DNA from: an uncultured Bacteroidia bacterium
GTDB lineage: Bacteria > Bacteroidota > Bacteroidia > Bacteroidales > UBA932
DNA: 42,997 nucleotides
Assembly: GCA_902784435.1 (NCBI GenBank)
Contig: CACZUR010000019.1
Location: 1-42,997, forward strand
Direction: 5' to 3'
In this document: piece after piece, positions 1 through 42,997 of the stretch
Layout: the number at the start of each line of letters is the position of its first letter
Numbering within the stretch: the stretch's first letter is position 1
Notes under the pieces: model-generated
What the model was told of the DNA's origin: nothing
Seen by the model: the letters and a program-made list of their open reading frames with translations, nothing else
Databases searched by the model: none
Position numbers and translations under genes: made by a program

Positions 1-25
1 TTCTATCTTTAGCATAACCTTTCAT
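1..25 (-). CDS. Possible 5' end of a leftward gene cut by the window edge
   Basis: Reading leftward from an ATG at 25-23, eight codons (MKGYAKDR) stay open to the window edge. A TATCTTCG box at 42-35, one mismatch from the Bacteroidota -7 consensus, lies about ten bases upstream. This start-and-promoter spacing resembles that of other genes in the window. Too little is visible to name a product, and it may not be a gene. Confidence 0.25.
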
Positions 26-162
26 TTGGCTATACGAAGATAGTAAAAATAATCGACTAAACCAAATAAATAATTGATTATTAGCACGTTGCAATAATAT
101 TGGCGAGGCAAAGGATACAAGTAATCCTGTAATTGAGCGGGACTTTTTCAGCGGCCTCGCTA

Positions 163-196
163 GGAGGGCGTTTTTGTGTACATACCTGGTATGTAC
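163..196. repeat. Palindromic intergenic repeat, copy 1
   Basis: This 34-base unit recurs exactly at 247-280. It ends in a perfect inverted repeat, GTACATACC, one central T, then GGTATGTAC (178-196). A near copy of the palindrome lies at 24555-24573 in another intergenic region, so this is a dispersed family. It could be an operator or a small repeat element; the sequence does not decide. Confidence 0.85.
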
Positions 197-246
197 AGCG
201 GGCGGGGCGGTGTTTCCAGGGAGGTATGTACAGCTGGAATGCGCTG

Positions 247-280
247 GGAGGGCGTTTTTGTGTACATACCTGGTATGTAC
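247..280. repeat. Palindromic intergenic repeat, copy 2
   Basis: Exact second copy of the 34-base unit at 163-196, offset 84 bases, including the perfect inverted repeat GTACATACC-T-GGTATGTAC at 262-280. A half-site sits between the copies at 224-232, so three binding-site-like elements line up in about 120 bases. Confidence 0.85.
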
Positions 281-403
281 CGCGGCTGGAGAGGGGGTCC
301 GGCGGAGGTCTGTACCCCGGCCGGCGGAGGCAGAGCCCCCCAAAGGCGACAAGAAAGGCCGACCCCGAAAGGAGCCGGCCTGATGGTCTACAAAAGCGGA
401 TGC

Positions 404-1042
404 TTATTTGCTGAGCTTGAAGCCCACTTTGTAGTTGTCGTAGCCGTCTGCGAGCTTGGCGATGCCCTTTACGGCGCTGGCGTTTTCACCGAGGACGTTG
501 GTGAGCTTCTTCAGGAAGTTCACGGCGGCGTTGGCCGGGAACACCATCTTGGCACCGTTCAGGGTGGACTCCAGGTTGCCGGTCATGCAGAAGAACTGCA
601 GGGTTTTGCCGAAGGTGAGGGTAACGGTCTTTTCGCCGTCGCCTACCTTGTACTTGCCGGGCACGGAGAAGGAACCGATGCTCATGGTGAAGGTGTTGTC
701 CTCTGCGTTGAAGTTGAACTTCAGGGCACCGGGTTTGATACCCACCTTGGCCAGGTATTCGTCGGCCTTGGCCTCGATACCGGAAGTGACGGCAGAGCCG
801 GCCAGGTTGGCCAGGACACCGCCCTCAGAGCTGGAAACGGACACGGCGATACCGTCGTAGATATAGCTGCCGTTCAGGCTGACGGGAGCGGAATAAACAG
901 TTCCGGCCAGACCGGAAACGATGTTGCCGATAGTAGAATCGGACTGACCCATGGAACCGAGCCAGTTGCCGAGCATACTCTGGGCATTGGCGGACACGCT
1001 CAGTGCCACTGCCAAAGCAATAACGGAAACGATTTTCTTCAT
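404..1042 (-). CDS. DUF4923-type secreted protein
   Basis: A 212-residue protein with a clear signal peptide (MKKIVSVIALAVALSVSANAQ) and no lipobox cysteine, so it is probably periplasmic or outer-membrane associated. The rest is rich in short beta-strand-like stretches and matches my recollection of the Bacteroidota family DUF4923, a lipocalin-like group of unknown function. Features of that family visible here are the early LGNWLGSMGQSDST stretch, two glycine-rich stretches, and a C-terminal segment ending KVGFKLSK. It lies 56 bases downstream of the ThiL-like gene on the same strand, so it may share that transcript. No clean promoter box of its own was found, only a weak TATATTTA at 1082-1075. 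The function is unknown. Confidence 0.7.
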   Translation of the reverse strand: MKKIVSVIALAVALSVSANAQSMLGNWLGSMGQSDSTIGNIVSGLAGTVYSAPVSLNGSYIYDGIAVSVSSSEGGVLANLAGSAVTSGIEAKADEYLAKVGIKPGALKFNFNAEDNTFTMSIGSFSVPGKYKVGDGEKTVTLTFGKTLQFFCMTGNLESTLNGAKMVFPANAAVNFLKKLTNVLGENASAVKGIAKLADGYDNYKVGFKLSK

Positions 1043-1098
1043 AATTATGATTTTGTTAAATTTGTTTCAGGGCGTAAATATAATAAAATATTTGCAAA

Positions 1099-2103
1099 TT
1101 ATTCATTTTTTTCGCTCCAACCCTGCGCTTTTACGGGAAATTCCACTCCTTCGGGGGTTACCAGCACCGCTCCCACCTCCGTTTGGGCCATGTGGCCGAT
1201 GATGTCGAAGGTCTGGAACTCCCGCCGGAATTTTTCCAGATGCAGGATGGGAATCACGAAAAGCAGGCGGTAGTCCTCTCCCCCGTTCATGGCTGCCGAT
1301 ACCGGATCCATGTCCAGTTCTTTCCCCAGCTGGAAGCTGTTGCCTTCGAAGGGAATCTTGTCGGCATAGACCTTCACACCCAGGCCGCTGTCCCGCACGA
1401 GGCGCTTGAGGGCGTCGGAAAGCCCGTGGGAGACGAAATAGGCGTAGGAAGGGTAGATTTCCTGGTCTTCCAGGCGCGACACCACGGAGGCGTCCAGTTC
1501 CGGCCGCAGGTAAGAACCCACCAGCATCTTGTACTGCGCCATGTCGGGCTGGGTACCGCTGGACATGAAAGAACGCGCTCCGCGCTCCAGCACCTGCATG
1601 CCCAGGTAGGCGGCGCCCAGGGGCCCGGACACGCACACGAGGTCCTTGCTTTTGGCGGCCATCCGGCGTTTTTCCGTCAGGAGGCTGGTCTCCCCCGTCG
1701 CCGCCAGCGAAACGAACAATCCGTTGCCCGAAGGCTGCAGGTCCAGGTTCACGGCCGAAAAGCCATGCTCTTTGGCGGCTACCGTAATGCCCATCCACAG
1801 CTCCTGGATCTGGGGGAAGTCCAGTTTGGCCGATATCCCCAGCACCACATTGAGCAGCCTGGGCGCGGCCAGGGCGGCGTACAACTCCCCTACTACGCCC
1901 ACTACACACTTGTAACCCAGGTGTTTAAGCGGGAAATACACCAGGTTGAAGTCGATGCCCTCCAGGTACAGCCGGGCGGCCGTACTGATGCGGCCTCCCT
2001 TGGCGCAGGTATAGCCCAGGCCGGAGACGGGGTCATAAGCAGAAAGGCGATAGAGCTTGTCTATCGCCTCCATTTTGCCAATATCAGAGAAGGATTCTGC
2101 CAT
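1099..2103 (-). CDS. ThiL / AIR-synthase-like protein with degenerate active site
   Basis: A 334-residue protein with the ThiL fold signature. ThiL phosphorylates thiamine monophosphate to the diphosphate using ATP. The stretch LEGIDFNLVYFPLKHLGYK (residues 48-65) and the NGGEDYRLLF motif (273-282) are characteristic of Bacteroidota ThiL. Several metal- and ATP-binding motifs are altered. The N-terminal GDDA motif is not recognisable. The Asp of the DLLLEG-type motif is Arg44. The SDxxAM motif reads GELYAA (72-77). SGDLG reads SGPLG (159-163). DISDGL reads FVSHGL (223-228). Asp121 of the GGDT region may remain. By family knowledge this pattern points to lost or changed kinase activity; that is inference. 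A -7 promoter box lies 22 bases upstream of the start. Confidence 0.75.
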   Translation of the reverse strand: MAESFSDIGKMEAIDKLYRLSAYDPVSGLGYTCAKGGRISTAARLYLEGIDFNLVYFPLKHLGYKCVVGVVGELYAALAAPRLLNVVLGISAKLDFPQIQELWMGITVAAKEHGFSAVNLDLQPSGNGLFVSLAATGETSLLTEKRRMAAKSKDLVCVSGPLGAAYLGMQVLERGARSFMSSGTQPDMAQYKMLVGSYLRPELDASVVSRLEDQEIYPSYAYFVSHGLSDALKRLVRDSGLGVKVYADKIPFEGNSFQLGKELDMDPVSAAMNGGEDYRLLFVIPILHLEKFRREFQTFDIIGHMAQTEVGAVLVTPEGVEFPVKAQGWSEKNE

Positions 2104-2125
2104 CTTTGCAAGCGATTAATCCCTG

Positions 2126-2133
2126 CAAAGATA
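2126..2133 (-). promoter_or_regulatory. Bacteroidota -7 promoter box for the ThiL-like gene
   Basis: Read on the minus strand the bases are TATCTTTG, a perfect match to TAnnTTTG, ending 22 bases before the ATG at 2103. No clear -33 element is seen at the usual distance. The box lies in the 36-base gap after the ccsBA stop. Confidence 0.6.
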
Positions 2134-2139
2134 CGAATT

Positions 2140-4038
2140 TTATGCATAAGAATGCATGCCGCCCAGCAACAGATTCACGCCAAAATAGGTAACGAGGACG
2201 CAAAGGAAGGCGATGATGGTATATGCATGGAAGAAACGGGGGTTCCGGAAGGATTTCAGGGAATCCCCGTGCAGGGTAAAGGAATACACCAGCAGCGTGA
2301 CCAGCGCCCAGGTTTCCTTCGGATCCCAAGCCCAGTAGCTGCCCCAGGAAATATTGGCCCAGACAGCCCCCAGGAACGTGCCGAACGTGAGCAGGAATAC
2401 CGCAGGATACAGGACCACCAGACTCACGTCCCGAAGGCTCTCCCGCGCCTGGGCCGATGGGACGGACACTCCCATCACCCCGTTGAAGGCCACCAGGCCG
2501 AAAAGGGTGTAGGACATCATCATGCTCAGCACATGGATGGACAGGAGCGGCGACTGCAGCACCGGCATCAGCGGCCTGATCTGCAGCCCCACCCCGGCAC
2601 GGCTGGCCAGGAGCATGGTAAAGCCGGCCAGGAGGAAACCCAGGGGCTCGATGAGCGGGAAACGCCTGTGCAGCAGCAGGATAGCCGATGTGGCAAACCA
2701 GGCCATCAGCATCATCACATTGTATCGGCCTACATAGGGGCCGGTCCCGGAAACATACCAGCGCAGCCCGATGACCAGCGTCAGGTACAGCCACACGACC
2801 AGCGCTATGGCGGCGCCGCAGACCAGCACCCGGCGGGGCACGGTCCGGCCCTTGGAAACGACGACGGCACTCAGGATAAACAGCAGGATTCCCAGTCCCA
2901 GGCACAGCATAAACGGCACCTGGGGGCGTCCGATGCGCACATACAGGCGTTCCGCCTTCACTTTCGAAGGGGACGGCAGCACATCGGCCGCTGTCTTCTC
3001 CTGATAGACGCGGATGCCGCGGAGCACTTTCAGCGCCTCTTCGGGCTGGCCGCTGCGCACCACCTCCGGCGACTTGCGGATAAAGGTCCAGAGGGCCTCG
3101 TCGTCATAGACCGCATCCGGCAGCTTGTCGCCGGCGGCATACCAGGAAATCCGGCCGGTAGAATCGGCCAGCGGGAAGATTTTTACCTTGTCCAGGTCTT
3201 CCAGGGTGGTGGGGAGCCCTTTTTCCTGCACGTAATCGTCCAGGGGGCATACCCGGTGCCCGTAATAGACAAAGAGTTCCTCCAGCGCCTTCCCCACCTC
3301 GCGGGACTGGGCCCCGGCCATGGGAGGAAAGAGGAAAAGGAGAACCGCCGCCGCGGTCATGGACGCAACCCGTTTCAGGGCCGCGCGGAAAGCGGTGTCC
3401 TTCTGGAAGAAGAAACCCAGCATGGACAGGAGCAGCAGCAGGTAGCCGGCATAAGTAATGCCTACGCCCCAGGGATCGTGGCTGACGGCGAGGACGCTGC
3501 CTTCGCCGTCTTCGTCATAATCGGCCTGGTAAAAGCGGTATCCGCGATATTTCGCGATGTTGTTCATGGAAATCTCCACCGCTTTTCCCTCCGGGAGGAA
3601 CGTGACCGCAGAACGGTAGTCCGACGGCATTCTGGAGCCGTGGTGGAAGTCTATTTCGAAACTTTCCAAGCGTACGCTGAACGGCAGGGCGGCGGGGCTT
3701 TCATCGTCCCGTTCGAACCCGGAGGCCGACTCCCCTTCCCGGAGGTGCAACGTTCCGCTCTCCCCGTACAGGCAGGTGACCAGCGCCCCGCACAGGATGA
3801 GGACGAAAGCCCCATGGATTCCCAGGGTGAACGGCTTTTTGGGCACGCCTTTTTGGAAGAGGTAGACCAGGCCGAAAACGGCAGCGAGGGCCCACAGGAC
3901 AAAGAAAACAGGGTTGTGATACACCCAGCGGAAAGCCACGGGCGTGCCGCTAAGCTTTTCTATGACCGTGGCAGCGATCATCAGGACGATGACTGCTGCC
4001 AGCGAGCCATAAGAGAGGTACTTGGAAAGTTTTTGCAT
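2140..4038 (-). CDS. ccsBA: Fused cytochrome c biogenesis protein CcsBA (ResB-CcsA)
   Basis: A 632-residue membrane protein fusing a ResB/CcsB-like N-terminal half to a CcsA C-terminal half. It belongs to system II cytochrome c biogenesis, which exports heme and attaches it to CxxCH motifs outside the inner membrane. The first about 220 residues have membrane helices flanking a soluble ResB region. After a periplasmic stretch (about 245-360), a multi-helix CcsA domain follows with the heme-binding WWD signature WGSYWAWDPKE near residues 565-575. Its ATG overlaps the stop of the di-heme oxidoreductase gene by one base (TAATG), implying coupled translation. It is the last gene of a four-gene operon, and the neighbouring gene encodes the only recognisable c-type cytochrome in the window, a likely substrate. 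Confidence 0.93.
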   Translation of the reverse strand: MQKLSKYLSYGSLAAVIVLMIAATVIEKLSGTPVAFRWVYHNPVFFVLWALAAVFGLVYLFQKGVPKKPFTLGIHGAFVLILCGALVTCLYGESGTLHLREGESASGFERDDESPAALPFSVRLESFEIDFHHGSRMPSDYRSAVTFLPEGKAVEISMNNIAKYRGYRFYQADYDEDGEGSVLAVSHDPWGVGITYAGYLLLLLSMLGFFFQKDTAFRAALKRVASMTAAAVLLFLFPPMAGAQSREVGKALEELFVYYGHRVCPLDDYVQEKGLPTTLEDLDKVKIFPLADSTGRISWYAAGDKLPDAVYDDEALWTFIRKSPEVVRSGQPEEALKVLRGIRVYQEKTAADVLPSPSKVKAERLYVRIGRPQVPFMLCLGLGILLFILSAVVVSKGRTVPRRVLVCGAAIALVVWLYLTLVIGLRWYVSGTGPYVGRYNVMMLMAWFATSAILLLHRRFPLIEPLGFLLAGFTMLLASRAGVGLQIRPLMPVLQSPLLSIHVLSMMMSYTLFGLVAFNGVMGVSVPSAQARESLRDVSLVVLYPAVFLLTFGTFLGAVWANISWGSYWAWDPKETWALVTLLVYSFTLHGDSLKSFRNPRFFHAYTIIAFLCVLVTYFGVNLLLGGMHSYA

Positions 4039-5834
4039 TAGATGGAATCGATAAATTTAATGACGGCATCGCGGTCCTGCTTGGAAAGACGGGCGAATTT
4101 TTCCGTGCTGGAGTACGCATCGCTATCCTTGCTGAAGCCGTGCCACATAATGGCTTCCAAGGTGTTACGCGCGCGGCAGTCGTGCAGACGGTCTGCGGCG
4201 CCGGTGTTCACCTGGGAAAGTCCACGACCCCAAAGCGGGGTGGTGCGGCACCAGGTTCCATGGATATCGTTGGCCATGTAAAGCCGATGCTGGATAAAAT
4301 CGGAATAAGGATAGATGGTCTGGTGGGCATAGCGCGGGAGGGGCTTCCCTTCGTTCATGGCCGGCGACCAGTAGTTGTCTTCCCGGGTTTCCCACTTGGG
4401 CCGATGGCAGTTTGCGCAGCCCAGCTCCGTGAAAAGCTTCTTTCCGCGCTGGACGTCCTCGTCCTGCAGGTTGCGGGCCCGGGGAATGGACAGGCCGCGG
4501 TGCCAGACCATGAAGTCGTAGAACTCGTCAGCACTCATTTCGGGCTGGAAATTGTGGTAGGGGTTGTCGAACTGGTTGGTGGAAGGGGAAAGGAGGGCCA
4601 GGACCGTCTCGCTCACTTCTTCGCGGGTGACGGTGCCGTCATGGTTCACGTCTACGCGGTAGGGCGATTCCGTATCGGCCAGGATGGCACTCAGGACCTC
4701 GTCGTTTTCGGACATGGCTTTGGCCCAGGCCACGGTGGTGTACAGGAAGGGGCGGTCCGGGCGGGAAACGTTGGTGATGTTCCAGATGGCGTTGGCGCCG
4801 GCCCCGTCCTGAAGGGTTCCGCGCGTCATGGCGTAGGTGAACTTTTTCAGGAGTTTTCCGTCCATGTAAGCGTCTCTCTCATAATACTTTCCATCGGCAT
4901 CATACCCTGCCCCGAGCGTTCCGGCCTGCCAGTTGTGATAATAGGCCGATGCGGCAAAATCATTTGCGGCCTTGTCCCAGAAAGCGGGGTTCAGTTCCAC
5001 GTAGGGAGCCTCGGCGCGATACTGCTCGCGGATATCGTCCTGGTCAAGGGCATCGATGATGCCGGAGCCGATGACGCCGATGGTGGATTCCAGCCGATAG
5101 CCGATGGTGGCCCCGGCCTCACGGGCCGATGCATGCGGCGTGGGAAGGGTATTGAAGGCGCTCTCCGGGATCAGGAGTTCCGGGTAGATGAGCGAATAGC
5201 GCTCCCCGTCCTCGAACTGCATGGGAAGGCCGGAGGGCATGGCGTTCACCGGGTGCCAGACTATCTGAATCTGGCTTTCGTCAATGGGCGGGAGGAAAGG
5301 GGCTGCCGCCATGGTCTGGGGCATGCCGGTAACCTCGGCCACATAGGGACCGTCGTTGGTAGCATCGGTTCCATAGGGATTGTTGGCCGCGCCGGTAGCA
5401 CGGTAAACCACTAAGAGATAGCCGTTTCCGGCCGAACGCGAGGTGTTGGCCTCATAGACGGTCTGCCGCTTTCCGTGTCCGTAGCCGGGGTGGCAGTCCA
5501 GGCAGGATTTCCGGACGCTGGCAGGACCCAGCCCTTTGAACGGAGGGGTGGAAAGGGTTACGTTCCTTTCAAAAAAGAATTCTCCGTGCACGAAAGCGCG
5601 GGTGAGCCCCTGCTCCGCTACTGCCGGAGCCGGGTCTTCATAGCTGCCGGCAAAAATGTTGTCCGTGGTGCCCAGCTTACCGCCCGGGTACCATTCCGAA
5701 GCGTCAAAATTGCCGACGGATTTGCCCACATAGCTGCTCTCCCCTGCTTCGGGCGCGGGTTCCGTCCCTCTTTCCCGGCAGGCGGAAAGCACCATTGCGA
5801 TGGCGATAAGTCCCAGTAAATGAATCTTTTTCAT
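4038..5834 (-). CDS. Di-heme oxidoreductase (DHOR family) lipoprotein with EF-hand loop
   Basis: A 598-residue protein with a lipoprotein signal (lipobox Cys19) and two heme c motifs, CLDCH at 111-115 and CANCH at 473-477. It matches the DHOR family (formerly DUF1111), putative peroxidases related to di-heme cytochrome c peroxidases; the physiological reaction of most members is not known. Between the hemes is a canonical EF-hand calcium loop, DVNHDGTVTREE, at 395-406, with acidic ligands at positions 1, 5 and 12 and Asn at 3. Eleven bases separate it from the imelysin gene upstream and its stop overlaps the ccsBA start. DHOR and imelysin proteins often neighbour each other in iron-related loci, so a role in iron handling is plausible but inferred. 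Confidence 0.88.
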   Translation of the reverse strand: MKKIHLLGLIAIAMVLSACRERGTEPAPEAGESSYVGKSVGNFDASEWYPGGKLGTTDNIFAGSYEDPAPAVAEQGLTRAFVHGEFFFERNVTLSTPPFKGLGPASVRKSCLDCHPGYGHGKRQTVYEANTSRSAGNGYLLVVYRATGAANNPYGTDATNDGPYVAEVTGMPQTMAAAPFLPPIDESQIQIVWHPVNAMPSGLPMQFEDGERYSLIYPELLIPESAFNTLPTPHASAREAGATIGYRLESTIGVIGSGIIDALDQDDIREQYRAEAPYVELNPAFWDKAANDFAASAYYHNWQAGTLGAGYDADGKYYERDAYMDGKLLKKFTYAMTRGTLQDGAGANAIWNITNVSRPDRPFLYTTVAWAKAMSENDEVLSAILADTESPYRVDVNHDGTVTREEVSETVLALLSPSTNQFDNPYHNFQPEMSADEFYDFMVWHRGLSIPRARNLQDEDVQRGKKLFTELGCANCHRPKWETREDNYWSPAMNEGKPLPRYAHQTIYPYSDFIQHRLYMANDIHGTWCRTTPLWGRGLSQVNTGAADRLHDCRARNTLEAIMWHGFSKDSDAYSSTEKFARLSKQDRDAVIKFIDSI

Positions 5835-5845
5835 AGTTTAGTCTT

Positions 5846-7051
5846 TTAGTCGATAGCGGCGGCGGCGTTTTCCAGCGCCGTGGTAAGATGATCGATGGCC
5901 TCAATGGCATCGGCCACATAAGAGGCCGAATAATTGTCCACGAAATGACCGCTGCGGATGCAGATGTCCAGCTTGGCCAGGGCATCGGCAAGGGCCGATT
6001 TCAAGGCAGTGGCTTCGCTCCCGTGATGCTTCTCCAGGAAAGCAAGAAGGCTCTCCGCCCCGGGGGAAGAAGCACCGTAGCCGCCATAAAGGCTGTACTG
6101 CACCGAGAGAATGTTGTTTTTGAAATCCACAAAGGAGTTTTTGGAATAAGGGGATTCGATGTAATTGACATCCTCGCCGTTGTGGGCCTGCCCCATTTTG
6201 GTGGAGGCCACTTCGTCCGTGATGCCTGCACAGCCTGCCGAGAGAATGGTTTTGGCCACCCGCTGCCAGGTAGCATAGGTACTGCCCGGGGCAGCTGCGC
6301 CCAGCATGTCTTCCCCGTAGCTGTTCTCCTGTCCGTTGACCGTGCAGTTGAGTTCGGCCGCTTCTACGGCATCCTTCTGCGCCTGGGGGGCGGCCGGATT
6401 CCAGGACACGTTAAGCTGATAAAGGGAGTGCATCAGATCTTCTGCCACGGCAGCGGCATAAACGAGCTCCTGAGCGCCCGAGACGGTGCTATTGGCAAAT
6501 TCCGCGGCCGTCTCATTGCCCTGCAGGGCAGCCACCGTGCGGTTTTTCCCATCCCGGAACAGGACGAATTCAATCCCGTGGAATCCCAGGGCGGTGGCCC
6601 CCAGCTGGGAGATGGCATCTACGCCTTCTTCCTCCAGGGCGGCCATTACTTTGGCATTGGAAAGGTTGTTGGCAAGACCCTGGCGGTCCAGCGGCCAGCT
6701 GTCGATGTGGGGGTCGATGCTGAAGTCCGTGGCAGCGCCGAAGAGGAAAGCTTCCGAAGCCTCCCAATAGGCGCGGGCTTCCAGGAAATCCTGGCAGGTT
6801 TTGTCAATATCGGCCTGCGTGAGGGCTCCGGTCCCCTTCTCTTTCAGGCCCTGAAGGTCTTTGCAAAGGGTTTCACCGGCCGTGGCCAGCTTGCCGTAAG
6901 TGGCATAAATGACGCCGGGGACATACTTCTGGACGGCGGTTTGGATGGTTTTTTCGTAAACGGTGAGCCCGGTGTTTTCCGGGTTGTTTTTGCTGCCGCA
7001 GGATGTCAGGGCAAGCGCAGCTGAAAGCAAGGCAAAAATGAACTTTTTCAT
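5846..7051 (-). CDS. Imelysin (M75/IrpA-like) family lipoprotein
   Basis: A 401-residue lipoprotein (lipobox Cys18). The imelysin GxHxxE motif reads GFHGIE at 156-161, with the SWPLD stretch typical of the family about 35 residues before it. Imelysin proteins form two four-helix bundles and are linked to iron uptake. They were once called peptidases, but the GxHxxE residues are now thought to act in metal binding, and EfeO-like members bind iron. It lies 12 bases after the porin-like gene and 11 before the di-heme oxidoreductase gene. A periplasmic iron-binding role is inferred from the family and neighbours. Confidence 0.88.
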   Translation of the reverse strand: MKKFIFALLSAALALTSCGSKNNPENTGLTVYEKTIQTAVQKYVPGVIYATYGKLATAGETLCKDLQGLKEKGTGALTQADIDKTCQDFLEARAYWEASEAFLFGAATDFSIDPHIDSWPLDRQGLANNLSNAKVMAALEEEGVDAISQLGATALGFHGIEFVLFRDGKNRTVAALQGNETAAEFANSTVSGAQELVYAAAVAEDLMHSLYQLNVSWNPAAPQAQKDAVEAAELNCTVNGQENSYGEDMLGAAAPGSTYATWQRVAKTILSAGCAGITDEVASTKMGQAHNGEDVNYIESPYSKNSFVDFKNNILSVQYSLYGGYGASSPGAESLLAFLEKHHGSEATALKSALADALAKLDICIRSGHFVDNYSASYVADAIEAIDHLTTALENAAAAID

Positions 7052-7063
7052 ATTTAAGATAAT

Positions 7064-8332
7064 TTAACGTTTGAAGAAGGCGGCATAGACAATGCCGATA
7101 TGGATGGCCGGTTCCGGATTGAAGCCGGCGGGGAAAAAGCGGTGCATATACTCGCACTTCACCGCGATTTGCGGAATGGGGTACCAGTTCAGGCCGGCCG
7201 ATACAAGGGTTTTCTGCGTATAGGCAGCCAGCGTCTGCCCCTGGGCGGGCACATAGGAATTATAATGCTCTCCGCGGGCGAAGAGATAGAGTTTCTGCTC
7301 CGAGGGGCCGAACCAGGGGAGGATATCGTATCCGAACTCCAGGCCGGCGGCATAGGCGGCCTGCCCCACGGGACGGCGGGAGTAGGGAGAGCCGTTGCCG
7401 GAACGGTTGGCCTTGATTTTGGAGACGGTGATGCAGTCGTCCAGGTGACCATAATCGGCATTTCCCCTGACAATCAGACGTTTACCGATGTACGCAAAGT
7501 CAAGGCTCCCGACCAGAAGGGTGGCGTTGAGGGAGGAATACTGCTTGGGTTCACCGGTAGAGGAGTTGATGCCTTTGAGGTCGTTGGGGTTGATATTGTG
7601 AAGGGTATTCCCCGCAAAGGCGCTGACGCTCAGGCGAAGGTTCCTCACCGATGTATTGTCTACCCGGAAGGCGAAGCCGGGACTGTTGGCCACTTTGAAT
7701 TCAAAGGGGGAGCCGGCACCGTTGTGGATGAAATTGTCGGTGTTGAACATCATGCCGTTCAGGCCGGCTACGACCAGCGCCTCGTAGCGCCAGTCCCCTG
7801 CCTGGCCCCAGATGCTGATGCCGGTGTCGTGCCAGGTGGAAGGAAGGATGGTATACTCCCCTTCCGGCCGGTAGACATTGAAGAAATTCAGCGGCTCGTG
7901 CGCATGGTTGAGCCCGCCAACCGGTACCACAAGATGGCCGATCCGGACATTCAGCTGCGGGAAAAAGGTTTTCTGGAGCCAGAACTGTTCCAGTTCCACC
8001 TCGCCGCCTTTTTCAATCTCGGACTCCCATTCGGCGGCCTCTTCATATTCCCGCTCGTAGGCCGTTCCCGTGCCGGTATGCTCGAATTCAATCTCGGTTT
8101 GCATACTCCAGCCCTTTCCAAAATCGTATCCCAGGTAAATGACGGCGTGGGGAATATCGGCCCTTCCGTGGCTGGGATCGGCGGCGTATTGGCCCGGATT
8201 GGCATAGCGGTAGGGGCTGTCACTGTAGAAATGGCGGCTCAGGGCCACTTCTCCGTAACCACCCACTGTCAAACGCTGCGCCCCTGCGCTTAAAGAAAGA
8301 AGCAGGAACGGTAGAAGAAACAGTTTTTTCAT
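7064..8332 (-). CDS. Outer-membrane porin-like beta-barrel protein
   Basis: A 422-residue protein with a cleavable signal peptide (MKKLFLLPFLLLSLSAGAQ) and no lipobox. The mature part is made of alternating aromatic and polar short strands, with GYGEVALSRHFY at the N-terminus, WLQKTFFPQLNVRIGHLVVP in the middle, and a final strand ending GIVYAAFFKR. This resembles phosphate-selective or general porins found as first genes of imelysin/DHOR clusters in Bacteroidota. It heads the operon, 20 bases downstream of a -7 promoter box. The substrate cannot be read from the sequence; iron or a small iron complex is an inference from its neighbours. Confidence 0.75.
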   Translation of the reverse strand: MKKLFLLPFLLLSLSAGAQRLTVGGYGEVALSRHFYSDSPYRYANPGQYAADPSHGRADIPHAVIYLGYDFGKGWSMQTEIEFEHTGTGTAYEREYEEAAEWESEIEKGGEVELEQFWLQKTFFPQLNVRIGHLVVPVGGLNHAHEPLNFFNVYRPEGEYTILPSTWHDTGISIWGQAGDWRYEALVVAGLNGMMFNTDNFIHNGAGSPFEFKVANSPGFAFRVDNTSVRNLRLSVSAFAGNTLHNINPNDLKGINSSTGEPKQYSSLNATLLVGSLDFAYIGKRLIVRGNADYGHLDDCITVSKIKANRSGNGSPYSRRPVGQAAYAAGLEFGYDILPWFGPSEQKLYLFARGEHYNSYVPAQGQTLAAYTQKTLVSAGLNWYPIPQIAVKCEYMHRFFPAGFNPEPAIHIGIVYAAFFKR

Positions 8333-8352
8333 AGATAGTTTTTTTTACGCCG

Positions 8353-8360
8353 CAAAAATA
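8353..8360 (-). promoter_or_regulatory. Bacteroidota -7 promoter box for the porin-imelysin-DHOR-ccsBA operon
   Basis: The minus strand reads TATTTTTG, matching TAnnTTTG, 20 bases before the porin gene ATG. No good -33 element stands at the usual spacing. Just upstream lie an ATCCCC/GGGGAT hairpin and the tonB terminator, so the operon is insulated from tonB. Confidence 0.6.
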
Positions 8361-8382
8361 CCAGCTTATTCCCAGCGAAAAT

Positions 8383-8407
8383 ATCCCCATTTTTGGGGAT
8401 TTTTTTC
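8383..8407 (+). terminator. Hairpin plus T-run in the tonB-porin gap
   Basis: ATCCCC (8383-8388), a six-base loop ATTTTT, and GGGGAT (8395-8400) are followed on the plus strand by six further T. It has the form of an intrinsic terminator for rightward transcription, although both flanking genes run leftward. It might stop antisense transcripts or act as an operator upstream of the porin promoter. Confidence 0.4.
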
Positions 8408-8408
8408 A

Positions 8409-8443
8409 CAAAAAAAAGAGGCCCGCTCCTCAGAGCAGGCCCC
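8409..8443 (-). terminator. Intrinsic terminator after tonB
   Basis: On the minus strand a nine-base-pair stem, GGCCTGCTC with GAGCGGGCC around a four-base loop (arms 8441-8433 and 8428-8420, one G-T pair), is followed shortly by eight T (8417-8410). It lies about 25 bases after the tonB stop codon. Confidence 0.85.
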
Positions 8444-8465
8444 TTCAATCGGGTGTGAAATGCGC

Positions 8466-9158
8466 TTAGCGCAGCTGGAAGATCACGGGGAAGGTGTAGG
8501 TAACCTTCACAGCGCGGTCACGCTGACGGCCGGGCTTCCACTTGGGAGAGCTGGAGACCACGCGGACAGCTTCCTTGTCCAGGGATTCGTCCACGCCACG
8601 GAGCACGCGCACGTTGGTCACGCGGCCGTCGGCCTCTACGGTGAACTGAAGGGTGACACGACCCTGTACACCGTTCTCCTTGGCAATTTCCGGATACACC
8701 AGACGGGAGTTCACCCACTTGGAGAATTCGTTGGCATCGCCGCCGTTGAAGGAAGGCTTCTGTTCTACCAGCTGGAAAGGAATGGCTTCCTCTTCCACTT
8801 CTTCTTCCACGACCTCGGCTTCCTTGTAGTCCTGGATTTCGACAGCCTGGTTGTTGTCTTCCAGATTGATGAACAGGTCGTCGTCCAGTTTGATGTCATC
8901 GTCCACGATGTCGATCTGGTCGCTCAGGACGGGAATGCTGGGAGCCTCCGGCGGGGGCGGGGGAAGCTCGTTCTGGATAGCAATCATCTCTTCCTCTACC
9001 AGCACCTGGGTGGTGTCTTCCAGGGCGGCCACCTTGGCATCCTTGGAGGACCACTCGAAGGCGCCGAAGGTAATCAGGAGAGCGATCACAAGGCCAATCT
9101 CGGTGAAGAGCAGGCGCTTGTTCTCAAGGCTGGCTTTTTCTGATTTTTTGATCTCCAT
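8466..9158 (-). CDS. tonB: Energy transducer TonB
   Basis: A 230-residue TonB-family protein that couples inner-membrane proton motive force to TonB-dependent outer-membrane receptors. One membrane helix sits near residues 19-35 (EIGLVIALLITFGAFEW). A proline run at about 65-70 and a long acidic linker rich in Asp and Glu follow. The C-terminal domain has the family motif SRLVYPEIAKENGVQGRVTLQF and the ending AVKVTYTFPVIF. It is monocistronic, with a good promoter upstream and a strong terminator downstream. The ExbB and ExbD partners are not in this window. It could energise either of the SusC/TonB receptors encoded to the right. Confidence 0.93.
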   Translation of the reverse strand: MEIKKSEKASLENKRLLFTEIGLVIALLITFGAFEWSSKDAKVAALEDTTQVLVEEEMIAIQNELPPPPPEAPSIPVLSDQIDIVDDDIKLDDDLFINLEDNNQAVEIQDYKEAEVVEEEVEEEAIPFQLVEQKPSFNGGDANEFSKWVNSRLVYPEIAKENGVQGRVTLQFTVEADGRVTNVRVLRGVDESLDKEAVRVVSSSPKWKPGRQRDRAVKVTYTFPVIFQLR

Positions 9159-9193
9159 AATGTATGCGTTTTAATGGTTTATTTTCTCTGATG

Positions 9194-9225
9194 CAAAGTT
9201 AAGACCTATTTTGCACGCATACAAA
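9194..9225 (-). promoter_or_regulatory. Bacteroidota promoter for tonB
   Basis: On the minus strand TTTG (9225-9222), a 20-base spacer, and TAACTTTG (9201-9194) match both elements of the Bacteroidota consensus. The -7 box ends 35 bases before the tonB ATG, giving a short leader. Confidence 0.8.
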
Positions 9226-9350
9226 TAAAGAATCTCGCAGGCTGGTTTTATAATTACCTGATTTTCAATTTGTTAGAAAATAATATTTTGGCCAAAATCT
9301 CGCAACGACAAAAAATCGGTCGAAAACCATTGAAATTTTGTCGAATTTCA

Positions 9351-9923
9351 CTACTTTTCTAACTGGCTCAGTAAGAAGGACTTATCCTCTACTTCCGAGT
9401 TCCGGATGCGTTCTTTGAGCCGGTAGAAGCGGTTGTACACGTAGGGTTTGTCCTTTTCCAGCAGGGTGGAAATGGTGGTGGAAGAGAAGCCTGCAACGGC
9501 AAACATATACAGCAGGAAATCCTCTTCTTTCCACTGCGGGAAGGCCGCCCGGAGACGGGCCATCACCTGCTCGTCGGACTCGTTCAGGGAGTCCTCCAGC
9601 GAGCGCTGCATCCGGGGATTGGAACGGAGGCCCTCCACCAGCGTGCGGACCTCCTTTTCAATCTTGGTCTGGAGCTTGTCCGTGCCTTCGTACACGTAGT
9701 ACTGTTCGAACAGGCGGTCCAGCATATCCATGCCGATATCGGCATTTTTACGATGTCCCTGCAGACGGCCCAAACGGGTTTTCAGGTCTTCTGCCAGGGA
9801 CATCATGCGTTCGTATTCCTCGCGTTCCTCCAGGAGCTGCTTTTCCAGTTGTGCCTTGCGGGCCCAGAAATACAGCACCAGGGTGGCCAGAATGGCCATT
9901 ACCAGGAGCGCGACGGCTTCCAT
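9351..9923 (-). CDS. Membrane-anchored coiled-coil protein with C-terminal HTH-like domain
   Basis: A 190-residue protein with an N-terminal membrane helix (about residues 3-19), a coiled coil (about 22-58), and a C-terminal segment with the pattern DFLLYMFAVAGFSSTTISTL followed by KPYVYNRFYRLKERI. That segment is shared with the C-terminal regions of Bacteroidota TPR/HTH membrane regulators (DUF6377-like), where it looks like a LuxR-type helix-turn-helix. The usual long periplasmic sensor is absent, so this is a short form. It starts one base after the glyS stop, so it is co-transcribed with glyS. A regulatory role is inferred; the target is unknown. Confidence 0.6.
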   Translation of the reverse strand: MEAVALLVMAILATLVLYFWARKAQLEKQLLEEREEYERMMSLAEDLKTRLGRLQGHRKNADIGMDMLDRLFEQYYVYEGTDKLQTKIEKEVRTLVEGLRSNPRMQRSLEDSLNESDEQVMARLRAAFPQWKEEDFLLYMFAVAGFSSTTISTLLEKDKPYVYNRFYRLKERIRNSEVEDKSFLLSQLEK

Positions 9924-9924
9924 G

Positions 9925-11463
9925 CTACAGGTTTCTGAGGAGGTTGGTCAGGGAAACCTTCTTCTCGATCAGGGCGCGGAGATCTTCGATTTTCACGCGT
10001 TCCTGCGTCATGCTGTCGCGGTCACGGACAGTCACGGTGCCGTCGGTGAGGGAATCGTGGTCCACGGTTACGCAGAAAGGCGTGCCGATGGCATCCTGAC
10101 GGCGATACCGCTTGCCGATGGAGTCTTTTTCGTCGTACTGGTAAGAGAAGTCGTACTTGAGTTCGTCCACCACTTTCTGGGCCAGCTCCGGCAGGCCGTC
10201 CTTTTTCACCAGCGGCATTACGGCCACCTTGATGGGAGCCAGGGGGGCAGGAATGCGCATCACGACGCGTTCCTCGCCATTTTCCAGCTTTTCTACCGTA
10301 TAGGAGTGCGCCAGCACGGCCAGGCACATACGGTCTACGCCGATGGACGTTTCAATGACATACGGAGTATAAGAGGTGTTCTCTTCGGGGTCGAAGTACT
10401 CGATTTTCTTGCCGGAGAACTTCTGGTGGTTGCCCAGGTCGAAGTTGGTGCGGCTGTGGATGCCTTCCAGCTCCTTGAAGCCGAAGGGGAAGTTGAACTC
10501 GATGTCCGTGGCGGCGTTGGCATAGTGGGCCAGCTTCTCGTGGTCGTGGAAACGGTAATTCTCGGCCCCCATTCCCAGGTTCACATGCCATTTCATGCGG
10601 GTTTCCTTCCACTTTTTGAACCACTCCAGCTCCGTGCCGGGCTTGATGAAGAACTGCATTTCCATCTGCTCGAACTCCCGCATGCGGAAGATGAACTGAC
10701 GCGCCACAATCTCGTTGCGGAAAGCCTTGCCGATCTGGGCGATGCCGAAAGGAATCTTCATGCGGCCGGTCTTCTGGACATTGAGGTAGTTCACGAAGAT
10801 GCCCTGGGCGGTTTCCGGACGCAGGTAGATGGTGTTGGCGCCTTCGGCCGTAGAGCCCATGGAAGTGGAGAACATGAGGTTGAACTGACGTACTTCCGTC
10901 CAGTTGCAAGTGCCGGAAATGGGGCAAACTATATTACAATCGATAATTATTTGCCGATATTCGGCAAAATCGTTAGCTTTTTCGGCGGCTACATACCGAT
11001 TGTGCACCTCTTCCCATTTGGCCTTTTCGCGCAGCACGTTGGGGTTGGTGGCGCGGAACTGGGCCTCGTCGAAGGCCTCGCCGAACTTCTTGCGGCCCTT
11101 GGCCACTTCCTTCTCTATCTTCTCCTCGATCTTGCCCAGGTAATCCTCGATGAGGACATCGGCACGATAGCGTTTCTTGGAGTCTTTATTGTCGATGAGC
11201 GGGTCGTTGAAGGCGCCCACGTGGCCGGAAGCCTCCCAGATGCGGGGATGCATGAAGATGGCCGAGTCGATGCCCACGATGTTCTCGTTCAGGCGGGTCA
11301 TGGCTTCCCACCAATAGTTTTTGATGTTGTTCTTGAGCTGTACACCCATCTGGCCATAGTCGTACACGGCGGCCAGACCGTCATAGATTTCGCTGGAGGG
11401 GAAAATGAAACCGTACTCCTTGCAATGGGCTACAAGCACCTTAAAAAGTTCATCCTGTGTCAT
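9925..11463 (-). CDS. glyS: Glycine--tRNA ligase (single-chain, dimeric type)
   Basis: A 512-residue class II aminoacyl-tRNA synthetase of the alpha-2 type that charges tRNA-Gly. It opens with LAAVYDYGQMGVQLKNNIKNYWW, characteristic of this family. Motif 2 is near residues 246-265 (FRNEIVARQFIFRMREFEQME), motif 3 near 370-380 (ETSIGVDRM), and an anticodon-binding domain forms the last about 120 residues. The length is usual for Bacteroidota. A -7 box lies 20 bases upstream, overlapping the folK stop, so glyS can be expressed apart from the upstream suf-folK genes. One short AT-rich patch (about 10925-10985) interrupts an otherwise GC-rich gene, without disturbing the frame. Confidence 0.95.
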   Translation of the reverse strand: MTQDELFKVLVAHCKEYGFIFPSSEIYDGLAAVYDYGQMGVQLKNNIKNYWWEAMTRLNENIVGIDSAIFMHPRIWEASGHVGAFNDPLIDNKDSKKRYRADVLIEDYLGKIEEKIEKEVAKGRKKFGEAFDEAQFRATNPNVLREKAKWEEVHNRYVAAEKANDFAEYRQIIIDCNIVCPISGTCNWTEVRQFNLMFSTSMGSTAEGANTIYLRPETAQGIFVNYLNVQKTGRMKIPFGIAQIGKAFRNEIVARQFIFRMREFEQMEMQFFIKPGTELEWFKKWKETRMKWHVNLGMGAENYRFHDHEKLAHYANAATDIEFNFPFGFKELEGIHSRTNFDLGNHQKFSGKKIEYFDPEENTSYTPYVIETSIGVDRMCLAVLAHSYTVEKLENGEERVVMRIPAPLAPIKVAVMPLVKKDGLPELAQKVVDELKYDFSYQYDEKDSIGKRYRRQDAIGTPFCVTVDHDSLTDGTVTVRDRDSMTQERVKIEDLRALIEKKVSLTNLLRNL

Positions 11464-11483
11464 ATGCTATTGTTAAAATCTTA

Positions 11484-11491
11484 CAAAATTA
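11484..11491 (-). promoter_or_regulatory. Possible -7 promoter box for glyS
   Basis: The minus strand reads TAATTTTG, matching TAnnTTTG, 20 bases before the glyS ATG and overlapping the folK stop codon. No -33 element is evident, so read-through from folK is an alternative. Confidence 0.5.
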
Positions 11492-11974
11492 CGCAAAAAT
11501 TTCCGGAAATGCTTCACGGATGTCGGGTTTGGAGATTTCCAGCAGGGGTTTCTTCGCAAAATCACGCTCCGCAATGAGGGGGTGGGGGACGATGAGGTCG
11601 TGATTCTTGATGGTGAAGGTGCCATAACAGAGAATGTCGATGTCGATGACGCGGTCCCGGTAAATGCGCCGGCCCTCCTGGTCGTATAGCGGTTCCGAAA
11701 GGTCCCGTCCCATTGCCTCTTCCACCGTTTTCACCTGCCGGAGGATTTCCATGGCGTGGTCTTCGGGGGAGGCAGTACGCAGCAGCCGGTAAAGGACGCA
11801 GAGATTCAGGAAAGGCTGGCCCTCAAAGCCCCAGGCGGGCGTTTCCACAATGCGGGAAATGCGCTCCGGATGCGTGCCGAAGGCCTGGTCCAGCAGATTC
11901 ATGGCCCTGAGCATGTTCAGATCCCGGTCTCCCAGGTTGGATCCCAGCCCCAGATATACGTTCACCCTTTCCAT
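11489..11974 (-). CDS. folK: 2-amino-4-hydroxy-6-hydroxymethyldihydropteridine diphosphokinase (HPPK)
   Basis: A 161-residue enzyme that transfers pyrophosphate from ATP to the pterin in folate synthesis. The N-terminal YLGLGSNLGDR is the family start. ETPAWGFEGQPFLNLCVL carries the substrate loop, and the signature RDRVIDIDILCYG provides the metal-binding Asp pair, followed by LIVPHPLIAERDFAKKPLLEI. It is complete and of usual length. Its ATG directly abuts the stop of the SufT-like gene, so it is translated from the suf transcript. Confidence 0.95.
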   Translation of the reverse strand: MERVNVYLGLGSNLGDRDLNMLRAMNLLDQAFGTHPERISRIVETPAWGFEGQPFLNLCVLYRLLRTASPEDHAMEILRQVKTVEEAMGRDLSEPLYDQEGRRIYRDRVIDIDILCYGTFTIKNHDLIVPHPLIAERDFAKKPLLEISKPDIREAFPEIFA

Positions 11975-12355
11975 TTACTCGTCCAATTTGCCGTAAGTGT
12001 CTTCGTCGTAATCCAGCCCCAGTTCCACGCGGGCCTCTTCCGACAGCATGCTGCGGTCCCACTCGGGCTCGAAGGTGAGCTCGATATGGCAGTCTGTGAC
12101 GCCAGGAACGGCTTTTACCCCTTCCTGGACCTCTGCCATCACCTGGTCTGCCATGGGGCAGTTGGGGGCGGTGAACGTCATGAGGATGTGCACCTCGCGG
12201 GACTTGGAGATGGTGAGCTCGTAGATGAGCCCCAGGTCATAGATATTCACCGGAATCTCCGGATCGTACACTTCTTTGAGCGCAGCGATGACGGCGGCAT
12301 ACAAGGGTTGCAGCGCCTGCACATCTTCCGCTGTAAGCACTTCTGTATCAGCCAT
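11975..12355 (-). CDS. sufT: SufT-like MIP18/DUF59 iron-sulfur assembly protein
   Basis: A 126-residue protein with the MIP18 (DUF59) signature DPEIPVNIYDLGLIY and the motif TFTAPNCPMAD, whose cysteine is the conserved one of the family. SufT/PaaD-like proteins help mature iron-sulfur proteins; their exact reaction is unsettled. The start is the ATG at 12355, reading MADTEVLTAE, which overlaps the sufE end by eight bases. An upstream in-frame TTG at 12364 is less likely. The position directly after sufS and sufE supports the role. Confidence 0.85.
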   Translation of the reverse strand: MADTEVLTAEDVQALQPLYAAVIAALKEVYDPEIPVNIYDLGLIYELTISKSREVHILMTFTAPNCPMADQVMAEVQEGVKAVPGVTDCHIELTFEPEWDRSMLSEEARVELGLDYDEDTYGKLDE

Positions 12356-12755
12356 TTTGTGCAAAATTCCTAATGGTTTCTATCATGGAGACAAGCCCGT
12401 TGGCCCGGGTGGGGGAGAGGTTCTCCTTCAGGCCGATATCGGCCACGAAGCCAAAGTCGTCGGCCGCGATCTCTTCCGGCGTACGGCCGGAATAGACACT
12501 GATCAGGAGCGAGATGATGCCCTTGGTGATGATGGCGTCGCTGTCGGCCCGGAAATACAGCTTTCCGTCCCGTTTTTCGGCGTCCAGCCACACGCGGGAC
12601 TGGCAGCCCTTGATCAGGTGCTCCTCCGTTCTCTTATCGTCCGGAAAGGGCTCCAGGGACTTTCCCAGCTCGATCAGATACTCGTATTTGTCCAACCACT
12701 CGTCGTAGAGGGAAAAATCCTCTATAACCTGCTGTTTCTTTTCTTCTAATGTCAT
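12348..12755 (-). CDS. sufE: Cysteine desulfuration protein SufE
   Basis: A 135-residue SufE, which accepts sulfur from SufS as a persulfide and passes it to iron-sulfur assembly. The acceptor is Cys51 in KGCQSRVW, at the same number as in E. coli SufE. The start chosen is MTLEEKK, because its ATG overlaps the sufS TGA as ATGA, the usual coupling; an in-frame ATG ten codons earlier would lie inside sufS. The later motif LISVYSGRTPEEI is typical. It overlaps the SufT-like gene downstream. Confidence 0.93.
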   Translation of the reverse strand: MTLEEKKQQVIEDFSLYDEWLDKYEYLIELGKSLEPFPDDKRTEEHLIKGCQSRVWLDAEKRDGKLYFRADSDAIITKGIISLLISVYSGRTPEEIAADDFGFVADIGLKENLSPTRANGLVSMIETIRNFAQNG

Positions 12756-13984
12756 ATTAGCATATCCATGGCCTTGTTCAGGCATTGTACAAAGTAACGG
12801 GCCTCTTCCAGCGTATTATAAGGGGCGAAAGAAGCTCTGAGAAGGCCGCTTACGCCCAGGTGGTCCATCAGCGGCTCTGCGCACATCTGTCCGGAGCGGA
12901 CGGCCACCCCCATCTTATCCAAAATCAGGGCCAGATCCTCGTGGTGAGCGCCCTTTACGGCAAAGGAGAAGAGGGGAATCTTGACTTCCGGTGCATGGCC
13001 GTATAAAACGATGCGGTCATCGGCCGAAAACGCGCTTAAAACATAGTCCAGAATGGCTTTTTGCTCCCGGATAACAGCTTCGCTGGAGCGAAAAGCAAGG
13101 ACCAGGTCGATGGCGGGGACCAGGGTGGGAACCGCGTTGAAGTTCTGGGTACCGGCCTCGAATTTCTGGGGCAGGGGAGCGTAGGTGGTTCCGCTGAAAC
13201 GAACCGTATGGATCATTTCGCCGCCACCCATAAAGGGAGGCATCCGGTCCAGCCACTCCCGTTTGCCATAAAGGACACCGGTGCCCGTAGCGGCATACAG
13301 CTTGTGCCCGGAGAAGAGATAGAAATCACAGTCCAACTCCTGCACGTCCACCTGCTCATGAACGATGCCCTGGGCCCCGTCTACCAGCACGGGAACACCG
13401 AATTGGTGCGCTTTTTGAACCAGCTGCTTAATGGGGTTTACAAGCCCTAACACATTGGAAATGTGTGAAATAGCTACGATTTTGGTGCGCTCAGAAATGC
13501 ATTTTTCCAAGGCATCGGGCTGCAGGAGACCCTTTTCGTCCGTCTCAAGGACTTTCAGGGAGGCACCTTTGCGGGCGCAGAGCATCTGCCAGGGAACGAT
13601 GTTGCTGTGATGCTCGGCCACGGAAACCACTACCTCGTCGCCTTCGTGCACAAAAGCTTCGCCGAAGGAAAAGGCCACCAGGTTGGCCGCCGCAGTAGCG
13701 CCGGAAGTAAACACGATTTCTGCCGATTCCCGGGCGTTCAGGAAAGCACGCACTTTCTCCCGCGTGCCCTCGTAGCGGTCCGTTGCCAGGGCGGCCAGAT
13801 GATGCACCGCCCGGTGGATGTTGGCATTCTCTTCCAGCGCAAGCCGGCTTGCCAGCTCCGTCACCGAAAGAGGCCGCTGTGCAGTGGCGGCATTGTCCAG
13901 ATACACCAGCTGTTTGCCATACACATGGGTATCCAGGGCAGGGAATTGGGCGCGTATTTGGGTTAAATCCATTTCCGATTGCAT
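12752..13984 (-). CDS. sufS: Cysteine desulfurase SufS (group II)
   Basis: A 410-residue PLP enzyme that turns cysteine into alanine and delivers the sulfur to SufE. The PLP lysine is Lys228 in FSGHKLYAATG, and the nucleophile is Cys368 in RSGQMCAEP, the group II context. AVHHLAALATDRYEGTREKVR and VLVDGAQGIVHEQV are family landmarks. Either ATG 13984 or ATG 13972 could start translation; the -7 box at 13999-13992 is so close that 13984 would leave almost no leader. It heads a sufS-sufE-sufT-folK cluster and no sufBCD genes are in view. Confidence 0.94.
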   Translation of the reverse strand: MQSEMDLTQIRAQFPALDTHVYGKQLVYLDNAATAQRPLSVTELASRLALEENANIHRAVHHLAALATDRYEGTREKVRAFLNARESAEIVFTSGATAAANLVAFSFGEAFVHEGDEVVVSVAEHHSNIVPWQMLCARKGASLKVLETDEKGLLQPDALEKCISERTKIVAISHISNVLGLVNPIKQLVQKAHQFGVPVLVDGAQGIVHEQVDVQELDCDFYLFSGHKLYAATGTGVLYGKREWLDRMPPFMGGGEMIHTVRFSGTTYAPLPQKFEAGTQNFNAVPTLVPAIDLVLAFRSSEAVIREQKAILDYVLSAFSADDRIVLYGHAPEVKIPLFSFAVKGAHHEDLALILDKMGVAVRSGQMCAEPLMDHLGVSGLLRASFAPYNTLEEARYFVQCLNKAMDMLI

Positions 13985-14009
13985 AAGTGCGCAAATTTAC
14001 ATATTTTTG
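13979..14009 (+). promoter_or_regulatory. Promoter for ruvA
   Basis: TTG (13979-13981), a 20-base spacer, and TATTTTTG (14002-14009) match the Bacteroidota promoter form. The box ends four bases before the ruvA ATG at 14014, so the leader would be very short. The upstream element lies inside sufS. Confidence 0.75.
13992..13999 (-). promoter_or_regulatory. -7 promoter box for the suf cluster
   Basis: The minus strand reads TAAATTTG, a full match to TAnnTTTG, seven bases before the sufS ATG at 13984. It sits back-to-back with the ruvA -7 box, two bases away on the other strand. Confidence 0.6.
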
Positions 14010-14013
14010 CGTT

Positions 14014-14601
14014 ATGATAGACTATATAAAGGGACAAATCATTGAATTAACTCCCACAGAACTCATCCTGGAGAACGCCGGCATCGGTTACAGCATCCTC
14101 ATTTCCCTGCAAACCTACGAGGCCTTCCAGCTGCAGACGCAGGCTGTGGCGTACATCCATCATTACATCCGCGAAGACGAAGAACTGTATTACGGCTTTG
14201 CCACCAAAGACGAGCGGGAACTCTTCCGGCTGCTCATCGGCGTTTCCGGCATCGGTGTGGCGTCTGCCCGCATGATGCTGTCTACGCTCACCTCGGACGA
14301 GATTCGCCAGGCCATCCTTTCGGAGAATGTGAACCGCATCAAAAGCGTAAAAGGAATTGGACTCAAAAGCGCCCAGCGCCTGATTTTGGAGCTCAAGGAC
14401 AAGATCGTGAAAGGGGAGGGCAGCGCAGAAAGCGCCCTGTTCAAGGCCGACAATTCCGCCCTGGCAGACGAAGCCACCACAGCGCTGGTCATGCTGGGAT
14501 TCAGCAAGGCCAACATTGCCAAAGTACTGCCGGGCATCCTGAAAGAGAAGCCGGGAGCCAAGGTAGAAGAAGTGATTAAGGACGCGTTAAAGAAGTTATA
14601 G
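14014..14601 (+). CDS. ruvA: Holliday junction branch migration protein RuvA
   Basis: A 195-residue RuvA, the junction-binding partner of the RuvB helicase. It starts MIDYIKGQIIELTP, the family beginning, and has the two helix-hairpin-helix stretches LLIGVSGIGVASARMML and IKSVKGIGLKSAQRLILELKDKI. The C-terminal RuvB-contact domain includes EATTALVMLGFSKANIAKVL. The ATG at 14014 is chosen because the promoter box ends at 14009; an in-frame GTG at 13987 lies upstream of it. Its stop overlaps the first base of a parS-like palindrome. It faces mnmG with a 15-base gap. Confidence 0.95.
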   Translation: MIDYIKGQIIELTPTELILENAGIGYSILISLQTYEAFQLQTQAVAYIHHYIREDEELYYGFATKDERELFRLLIGVSGIGVASARMMLSTLTSDEIRQAILSENVNRIKSVKGIGLKSAQRLILELKDKIVKGEGSAESALFKADNSALADEATTALVMLGFSKANIAKVLPGILKEKPGAKVEEVIKDALKKL

Positions 14602-14614
14602 TTCCACGTGGAAC
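14601..14614. promoter_or_regulatory. parS-like site 1 (ParB-binding palindrome)
   Basis: GTTCCACGTGGAAC is a perfect 14-base palindrome. With its flanks, AGTTCCACGTGGAACA matches the widely conserved chromosomal parS consensus TGTTnCACGTGnAACA at all but the first base. It fills the gap between the stop codons of ruvA and mnmG. No parA or parB gene is in the window. Confidence 0.7.
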
Positions 14615-14616
14615 AA

Positions 14617-16479
14617 TTAGCGGCCGAAGTAAACCAGCAATACGGAAATATCCGAAGGAGACACTCCTGAGATTCTGGAAGCCTGAGCAATGGTCTCAGG
14701 CTTATATTTTTTCAGTTTTTGGCGGCACTCAATGGTCAAACCCTGCAACTGATCAAAGTCAAAGTCGGCGGGAATCCGGATATATTCCAGGCGATTATTC
14801 TTGTCTGCCTGCATTTTTTCACGCTCGATATAGCCAGCATACTTAATGGAAATCTCCACGGAAGTGACCACTTCGCTGTCGAACTTTGTTCCACGTGGAA
14901 CAAGTTCCAAAAGGGAAGCCAAATTCAATTCCGGACGAGAAACCAACTCAGCAATATGCTTGGACTCCGTGAGCGAGGCGCTGCCAAGGGATGTCAAAAG
15001 AGGATTGACAACGTCGGCACGAATCTTGGTGCGCTCGCAAAAATCGGCCAGGGAAGTAACCTCCTCGCGTTTTTTCAAAACCTGGGCATAACGCTCCTCG
15101 CTAGCCAGACCCAGATCATGGGACAGTTCCGTGAGGCGGAAATCGGCATTGTCCTGACGAAGCAGAATGCGATATTCGGCACGGGAAGTGAACATGCGAT
15201 AAGGTTCATCCACTCCTTTATTGATTAAATCGTCGATCAGAACGCCGATATAAGCCTGATCCCGACGCAGAATAAACGGTTCTTTCCCGGAAAGGAACAA
15301 ATGTGCGTTGATTCCGGCCATAACTCCTTGAGCAGCAGCCTCTTCGTAACCAGTTGTACCGTTAACCTGTCCAGCAAGGAAAAGATTGGAAACCACCTTG
15401 GACCTCAACGAATAGTGTAAATATTGAGGGTTAAAGTAGTCATACTCAACGGCATACGCAGGTTTAAAGAAAACCGCCTTCTCCAAACCCTCAATGGCAT
15501 GAACGGCCTCCAGCTGCACTTCCAGCGGAAGCGAAGAAGAGAAGCCCTGCAAATAGTACTCAGGAGAGGACGTACCTTCCGGCTCCAAAAACAATTGGTG
15601 CGAGTCCTTGTCGGCAAAAGTGCGCAGCTTATCCTCGATACTGGGACAATAGCGCGGCCCCTTCCCGTGAATCATGCCGGTGAAGAGTGGAGAGCGGTCG
15701 AAGCCGGTACGCAAAATCTCGTGGACCCTTTCGTTGGTATGGAGAAGATAGCAGTCCATCTGCCGGCCGCCCGCCTGCACCGAGGAAGGAACATCCAAGA
15801 AAGAGAAACGCTCCGGCAAAGGGTCACCCGGCTGGCGGACCAAACGGGACAGGTCGATGGAACGGATGTCGATACGCGGAGGCGTTCCGGTTTTCATACG
15901 TTCCGTCGGAATCCCGAAGGAAGCCAGCTGATCGGAAATTCCATAAGAGGCTTTCTCGCCGATACGGCCGCCTTCGAAGGAGTGCTGGCCAATGTACATC
16001 TTCCCGTTCAGGAAGGTGCCGGCGGTCAAAATAAAGGCCCGAGCGAAAAAAATAGCCCCGGTAGTTGTGCAAACGCCCGCAATTTTTTCATTCTCAAAGA
16101 GAAGATGGGTGGCAAAATCTGCGTAAATGCTTAAGTTAGAGCAACTTAGAAGCGTTTTTAACCAAAGGGCAGAAAACTTCTGTTTGTCGCACTGTGCGCG
16201 CGGACTCCACATGGCAGGACCCTTGGAGCGGTTGAGCATGCGGAACTGCAGGGTGGCGGCGTCGGTGACCAGACCAGAGCAGCCGCCCAGGGCATCAATC
16301 TCCCGGACAATCTGTCCCTTGGCAATACCTCCCACCGCGGGGTTGCAACTCATCTTGGCCAGACCATTCAGGTCCGGGGTGAGCAGCAGCACCGAAGAGC
16401 CCATACGGGCAGCAGCCATGGCGGCTTCACAGCCGGCATGGCCTCCTCCCATTACAATGACATCGAAGCGCCCGTTCAT
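14617..16479 (-). CDS. mnmG: tRNA uridine-5-carboxymethylaminomethyl modification enzyme MnmG (GidA)
   Basis: A 620-residue FAD protein which, with MnmE, modifies the wobble uridine of several tRNAs. The FAD-binding [19 protein letters not shown] is at the N-terminus, followed by [24 protein letters not shown]. Other landmarks are [29 protein letters not shown] and the C-terminal helical region ending [17 protein letters not shown]. The length is usual. Its ATG overlaps the ybeY stop as ATGA. A second parS-like palindrome lies inside the gene and codes for VPRGT. In many bacteria gidA is near oriC and the parAB genes, which fits the parS sites. Confidence 0.96.
14886..14903. promoter_or_regulatory. 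parS-like site 2, inside mnmG
   Basis: TTGTTCCACGTGGAACAA is a perfect 18-base palindrome and contains a full match to the parS consensus TGTTnCACGTGnAACA. It is 285 bases from site 1. It falls within the coding part of mnmG, where the reverse strand reads the codons for VPRGT. Two such palindromes this close are very unlikely by chance. Confidence 0.78.
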
Positions 16480-16895
16480 ACCAAGGGCCGCTGGGAAAGA
16501 TAATAATTCTCCTTGGCCCGCATCTGGGCAACATCCTCCTCCGTATGGTCGTCGTAGCCGATGAGGTGAAGCAACCCGTGGACAATGACGCGGTTCAGTT
16601 CATCGGCAAATTCGGTCCCATAAAAAGCGGCATTTTCCCGTACGGAATCGATGGAGATAAAGAGGTCGCCGGAAAGGCGGTTTCCCTCGCAATAGTCAAA
16701 AGTGATGATGTCGGTATAATAATCGTGTTGCAGATATTTTATATTGACATCCAAAATATAATTATCGGAACAAAATATTACTGAGATATCTCCCAGCCGC
16801 TTGGATTCGCTCTCGGCCACAAACTTGAGCCAGCGCGAAGTCAAGCGCTTCTCCTTAAAAGGGAAATGAATGTCTTCGGTAAAATAGGAAACCAT
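16476..16895 (-). CDS. ybeY: Endoribonuclease YbeY
   Basis: A 139-residue metal-dependent endoribonuclease acting in 16S rRNA maturation and ribosome quality control. The metal site reads [12 protein letters not shown] at residues 106-117. His106 and His110 are the first two ligands, and the position usually filled by the third ligand is Asp116, as I recall for other Bacteroidota YbeY proteins. The start is [13 protein letters not shown] at 16895, because an earlier in-frame ATG would run deep into the STAS gene. The stop overlaps the mnmG ATG, and the start is one base after the STAS stop. Confidence 0.93.
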
Positions 16896-16896
16896 C

Positions 16897-17199
16897 TTAT
16901 TCGAATTCAAAAATGGACACGAAACCCGTGAGATCCAGCACATCGCGGACCACCTCGTTCACATGCTTCAGGACAACGCGGGAACCCACGGACTGCGCCT
17001 GTTTCAGAATGCTCAGCAGCAGCCGAAGCCCGCTGGAAGCGATGTACTCCAGGTCAGTGCAGTCAATTACAATGTCCTTGCCCTGCGATTGCAGCAGGGG
17101 TTGCAGCGCCAATTCGGCCTCCGGAGTAGCGGCTGTATCCAATTCGCCGCAGAGGATGGCTACGAGCTTTCCGTCTATTTCCTGAACAGAAATTGTCAT
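16897..17199 (-). CDS. STAS-domain anti-anti-sigma factor (RsbV/SpoIIAA-like)
   Basis: A 100-residue stand-alone STAS domain. The signature VIDCTDLEYIASSGLRLLLSI holds the serine normally phosphorylated by a partner kinase, here Ser55 or Ser56. In partner switching, the unphosphorylated STAS protein binds an RsbW-type kinase and frees the kinase's target. Its ATG overlaps the stop of the phosphatase/ATPase gene as ATGA, so the two proteins are almost certainly made together. The final target is not visible. Confidence 0.9.
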   Translation of the reverse strand: MTISVQEIDGKLVAILCGELDTAATPEAELALQPLLQSQGKDIVIDCTDLEYIASSGLRLLLSILKQAQSVGSRVVLKHVNEVVRDVLDLTGFVSIFEFE

Positions 17200-18359
17200 A
17201 CGATAATTTTTGTCAAAGTTAATACATTCTTTCCTTCTTTCCGCGAATAAGAGACAGAATCCATGATTTTACGCGTGAGCAGGATGCCCAATCCTCCGAT
17301 GGGCCGGTCTTGGACGCCCAGGCGGGTATCGGGCGGAACCGCTGCCGTGGAATCGAAGGGAACGCCTTCATCGACGATGGTAAAGCGGATCTCCCGATGG
17401 TCGCTGTCGGCATAGACGGTAATCACGCCTTCCTTTCCCTCCGGATAGGCATAGTTGATGGCATTGACGACGGCTTCCTCGGCCGCGAGCCGAATGCTCA
17501 GGGCCAGATTCTGTTCCAGCTCCAAGCGGGCGCAAAGGGCTTTCAGAAAATCACTTAGGCGGGACAGCTCCTCCGAACGGTTCTTGAGGTTGATATGCTC
17601 CCGGACAAGGTCTGCAGGCGCATACTGCACCAGCAGCATGGTCAGGTCGTCGCTCTGGGGCGCATCTCCGACAAAAGCGTGCACGGCTTCCTGCACCGAA
17701 AGGACCGACTGCCGGGCGTCAAGGCCGCGGGAAAGGGCATCCTGCAGACAGGCCTGCACCCGCGGGCGCCCGAAGAACGCGCGATGGCCATTCCTGGCTT
17801 CCGTAAGACCATCGGTATACAGGAAGAGCGACATGCCGGGAGAAAACTCAAGCAACTGCTCTTCAAAAACCGTGTCCAGGAAAACACCCAGGGGAAGATT
17901 GGCCTTGGCCGGCAGGAGTGACACACCATCCGTGAGTAAAAACGGCTTGTCATGACCGGCATTGGCAAAGCGGAAATGCCCCGTATAATAGTCGATGGTA
18001 CCCACGAAAAAGGTCACGAACATATGGGTGTCGTTGTCCAGGCACAACTGCTCGTTCAAGAGACGAAGAATGGCAGAAGGACGCTCGACACGCCGGGAAA
18101 CCATCCGGAACAGCGAACGGATCACGGCCATGAGCATGGCCGAAGGCACCCCCTTACCGCTCACATCCCCCATGCAGAAAAACAGCTTGCCATCCCTCCG
18201 ATAAAAATCGAAGACGTCTCCGCCCACCTCGCGGGCCGGTTCCAACAGGCCGAAAATATCGGCAGGGAAGGTCTTGGGCAGCATTTCCTGCTGAATTTTT
18301 CGGGCGGCCTCCAGCTCACCGCTGATGCGCGCCTGCCAACTATTATCTGAAGAATCCAC
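17196..18359 (-). CDS. PP2C (SpoIIE/RsbU-type) phosphatase fused to RsbW-like ATPase domain
   Basis: A 387-residue cytosolic protein with two modules. Residues about 15-245 form a SpoIIE-type PP2C serine phosphatase, with motifs EVGGDVFDF, GDVSGKGVPSAM, ANAGHDKPF, YTDGLTEARNG and SDDLTML. Residues about 255-387 form a HATPase_c anti-sigma-kinase-like domain, with the N-box EEAVVNAINYAY, the DEGVPFD box and GGLGI. The phosphatase would dephosphorylate the adjacent STAS protein and the ATPase domain could rephosphorylate it, putting both opposing activities in one chain. No sensor domain or membrane helix precedes the phosphatase. It heads the operon with the STAS gene, ybeY and mnmG. A family role in a stress-type switch is inferred. 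Confidence 0.9.
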   Translation of the reverse strand: MDSSDNSWQARISGELEAARKIQQEMLPKTFPADIFGLLEPAREVGGDVFDFYRRDGKLFFCMGDVSGKGVPSAMLMAVIRSLFRMVSRRVERPSAILRLLNEQLCLDNDTHMFVTFFVGTIDYYTGHFRFANAGHDKPFLLTDGVSLLPAKANLPLGVFLDTVFEEQLLEFSPGMSLFLYTDGLTEARNGHRAFFGRPRVQACLQDALSRGLDARQSVLSVQEAVHAFVGDAPQSDDLTMLLVQYAPADLVREHINLKNRSEELSRLSDFLKALCARLELEQNLALSIRLAAEEAVVNAINYAYPEGKEGVITVYADSDHREIRFTIVDEGVPFDSTAAVPPDTRLGVQDRPIGGLGILLTRKIMDSVSYSRKEGKNVLTLTKIIV

Positions 18360-18425
18360 CTGCTAAAAATTTGATTGGTAAAGTTATCACTAGTTTTTGA
18401 GAACGCAAAATAAGAAAAAAATAAA

Positions 18426-18433
18426 TAAATTTG
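18426..18433 (+). promoter_or_regulatory. -7 promoter box for the peptide synthetase gene
   Basis: TAAATTTG matches TAnnTTTG and ends 20 bases before the ATG at 18454. TTTG at 18396-18399 is the nearest -33-like element, but the 26-base spacer is longer than the usual 20 or so. The box supports the start at 18454 over an in-frame ATG at 18397 upstream of it. Confidence 0.65.
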
Positions 18434-18453
18434 TGAATAACAAAACATTCGAC

Positions 18454-21400
18454 ATGAATCCACATCCGGCCAACACGCTTTTGGAGGCTTTTCACCTGCA
18501 GGCAAAAGCCCATCCGGAGCACCTCGCTCTGGTTTACGAAAACACACGCCTTACCTATGGAGAGGTAGACCGCTTATCCGACCATCTGGCGGCCTATATT
18601 GCTTCCCAGGTGCCTCCGGGGAGTGTCGTAGGCATCATGCTGGGCCGAAACGAATATATGATGGTGGCCCCGCTGGGCGCGCTCAAGGCCGGCTGCGCCT
18701 ACCTCCCGCTGGATCCGTCCTATCCGCCTGAGCGCCTGGAATTCATGATGAAAGACGCCGATGCCCGAATGCTCCTGGCCGACGAAGACCTTCTCCCCAT
18801 CCTGAAGGCCTTCGACGGACCGGTGGTCAAAACCTCCGATATCCGGAAACTGCTTCCCGGCAAGCCCCAGGCACACCCGCAGCCGGACGACCTGTTTATC
18901 TTGCTGTATACCAGCGGCACCACCGGCACGCCCAAGGGCTGCATGCTCACGCACAAGAACGTCTACGCCTTTGCACACAAACACGCGGAAAGGGTGGGAA
19001 TCACGCAGGATTCCCGCGTCACCGCCTATGCCAGCTTCGGCTTCGACGCCTTCGTGGGAGACCTGTATTCCACCCTGGTGGCCGGGGCAACCCTTTTCGT
19101 GATTCCCGAACGCCTGCGGCTGGACCTGCCGGCCCTGCACGCCTATTTTGAGGAAAACGGCATTACAGTCTGCTTCATGACCACCCAGGTGGCTACGCAG
19201 TTCGCCATCAATTATCCGGATTGCAAGGGTCTGCAGGTCATGTGGACCGGAGGGGAAAAGATGTCCTCTTTCCCGCTGCCGCATTACCGGCTGTTCAACT
19301 GCTACGGACCCACCGAATGCATCTGCTACGTGGTGAGCGAAGAAGTGAAGGTGCAGGAAGAGAACATTCCCATCGGCATACCCCTGCCCGGCATCCACGC
19401 CTATGTGGTGGACGCCAAAGGGAAACAGGTGCCGCAGGGGCAGACCGGAGAACTGTGGATTGCCGGAGACCAGGTGGGTCCGGGCTACCTGAACCGTCCG
19501 GACAAGACGGCCGAAGTGTTCCTGGACAACCCCTTCGAGAAAGACCCCGACTACGCCCGCGTATACCGCACCGGCGACATCGTCCGCTTCCGCGAAGACG
19601 GAAAAATCGAGTTTGTAGGCCGAAAGGACGGCCAGGTGAAAATCCGCGGCTTCCGCATCGAGCTCAAGGAAGTGGAGGCCGTGATTCGGGAATTCCCCGG
19701 CATCCAGGATGTGACCGTACAGGCCTTTGACGAGCCGGGTGCCGGTGCCGGAAAATTCCTCGCAGCCTATGTTGTCGGCCCGGAAGAAATTGATATTCAA
19801 AAACTGAACGATTTTATCGGCAGCAAAAAGCCCCCGTATATGGTGCCTGCGGTAACCCTGCAGATAGACGCCATCCCGCTCAATGTAAACCAGAAGGTGG
19901 ACGTAAAGGCCCTGCCCAAACCGGAACCGCAGGAGCGCAAGCAGGAGGCGCACGTGGCGCCCTTCAACGTGCTGGAAGAAGAGCTGGCGGCCCTCATCCG
20001 GGAAACGGTGGGAATCGGCGGCTTCGGCCTCACGGAGCCCCTCTATTACAGCGGCCTGTCCTCGCTGAGCGCCCTGCGCCTGGCCACGGAACTCTACAAA
20101 CGCTATGGCCTGGAATTCGACATGAACAGCTTTGCCAAGACGGCCAGCCTGCAAGGAATTGAAAACGAATTGCTTAAGCGCCTGATAACCCGCGGCGGAA
20201 CGCCGGAAGCCCAGGCAGAAAACTGCGCCGACGAGCCCCGGGAACTTACCTTCCAGCAGACAGGTCTGTACCTGGACTGCGTAAAGAACCCTTCGTCCAC
20301 GGCCTATAACCTGCCCAGCATCCTCACCTTCCCCAAAGGCATTACCGTGCAGCAGGTAAAAGAGGCCATGGCGGCGGTTCTGGCGGCTCACCCCGTGGTG
20401 GCCGGCCACTTTGAGCAGCGCGACGGAAAAGTGTTCCTGGTTCCCGGAACCCCCGACCAGGACATTCCCGTCACCAAACTCAAGAAAGAAGAAGACTTCC
20501 AGGCGCTGAAAGAGGGCTTTATGCAGCCCTACGACCTGACCAAGGGCCCCCTCTACCGCCTCCAGATAGTCCAGACCCCGGGCAAGCTGCGCCTCATGAC
20601 CGACTTCCACCACCTGGTATTCGACGGCCGCTCCTACGACGTGTTCCTCTCCCAGCTCACCGCCGCGCTGGAAGGCAAGGCGCCGGAAAAAGAACACTAC
20701 AGTTATTTCCAGTACGCCCTGGACCAGAAGGCCTATCAGGACAGTCCCTCCTTCCAAGAGGCCGAAGCTTTCTTTGCCGAAAGGATGGCCGGAAAGGAAG
20801 AGGACACCGGTCTGATTCCGGACAAAAAGCCGGAAGAGGGAACCGTGGGCCACGAGCGCTGGCTCCGGAAAAAGATAGCCCCGGGCGTACAGGAACGCTG
20901 TCATGCGCTGGGCATCTCGCCCGCCAGTTACTTCCTGGGTGCCGCCTTCGTGACGGTCAGTGCCTTCTGCGGACAGAAAAAGGTCTTCCTGTGCACGGTG
21001 GCCAATGGCCGCGGCGACATGCGGGCCGCCGACACCTTTGGCATGTTCGTGAACACCATGGCCCTCTCCGGCGAAGTGGACGGGCAGCGGGCCGACGACT
21101 TCCTGAAAGAGACCGACGCGAATTTTGCGCTCACCCTGGCCTATCAGAATTACCCCTTCGCCCGCCTGTCGGGCGCCTACGATTTCCATCCCTCCGTCAT
21201 GCTGGCCTACCAGGTGGGACTGGTAGAGAAATACCGCATCGGCGGAGAAATCCTGGAGGACGAACTCCTGACCCAGGATACGCCCAAGTTCCCGCTGAGC
21301 ATCTTCGTGGAAGGCACGGAAGAGGCGCCGGAGTTTGCCCTGGCCTACGACGACAGCCTGTACTCCGAAGCCCTGGTGCAACACTTTGCCGATGCCCTGG

Positions 21401-24400
21401 AAACCGTCAGCCGCGGCCTGCTGAAAGACGGTCTTTTGAGCGAAATTCCCCTCGTAGACGGCGAAAACCTGCAAAAACTGGACGATTTCAACCAATTTAC
21501 GCAGGAGGTGGATGAGGGCAAAACCGTGGTAGATTTGTTCCGAAAACAGGCCCAGGCCACCCCGGACGCCCCCGCCGTCCTCTTCGACGGGAAGGCCATC
21601 AGCTACCGGGAACTGGACGAATTCACCGATGCCCTGGCGGCCCGGATCCTGGAATTCGGCCTCGGGGAAGAAGACGTGGTGTCGGTCCTGATCGGCCGCA
21701 ATACCTGGATGACCAAGGCGTCTCTCGCGGCCATGAAAGCCGGCTGCGCTTACCAGCCGCTGGACCCCTCCTACCCGACGGAGCGCCTGAACTTCATGAT
21801 CCGGGACGCGCGCGCGAAACTGCTCATCGCCGACAAGGAACTGGTGCCGCTGGTAGGGGATTACCAGGGCCCGGTGCTCACCACGGCGGAGCTGGAAGAT
21901 GCCCGGTCGCTGCCGGGCATGACGGGGACGTCATGGCCGACCCCGATCGGCCATCGTCCCAAGCCGGAGAACCTGTACATCCTGCTTTATACGTCCGGCT
22001 CTACCGGCACGCCCAAGGGCTGCATGCTGGAGCACCGGAACCTCACCAATTTCTGCGCCTGGTACCGCGACTACTTCGGCCTCAAGGCCGGGCACCGGGT
22101 GGCGGCCTTTGCCAGTTACGGCTTCGACGCCAACATGATGGACCAGTATCCCGCCCTTACCTGCGGGGCCTGCGTGTGCATCATCCCGGAGGAGGTGCGG
22201 CACGACCTGGGCGCCCTGGACCGCTTCATCACCGAGAACGGCGTCACGCACAGCTTCATGACCACCCAGGTGGGCGTGATGTATGCCCGCAACTTCCCCG
22301 ACAACCCTTCACTCCAGTACCTGTCGGTAGGCGGCGAGAAACTGGTTTCCATGCCGCCGCCTTCCTATGCCTTCTACAACGGATACGGCCCCACCGAATG
22401 CACCATCTTCTCCACCATTTTCCATGTACGGGAGCGCGAGGACAACATTCCCATCGGCCATCCGCTCAGCAATGTACAACTGTATGTGGTGGACAAGCAC
22501 ATGCGGCGCCTGCCCGTGGGCGCGGCCGGCGAACTGCTCATCGGCGGTGCCGGCGTGGGCCGCGGCTACCTGAACAATCCGGAAAAGACGGCCGAAAGCT
22601 TCATCGACAATCCCTTCCGGCCGGGCGTGCGGCTGTACCGTTCCGGCGACATCGTGCGGTATCGGCCCGACGGAAACATCGAATTCGTGGGGCGGAAAGA
22701 CCGCCAGGTCAAGATTCGCGGTTTCCGCATCGAGCTCAAGGAAGTAGAGGCCGTGATTCAGGAAATACCTGGCGTTAAAGATGTTACGGTGCAGGCCTTC
22801 GACGCCCCGTCGGGCGGTAAGTTCCTGGCCGCCTATGTGGTGGCCGACAGCCGCTTCGACACCAAGGCTGCGGCCGGCTTCATCCGCGAACGCAAGCCTC
22901 CGTACATGATGCCCGCCGCCTGGATGCAGCTGGATGCCATCCCGCTCAACGTGAACCAGAAAGTGGACCGGAAGGCCCTGCCGCCGGCAACGCCCCAGGC
23001 CCTGGAAGACTATGTGGCACCCGTCGGCGAAACGGAAAAAGCCCTCTGCGACATCTTTGCCGATATCCTGGGGGTGGAACGCATCGGCGCCACCGACTCG
23101 TTCTTCGACCTGGGCGGCACTTCGCTCATGGTCACCAACGTCATGGTGAGCGCAGAGAAGAAGGGCCTTCATTTTGCCTATTCCGACGTGTTCGCGCATC
23201 CGTCGGCCCGCACCCTGGCCGCCTTCCTGCAGGGAGATCAGGCCCCGGCCCAGGAAGACAGCCTCATCACGGAGTACGACTATACCGCTATCGATAAACT
23301 GCTCAAAGGCAACAACTTGGAAGCCTTCCTGAAAGGGGAGCGCCTGCGCCTGGGCCGCCATATCCTTCTCACCGGCGCCACGGGCTTCCTGGGCATCCAC
23401 GTACTCAAAGAGCTGGTGGAAAGCACCGGACCGGACACCACCATCTGGTGCCTGCTGCGCAGCAAGGGAAGCATCACGCCCCAGCGACGACTGAAGGAAA
23501 TGCTGGTCTACTACTTCGAAAAGGACTATCGCAGCCTGCTGGGCAACCGCATCCAGGCCATCGAGGGCGACATCACCAAGCCCGAAAGCCTGGAAGGACT
23601 CTCGCAGATAGACACCGTGTTCAACTGCGCAGCCAATGTGAAGCACTTCTCAAAAGGGACTGACATTGAGGATATTAACTATGGCGGTGTGAAGAACCTG
23701 GTGGCCCTGTGCGAGCGCAAGGGCGCCTACCTGGTGCACGTTTCCACTGAGAGCGTGGGCGGCCTCACGCCCGGCAAAGTGCCCGACGTCCTTTCGGAAC
23801 AGACGCTGTTCTTCGGCCAGCTCACGGACAACCAGTACGTGCATTCCAAGTTCCTGGCAGAGAGGCATATCCTGCAGCACATGGCCGATGGAAAACTGCG
23901 CGCCAAGATCCTGCGCGCCGGCAACCTGTCGCCCCGCGCCGAAGACGGCGAATTCCAGGTGAACATGAACGCCAACGCCGCCATGGGCCGGCTCAAGGCA
24001 TTGAAACTCATCGGCGCCTGCCCCTACCAGGCACTGGAAGGCCAGATGGAATTCACCCCCATCGACGAAGCCGCCCGCGCCATGGTCCTGCTCGCCTGCA
24101 CACCGCTGGAAAACTGCGTCTTCAACGTGTCCAACAACCATCTGGTGCCCATGGACGACGTTTTAACCCGCCTGGACAAGATTGACGGCAAGCCCATGGA
24201 ATACGTGGAGAACGATGAATTCCTGCTGCGGATGAAGGCCCTGCAGGCCCAGCCCGGCATGGCCGCCGTCATGGCCCCGCTGGTGGCCTACGAGCAGTCG
24301 GCCGCCGAACGCGAAGGCGTGGAGACCCAGTCCTCCACGGTGTTCACCATGCAGGTGCTCATGCGCCTGGGCTTCCGCTGGAACACCACCTCCAGCGCCT

Positions 24401-24450
24401 ACATCGACCTCATCTTCGAGATGCTGCGCACCATGCGCTACTTCGGTTAG
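18454..24450 (+). CDS. Dimodular nonribosomal peptide synthetase, A-T-C-A-T-R (AusA-like)
   Basis: A 1,998-residue NRPS. A1 is about 1-490, with YTSGTTGTPKG near 152, NCYGPTE 282-288 and the catalytic Lys in NVNQKVD near 476. T1 is about 505-575, with carrier Ser537 in an unusual SGLSSLSAL setting. The C domain is about 595-1010, with H719-H720-LVF-D724-G725. A2 is about 1030-1510. T2 has Ser1557 in FFDLGGTSL. The C-terminal reductase (about 1630-1998) has NADPH-binding GATGFLG at 1641-1647 and Tyr1795/Lys1799 of the YxxxK pair. No starter condensation domain is present, so the first amino acid keeps a free amine. Reductive release would give a dipeptide aldehyde able to cyclise to a pyrazinone, as for AusA of Staphylococcus aureus. 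No phosphopantetheinyl transferase, transporter or tailoring gene is adjacent. The product is inferred. Confidence 0.95.
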   Translation: MNPHPANTLLEAFHLQAKAHPEHLALVYENTRLTYGEVDRLSDHLAAYIASQVPPGSVVGIMLGRNEYMMVAPLGALKAGCAYLPLDPSYPPERLEFMMKDADARMLLADEDLLPILKAFDGPVVKTSDIRKLLPGKPQAHPQPDDLFILLYTSGTTGTPKGCMLTHKNVYAFAHKHAERVGITQDSRVTAYASFGFDAFVGDLYSTLVAGATLFVIPERLRLDLPALHAYFEENGITVCFMTTQVATQFAINYPDCKGLQVMWTGGEKMSSFPLPHYRLFNCYGPTECICYVVSEEVKVQEENIPIGIPLPGIHAYVVDAKGKQVPQGQTGELWIAGDQVGPGYLNRPDKTAEVFLDNPFEKDPDYARVYRTGDIVRFREDGKIEFVGRKDGQVKIRGFRIELKEVEAVIREFPGIQDVTVQAFDEPGAGAGKFLAAYVVGPEEIDIQKLNDFIGSKKPPYMVPAVTLQIDAIPLNVNQKVDVKALPKPEPQERKQEAHVAPFNVLEEELAALIRETVGIGGFGLTEPLYYSGLSSLSALRLATELYKRYGLEFDMNSFAKTASLQGIENELLKRLITRGGTPEAQAENCADEPRELTFQQTGLYLDCVKNPSSTAYNLPSILTFPKGITVQQVKEAMAAVLAAHPVVAGHFEQRDGKVFLVPGTPDQDIPVTKLKKEEDFQALKEGFMQPYDLTKGPLYRLQIVQTPGKLRLMTDFHHLVFDGRSYDVFLSQLTAALEGKAPEKEHYSYFQYALDQKAYQDSPSFQEAEAFFAERMAGKEEDTGLIPDKKPEEGTVGHERWLRKKIAPGVQERCHALGISPASYFLGAAFVTVSAFCGQKKVFLCTVANGRGDMRAADTFGMFVNTMALSGEVDGQRADDFLKETDANFALTLAYQNYPFARLSGAYDFHPSVMLAYQVGLVEKYRIGGEILEDELLTQDTPKFPLSIFVEGTEEAPEFALAYDDSLYSEALVQHFADALETVSRGLLKDGLLSEIPLVDGENLQKLDDFNQFTQEVDEGKTVVDLFRKQAQATPDAPAVLFDGKAISYRELDEFTDALAARILEFGLGEEDVVSVLIGRNTWMTKASLAAMKAGCAYQPLDPSYPTERLNFMIRDARAKLLIADKELVPLVGDYQGPVLTTAELEDARSLPGMTGTSWPTPIGHRPKPENLYILLYTSGSTGTPKGCMLEHRNLTNFCAWYRDYFGLKAGHRVAAFASYGFDANMMDQYPALTCGACVCIIPEEVRHDLGALDRFITENGVTHSFMTTQVGVMYARNFPDNPSLQYLSVGGEKLVSMPPPSYAFYNGYGPTECTIFSTIFHVREREDNIPIGHPLSNVQLYVVDKHMRRLPVGAAGELLIGGAGVGRGYLNNPEKTAESFIDNPFRPGVRLYRSGDIVRYRPDGNIEFVGRKDRQVKIRGFRIELKEVEAVIQEIPGVKDVTVQAFDAPSGGKFLAAYVVADSRFDTKAAAGFIRERKPPYMMPAAWMQLDAIPLNVNQKVDRKALPPATPQALEDYVAPVGETEKALCDIFADILGVERIGATDSFFDLGGTSLMVTNVMVSAEKKGLHFAYSDVFAHPSARTLAAFLQGDQAPAQEDSLITEYDYTAIDKLLKGNNLEAFLKGERLRLGRHILLTGATGFLGIHVLKELVESTGPDTTIWCLLRSKGSITPQRRLKEMLVYYFEKDYRSLLGNRIQAIEGDITKPESLEGLSQIDTVFNCAANVKHFSKGTDIEDINYGGVKNLVALCERKGAYLVHVSTESVGGLTPGKVPDVLSEQTLFFGQLTDNQYVHSKFLAERHILQHMADGKLRAKILRAGNLSPRAEDGEFQVNMNANAAMGRLKALKLIGACPYQALEGQMEFTPIDEAARAMVLLACTPLENCVFNVSNNHLVPMDDVLTRLDKIDGKPMEYVENDEFLLRMKALQAQPGMAAVMAPLVAYEQSAAEREGVETQSSTVFTMQVLMRLGFRWNTTSSAYIDLIFEMLRTMRYFG

Positions 24451-24534
24451 CGCAGGGGCGGGGGCCGTGCTGCGGGGGCCGGCGGCAGGTGCCTGCGATG
24501 ACGGTGCTGCGGGGGCGTTGACTCGTTGCTTCGG

Positions 24535-24575
24535 CGTGTGTACATACGGCGTGTGTACATACCAGGTATGTGCAG
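24535..24575. repeat. Palindromic intergenic repeat, distant third copy
   Basis: GTACATACC (24555-24563), A, GGTATGTGC (24565-24573) differs from the perfect palindrome at 178-196 by the centre base and one arm base. A half-site, GTGTGTACATACGG, precedes it at 24537-24550. The sequence following the palindrome (CAGCG) is also shared with copy 1, so the homology extends beyond the palindrome. Confidence 0.75.
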
Positions 24576-24592
24576 CGAGTCAGGCGGTGTGG

Positions 24593-24770
24593 CACCCTGT
24601 TACGCACTTTGGGGCGTTTTTCGCGTTACACGTTGCACGGGCGTGCACCCTATTACGCACTTTCGGCCGTTTTTCGCGTTACACGTTGCACGGAGAAGCA
24701 CCCTGTTACGCACTTTTGGGCGTTTTCCGCGTTACACGTTGCACGGAGAAGCACCCTGTTACGCACTCAG
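24593..24770. repeat. Tandem array of a 53-base unit (three full copies, one partial)
   Basis: Copies begin with CACCCTRTTACGCACT at 24593, 24646, 24699 and 24752, exactly 53 bases apart. Each full unit also has a central CGTTTTYCGCGTTACACGTTGCACGG. Copies differ at a few bases and the fourth breaks off after about 16-20 bases. The 53-base period is not a multiple of three, which argues against a protein repeat. There are no unique spacers, so it is not a CRISPR array. Confidence 0.92.
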
Positions 24771-24825
24771 CGGCGTTATTGCGTCGACGCGGCAACGGTA
24801 ACGGCCGCACGTCCCCCCGCCAGGC

Positions 24826-24856
24826 TTGACCGGACCTCGCATTTTTCGTATCTTTG
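24826..24856 (+). promoter_or_regulatory. Bacteroidota promoter for hflX
   Basis: TTG (24826-24828), a 20-base spacer, and TATCTTTG (24849-24856) match the consensus. The box ends eight bases before the hflX ATG at 24865, so the transcript would be nearly leaderless. Confidence 0.8.
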
Positions 24857-24864
24857 CACTCGAT

Positions 24865-26049
24865 ATGAGCGAATTTAAGACAAATAAGGCTGTGTTCGTG
24901 GGTGTCGTCCTGGAAAAGGGCGGCGAACGCAAGGTGCAGGAATACCTGGAAGAGCTGAAGTTCCTGGCAGAGACCGCCGGGGCCGAGGGCGACAAGTTCT
25001 TTACCCAGCGGCTGGACCGGCCGGACAAGGCCACTTACATCGGCCCGGGAAAACTGGACGAAATCAAGGAATACTGCCAGGCCAACGAGATTGAGTATGT
25101 GATCTTTGACGATGAACTCACCGGCATGCAGCAGCGCAACATCGAGAAGGTGATTGCCTGCAGCGACGTCATAGACCGCACCAGCCTCATCCTGGAAATC
25201 TTTGCCCAACGGGCCAAGACCTCCTACGCCAAGATGCAGGTGGAGCTGGCACATTATAATTATATGCTGCCGCGTCTGGCGGGTATGTGGACGCACCTGG
25301 AACGCCAGCGGGGCGGCATGGGCACCCGCGGCGGTATGGGCGAAACCCAGATAGAGATAGACCGGCGCATTGTCAAGCAGCGCATCTCCAAGCTCAAGGA
25401 AGACCTGAAAAAGGTGGACAAACAGATGGCCACCCAGCGCAGCAACCGCGGTTCCCTGGTGCGCCTGGCGCTGGTGGGATACACCAACGTGGGCAAGAGC
25501 ACCCTCATGAACCTCCTGGCCAAGAGCGACGTGTTTGCCGAAAATAAGCTCTTCGCCACGCTGGACACCACCGTGCGCAAAGTGGTCATCGAGAACGTGC
25601 CCTTCCTGCTGTCAGACACCGTCGGCTTCATCCGCAAGCTGCCCACGCAGCTGGTAGAGGCCTTCAAGAGCACCTTGGACGAAGTCCGCGAGGCCGATGT
25701 CCTGGTGCACGTGGTAGACATCTCCCACCCGGACTTTGAAGAGCAGATGCGGGTGGTGGAGCAGACCCTGAGGGATATCGGCGCGGCCAACAAGCCCGTA
25801 TACGTGGTGTTCAACAAGGTGGACGCCTATACCTACGAGCCGTACGACGAATTCTCCCTCACGCCCAAACAGCCCATCAACCGCACGCTGGAAGAGCTCA
25901 AAAACAGCTGGATTGCAGAGGAAAAGACCCCCTGCATCTTCATCAGCGCCCGCGAGAAGATAGGCATAGAAAAACTCCGCAACGACCTGTACAAGATTGT
26001 CGCGGAGATTCATGCAGGGCGCTACCCCTTCAATAATTTCCTCTGGTAA
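24865..26049 (+). CDS. hflX: GTPase HflX
   Basis: A 394-residue GTPase that binds the 50S subunit and splits or rescues stalled ribosomes under stress. The HflX N-terminal domain ends in ARTSYAKMQVELA-type sequence (here AKTSYAKMQVELAHYNYMLPRL) with the glycine-rich loop GGMGTRGGMGETQIE. The GTPase motifs are GYTNVGKST at 205-213, DTVGFI and NKVD. The start MSEFKTNKAVFVG at 24865 is chosen because the promoter box lies just before it; an ATG 13 codons upstream would precede the promoter box. It faces the lipoprotein gene convergently. Confidence 0.95.
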   Translation: MSEFKTNKAVFVGVVLEKGGERKVQEYLEELKFLAETAGAEGDKFFTQRLDRPDKATYIGPGKLDEIKEYCQANEIEYVIFDDELTGMQQRNIEKVIACSDVIDRTSLILEIFAQRAKTSYAKMQVELAHYNYMLPRLAGMWTHLERQRGGMGTRGGMGETQIEIDRRIVKQRISKLKEDLKKVDKQMATQRSNRGSLVRLALVGYTNVGKSTLMNLLAKSDVFAENKLFATLDTTVRKVVIENVPFLLSDTVGFIRKLPTQLVEAFKSTLDEVREADVLVHVVDISHPDFEEQMRVVEQTLRDIGAANKPVYVVFNKVDAYTYEPYDEFSLTPKQPINRTLEELKNSWIAEEKTPCIFISAREKIGIEKLRNDLYKIVAEIHAGRYPFNNFLW

Positions 26050-26061
26050 CAAGCGGGGCTT

Positions 26062-26098
26062 CTCCGGGCCGATGCTACGTTTTCCACGCCGCCCGGAG
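26062..26098. terminator. Hairpin between convergent hflX and the small lipoprotein gene
   Basis: CTCCGGGC (26062-26069) pairs perfectly with GCCCGGAG (26091-26098) across a 21-base loop. There is no T-run on either side, so it may be a weak or factor-assisted bidirectional terminator. Confidence 0.4.
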
Positions 26099-26124
26099 GA
26101 TTGCGCCGGGTTAAGTTGCAACGC

Positions 26125-26580
26125 CTAGTACACATTCCCCAGCACGGAGGCAGGAATGGCCTTCACCTTCTCGTAGGTGTCCACTTCCTTGTTGCCGGGG
26201 GTGGTGAGCTTGATGGTTTTGGCGCTGATTTCGGCACTGTAGGGGCCCCAGTTGGCTCCGCCGTCGTATTTGCCGGAAAGCTTGTTGTCGGAGGAGAGGA
26301 CGTAGGTCCCGGTGAACTTGGTATAGCGTCCGTCGCCGATCTGCTGGTACAGCGTAAAGCCTCCACTGGTCGTAAAGTCCAGATACACAGACACGGGCAG
26401 GCCGCCGATACCGGCTTTGGTGGTTACGGAAACGAGCTCCCAGCAGCCGGAAATATCCGTCTGGGAAGTGCCGCTACCGTTACCGCCGCTGCCGCCGCCG
26501 GGCGTTACAGGGTTATCCTTGTTGCCGCCGCAGGCACACAGGGCCAGTGCAGCGAATACCATGGCAAAAAACTTCTTCAT
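26125..26580 (-). CDS. Small lipocalin-like lipoprotein
   Basis: A 151-residue lipoprotein (lipobox Cys17) with a glycine-serine linker (PGGGSGGNGSG) after the anchor and a domain of short strands starting ISGCWELVSVTTKAG. That opening resembles the G-x-W start of lipocalin-like domains common in Bacteroidota lipoproteins. The start MKKFFAMVF is favoured, with the ATG overlapping the protease stop by one base; an ATG one codon earlier is also possible. It is the last gene of the SusC operon. Its role is unknown; ligand binding at the surface is one possibility. Confidence 0.65.
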   Translation of the reverse strand: MKKFFAMVFAALALCACGGNKDNPVTPGGGSGGNGSGTSQTDISGCWELVSVTTKAGIGGLPVSVYLDFTTSGGFTLYQQIGDGRYTKFTGTYVLSSDNKLSGKYDGGANWGPYSAEISAKTIKLTTPGNKEVDTYEKVKAIPASVLGNVY

Positions 26581-28613
26581 CATAGCCATCCTCCTGTACC
26601 GTTTCCACCGTCCACGTCGCGGGCGATGATAGAGATTTCTTCACTGATTTCCATGCCGCCGGGAGGATTGTTGTCGCCACCCACGTGGCCGCCACCGCCC
26701 ACTGCCTTGATGGTGATCTTGCCGCTTCCCAGCCTGGTAGGATGGATATACAGGCGGCCGAACTGCACATAGGCATAGCATTCTCCCTCCGGAACGGCGG
26801 GATACTTGGCGGTATTGCTGGCCTGAATGGTCTCCAGGCCCAGGGACCGGATTGTGGCTTCCGGAACATCTACCGAAAGGTAGGTGAGGCTCACGGAAGA
26901 GGAACCAAAGGCGTTCTCCAGGTTAATCCACTGTGTCTGACCCATCTGGGCCGTAGAAGTGGGCGTTCCCTCGATATGCATCATCACGCGCCAGGCGTCG
27001 ATGGCGCCCGTTCCCATCTGGTGATAGTAGGCGCTCATGGGAGCCGGCATGCTGGCATACGGCTTCTCCTTGGTATTGGCAATGCGCTGGTCGATGTCGT
27101 TGGTCGACGACAGCAGCAGGCGCTTGAACTCCTCTCGGGTGTACTTCTTTCCCAGCTGCTTGGCATAGGACAGGGCCAGGGCCACCACGCCGCTCATGTG
27201 CGGGCAGGCCATGGACGTTCCCTGCATATAACCGTAATCGCTGTTATAGATTTGCAGGTCGATAGGAACCGTAGACAGCACTTCCGCCTTTTCGCCCACT
27301 CCCTGGCCATATTCGCCACCGGGGGCCGATATATTACAACCAGGCCCGTAGTTGGTATAGTAGGCCGGCAGGAAATCCGGGCCGAAGGAAGATACGCTGA
27401 TGATGTCTACGTATGCGCCAGGATAGTGCGCGAAGTTCTGCTTTTCATTGCCCGCGGCAAAGATGGCGATGTTACCGTCCAGCACGGGGTTGTTCTTGCT
27501 GGCTTCGAAATAGTGGATGGCATCAATCTCTACGCTGCCCACGCGCCGGATATAATCGTTATCCGAAGAAAAGGCCGATGAGTAACCGAACGAGCAGGAA
27601 ATGACGGAAGCCCCCATGTCGGCCGCATACTTGATGGCCTTGGCGGTGGCTTTGGTTCCACCGCTGCCCGCATCCTGACCGGAGAAAATCTGGCAGCTCA
27701 TGATGCGGCAGCCGTCGCCGGCGCCGGAACCGCCGGCAATGCCGGCCACGCCCTTACCATTGTTGTTCACGGCCGCAATAGTGCCGGCGCAGTGCGTTCC
27801 ATGCCCTACGTCGCCTTCCCATCTGCCCGTACTGGTATTATAAGCGCCACGGTCCCAGGTGATGGGGCCTTCGGTAACGAAGTTCAGGCCGTAGATATCG
27901 TCTACATAACCGTTTCCGTCATCGTCTACACCGTTGCCGGCCACCTCCTTGGTGTTCACCCACATATTGTCTTTCAGGTCCGGGTGATTGTATTTCACAC
28001 CTTCGTCCACCACGGCCACAACAATGTCCGGGTCTCCGCAGATGAGACGTTTCCACACGTCGTTCACATTCACATCGGCCCCTTTGACAATATAGTTGGA
28101 ATACGCCTTGCTGCCCTGGTTGAAGTAGTGCCACTGGTCCAGGAGCATGGGGTCGTTGAAGGTACCGGAGGCCGCAGCCTTGGTATAAGGCGTTTCCGGG
28201 GCCGATACCGGCTCTCCCACATAATCCTTTGTGGCAATGTGGTTATACTCCGCCAGGCTCACCTGTTCCAGGGCGGCCATGGCGCGGATGGAACGATGCA
28301 GGTTGGCACCTTCCTCCAGTTTTACCTCGTACCAGCGGTCCAGACCGAACTGCCGTTCCAGGTCTTCCTTTCCGGCAAACGAAGGGAGAAGTTTTTCAAT
28401 GGAAGCTACGCCTTCCAGCTGCAATCCGGCCAGTTCCTGTTCCGTGGGAACCGTGCGGAACTTGACCAGGAAAGAGGAGCTATCATATTCGTCCGAGAGC
28501 TGCACCACCTTGGTGGCGGGCTCGGAGACCGGCTCCGACGCTTCTTGGCGCTGCACGCAGGCTACGGTGGCCAGGGCCACCGCCACAAGCGGCAAAACAC
28601 ATAATCCTTTCAT
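26580..28613 (-). CDS. S8 (subtilisin-like) serine protease lipoprotein
   Basis: A 677-residue lipoprotein (lipobox Cys19) with an inhibitor-I9-like propeptide (about 45-120) and a subtilase domain. The catalytic triad is Asp203 in VVDEGVKYNHPD, His271 in VGHGTHCAG, and Ser467 in QGTSMACPHMSG; Asn389 in AAGNE supplies the oxyanion hole. The C-terminal about 120 residues form an extra beta-rich region ending in a glycine-rich tail. All catalytic residues are present. A strong hairpin lies between it and the lipoprotein gene upstream. As part of a SusC/SusD operon it probably cuts proteins at the cell surface or in the periplasm for uptake; this is inferred from context. Confidence 0.93.
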   Translation of the reverse strand: MKGLCVLPLVAVALATVACVQRQEASEPVSEPATKVVQLSDEYDSSSFLVKFRTVPTEQELAGLQLEGVASIEKLLPSFAGKEDLERQFGLDRWYEVKLEEGANLHRSIRAMAALEQVSLAEYNHIATKDYVGEPVSAPETPYTKAAASGTFNDPMLLDQWHYFNQGSKAYSNYIVKGADVNVNDVWKRLICGDPDIVVAVVDEGVKYNHPDLKDNMWVNTKEVAGNGVDDDGNGYVDDIYGLNFVTEGPITWDRGAYNTSTGRWEGDVGHGTHCAGTIAAVNNNGKGVAGIAGGSGAGDGCRIMSCQIFSGQDAGSGGTKATAKAIKYAADMGASVISCSFGYSSAFSSDNDYIRRVGSVEIDAIHYFEASKNNPVLDGNIAIFAAGNEKQNFAHYPGAYVDIISVSSFGPDFLPAYYTNYGPGCNISAPGGEYGQGVGEKAEVLSTVPIDLQIYNSDYGYMQGTSMACPHMSGVVALALSYAKQLGKKYTREEFKRLLLSSTNDIDQRIANTKEKPYASMPAPMSAYYHQMGTGAIDAWRVMMHIEGTPTSTAQMGQTQWINLENAFGSSSVSLTYLSVDVPEATIRSLGLETIQASNTAKYPAVPEGECYAYVQFGRLYIHPTRLGSGKITIKAVGGGGHVGGDNNPPGGMEISEEISIIARDVDGGNGTGGWL

Positions 28614-28628
28614 GCTTTTTCTTTTTTA

Positions 28629-28671
28629 CGACAAAGAGGCCCGGCGACTGGGCACCGGGTCTCTGTTGTCG
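28629..28671 (-). other. Strong RNA hairpin in the intercistronic gap before the S8 protease gene
   Basis: The two arms, CGACAAAGAGGCCCGG and CCGGGTCTCTGTTGTCG, pair over 16 base pairs with one bulged base and one wobble around a ten-base loop. On the transcribed strand it is followed by an A-rich stretch rather than a T-run, so it does not look like an intrinsic terminator. It sits about 16 bases before the protease ATG and could stabilise or attenuate the operon RNA. Confidence 0.7.
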
Positions 28672-28687
28672 ATTTTACAGATTCCTC

Positions 28688-31072
28688 TTATCTGCACTCC
28701 TCGCGGAGAACAAGGGCGCGCTTTGCGGCGCTCTCGCGCTCTTTGCGGTTGTAAGAGACCTTGACGGAAACTTTCACCGGCTGAGGGTCACGCTCGAAGA
28801 CAACGACCTCCTTGTTGTAAAGGCGGCTGCCGCTCGAGAGAATCACATCCTTGACCTCACCGTCCGTACGGGTAGGAGCAGCGGCGGGAGCAGAAGGAGC
28901 GGCGGAAGGCAGCTGAATCTTGAACGTTCCATCCAGGTTACCATAGTACCACTTGTCTAAGCCGGGCATACCGACATACATTTCCTCTGCAGGCCAGGTA
29001 ATGGCACCGTCCTTAAGAGTGCCGGTAGGTTCTGTTTCTATCATGAAGAAACCATAGGAACTGTTCACCAAGATGCCATAGTCCTGTGCTTCGATGAAAA
29101 CAGCGTCGGGGTCGGTAGCGTCAATCACTACTTCGGCATTTCTCCAGTTACCATCCTCGTATTGAGCCATCACGTCTTCAGTAGTACCGAAGAATCCGGC
29201 AGCTACAGCGCACTGGAAACCTGTAACCATGTACAGACCAGGGGTATTTGCCTCTTCGAACACGTCGCAAGGAACCGTTACGTCAGATTTGCCATTGAAC
29301 AAGGCGTTGAAGAAGCCGTCCGTGATGAGGCCCTTACCCAGGCTGTTCCAGACATACGGTAACTTGTCGGTGGTGTAGCTGTCATAGGCATAGCTATCCA
29401 TGGTGCCGTTGGTAGCCCACACAACCACATAGTAGGTGGTCTTGGCATTAAGGCCGGACAGCACATCGTAGTAGCCGCCTTCACCGTTCACCTGGGCAAG
29501 ATCGTCGACAGAAAGGGCGTAAGTATCCTTTGCGTCGGCCTTAACCGCTTCGAAAACGACGTCGGCACCGTTCTTGGTAATGGTTTCTTCCGTAAAGACA
29601 CCTACGTGAACCTCGGTAAGATCCGTACCGGAAATGCCATAGGCGAAGGAATCGTAGTTGTGGTAGTTCTGGTAACGTGCCGGAGTGTCTTCTGTGAAGA
29701 CATTCACATCCACGGCCAGATCTGCGGCATCGTCCTCGGCAACGAAGTTGAATACGGTGCTGGCAGAGTTCTGCACCTTACCGTCCTTGTCCAGACCCAG
29801 GGCAACCAGCGTGTAAGCACCGGTCTTTTCGGCTTCCAGATTCAGTGTTGCGTAGTTGATGGCCTCTTCCTCATCGAATTCGAACGCGTCGAATACCTCG
29901 GCCTTGGCATCCTTCTCAATCTCATCCAGTTTGCCTTCAATCTGAATCTTGCTCAGTTCGCCCTCGTAAATGGCGTATTTGAGGGAAGTAATGTCGGCGC
30001 CGGCCTCTACATACACGGGAGTGAAACCACTCTGCGGATAATCGGCTTCTACAGACAGTTTGTAATCTACTCGGGTGAAGCCGTCGACGATAGCCACGAC
30101 ATCATACGGATCCGGGCTGAAACCGCCTTTCAGGCTAGGAATGTAGTAACGGAGGTTGAAATAGAATCCGCCGTTGCCGTCGTAGTAGCCCACAGGGTAA
30201 GAGCCATCCTTCTGGCCGGTCTTGGTAGCTTCATCCAGCCAGTCGGCACCCATACCGTCGGAACCGAAGGCATAGCCTCTCTCTACCCAATACCAAGGAT
30301 AGTCGTAAAAATAAACAGGATTGGTAGCCTCAGACACCGGTACAGATTTCCAGCCATCGTAGTCAAAGCCAAAGTACTGCTTTTTGACTTCCAGGAAATT
30401 CTGGCCGTCGTTGTTGCTGTTCTTGGTGTACCAGGTAAATTCCAGGGTAACGTTCTGGGTGTCGCCCCAGATACCTTTGCCATCCTCAATGCTGTAGATG
30501 GTGCAGGTACGGACGCCGTTTACCTCGTAGAAACGCATCTTGGCCTGGTGAACTTCACCCCACCAGCCCTCGTTCAGGGTGATGATGGCAGGTTCCTTGG
30601 TCTTGGGATTCAGGAAGTCTTCCATCTTCACCTGCATGAAGGAGAAGTCCATGAAAGTGGTGGCAGTATTGTAGATGGAGGCGTACTGAGGGTCGGTGAC
30701 CGAAATCTGGAGTTTGTATTCCTTGCCTTCCTCGGCGGCGGGGAAGTCTACCGTAAAGGTGGTTTCCGCCTGGCCGTCGACAAAGTCGATGGAACCAATC
30801 TGGAACAGGTCCTTGTCGGAGCTTTCCACCACGATGGGCAGACCGGTGATGGCACCGGTGGTCTTTTTACGGGCAACCGTAAAGGTAGCGGTCAGTTCCT
30901 GGGTAGGATCATAGATATGGTAGCCTGTAGCTTCCTGTACCGGGAAATAGACGCCATAGCAGCCGTCCACATCAGGCGCACCGGGCACGTGGGCTTCTTC
31001 CTTCTTCTGGCAGGAAGCCACGGCTAACAGCGCGAGAGCGGCAACAGTAAAAATGCTAAAAAACTTTTTCAT
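28688..31072 (-). CDS. Large surface lipoprotein of the SusCD operon, function unknown
   Basis: A 794-residue lipoprotein (lipobox Cys21). No family was recognised with certainty. The N-terminal part (about 35-150) and a middle part (about 440-590, with LNAKTTYYVVVWATNG) read like immunoglobulin or fibronectin-type beta domains. The region around 150-330 is very rich in Trp and Tyr (EGWWGEVHQAKMRFYEV, WYWVERGYAFG), as in ligand-binding surface proteins. A proline-alanine-rich stretch near 730 precedes a basic tail. It lies 16 bases after susD and before the protease, the place where surface glycan- or peptide-binding lipoproteins are usually encoded. That role is inferred from position. Confidence 0.75.
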   Translation of the reverse strand: MKKFFSIFTVAALALLAVASCQKKEEAHVPGAPDVDGCYGVYFPVQEATGYHIYDPTQELTATFTVARKKTTGAITGLPIVVESSDKDLFQIGSIDFVDGQAETTFTVDFPAAEEGKEYKLQISVTDPQYASIYNTATTFMDFSFMQVKMEDFLNPKTKEPAIITLNEGWWGEVHQAKMRFYEVNGVRTCTIYSIEDGKGIWGDTQNVTLEFTWYTKNSNNDGQNFLEVKKQYFGFDYDGWKSVPVSEATNPVYFYDYPWYWVERGYAFGSDGMGADWLDEATKTGQKDGSYPVGYYDGNGGFYFNLRYYIPSLKGGFSPDPYDVVAIVDGFTRVDYKLSVEADYPQSGFTPVYVEAGADITSLKYAIYEGELSKIQIEGKLDEIEKDAKAEVFDAFEFDEEEAINYATLNLEAEKTGAYTLVALGLDKDGKVQNSASTVFNFVAEDDAADLAVDVNVFTEDTPARYQNYHNYDSFAYGISGTDLTEVHVGVFTEETITKNGADVVFEAVKADAKDTYALSVDDLAQVNGEGGYYDVLSGLNAKTTYYVVVWATNGTMDSYAYDSYTTDKLPYVWNSLGKGLITDGFFNALFNGKSDVTVPCDVFEEANTPGLYMVTGFQCAVAAGFFGTTEDVMAQYEDGNWRNAEVVIDATDPDAVFIEAQDYGILVNSSYGFFMIETEPTGTLKDGAITWPAEEMYVGMPGLDKWYYGNLDGTFKIQLPSAAPSAPAAAPTRTDGEVKDVILSSGSRLYNKEVVVFERDPQPVKVSVKVSYNRKERESAAKRALVLREECR

Positions 31073-31088
31073 TGTCTGTCAGTTTTAA

Positions 31089-32723
31089 TTAGTCGGTTAC
31101 ACCGTCACGAAGACCAGGGTTCTGGTCCATCTTGGGAAGATTACCGCCGGTGTTGTCTACAATAGCGAAGTTGGTATTGAGCTCACCGTTGTTGAAACGC
31201 ATGTTCAGCCAGCCGTCGTTGGCGGCCAGGTTGAAGCGGAAGTTAGGAGACCAGCTGGTGCTCTCGGGGGTGCCCAGGAAGCGGACCAGGGGTTTGTTCA
31301 GACGTTTGACATCGTGGATGCCGAAGCCTTCGCCCCAGAGCTCGACGCGGCGCTGGAACCAGACCTCGTCGGCGAAGTTGCGGCCGCCGGCGGTGGCGCT
31401 GTAGGAAGGATCACGGTAGGTCTTCACGAAGTTTTCCAGGATCTGGGTGGCCTGGGCCTGGTTGCCGCTCTTGGCAAGGGCCTCGGCCTGGATCAGGATC
31501 ATTTCTTCCACGCGCATGAGCGGGGAATCCTCGGCGTTGTCGGTGGTGCCGATAGGGTTGCAGCCGAACTTCACGTTGGTGTAGGGCGTGAAGGCCAGTT
31601 TGTCGTCGTACTCGAACTCGGAGATGGCCTGACCGGAAGCCTTTCCACCTTCGCCGGCATCCCATACGAGACCGTCCAGCAGCGGGGAATGCAGTTCTGC
31701 ATCTACCCACCAGCCCTTACGGACGTCGGTAGCAGGAATCTTGTCCCACAGGATCTTGTTGATGCTGGAGTAGGTACCGGTACCGGCGGCATAGGCCTTG
31801 GCCGAGAAGGAACGCAGCCAGGAAGAAGAGGTGGCATACTTGAAGGTCTTGGCAATGTCGGCCGTCATGTCGAAGCCCCAGATCCAGTTGTGCTCGCTGA
31901 TGTCCATGAAGGCGGGAACGCTGACCTCGGCGATGCTGGCGGGCTCATAGCCCTCGGCGGCCTTGGCGGCGTCGGCGGCAGCGTCTGCGTATTTACCCAT
32001 GAGCAGGTTGGCACGGGCGCGAAGGCCGTAAGCCACATTCAGGTCGATGTTCTGCTTGGAAGGACGCACATAACCATCCAGGTTCTCCACGGCATAGTTC
32101 AGGTCTGCGACAATGATGTCGTAGATTTCCTGTACGGAAGCGCGGGGATTGTTGGCGGGATCCGGAACGTCCGGCGAGCAGATGGGCACGGCGGGCTTGT
32201 CCTTGGCGATGGTGTAGTTGAACTGGAAGTCCTGTACCAGCAGCATGTAGGCGAAGGCACGCAGGGCGCGGGCCTGGCAAATCATGTAAATGCTGTTCTG
32301 GTCTTCCACTTCCTCCGGGAAACCGGCCAGGAAGTCGTTGGCATTGGCGATGATCATGTACGGAGTACGGTAGCGGATCACCGGGTTACGGTAGGATGCG
32401 TTACGGGAGCTGAGTTCACCGCACACGGAGAACCAGTTGTAGTTGTTGTCCGACAGGGTCAGATCCGGACCCTCTGCGTCGTTGCAGAAAAGCATCATCA
32501 GTACGCCCCAGTCGTCCGGGGTACCATAACCGAAGTAGTTCGGGTTGCCCAGGGGGTTGAACAGACCGGTAAAATCGGCGGAAGCACGGCTGGGAACGGC
32601 GACCAGGACTTCCTGGCGCTGGGAGGCCAGCATGGTGCCGCCCTCGGGCAGAACCTTGTTCATGTCAGTGCAGGCCACGGTGGCCAGCGCTGCAAACAAA
32701 ACAATATATCTATTGAGTTTCAT
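31089..32723 (-). CDS. SusD/RagB-family surface lipoprotein
   Basis: A 544-residue SusD-family protein, the lid that captures ligand over its SusC partner. It has a lipoprotein signal (lipobox Cys18), the helical TPR-like stretch AYGLRARANLLMGKYADAAADAAKA, and the C-terminal block MRVEEMILIQAEALAKSGNQAQAT, then ELWGEGFGIHDVKRLNKPL, typical of the family. It starts 12 bases after the SusC gene stop. The ligand cannot be deduced from the sequence; the linked protease makes peptides more likely than glycans. Confidence 0.94.
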   Translation of the reverse strand: MKLNRYIVLFAALATVACTDMNKVLPEGGTMLASQRQEVLVAVPSRASADFTGLFNPLGNPNYFGYGTPDDWGVLMMLFCNDAEGPDLTLSDNNYNWFSVCGELSSRNASYRNPVIRYRTPYMIIANANDFLAGFPEEVEDQNSIYMICQARALRAFAYMLLVQDFQFNYTIAKDKPAVPICSPDVPDPANNPRASVQEIYDIIVADLNYAVENLDGYVRPSKQNIDLNVAYGLRARANLLMGKYADAAADAAKAAEGYEPASIAEVSVPAFMDISEHNWIWGFDMTADIAKTFKYATSSSWLRSFSAKAYAAGTGTYSSINKILWDKIPATDVRKGWWVDAELHSPLLDGLVWDAGEGGKASGQAISEFEYDDKLAFTPYTNVKFGCNPIGTTDNAEDSPLMRVEEMILIQAEALAKSGNQAQATQILENFVKTYRDPSYSATAGGRNFADEVWFQRRVELWGEGFGIHDVKRLNKPLVRFLGTPESTSWSPNFRFNLAANDGWLNMRFNNGELNTNFAIVDNTGGNLPKMDQNPGLRDGVTD

Positions 32724-32735
32724 TGTCTGAACATT

Positions 32736-35700
32736 TTAGAAGGTGAGAGTAAGGCCACCGGTGATGGTGCGCATGGAGGAGTAGTAACCGGTGTTAAGAC
32801 CGGTGCCGGAGGTCATGGAACCGAGGCCCATGGAGAAGCGGGGATCCACACCCTTGCGGGCGGTGAGGACGGCCAGGTTGTCGCCGGCGCAGTAGATGCG
32901 CAGGCTTTCTACGCCAATCTTGCGGGTCCACTTCTTGGGCAAGGTATAACCCAAGGTGACGTTGTTCACGCTCAGGTAGTTGGAGCTGATGAGGAAGCGG
33001 TCCACAGCGCTCTGGGAAACCTGGATGTCGCCGTCGTTGCGGGGGATGTTGCTGGTGGTGTTCTCAGGAGTCCAGGCATTCAGGACATCCGTGTGCCAGG
33101 CACCGCCGGCGGCTTTGCCATCGGTGTTCATGAGGGCCTGATAGGAACCATCGTAGTATTTACCGCCCAGCTGGAAGGACAGCTGTGCGCTGAGGTCGAA
33201 GCCGTAAGCGTTGATGGTGGTACCGAAGCCGCCGAAGAGTTTCGGGAGCACGGAACCCAGGTCGTACTGGGAAGCGTTGGCGAAGGTCTTGGTGATGACG
33301 GTCTGGGTGAGCTTCTTGTCAATCTGCTCCTGGGTAGGACGGGCGGCATAAGTGCCGGTGCCCTTGCCATCGTTGCCCAGAATTTCTTCTGCGTAGTACT
33401 GGGCTTCACCAGTTGCGGGATCTACGCCGGCGAACTTGTACATGTAGGCATCGTAGATGGAACCGCCCACGCGGATGATGCGGTTACCGGTGCGGATACC
33501 GTTTTTGGAAACGCTCTCATCCAGGGACAGCACCTTGTTGATGTAGTGGCTGATGTTGGCGTTCCAGGTCCAGTTCACGTTCTTGTTGCGGATGATGGAG
33601 CCGTCCAGGGACAGTTCCACGCCGCGGTTCAGGATGGAACCCACGTTCACAGGAATCTGTCCGGTAGGGTTACCGGAGCTCTGGGGAACGCTCTTCATGT
33701 ACAGCAGGTCCGTGGTCTTGCGGTTAAAGTACTCGATGGTACCGTTCAGGTAGTTGTTGAACAGCTCGAAGTCTGCACCGAGGTTGAAGGAACGGGAGGT
33801 TTCCCAGGTGAGGTTCTCGTTACCTACATAGGTCTTCTCCACCTTGTAACCGTCAGTTTCGTTCCAGGAGTGGGAATACTGGTCTGCGTAAGGATAGCTG
33901 CCCAGGTTATCGTTACCCTGGACACCGTAGCTCACTTTCAGTTTGAGCATGTCCACCCAGTTCACGTTGAACCAGTTTTCACGGCTGATGACCCAGGCGG
34001 CGCCGAAGGAACCGAAGTTACCCCAGCGGTGACCCTGTGCAAAGCGGGAAGACTCGTCGCGGCGGTAGGAGGCGCTCAGGAAAATGGTGTTGTTGTCGTC
34101 GTACTGTACGCGGGCCAGGAAACCCTGGGTGGCGTAACGGCCGGTGGAAGAGCTGTTGCTCACCATGGAACCGGTACCGTCGGCATTGTTCAGTTCGCCG
34201 ATGAAGGGGTTGAACAGGTGATAGTTGCTTCCGCTCAGGCTCTGGGACATGTAGTTGTATTTCTCGAAACCGCCCAGGATATCGAAGTGCTGGGTGTCGG
34301 CAATCTCGAACTTATACTCGGCCAGGTACTGCTGGTTCACGGTGAACATGCGGGAGTGGGAAACGCCCACATAACCGTCTGTACCGGAGGAACTGGCGAA
34401 CTGGCTGCCCAGGGAAGAGGTACGGGTGTTGTCCGTGGTGAAGCCGATGTTGGCGGTCAGGGACAGGCCCTTGAGCGGGGTGAGGGTGGTGCCGAACTTG
34501 CCGGTAACCACGTCTGCGTAGCTCTGCGTACGGTCGAATTCGTTGTCGCGGATAGCGTTACCCACGATGTTGGGACGCTTCTGGTTGGTGTTGTTGGAGT
34601 CGTACAGGGTACGGCCGCTTTCCGTTACGATGTAGGGATTGCCCTGATCGTCCAGTTTGCGCACATACAGCGGATAGATGGGGCCGATGGTGTTGGCAAT
34701 GTAGAACATATTGCCGGAGGAACCATAGGAATCGCTCCAGTCTGCCTGCTGGGAATCCGAGTGGGAAATGTTCATGCTGGCCGAGATGCGGATCCAGGAC
34801 TTGGCCTGATAGTCTGCGTTGATACGGCCGGTGTAACGCTGATAACCGGAGTTGTTCACGATACCGCTGTTGTTCAGGTAACCTACGCTGGCGTAGTAGT
34901 TGATCTTGCCGGAGGAACCGGAAGCGGAAACGTTGTACTCCTGACGGATGGAATCGTGGAAGGCTTCCTTGTACCAGTCGTCCGGGATGTAGTAATACTC
35001 ACCGTCGGAATAACCCAGCGTTGCGGCGGGGTTGATCTTGAAGTTGGTACCGATCAGGTTCTGGCCTTCCGGAAGGGTGTACACCAGGTAACCCAGACCG
35101 CCGTTGTCTCTGTCAAGCAGATACTGGTTGGCATAGGCGTGGCTCTCTGCAGCGCTGTGACCTGCATACATGTACTTGTTGTACAGCATGGTGTAGAAGG
35201 TCTCATAATACAGAGCCGGGTCCTTGATGACATCGTAGTTGGGGATGAGGCGGGAGTTCACACCCACACGGGCGTCGAACTTGACCATAGCGTCGCCTGC
35301 ATTACCCTTCTTGGTGGTGATGATCACAACACCGTTGGCGCCGCGGTGGCCGTAAATGGCGCTGGCGGCTGCATCCTTCAGGACGGACATGGATTCTACG
35401 TCCTGGGGGTTGATGTCGGAGATGGCACCGTCGTAGGGAACACCGTCGACAACGATGAGCGGGCTGTTGGAAGCGCTCATGGAGCCGATACCGCGGATGC
35501 GGATGGTGTTGCTGCCGCCGCCGGCAGGGTCACCGCTGGACTGGGTGATCTGGACACCGGGGGTGGTGCCGGCCAGGGCGCTGGTAACGCTGGTAGCCAC
35601 CTTCTTTTCGATGGTTTCGGTTTTAACCTGAGCGGCCGATCCGGTGAAGGAGCTCTTGGTGGCAGTACCGTAGGCCACCACGATGGTCTCGTCCAGGACC

Positions 35701-36002
35701 TGGTCGTCCAGCAGGAGAACGATGTCAATGATGCCGCGGTTGTTCACGGGAACCAGCTGGTCGTGATAACCCAGGCAGTTCACTGCGAGAGAACCGTTGC
35801 CAGGCACATTCAGGGTGAAGGCGCCGTTGACATCCGTCATGGTATAGACGGTGCGGCTGCCCTGCAGGAGCACGTTGGCTCCCACGATGGCTTCACCGGC
35901 TTCGTCCTTCACAGTACCCTTCACAGTGATGTTCTGTGCGAAGGCTGCGACGGAGACCGCCAACAATACCATGGCCGTGAAAAAAAATCTGATTTTTTTC
36001 AT
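32736..36002 (-). CDS. SusC/RagA-family TonB-dependent outer-membrane transporter
   Basis: A 1,088-residue SusC-type receptor. A signal peptide (to about 23) is followed by a carboxypeptidase-regulatory-like domain (ITVKGTVKDEAGEAIVGANV, about 25-100). A plug follows, with the SusC signature sequences GTATKSSFTGSAAQV and VDGVPYDGAISDINPQDVES, then VLKDAAASAIYGHRGANGVVIITTKKG. The 22-strand barrel ends in a terminal aromatic (GGLTLTF). No FecR-interacting STN domain precedes it, so no linked anti-sigma control is expected. It heads a five-gene operon (SusC, SusD, lipoprotein, protease, small lipoprotein). The likely promoter is at 36135-36104, giving a leader of about 95 bases. Confidence 0.96.
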   Translation of the reverse strand: MKKIRFFFTAMVLLAVSVAAFAQNITVKGTVKDEAGEAIVGANVLLQGSRTVYTMTDVNGAFTLNVPGNGSLAVNCLGYHDQLVPVNNRGIIDIVLLLDDQVLDETIVVAYGTATKSSFTGSAAQVKTETIEKKVATSVTSALAGTTPGVQITQSSGDPAGGGSNTIRIRGIGSMSASNSPLIVVDGVPYDGAISDINPQDVESMSVLKDAAASAIYGHRGANGVVIITTKKGNAGDAMVKFDARVGVNSRLIPNYDVIKDPALYYETFYTMLYNKYMYAGHSAAESHAYANQYLLDRDNGGLGYLVYTLPEGQNLIGTNFKINPAATLGYSDGEYYYIPDDWYKEAFHDSIRQEYNVSASGSSGKINYYASVGYLNNSGIVNNSGYQRYTGRINADYQAKSWIRISASMNISHSDSQQADWSDSYGSSGNMFYIANTIGPIYPLYVRKLDDQGNPYIVTESGRTLYDSNNTNQKRPNIVGNAIRDNEFDRTQSYADVVTGKFGTTLTPLKGLSLTANIGFTTDNTRTSSLGSQFASSSGTDGYVGVSHSRMFTVNQQYLAEYKFEIADTQHFDILGGFEKYNYMSQSLSGSNYHLFNPFIGELNNADGTGSMVSNSSSTGRYATQGFLARVQYDDNNTIFLSASYRRDESSRFAQGHRWGNFGSFGAAWVISRENWFNVNWVDMLKLKVSYGVQGNDNLGSYPYADQYSHSWNETDGYKVEKTYVGNENLTWETSRSFNLGADFELFNNYLNGTIEYFNRKTTDLLYMKSVPQSSGNPTGQIPVNVGSILNRGVELSLDGSIIRNKNVNWTWNANISHYINKVLSLDESVSKNGIRTGNRIIRVGGSIYDAYMYKFAGVDPATGEAQYYAEEILGNDGKGTGTYAARPTQEQIDKKLTQTVITKTFANASQYDLGSVLPKLFGGFGTTINAYGFDLSAQLSFQLGGKYYDGSYQALMNTDGKAAGGAWHTDVLNAWTPENTTSNIPRNDGDIQVSQSAVDRFLISSNYLSVNNVTLGYTLPKKWTRKIGVESLRIYCAGDNLAVLTARKGVDPRFSMGLGSMTSGTGLNTGYYSSMRTITGGLTLTF

Positions 36003-36103
36003 AAGCGTGACAAATAGTTAAACATAAATATTGATACAAATTCTTTTATTCTTTGCATCAGAATACACTACCTTCGCCGACCCAAACCGGCGAAAATCGC
36101 CTA

Positions 36104-36135
36104 CAAAGATTGAAAAACAATTCCAATTTTGCAAA
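36104..36135 (-). promoter_or_regulatory. Probable promoter of the SusC operon
   Basis: On the minus strand TTTG (36135-36132), a 20-base spacer, and AATCTTTG (36111-36104) match the consensus except for the first base of the -7 box. It implies a 5' leader of about 95 bases, longer than for the other genes here, leaving room for post-transcriptional control. Confidence 0.6.
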
Positions 36136-36233
36136 CGGGTAAGATGCTGATTTGATGCGATATAATAACGATTCTGCTTAAGTTTTTACGGTTTTAATTT
36201 CTTTTAGACCGCAATATACTTAAAAATTGCGAG

Positions 36234-36305
36234 AAATGTGCAAGTTTATCTTAAAAATCTTAAATTAAAAATTTTTTAAAACTTTCTCCCGATTCTTGCA
36301 CATTT
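36234..36305. repeat. Long-loop inverted repeat downstream of the MG2-like gene
   Basis: AAATGTGCAAG (36234-36244) and CTTGCACATTT (36295-36305) are perfect 11-base complements separated by 50 AT-rich bases. They may form a stem at the 3' end of the receptor operon or two half-sites for a regulator upstream of SusC. Confidence 0.7.
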
Positions 36306-36350
36306 AACGGCTTTTGGGGAATTTCGTGCTCAAAATGAGTGCAGTTTAAA

Positions 36351-37988
36351 CTATTGCACCTCAAACTCATACACCTGCCTCAGGGGTTTTCCGTCTTCCG
36401 TGAGTCCCTCGGCTATGACCCGGAATCTGCCGGAGTAGGCCGGGGCGGTGAGGTTCAGGCGACGGGATTCGCCGGAAGCAATCTGCAGGGCGGGATGCCA
36501 GTACAGCAACTGCCTGTAGTCGTCGCCTTTGACGGGGGTACCCAGATAGGCTAGCGGATAAGAAACGCCTTTGAAGTCTACCACGCGCACGTTGTCCGGA
36601 AACTGCAGCGCCTTCACATAGTTCTTGCTGGTGATGAAATTCACCACGCCGTTGAACGACAGGCCGCCGATCACGAAACTCTGCGGATACACGTCCACGT
36701 CCTGCAGCAGCATGGCATCCATACCTTCCAGGAGGGATATATCGTCAATGACCACGCCGTCCAGCAGCACCAGGATGTTGTCCCGGAGGATCTTACGGGC
36801 ATGTACGGCGTCCGGGGTGATCATCTTCAGCTCCCGGCGGCCGTGCGCGGTGCCCAGCCTCAATTCCGGGATAATCTCCACGATAACTTCTTCCAGGGAA
36901 GGAAAACGCGTATAATCGTCCAGATGATAGCGGATGCGCCGGTCCGAATCCAGCAGCACGTCGTGCCGGCGGGGCAGGAACTGCACCAGGGTGTCTACCT
37001 GCAGGGAAGTGCCGATGGCGGCCTTCCGCTGCACCAGCGGTCCGTACTGCACGGCCGAAAGGGCCAGGGGCTCCAGCCCGTCCACCGAAGGATGCAGGAA
37101 AGGATCTACCAGGGAAATATAGCCGCTCGTGCCCTTTACCTCGCACACCAGTTCACGGTCGCCATATATATTATTGGTAAAGAACATCAGGCGTCCCTTG
37201 TCGTTCACCTTGCCCACATAGACATCCGAGGGGGAGCCGGCCGACGAAAGCGTAGCCACGGCCACATCCGACAGGGAATCCAGCTGCCGCCGCGCCAGGC
37301 CCTCAACGGCTGCATACACAATTTCGCCTTCGTATTCCGGCAGGCGGGCCGATGTGGCCTTTTCCGTGCAGGGAAGCTTCAGGAAGTCTGCCAGGGTGGA
37401 AACGGAAGGCTCTGCCAATTCGTCCACCGCATAGACGGAAACGCTCATATCGGCCAGTTTTCCGCTGTTTTCCAGATACACGGAGAAAGAATGACCTATG
37501 CGCGGATTTCCGGCAACGGAAATGCGCAAAAGGCCTTCCGAAGGCTGCGAAGGGGCGCGCAGCGCCTTGTATTCGGCCTCTGAGAGGAAACTGACGCCGT
37601 CTTTCACCCGGGAGAGGGATGTGGTGTTGAACACGGAAATCTCCTTGGCACCCGCCTCGAAGCCTCCCTGATTCTGGGAAGTATAGGCAATGAGCTTATA
37701 ATGGCCGGTAGGGGCGCTCACCGGAATGCGGAACTTGCCCGCACCGCGGCCTTCCATCAGGCCCACCTTGGCCGATGCCACGGTACCGTCGGCCGACACC
37801 AGTTCCAGGTAAGAAACGGCGCTGAACGGCGACAGGCTGCCCTTTGCGGCATCCATGCAGAAAAGCGAACACCAGATTTCGTCACCGGCGATATATACGC
37901 TGCGGTCCGTGGAAACATATACCTTTTCCACCACCTGGGCCTGCGCCAGCAGGGGCAGGAGCCCTATGAGTAAGAATAACTTTTTCAT
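36351..37988 (-). CDS. Exported MG2/alpha-2-macroglobulin-like protein with plug-like region
   Basis: A 545-residue protein with a signal peptide (MKKLFLLIGLLPLLAQA) and no lipobox. Residues about 20-125 read as a macroglobulin MG2-type domain (KVYVSTDRSVYIAGDEIWCSLF, with GHYKLIAYTSQNQGG). The C-terminal part has a stretch resembling TonB-receptor plugs: NILVLLDGVVIDDISLLEGM, VDVYPQSFVIGG, FNGVVNFIT. Proteins of this make-up are known next to DUF4249 genes and TonB-dependent receptors in Bacteroidota, but their function is not established. Its ATG overlaps the DUF4249 gene stop by one base (TGATG). Confidence 0.75.
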   Translation of the reverse strand: MKKLFLLIGLLPLLAQAQVVEKVYVSTDRSVYIAGDEIWCSLFCMDAAKGSLSPFSAVSYLELVSADGTVASAKVGLMEGRGAGKFRIPVSAPTGHYKLIAYTSQNQGGFEAGAKEISVFNTTSLSRVKDGVSFLSEAEYKALRAPSQPSEGLLRISVAGNPRIGHSFSVYLENSGKLADMSVSVYAVDELAEPSVSTLADFLKLPCTEKATSARLPEYEGEIVYAAVEGLARRQLDSLSDVAVATLSSAGSPSDVYVGKVNDKGRLMFFTNNIYGDRELVCEVKGTSGYISLVDPFLHPSVDGLEPLALSAVQYGPLVQRKAAIGTSLQVDTLVQFLPRRHDVLLDSDRRIRYHLDDYTRFPSLEEVIVEIIPELRLGTAHGRRELKMITPDAVHARKILRDNILVLLDGVVIDDISLLEGMDAMLLQDVDVYPQSFVIGGLSFNGVVNFITSKNYVKALQFPDNVRVVDFKGVSYPLAYLGTPVKGDDYRQLLYWHPALQIASGESRRLNLTAPAYSGRFRVIAEGLTEDGKPLRQVYEFEVQ

Positions 37989-39130
37989 CAGTCGCCTATA
38001 ATATATACCGGTTCATCGTCAAACAGGGGCTTTTCCAGGGTTCCGCCGGCCGCCACGCAGTCGAAGCAGCGGGCGTGTCCCCAGCCCACTACGGTTCCCC
38101 CTTTCTGGGAAATCATCTGTTCTACAGGCAAATACCCCATTCCATAATACTTGGGCCAGTCTTCCTGGTCCACTTCCGTCAGGATAGCAGTGGTGTGCCA
38201 CTTGCTGTAAGTACTGGGCAGGGTTTTGCTCAGGGTGGCCACCCGGGAAATGTTCACATAACCGAATACGCGGGCATCCGGATTGCTTTCGCAGAAGACA
38301 TTGCCCCGCACTTCACCGGGTTCCGGCGAGAACAGGTTGCCGCCGATGGAAGCGTTTTCTTCCAGCTGCTTGCGGTATTTATACTGCTCCGGTGTCAGGT
38401 TCCACACTTTTACCCGCACGTTGTATTCGTCCAGGTTGCGGCCGTCGGAACGGGAAAAAACATGAAACACATAATCGTCCACTTTGCCGCCCAGCGAAGA
38501 ATAATTGATGAGTTTCTGCAGGGGAGATTTGTTTTTCATCCAGCACCAATACTTGGACATGTCCGGTTTGATGAGCATGCCCACGGAATTCTGGTCCTCG
38601 TTATAGTAATAGCTTCTGATAAAATCCGTGTGGAAATGCCAGATTTCGTCAAACTGCACCGTGGCATAGCCACTGCCGCTGCCGTTATCCTGCATGCTCA
38701 ATTTCACGTACACATTGTCTTCATCGGCACTGAAACTGATGTCTTTTACCTCCGGAGGAGCCACGGGGACAACCCAGTCCGAGCGGTAAACCTGGCTGTT
38801 GCAGTTCACGGTGAGCCGGAATTTTCCTCCTGCAGTTTCCGGAATATTCAGCTGATAATTGCCATTGTTGCCGGTGGCATTGTACTGCTGGCCGTTTTCG
38901 TCTTCCAGATACACGGTAGCCTGCGGATAGCCGGCGAATCCGTAGTTCTGTTTCCCGACATCCAGCGGCTGCAGATAGGTCAGGCTCACGTAAGATGTAT
39001 TGCCCAGCAGGATGTTGGCGTCTATCACCAGGTCCCGCGCAACCTCGCCCTCCTCTATGTCTGCGGTATACGGGTAAATACAACCCGTAAGCAGCACAGA
39101 TACAATGATATAGCAAATATTCTTCTTCAT
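37988..39130 (-). CDS. DUF4249 family lipoprotein
   Basis: A 380-residue lipoprotein (lipobox Cys17) with the family's opening RDLVIDANILLGNTSYVSLTYLQPL and the beta-sandwich-like segment FRLTVNCNSQVYRSDWVVPVAPPEVKDISF. DUF4249 proteins are encoded next to TonB-dependent receptors in Bacteroidota and are thought to be accessory surface or periplasmic proteins; the function is unknown. Two late cysteines (HARCFDCVAAGGTL) might form a disulfide or bind metal. It begins two bases after the receptor stop and overlaps the next gene. Confidence 0.88.
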   Translation of the reverse strand: MKKNICYIIVSVLLTGCIYPYTADIEEGEVARDLVIDANILLGNTSYVSLTYLQPLDVGKQNYGFAGYPQATVYLEDENGQQYNATGNNGNYQLNIPETAGGKFRLTVNCNSQVYRSDWVVPVAPPEVKDISFSADEDNVYVKLSMQDNGSGSGYATVQFDEIWHFHTDFIRSYYYNEDQNSVGMLIKPDMSKYWCWMKNKSPLQKLINYSSLGGKVDDYVFHVFSRSDGRNLDEYNVRVKVWNLTPEQYKYRKQLEENASIGGNLFSPEPGEVRGNVFCESNPDARVFGYVNISRVATLSKTLPSTYSKWHTTAILTEVDQEDWPKYYGMGYLPVEQMISQKGGTVVGWGHARCFDCVAAGGTLEKPLFDDEPVYIIGD

Positions 39131-39132
39131 GG

Positions 39133-42100
39133 TTAGAACAGCAGATTAAGGTTCACATAGGGAATCTGGGTGGCAAACACGGAGAGCATATAACCGTTCA
39201 CGGTACCTTGGCTGTCGGCCTTGTAGAACACGGAATACGGATTCTTCCGGCCCGTCACATTGTACACGCCGATGGTGAAAGTGGGATGGATGCGCTGCTT
39301 TTTCCGGTGACCCGGGTCTATGTTAAACGCCAGGTCTACGCGGAAATAGTCCGGAATGCGGTAGCCGTTGCGCTCCGAATAGGCCAGACGGTAAACCCCG
39401 CCCAGCATGTATTTGCCCACAGGCACCGTCACGGGACGCCCCGTGGAGTAGTCTACGTTGGCCGATATGCTGTATCGGTGTGTAAGCGCCCAGTTGGCCA
39501 CCAGTTTGAACTCGTGCGGTTTGTCGTAAGGAGCATTGTACCAGTTGCCGCCGGCAAGGGTTGTATAGCCGTGGTTTTCCATTTCCTTATACTGGGAACG
39601 GGAATAGGAATAACTCACCCAGCCCGTGAGTTTGCCGGTAGTTTTCTTGATCATGGCCTCTACGCCGTAAGCTTTTCCGAATACCGGCAGCAGGTCGTCG
39701 GCCAGATGCTCGTTCATGGTGAGCGTAGCGCCAGGCTTATAGTCCAGGCAGTTCTGCATCTGCTTCCAATATCCTTCCACGGAGAAATCGATGCCACTGT
39801 CCAGGTGCGTCCAGTAAATGCCGCCGGCGGCCTGCCATCCCGTGGTGGGGGCAATGTCGGCGTCGCTCAGTTTCCAGGTATCCATCGGCGACACCGACGA
39901 AGTATTGGAAATGAGGTGGATATACTGCCGCATGGTGTTCAGGCCCAGTTTGAACGACAGGTTGTTCACCGGCGAATAGCGGGCGCTTACCCGGAACTCC
40001 GGTCCCACATAGAATTGGGACGGATTCAGGAACAGAAAGCCCGAAAGCCGCACGCCCCCTTCCAGGGAAAGGGCCTCGGAAAGCATCCAGTTGTCGGCCA
40101 CGTAAACGGCGGGTTCCACCGCCATTTCCCGTGGCATGGAATACACCTGCACGGCCGATACACCACCGTACGGCTGCATTTTTCCCGGATCCAGCGCATA
40201 GCCCACGGCATCCAGGCCATAGTTGATCTGGTGCTTTCCGACAGGTGTGACAAAATGACTGCGCAGGAAAATCTGGCGGATGTAGGTGTCCAGGTCGAAG
40301 GCGCCTTCCGGCCAGTCGTGAATGCCCGTCCGGTTGTTATACTGGTCGTATCCGGCGCTCAGGGTATAGCTGGTGGCATCGGCCACCTTGTGCCGGAATT
40401 CCGCCGATGCATTGATATTGGTATAGCGGAAGGTGGTGTCCCCGGTAAAGGCAAAGCGGTCCGTGGCAAAATAGCCGGACACCTTCAGGCTGTTTTCCTC
40501 GCTGAAACGGTGCGTAATGCCGGCGTTCACATCGGCAAATCCGGCGCTGCCGCCGCTGTAATAGCTGTTGGCCGGCAGCAGCTTGAGCAGCCAGTCTGAA
40601 TACGAAATGCGGCCGCCCACAATGAAAGTGGTTTTGTCGCTGAGGGGCCCTTCTAAATGCAAACGGCTGGTTAACAGGCCGATACCTACAGACCCCTGCA
40701 CCTTTTCCTGATTTCCGTCCTTGGACTTTACCGTGAGTACGGAAGAAATGCGGCCGCCATACTGAGCAGGAATGGAACTCTTATACAGTTGTACATCCTC
40801 TACGATATCCGGGTTAAAGGCCGAGAAAATACCAAAGAGGTGGCTGGGGTTGTAAATGGTGTTTCCGTTGAACAGGATCAGGTTCTGATCCTGCGAGCCG
40901 CCGCGCACGTTGAAGCCGCCGGAAGCCTCGCCCACCGTTTTCACGCCCGGGAGCGTAAGTACCGCCTTCAGGATATCGCCCTCTCCGAAGGCCGACGGAA
41001 TCTTGCTCATGGTACGGATATTTACCGTTTCCACGCCCATGGTGGTGGTACGGTGGTTGGCCATGCTCTGGGCACTCACCACGGAAGCCTTCAGGAGTTC
41101 CACCTTGTCCGGCAGTTCTATATTCAGCGTGCCGTTACCCCTGAGGTCTACGCGCAGTGACATTTCTTCCTTGCCCTCCGTACTGAAATTGAGGATGTTT
41201 TCCCCGCCCGGCAGCGTCAGTGTATAATGTCCCTTTACGTTGGTCCGGGCATAGGTAGAGGTTTTGTCGTCAAACACCACTACGCCGGGAAGCGGATCTC
41301 CGGTTTCCAGTTCCGTCACCACGCCTTCCAGTTTTACCGTCCGGGCCTCTCCGGAACCAATTACATATATCTTGTTGCGATAGCTGGCGGTAATATTGGT
41401 GGCGGGCCCCTCCGTCTGCGTCTGTGCGCGGGGAGAAAAATATCCGTCCGGGAGACCCAGGCCGCTCACTTTCACCTCTTCCACGGCAACATCGGCCGGA
41501 GTATCGTCTCCCTTCCATTGGGCCGCCCGTTTTTCCAGATAAGGCGTTTCCACCGCGTGCTGGCGCAAAGCCCGCTTTACCGCGCTGTTTTTCATCTTCA
41601 CTACCCGCCCGTTTTCCAGCGTGTAATAATGGTTCTGCCTGGCAAAATAGTTGACCAGGGAGCTGTTGTATTCCGGATCTGTGTAACCGATTTCGTCCCC
41701 GTTATGGTCTCCGGTACGGGTGGTAAATACCTTTTTGACCTGCAAAAGAAGGGGTTTCTCCCCGTCCCGAATCACCTCATAGAAGCCTTCCGGAGCATCC
41801 TGATAACCCAGTGCGCGCAGCTGCACGAACTTACTTTCCCCCATGGTAAAATAAGGCACATAATCCTCATACAGCACCACCGGAGCCACGCCTTCCGACA
41901 ATTTCACCTGCAGTTCCTGACGCGAGGCATCTACATTCACCAGCACATGCTCATACAACTTGCCATTGTACAGTACACTGCCCTTCCGGAACTCTTTGGT
42001 GTCCCAGAAATAAGTACCATTATGCTGATAGGGATACTGCACCGGCATACGGCCCCTGTACAGCGTACTCAGCGTGCCGGCTTCCTTCCTGTATTGTTCG

Positions 42101-42168
42101 CTTTCCGTCTGGGCATACACACCCACGGCAAGAAAAAGTAAACAACTAACTAACAAATACTTTTTCAT
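39133..42168 (-). CDS. TonB-dependent receptor with carboxypeptidase-regulatory-like domain
   Basis: A 1,011-residue outer-membrane receptor. A signal peptide (MKKYLLVSCLLFLAVGVYAQ) is followed by an N-terminal region of about 240 residues unusual for SusC. A CarboxypepD_reg-like domain comes next (VKLEGVVTELETGDPLPGVV), then a plug (GGFNVRGGSQDQNLILFNGNTIYNPSHLFG) and a barrel ending in VNLNLLF. It lacks the SusC signature and has no SusD partner, so it belongs to the DUF4249-linked receptor type. The start at 42168 is chosen because the signal peptide begins there and the promoter lies just before it. It heads the receptor-DUF4249-MG2 operon. The substrate is unknown. Confidence 0.92.
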   Translation of the reverse strand: MKKYLLVSCLLFLAVGVYAQTESEQYRKEAGTLSTLYRGRMPVQYPYQHNGTYFWDTKEFRKGSVLYNGKLYEHVLVNVDASRQELQVKLSEGVAPVVLYEDYVPYFTMGESKFVQLRALGYQDAPEGFYEVIRDGEKPLLLQVKKVFTTRTGDHNGDEIGYTDPEYNSSLVNYFARQNHYYTLENGRVVKMKNSAVKRALRQHAVETPYLEKRAAQWKGDDTPADVAVEEVKVSGLGLPDGYFSPRAQTQTEGPATNITASYRNKIYVIGSGEARTVKLEGVVTELETGDPLPGVVVFDDKTSTYARTNVKGHYTLTLPGGENILNFSTEGKEEMSLRVDLRGNGTLNIELPDKVELLKASVVSAQSMANHRTTTMGVETVNIRTMSKIPSAFGEGDILKAVLTLPGVKTVGEASGGFNVRGGSQDQNLILFNGNTIYNPSHLFGIFSAFNPDIVEDVQLYKSSIPAQYGGRISSVLTVKSKDGNQEKVQGSVGIGLLTSRLHLEGPLSDKTTFIVGGRISYSDWLLKLLPANSYYSGGSAGFADVNAGITHRFSEENSLKVSGYFATDRFAFTGDTTFRYTNINASAEFRHKVADATSYTLSAGYDQYNNRTGIHDWPEGAFDLDTYIRQIFLRSHFVTPVGKHQINYGLDAVGYALDPGKMQPYGGVSAVQVYSMPREMAVEPAVYVADNWMLSEALSLEGGVRLSGFLFLNPSQFYVGPEFRVSARYSPVNNLSFKLGLNTMRQYIHLISNTSSVSPMDTWKLSDADIAPTTGWQAAGGIYWTHLDSGIDFSVEGYWKQMQNCLDYKPGATLTMNEHLADDLLPVFGKAYGVEAMIKKTTGKLTGWVSYSYSRSQYKEMENHGYTTLAGGNWYNAPYDKPHEFKLVANWALTHRYSISANVDYSTGRPVTVPVGKYMLGGVYRLAYSERNGYRIPDYFRVDLAFNIDPGHRKKQRIHPTFTIGVYNVTGRKNPYSVFYKADSQGTVNGYMLSVFATQIPYVNLNLLF

Positions 42169-42174
42169 AGGGCG

Positions 42175-42206
42175 CAAAAATAGGAAAAAAAAAGGTTTCA
42201 CCCAAA
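42175..42206 (-). promoter_or_regulatory. Promoter of the TonB-receptor/DUF4249 operon
   Basis: On the minus strand TTTG (42206-42203), a 20-base spacer, and TATTTTTG (42182-42175) match both consensus elements. The -7 box ends six bases before the ATG at 42168. The -33 element falls in the loop of the terminator of the gene upstream. Confidence 0.8.
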
Positions 42207-42217
42207 GGATGAAACCC
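42185..42217 (-). terminator. Intrinsic terminator after the iron-sulfur subunit gene
   Basis: On the minus strand GGTTTCATCC pairs with GGGTGAAACC around a TTT loop (42216-42194), one wobble pair, followed by nine T (42193-42185). It lies about 25 bases after the stop of the iron-sulfur subunit gene and overlaps the next promoter. Confidence 0.88.
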
Positions 42218-42240
42218 ATTTTTAAGCACAATCTTGCGGA

Positions 42241-42984
42241 TTATTCGCTGAACCGGGCTTTCAGGTATTCGCGGTTCAGACGGGCGATGTGGTCGATGGT
42301 CACGTGCTTGGGGCACTCCATCTCGCAGGCGCGGGTGTTGGTGCAGTTGCCGAAGCCCAGTTCGTCCATCTTGGCCACCATGGCGCGGGCGCGGCGGGCG
42401 GCTTCCGGCTTACCCTGCGGCAGCAGGGCCAGGGAACTTACGCGGGCGGCCACAAACAGCATGGCGCTGCCGTTCTTACAGGTGGCCACACAGGCACCGC
42501 AGCCCACGCAGGCAGCGGCATCCATGGACAGTTCCGCGTCGTCGTGCGGAATGAGCTGGGTGTTGCCGTCCTGGGCGCTGCCGGCACGGACGGTGATAAA
42601 GCCGCCGGCCTGCATGATCTTGTCAAAGGCACTGCGGTCTACCACCAGGTCCTTGATCACCGGGAAAGCGCCGCTGCGCCAGGGCTCCACGGTAATGGTG
42701 GCGCCGGGTTTGAAATGACGCATGAACAGCTGGCAGGTAGTTACCTGGTCGTCCGGACCGTGTGCACGGCCGTCGATATACAGGGAACACGCACCGCAGA
42801 TACCTTCGCGGCAGTCGTGGTCGAAGGCGATGGGCTCGATGCCCTTGCGGATAAGCTGGTCGTTCAGAATATCCAGCATTTCGAGGAAGGAAGCATCCTC
42901 CTCCACATCCGTAACGTGGTAGGTCTCGAAATGGCCTTTTGCTTTGGCGTTCTTCTGACGCCATACTTTCACATTATATTCCAT
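42241..42984 (-). CDS. frdB: Fumarate reductase / succinate dehydrogenase iron-sulfur subunit
   Basis: A complete 247-residue subunit that passes electrons between the flavoprotein and membrane subunits of the complex. The [2Fe-2S] cluster cysteines are in CREGICGAC (Cys58, Cys63, Cys66) and the usual more distant cysteine in TTCQLF. The C-terminal ferredoxin domain has [14 protein letters not shown] and [15 protein letters not shown] for the [4Fe-4S] and [3Fe-4S] clusters. In anaerobic Bacteroidales the enzyme mostly works as fumarate reductase, so frdB is a reasonable name, though sdhB cannot be excluded. The subunit genes expected upstream lie beyond the window edge. An intrinsic terminator follows. 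Confidence 0.95.
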
Positions 42985-42997
42985 AATCGGGATTAGT

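Follow-up and report, generated by a model that had tools for sequence, protein, structure and literature searches.

What does a dimodular, reductase-terminated non-ribosomal peptide synthetase make in a Bacteroidales chromosome, and does it act alone? The question is raised by a locus on the 42,997-nucleotide stretch of DNA analyzed here (referred to as the window), from an uncultured Bacteroidia bacterium. Peptide aldehydes and pyrazinones of gut bacteria are known and their natural role is debated; a switch that recurs next to their synthetases offers a concrete handle on regulation. Here, we report that the locus is probably a dimodular peptide-aldehyde synthetase in a three-gene cassette with a divergent, now sensor-less partner switch.

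The synthetase and its predicted product

The forward-strand frame is open from 18397 to 24450 and encodes, from the ATG at 18454, an intact synthetase of 1,998 aa (18454 to 24450, + strand). Pfam matches (AMP-binding ×2, AMP-binding_C ×2, PP-binding ×2, Condensation ×1, and NAD_binding_4 ×1) fall in the order A-T-C-A-T-R, confirming the single-chain arrangement given in the preliminary description, and the catalytic motifs it named for both A, both T, the C, and the R domains were all located in this frame. On the + strand these are adenylation domain A1 (18493 to 19914, end approximate; YTSGTTGTPKG at 18907 to 18939), carrier domain T1 (19978 to 20184, limits approximate; serine in a slightly unusual GLSSL at 20053 to 20067), the condensation domain (20245 to 21429, residues 598 to 992; HHLVFDG at 20608 to 20628), A2 (21601 to 22962, residues 1050 to 1503; YTSGSTGTPKG at 21988 to 22020), T2 (23041 to 23229, residues 1530 to 1592; serine in GGTSL at 23113 to 23127), and a terminal NAD(P)H thioester reductase (core residues 1639 to 1877, 23368 to 24084; GATGFLG at 23374 to 23394 and YVHSK, matching YxxxK, at 23836 to 23850). 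Ten-residue codes, read by GrsA numbering, were DAGFWGCCYK for A1 and DAMFSGGIFK for A2, the latter nearly invariant among close relatives; we know of no close match for either code. Relatives at 33 to 82% identity in 50 loci, together with a low pN/pS (median 0.236, versus 20 relatives), exclude chance for the synthetase. Record titles of the relatives name rumen and other gut samples, and the relatives from Clostridia (Lachnospiraceae, Ruminococcus, and others) are distant (33 to 42% identity). The window was also scanned for RNA families (gathering scores) and tRNAs (ARAGORN), with none found.

The window reductase could be aligned with reductase domains of solved structure, AusA's among them (4f6c; E value, 2e-26), and aligned better, over its whole length, with 6vtj (E value, 8e-57), presumably a Methanobrevibacter ruminantium protein. 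Because of the A-T-C-A-T-R order, the motifs, and these alignments, the best inference from the sequence is that the product is a dipeptide aldehyde able to become a pyrazinone. A1 would load the first amino acid on T1 and A2 the second on T2, the condensation domain would join both, and the reductase, judging by domain order and intact motifs, would free the dipeptide as an aldehyde using NAD(P)H. Two condensation domains are found in L019, in the second synthetase of L010, and in L038; the window synthetase has one and no N-terminal starter condensation domain, so the amine would be free and the aldehyde could cyclize to a dihydropyrazinone, which by the chemistry of AusA would oxidize to a pyrazinone.

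The likeness to AusA (aureusimine synthetase, Staphylococcus) drawn in the preliminary description held for domain order; reductase release and a free N-terminal amine, which makes a pyrazinone possible, are likewise shared. Identity with AusA was ruled out by a score of 958 bits against the NCBIfam NF047350 equivalog cut-off of 2,500, and the window synthetase differs in being linked to a partner switch and in having no PPTase gene found alongside. The product might instead be an alcohol, formed by four-electron reduction, or another cyclized compound. Aldehyde- and alcohol-releasing terminal reductases have common motifs, and the window sequence does not tell a two- from a four-electron reductase. 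However, AusA, among the solved matches, is described as releasing its product by two-electron reduction (PMC8210680), and gut synthetases are reported to yield dipeptide aldehydes or their pyrazinones (PMC12327764, PMC8210680), which makes an alcohol or other compound a distinctly doubtful product here. Gut dipeptide-aldehyde synthetases described in those two sources include the ones of Guo et al. 2017 and that for ruminopeptin of Ruminococcus bromii (Schneider and Balskus 2018). They share with the window synthetase a dimodular, reductase-terminated form and, to judge from the samples of its relatives, an origin in gut anaerobes; the window synthetase differs in coming from Bacteroidales, and it is likened to them by description, not by sequence.

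The carriers of the predicted aldehyde synthetase would be activated by a PPTase of 212 aa encoded elsewhere in the genome, on contig C14 (sole PF01648 match of the genome), while AusA is described as modified by AusB, encoded in the ausAB cluster (PMC12153313). Among the window proteins scanned (39133 to 42231 and 42241 to 42984 left out), neither an AusB-type PPTase gene nor a transporter or MATE exporter gene was found beside the synthetase; the genome has its MATE matches on contigs C1, C25, and C4. Within that scan, the earlier remark that no transporter adjoins the gene stands, and the remark that no activating enzyme does is correct for the immediate neighborhood but gave an incomplete context, the PPTase being on another contig.

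A partner switch within an inserted block

The gene had been described as standing alone between housekeeping genes. That part of the description has to be revised: a partner-switch module adjoins the synthetase divergently, 94 bp away, within the same inserted block, and is recurrently linked to such synthetases. The module comprises, on the − strand, a SpoIIE-type phosphatase fused to an RsbW-like kinase (HATPase_c_2; 17196 to 18359, 387 aa) and an RsbV-like STAS antagonist (16897 to 17199, 100 aa; serine motif IASSGL). SpoIIE, HATPase_c_2, and STAS motifs are conserved in the window switch (20 relatives aligned), which carries R81 for H and S337 for P at columns invariant in those relatives, and both genes are under purifying selection, as is the synthetase. 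The Bacillus-type RsbU/RsbV/RsbW system, as described in PMC8256260, shares the SpoIIE phosphatase, the STAS antagonist with its serine, and the HATPase_c_2 kinase; it differs from the window, where phosphatase and kinase are one protein beside a synthetase gene. By this scheme, the phosphatase would dephosphorylate the STAS protein, and the RsbW-like domain would rephosphorylate it or be titrated by it. The balance of the switch, given the linkage observed, may set synthesis or use of the product. The window's genome also holds a dCache-SpoIIE gene near a MATE gene and without a synthetase; modules of this type thus serve other purposes as well.

Together, the switch and the synthetase make up a single insertion of ~8 kb between ybeY and hflX (antagonist, phosphatase/kinase, synthetase, and tail; 16862 to 24862), absent between these genes in the relatives compared, with a left edge that falls at either 16862 or 16896, according to which relative is used. 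Twenty genomes of the genus were queried and mnmG-hflX regions were taken from 18 (left out: G044, where the genes are split between contigs, and G041, where they are ~14 kb apart); STAS, phosphatase, and synthetase genes were absent in 18/18, ybeY and hflX being direct neighbors in 3 regions and separated by a TonB gene in 15. For the genus members compared, this absence rejects the switch as an ancestral neighbor of ybeY. Inside the block, between the synthetase and hflX, lies a 53-bp tandem repeat array (24592 to 24767, 3.3 copies); no convincing repeats marking the block ends were found (best 20 of 40 direct families, by size).

Recurrence of the switch-synthetase linkage

SpoIIE was found within 3.5 kb in 27 of the 37 related synthetase loci whose flanks reach 3 kb or more on each side and in 0/35 control loci (Fisher P, 8e-12), where the 37 include four Clostridia (L046, L047, L049, and L055), the controls are all from the genus, and the SpoIIE and STAS profile seeds were drawn from some of the same loci counted. 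The count excludes the locus of the window itself and pieces from its genome (L001 to L006), and synthetases were collapsed at ≥97% identity. At any flank length, 35/67 loci were positive, 30 of the 67 having less than 3 kb on a side and hence standing outside the smaller count.

The synthetase could make a dipeptide aldehyde or pyrazinone while the switch is functionally unbound, both having been inserted together by chance and co-inherited. The loci are not independent of one another, and one shared site does explain many of them, since a single context holds 17 of the 35 positives, and SpoIIE is missing in 10/37 flanked loci, with STAS also missing in 7 of those 10; neither is present at the close relatives L009, L011, and L027, which have too little flank to enter the count, so the switch is not obligatory. 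Switch-type genes also exist without a synthetase, and the genus is rich in SpoIIE proteins, with a sensor-phosphatase match at an E value of 1e-20 or better in 96/151 of its genomes (best matches listed). Against a chance association, however, the positives span 17 contexts (short loci can mimic separate ones), several arrangements of the genes, further families of the order (L173 and L174), and Clostridia; control loci had no SpoIIE; the best 19 genomes among the sensor-phosphatase matches listed each hold at least a piece of the synthetase; and like neighbors were described in an archaeon in 2010 (PMC2812497). We consider a functionally unbound switch unlikely. Synthetase and phosphatase distances correlated (Mantel r, 0.81; 0/2000 permutations), also on 21 core sequences (0.52; 0/2000), both values being uncorrected for shared species history, and the two trees agreed only broadly: the window phosphatase grouped with L018 and L019, and the window synthetase was basal to the other group.

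Outside the genus, SpoIIE, STAS, or MATE-HATPase lay within 4 kb in 20/31 reductase-terminated versus 2/17 reductase-less loci (P, 6.6e-4), rows that are phylogenetically non-independent and of which L048, counted among the two reductase-less positives, is cut by a contig end and may be reductase-terminated. Near some of these reductase-terminated synthetases, a MATE exporter is fused to an RsbW-like kinase domain; it would be unusual for transport to be gated through a fused anti-sigma-type kinase domain. The MATE match of G464 has an in-frame stop and was not classed as a fusion, and the viral contigs searched held no MATE-HATPase protein.

The mru0068 cluster of Methanobrevibacter ruminantium M1 is described as a two-module synthetase beside serine phosphatases, an anti-sigma factor antagonist, and a MatE exporter, for which sensing, regulation, and export were proposed (PMC2812497); its terminal domain is a thioesterase in the text of that paper and a thioester reductase in a figure legend. 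As described there, it shares with the window a synthetase with adjoining phosphatase and antagonist; it differs in being archaeal and in having a condensation domain in the first module, and the window differs in having no MATE gene found adjacent and in joining kinase and phosphatase in one protein. Switch-linked synthetases have been known as a kind since 2010 from this one case; the breadth of linkage, the fusion, the cassette, and the sensor loss appear new within reach of the literature searched. The linkage also hints at the organisms in which the product is regulated or exported.

Sensor loss in the phosphatase

The relatives of the window phosphatase have an N-terminal dCache sensor and membrane segments that it has lost in frame; by profile, the sensor is present in 28 of the 35 SpoIIE-positive loci. 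The sensor-less window switch would run without dCache ligand input. In full-length relatives, the sensor might bind the synthetase's own product, forming a self-sensing circuit from which the window lineage was uncoupled by sensor loss. The tight linkage of sensor-phosphatase and synthetase is consistent with this, as are the two different in-frame sensor losses among phosphatases, each retaining the catalytic half, and the L007 sensor, modeled confidently as a dCache fold with small-amine receptors among its best structural matches. Yet those matches are 11 to 19% identical with TM-scores mostly near 0.5, dCache domains bind many ligands, and the signal sensed may come from the host or the diet; we regard self-sensing as quite improbable. 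An amino-acid-receptor motif in the dCache sensor was inspected by eye only and is not relied on.

The cassette with a sensor-less switch, our preferred reading, also leaves room for a broader and speculative proposal, itself unlikely as a whole. In this proposal, the dimodular synthetases with a terminal reductase, from gut bacteria and from a rumen archaeon, would be half of a portable signaling unit, with the aldehyde or pyrazinone as the signal; the dCache-SpoIIE/STAS/RsbW switch would read the signal or its setting and control synthesis, the RsbW-like-MATE fusion of Clostridia would gate export directly, by phosphorylation-dependent partner switching, and the window would hold a sensor-less constitutive derivative.

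The in-frame sensor losses are natural variants for comparison. The shortened window phosphatase is not supported as a pseudogene, its median pN/pS being 0.377 versus 0.354 among relatives over the same columns.

Architecture, specificity and relatives of the synthetase

The synthetase is encoded by one unbroken frame of 1,998 amino acids (window 18454 to 24450, forward strand) with the Pfam domain order A-T-C-A-T-R, and all the catalytic motifs listed for it in the preliminary description were located in the window sequence. Among solved structures, 6vtj aligned with its reductase region end to end (E 8e-57), and 4f6c, the AusA reductase, covered most of that region (E 2e-26). The top NCBIfam model was the AusA equivalog, but the score of 958 bits falls short of the 2,500-bit cut-off; the protein is thus AusA-like in architecture, and its identification as AusA itself was rejected. 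This is an ordinary example of an already known type of synthetase, one that to our knowledge is unstudied in this lineage.

With each species represented by one genome, a scan gave 50 loci of close relatives. Of these, 38 were Bacteroidales or Bacteroidia records (mostly 73 to 82% identity; exceptions at 41, 48, and 62%), many of whose titles name ruminant samples, and 12 were Clostridia (33 to 42%). Matches of at least 300 bits were found in 32 of the 151 genomes of the window's genus, so the gene is frequent there but unevenly distributed. Across the order, 13 of 295 genomes gave matches at E 1e-100 or better, and, the window's own genome aside, only G405 and G416 gave one above 1,000 bits; beyond the genus the gene is therefore rare. 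L010 (9998 to 23278) carries a tandem pair of synthetases, with an additional condensation domain in the second, and in L029 (3260 to 10468) a single 2,402-aa open frame spans synthetase and hflX with no stop between, either a fusion or an assembly error.

Adenylation-domain codes were read by GrsA numbering. So read, the A2 code DAMFSGGIFK was shared by 22 of the 23 sequences in the window's close group (L017 differs by one change) and was also present in all 10 of L066 to L075, and in Clostridia locus L043, while the A1 code in the close group was DA[GASC]F[WYF]GCCYK. With A2 near-constant and A1 varied, the second residue of the product, the one that would become the aldehyde, seems fixed, and the first is perhaps more variable. 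The window synthetase has one condensation domain; L019, L038, and the second L010 synthetase have two, a form expected to be N-acylating, and the L071 synthetase is extended at its N-terminus by a stretch that gave no condensation match in Pfam. Longer-N-terminus forms fall outside the ~1,990-aa group in a midpoint-rooted tree; loss of the starter domain in that group, as this one tree suggests, would leave the amine free for pyrazinone formation.

A partner switch beside the synthetase

Directly upstream of the synthetase and divergent from it, with start codons 94 bp apart, lies a gene (17196 to 18359, reverse strand) whose product combines a SpoIIE phosphatase with an RsbW-like HATPase_c_2 domain; it is followed by a STAS protein gene (16897 to 17199, reverse strand). 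Farther out are ybeY and mnmG, and on the other side of the synthetase is hflX. About 2 kb from the synthetase, a reverse-strand group of subtilase, lipoprotein, SusD-like, and TonB-dependent receptor genes (26580 to 36002) is possibly a peptide-use locus; matches to its subtilase, lipoprotein, and SusD-like genes co-occur in L017.

Synthetase loci were collapsed at 97% identity to 67, and 37 of these had flanks of 3 kb or more on each side. As controls, 40 loci surrounding other AMP-binding genes were taken from the window's genus, and 35 of them were adequately flanked. A SpoIIE frame lay within 3.5 kb of the synthetase in 27 of the 37 flanked loci versus 0 of 35 controls (P 8e-12), a STAS frame in 28 versus 0, and one or the other in 30. 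SpoIIE was absent within this distance from 10 flanked loci (L013, L014, L039, L046, L047, L049, L055, L069, L070, and L087); L013, L046, and L047 nonetheless have a STAS gene, and in L046 and L047 a SpoIIE gene stands more distant within the same run of genes. Neither frame was seen in L009, L011, and L027, close relatives with short flanks. By shared flanking families, the 35 SpoIIE-positive loci among the 67 form 17 contexts, one of which holds 17 of them. The switch is upstream and divergent in the window's group, downstream and codirectional in L068, L071, L073, L074, and L075, and upstream and codirectional in L038, L078, L080, and L081.

SpoIIE proteins are common in the genus, 96 of 151 genomes matching the sensor-phosphatase of L007, a full-length relative, at E 1e-20 or better. 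When genomes were ranked by best match, all of the top 19 carried a synthetase or a piece of one (for G115, no more than a fragment of 95 residues where a contig ends), and 15 had it beside the phosphatase on the same contig; G002, at rank 20, had no synthetase.

For Methanobrevibacter ruminantium, Leahy et al. 2010 (PMC2812497) found synthetase mru0068 in the company of two serine phosphatases, an anti-sigma factor antagonist, and a MatE exporter, and proposed sensing, regulation, and export. A rumen survey of quorum sensing counted 13 genomes with dimodular pyrazinone-type synthetases among 981 rumen genomes (PMC9540692), and another, of gene clusters, compared the NRPS clusters found in Firmicutes, Bacteroidota, and Euryarchaeota (PMC8241843). 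Among the literature matches listed, no title or abstract deals with a partner switch next to synthetases of this type in Bacteroidales, and none with the MATE-HATPase fusion treated below; two key gut papers may describe part of either. The points of interest are the statistical and positional bond of synthetase and switch across phyla, their insertion as one block, the fused exporter, and the natural sensor-loss variants.

Insertion as one block and sensor loss

We sought mnmG and hflX in 20 genomes of the genus and compared 18 regions. Between ybeY and hflX, none of the 18 had a match to the STAS, phosphatase, or synthetase gene; the two genes were directly adjacent in 3 (L138, L139, and L140) and separated by a TonB gene in 15. 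The window's counterpart of this TonB gene sits at 8466 to 9158, beyond mnmG. Relative to the closest two regions (L138 and L139), the window has ~8.0 kb of extra DNA, from 16862 or 16896 to 24862. Five of the 18 compared genomes have the synthetase at another site (G011, G023, G027, G038, and G095), where a phosphatase adjoins it in G011, G027, and G095. Inside the block, between synthetase and hflX, is a 53-bp tandem repeat (24592 to 24767; 3.3 copies, 91% matches). Elsewhere in the window, an 84-bp tandem repeat (158 to 315; 1.9 copies) contains GTGTACATAC stretches resembling those at 24532 to 24562.

The phosphatases of scanned relatives L007, L032, and L038 are ~700 aa long with an N-terminal dCache sensor. 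The window phosphatase starts like the full-length relatives (VDSSDNSW; VDSSRKSW in L019) and then passes directly to the linker preceding the phosphatase domain; L008, L020, L022, L031, and L035 lack the dCache part and keep two hydrophobic segments. As both sensor-less forms are in frame and placed apart in the tree, the sensor was likely lost in two separate events. The catalytic half of the window phosphatase is under purifying selection as in relatives (median pN/pS, 0.377 versus 0.354), and the serine motif of the STAS protein is intact; two otherwise invariant residues are changed in the window. The L007 sensor was modeled as a dCache fold (mean pLDDT, 87.1; pTM, 0.72), and the best structural matches of the model include PctD, MkcA, MCPX, TlpQ (histamine receptor), and McpU (with putrescine), from which no ligand assignment follows.

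Association outside the genus, activation, and export

Within 4 kb of reductase-terminated synthetases outside the genus, SpoIIE was found at 8 of 31 loci, STAS at 10, MATE-HATPase at 15, and any of these at 20; for reductase-less synthetases, the counts were 0, 2, 1, and 2 of 17 (any part, 48 loci; P 6.6e-4). SpoIIE and STAS are both present in L173 and L174, from other families of the order. The L046 protein, a MATE with a C-terminal HATPase_c_2 domain (Pfam of L046 and L078), was searched against 250 genomes of the family of Sporofaciens locus L046. In 11 of them (G445, G459, G464, G508, G509, G587, G609, G620, G677, G685, and G690), a match over most of the query lay ~3 kb or less from a synthetase match, the G464 copy with an in-frame stop; many further matches in the family were not beside a synthetase. 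Also recurring near synthetases are a PPTase family (four loci; Pfam checked in L078) and an outer-membrane-barrel family (five loci; clear in L071, weak in L081, and without a Pfam match in L038).

The window's own genome (82.6% complete) has a single PPTase match, a 212-aa frame on contig C14, which is probably a general one because G001 and G002, genomes with weak best synthetase-search matches, have a PPTase too. On contig C1 of the same genome, no synthetase was found in the 11 kb examined around a possible switch-linked exporter, a row (L196, 3761 to 9342) of outer-membrane barrel, MATE, NMT1-type binding protein, dCache-HAMP-SpoIIE, and DUF3467 genes, in which one gene separates MATE from dCache-HAMP-SpoIIE. 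The C-terminal region of the C1 MATE protein could be aligned with the HATPase portion of L078, but Pfam found no HATPase domain in it.
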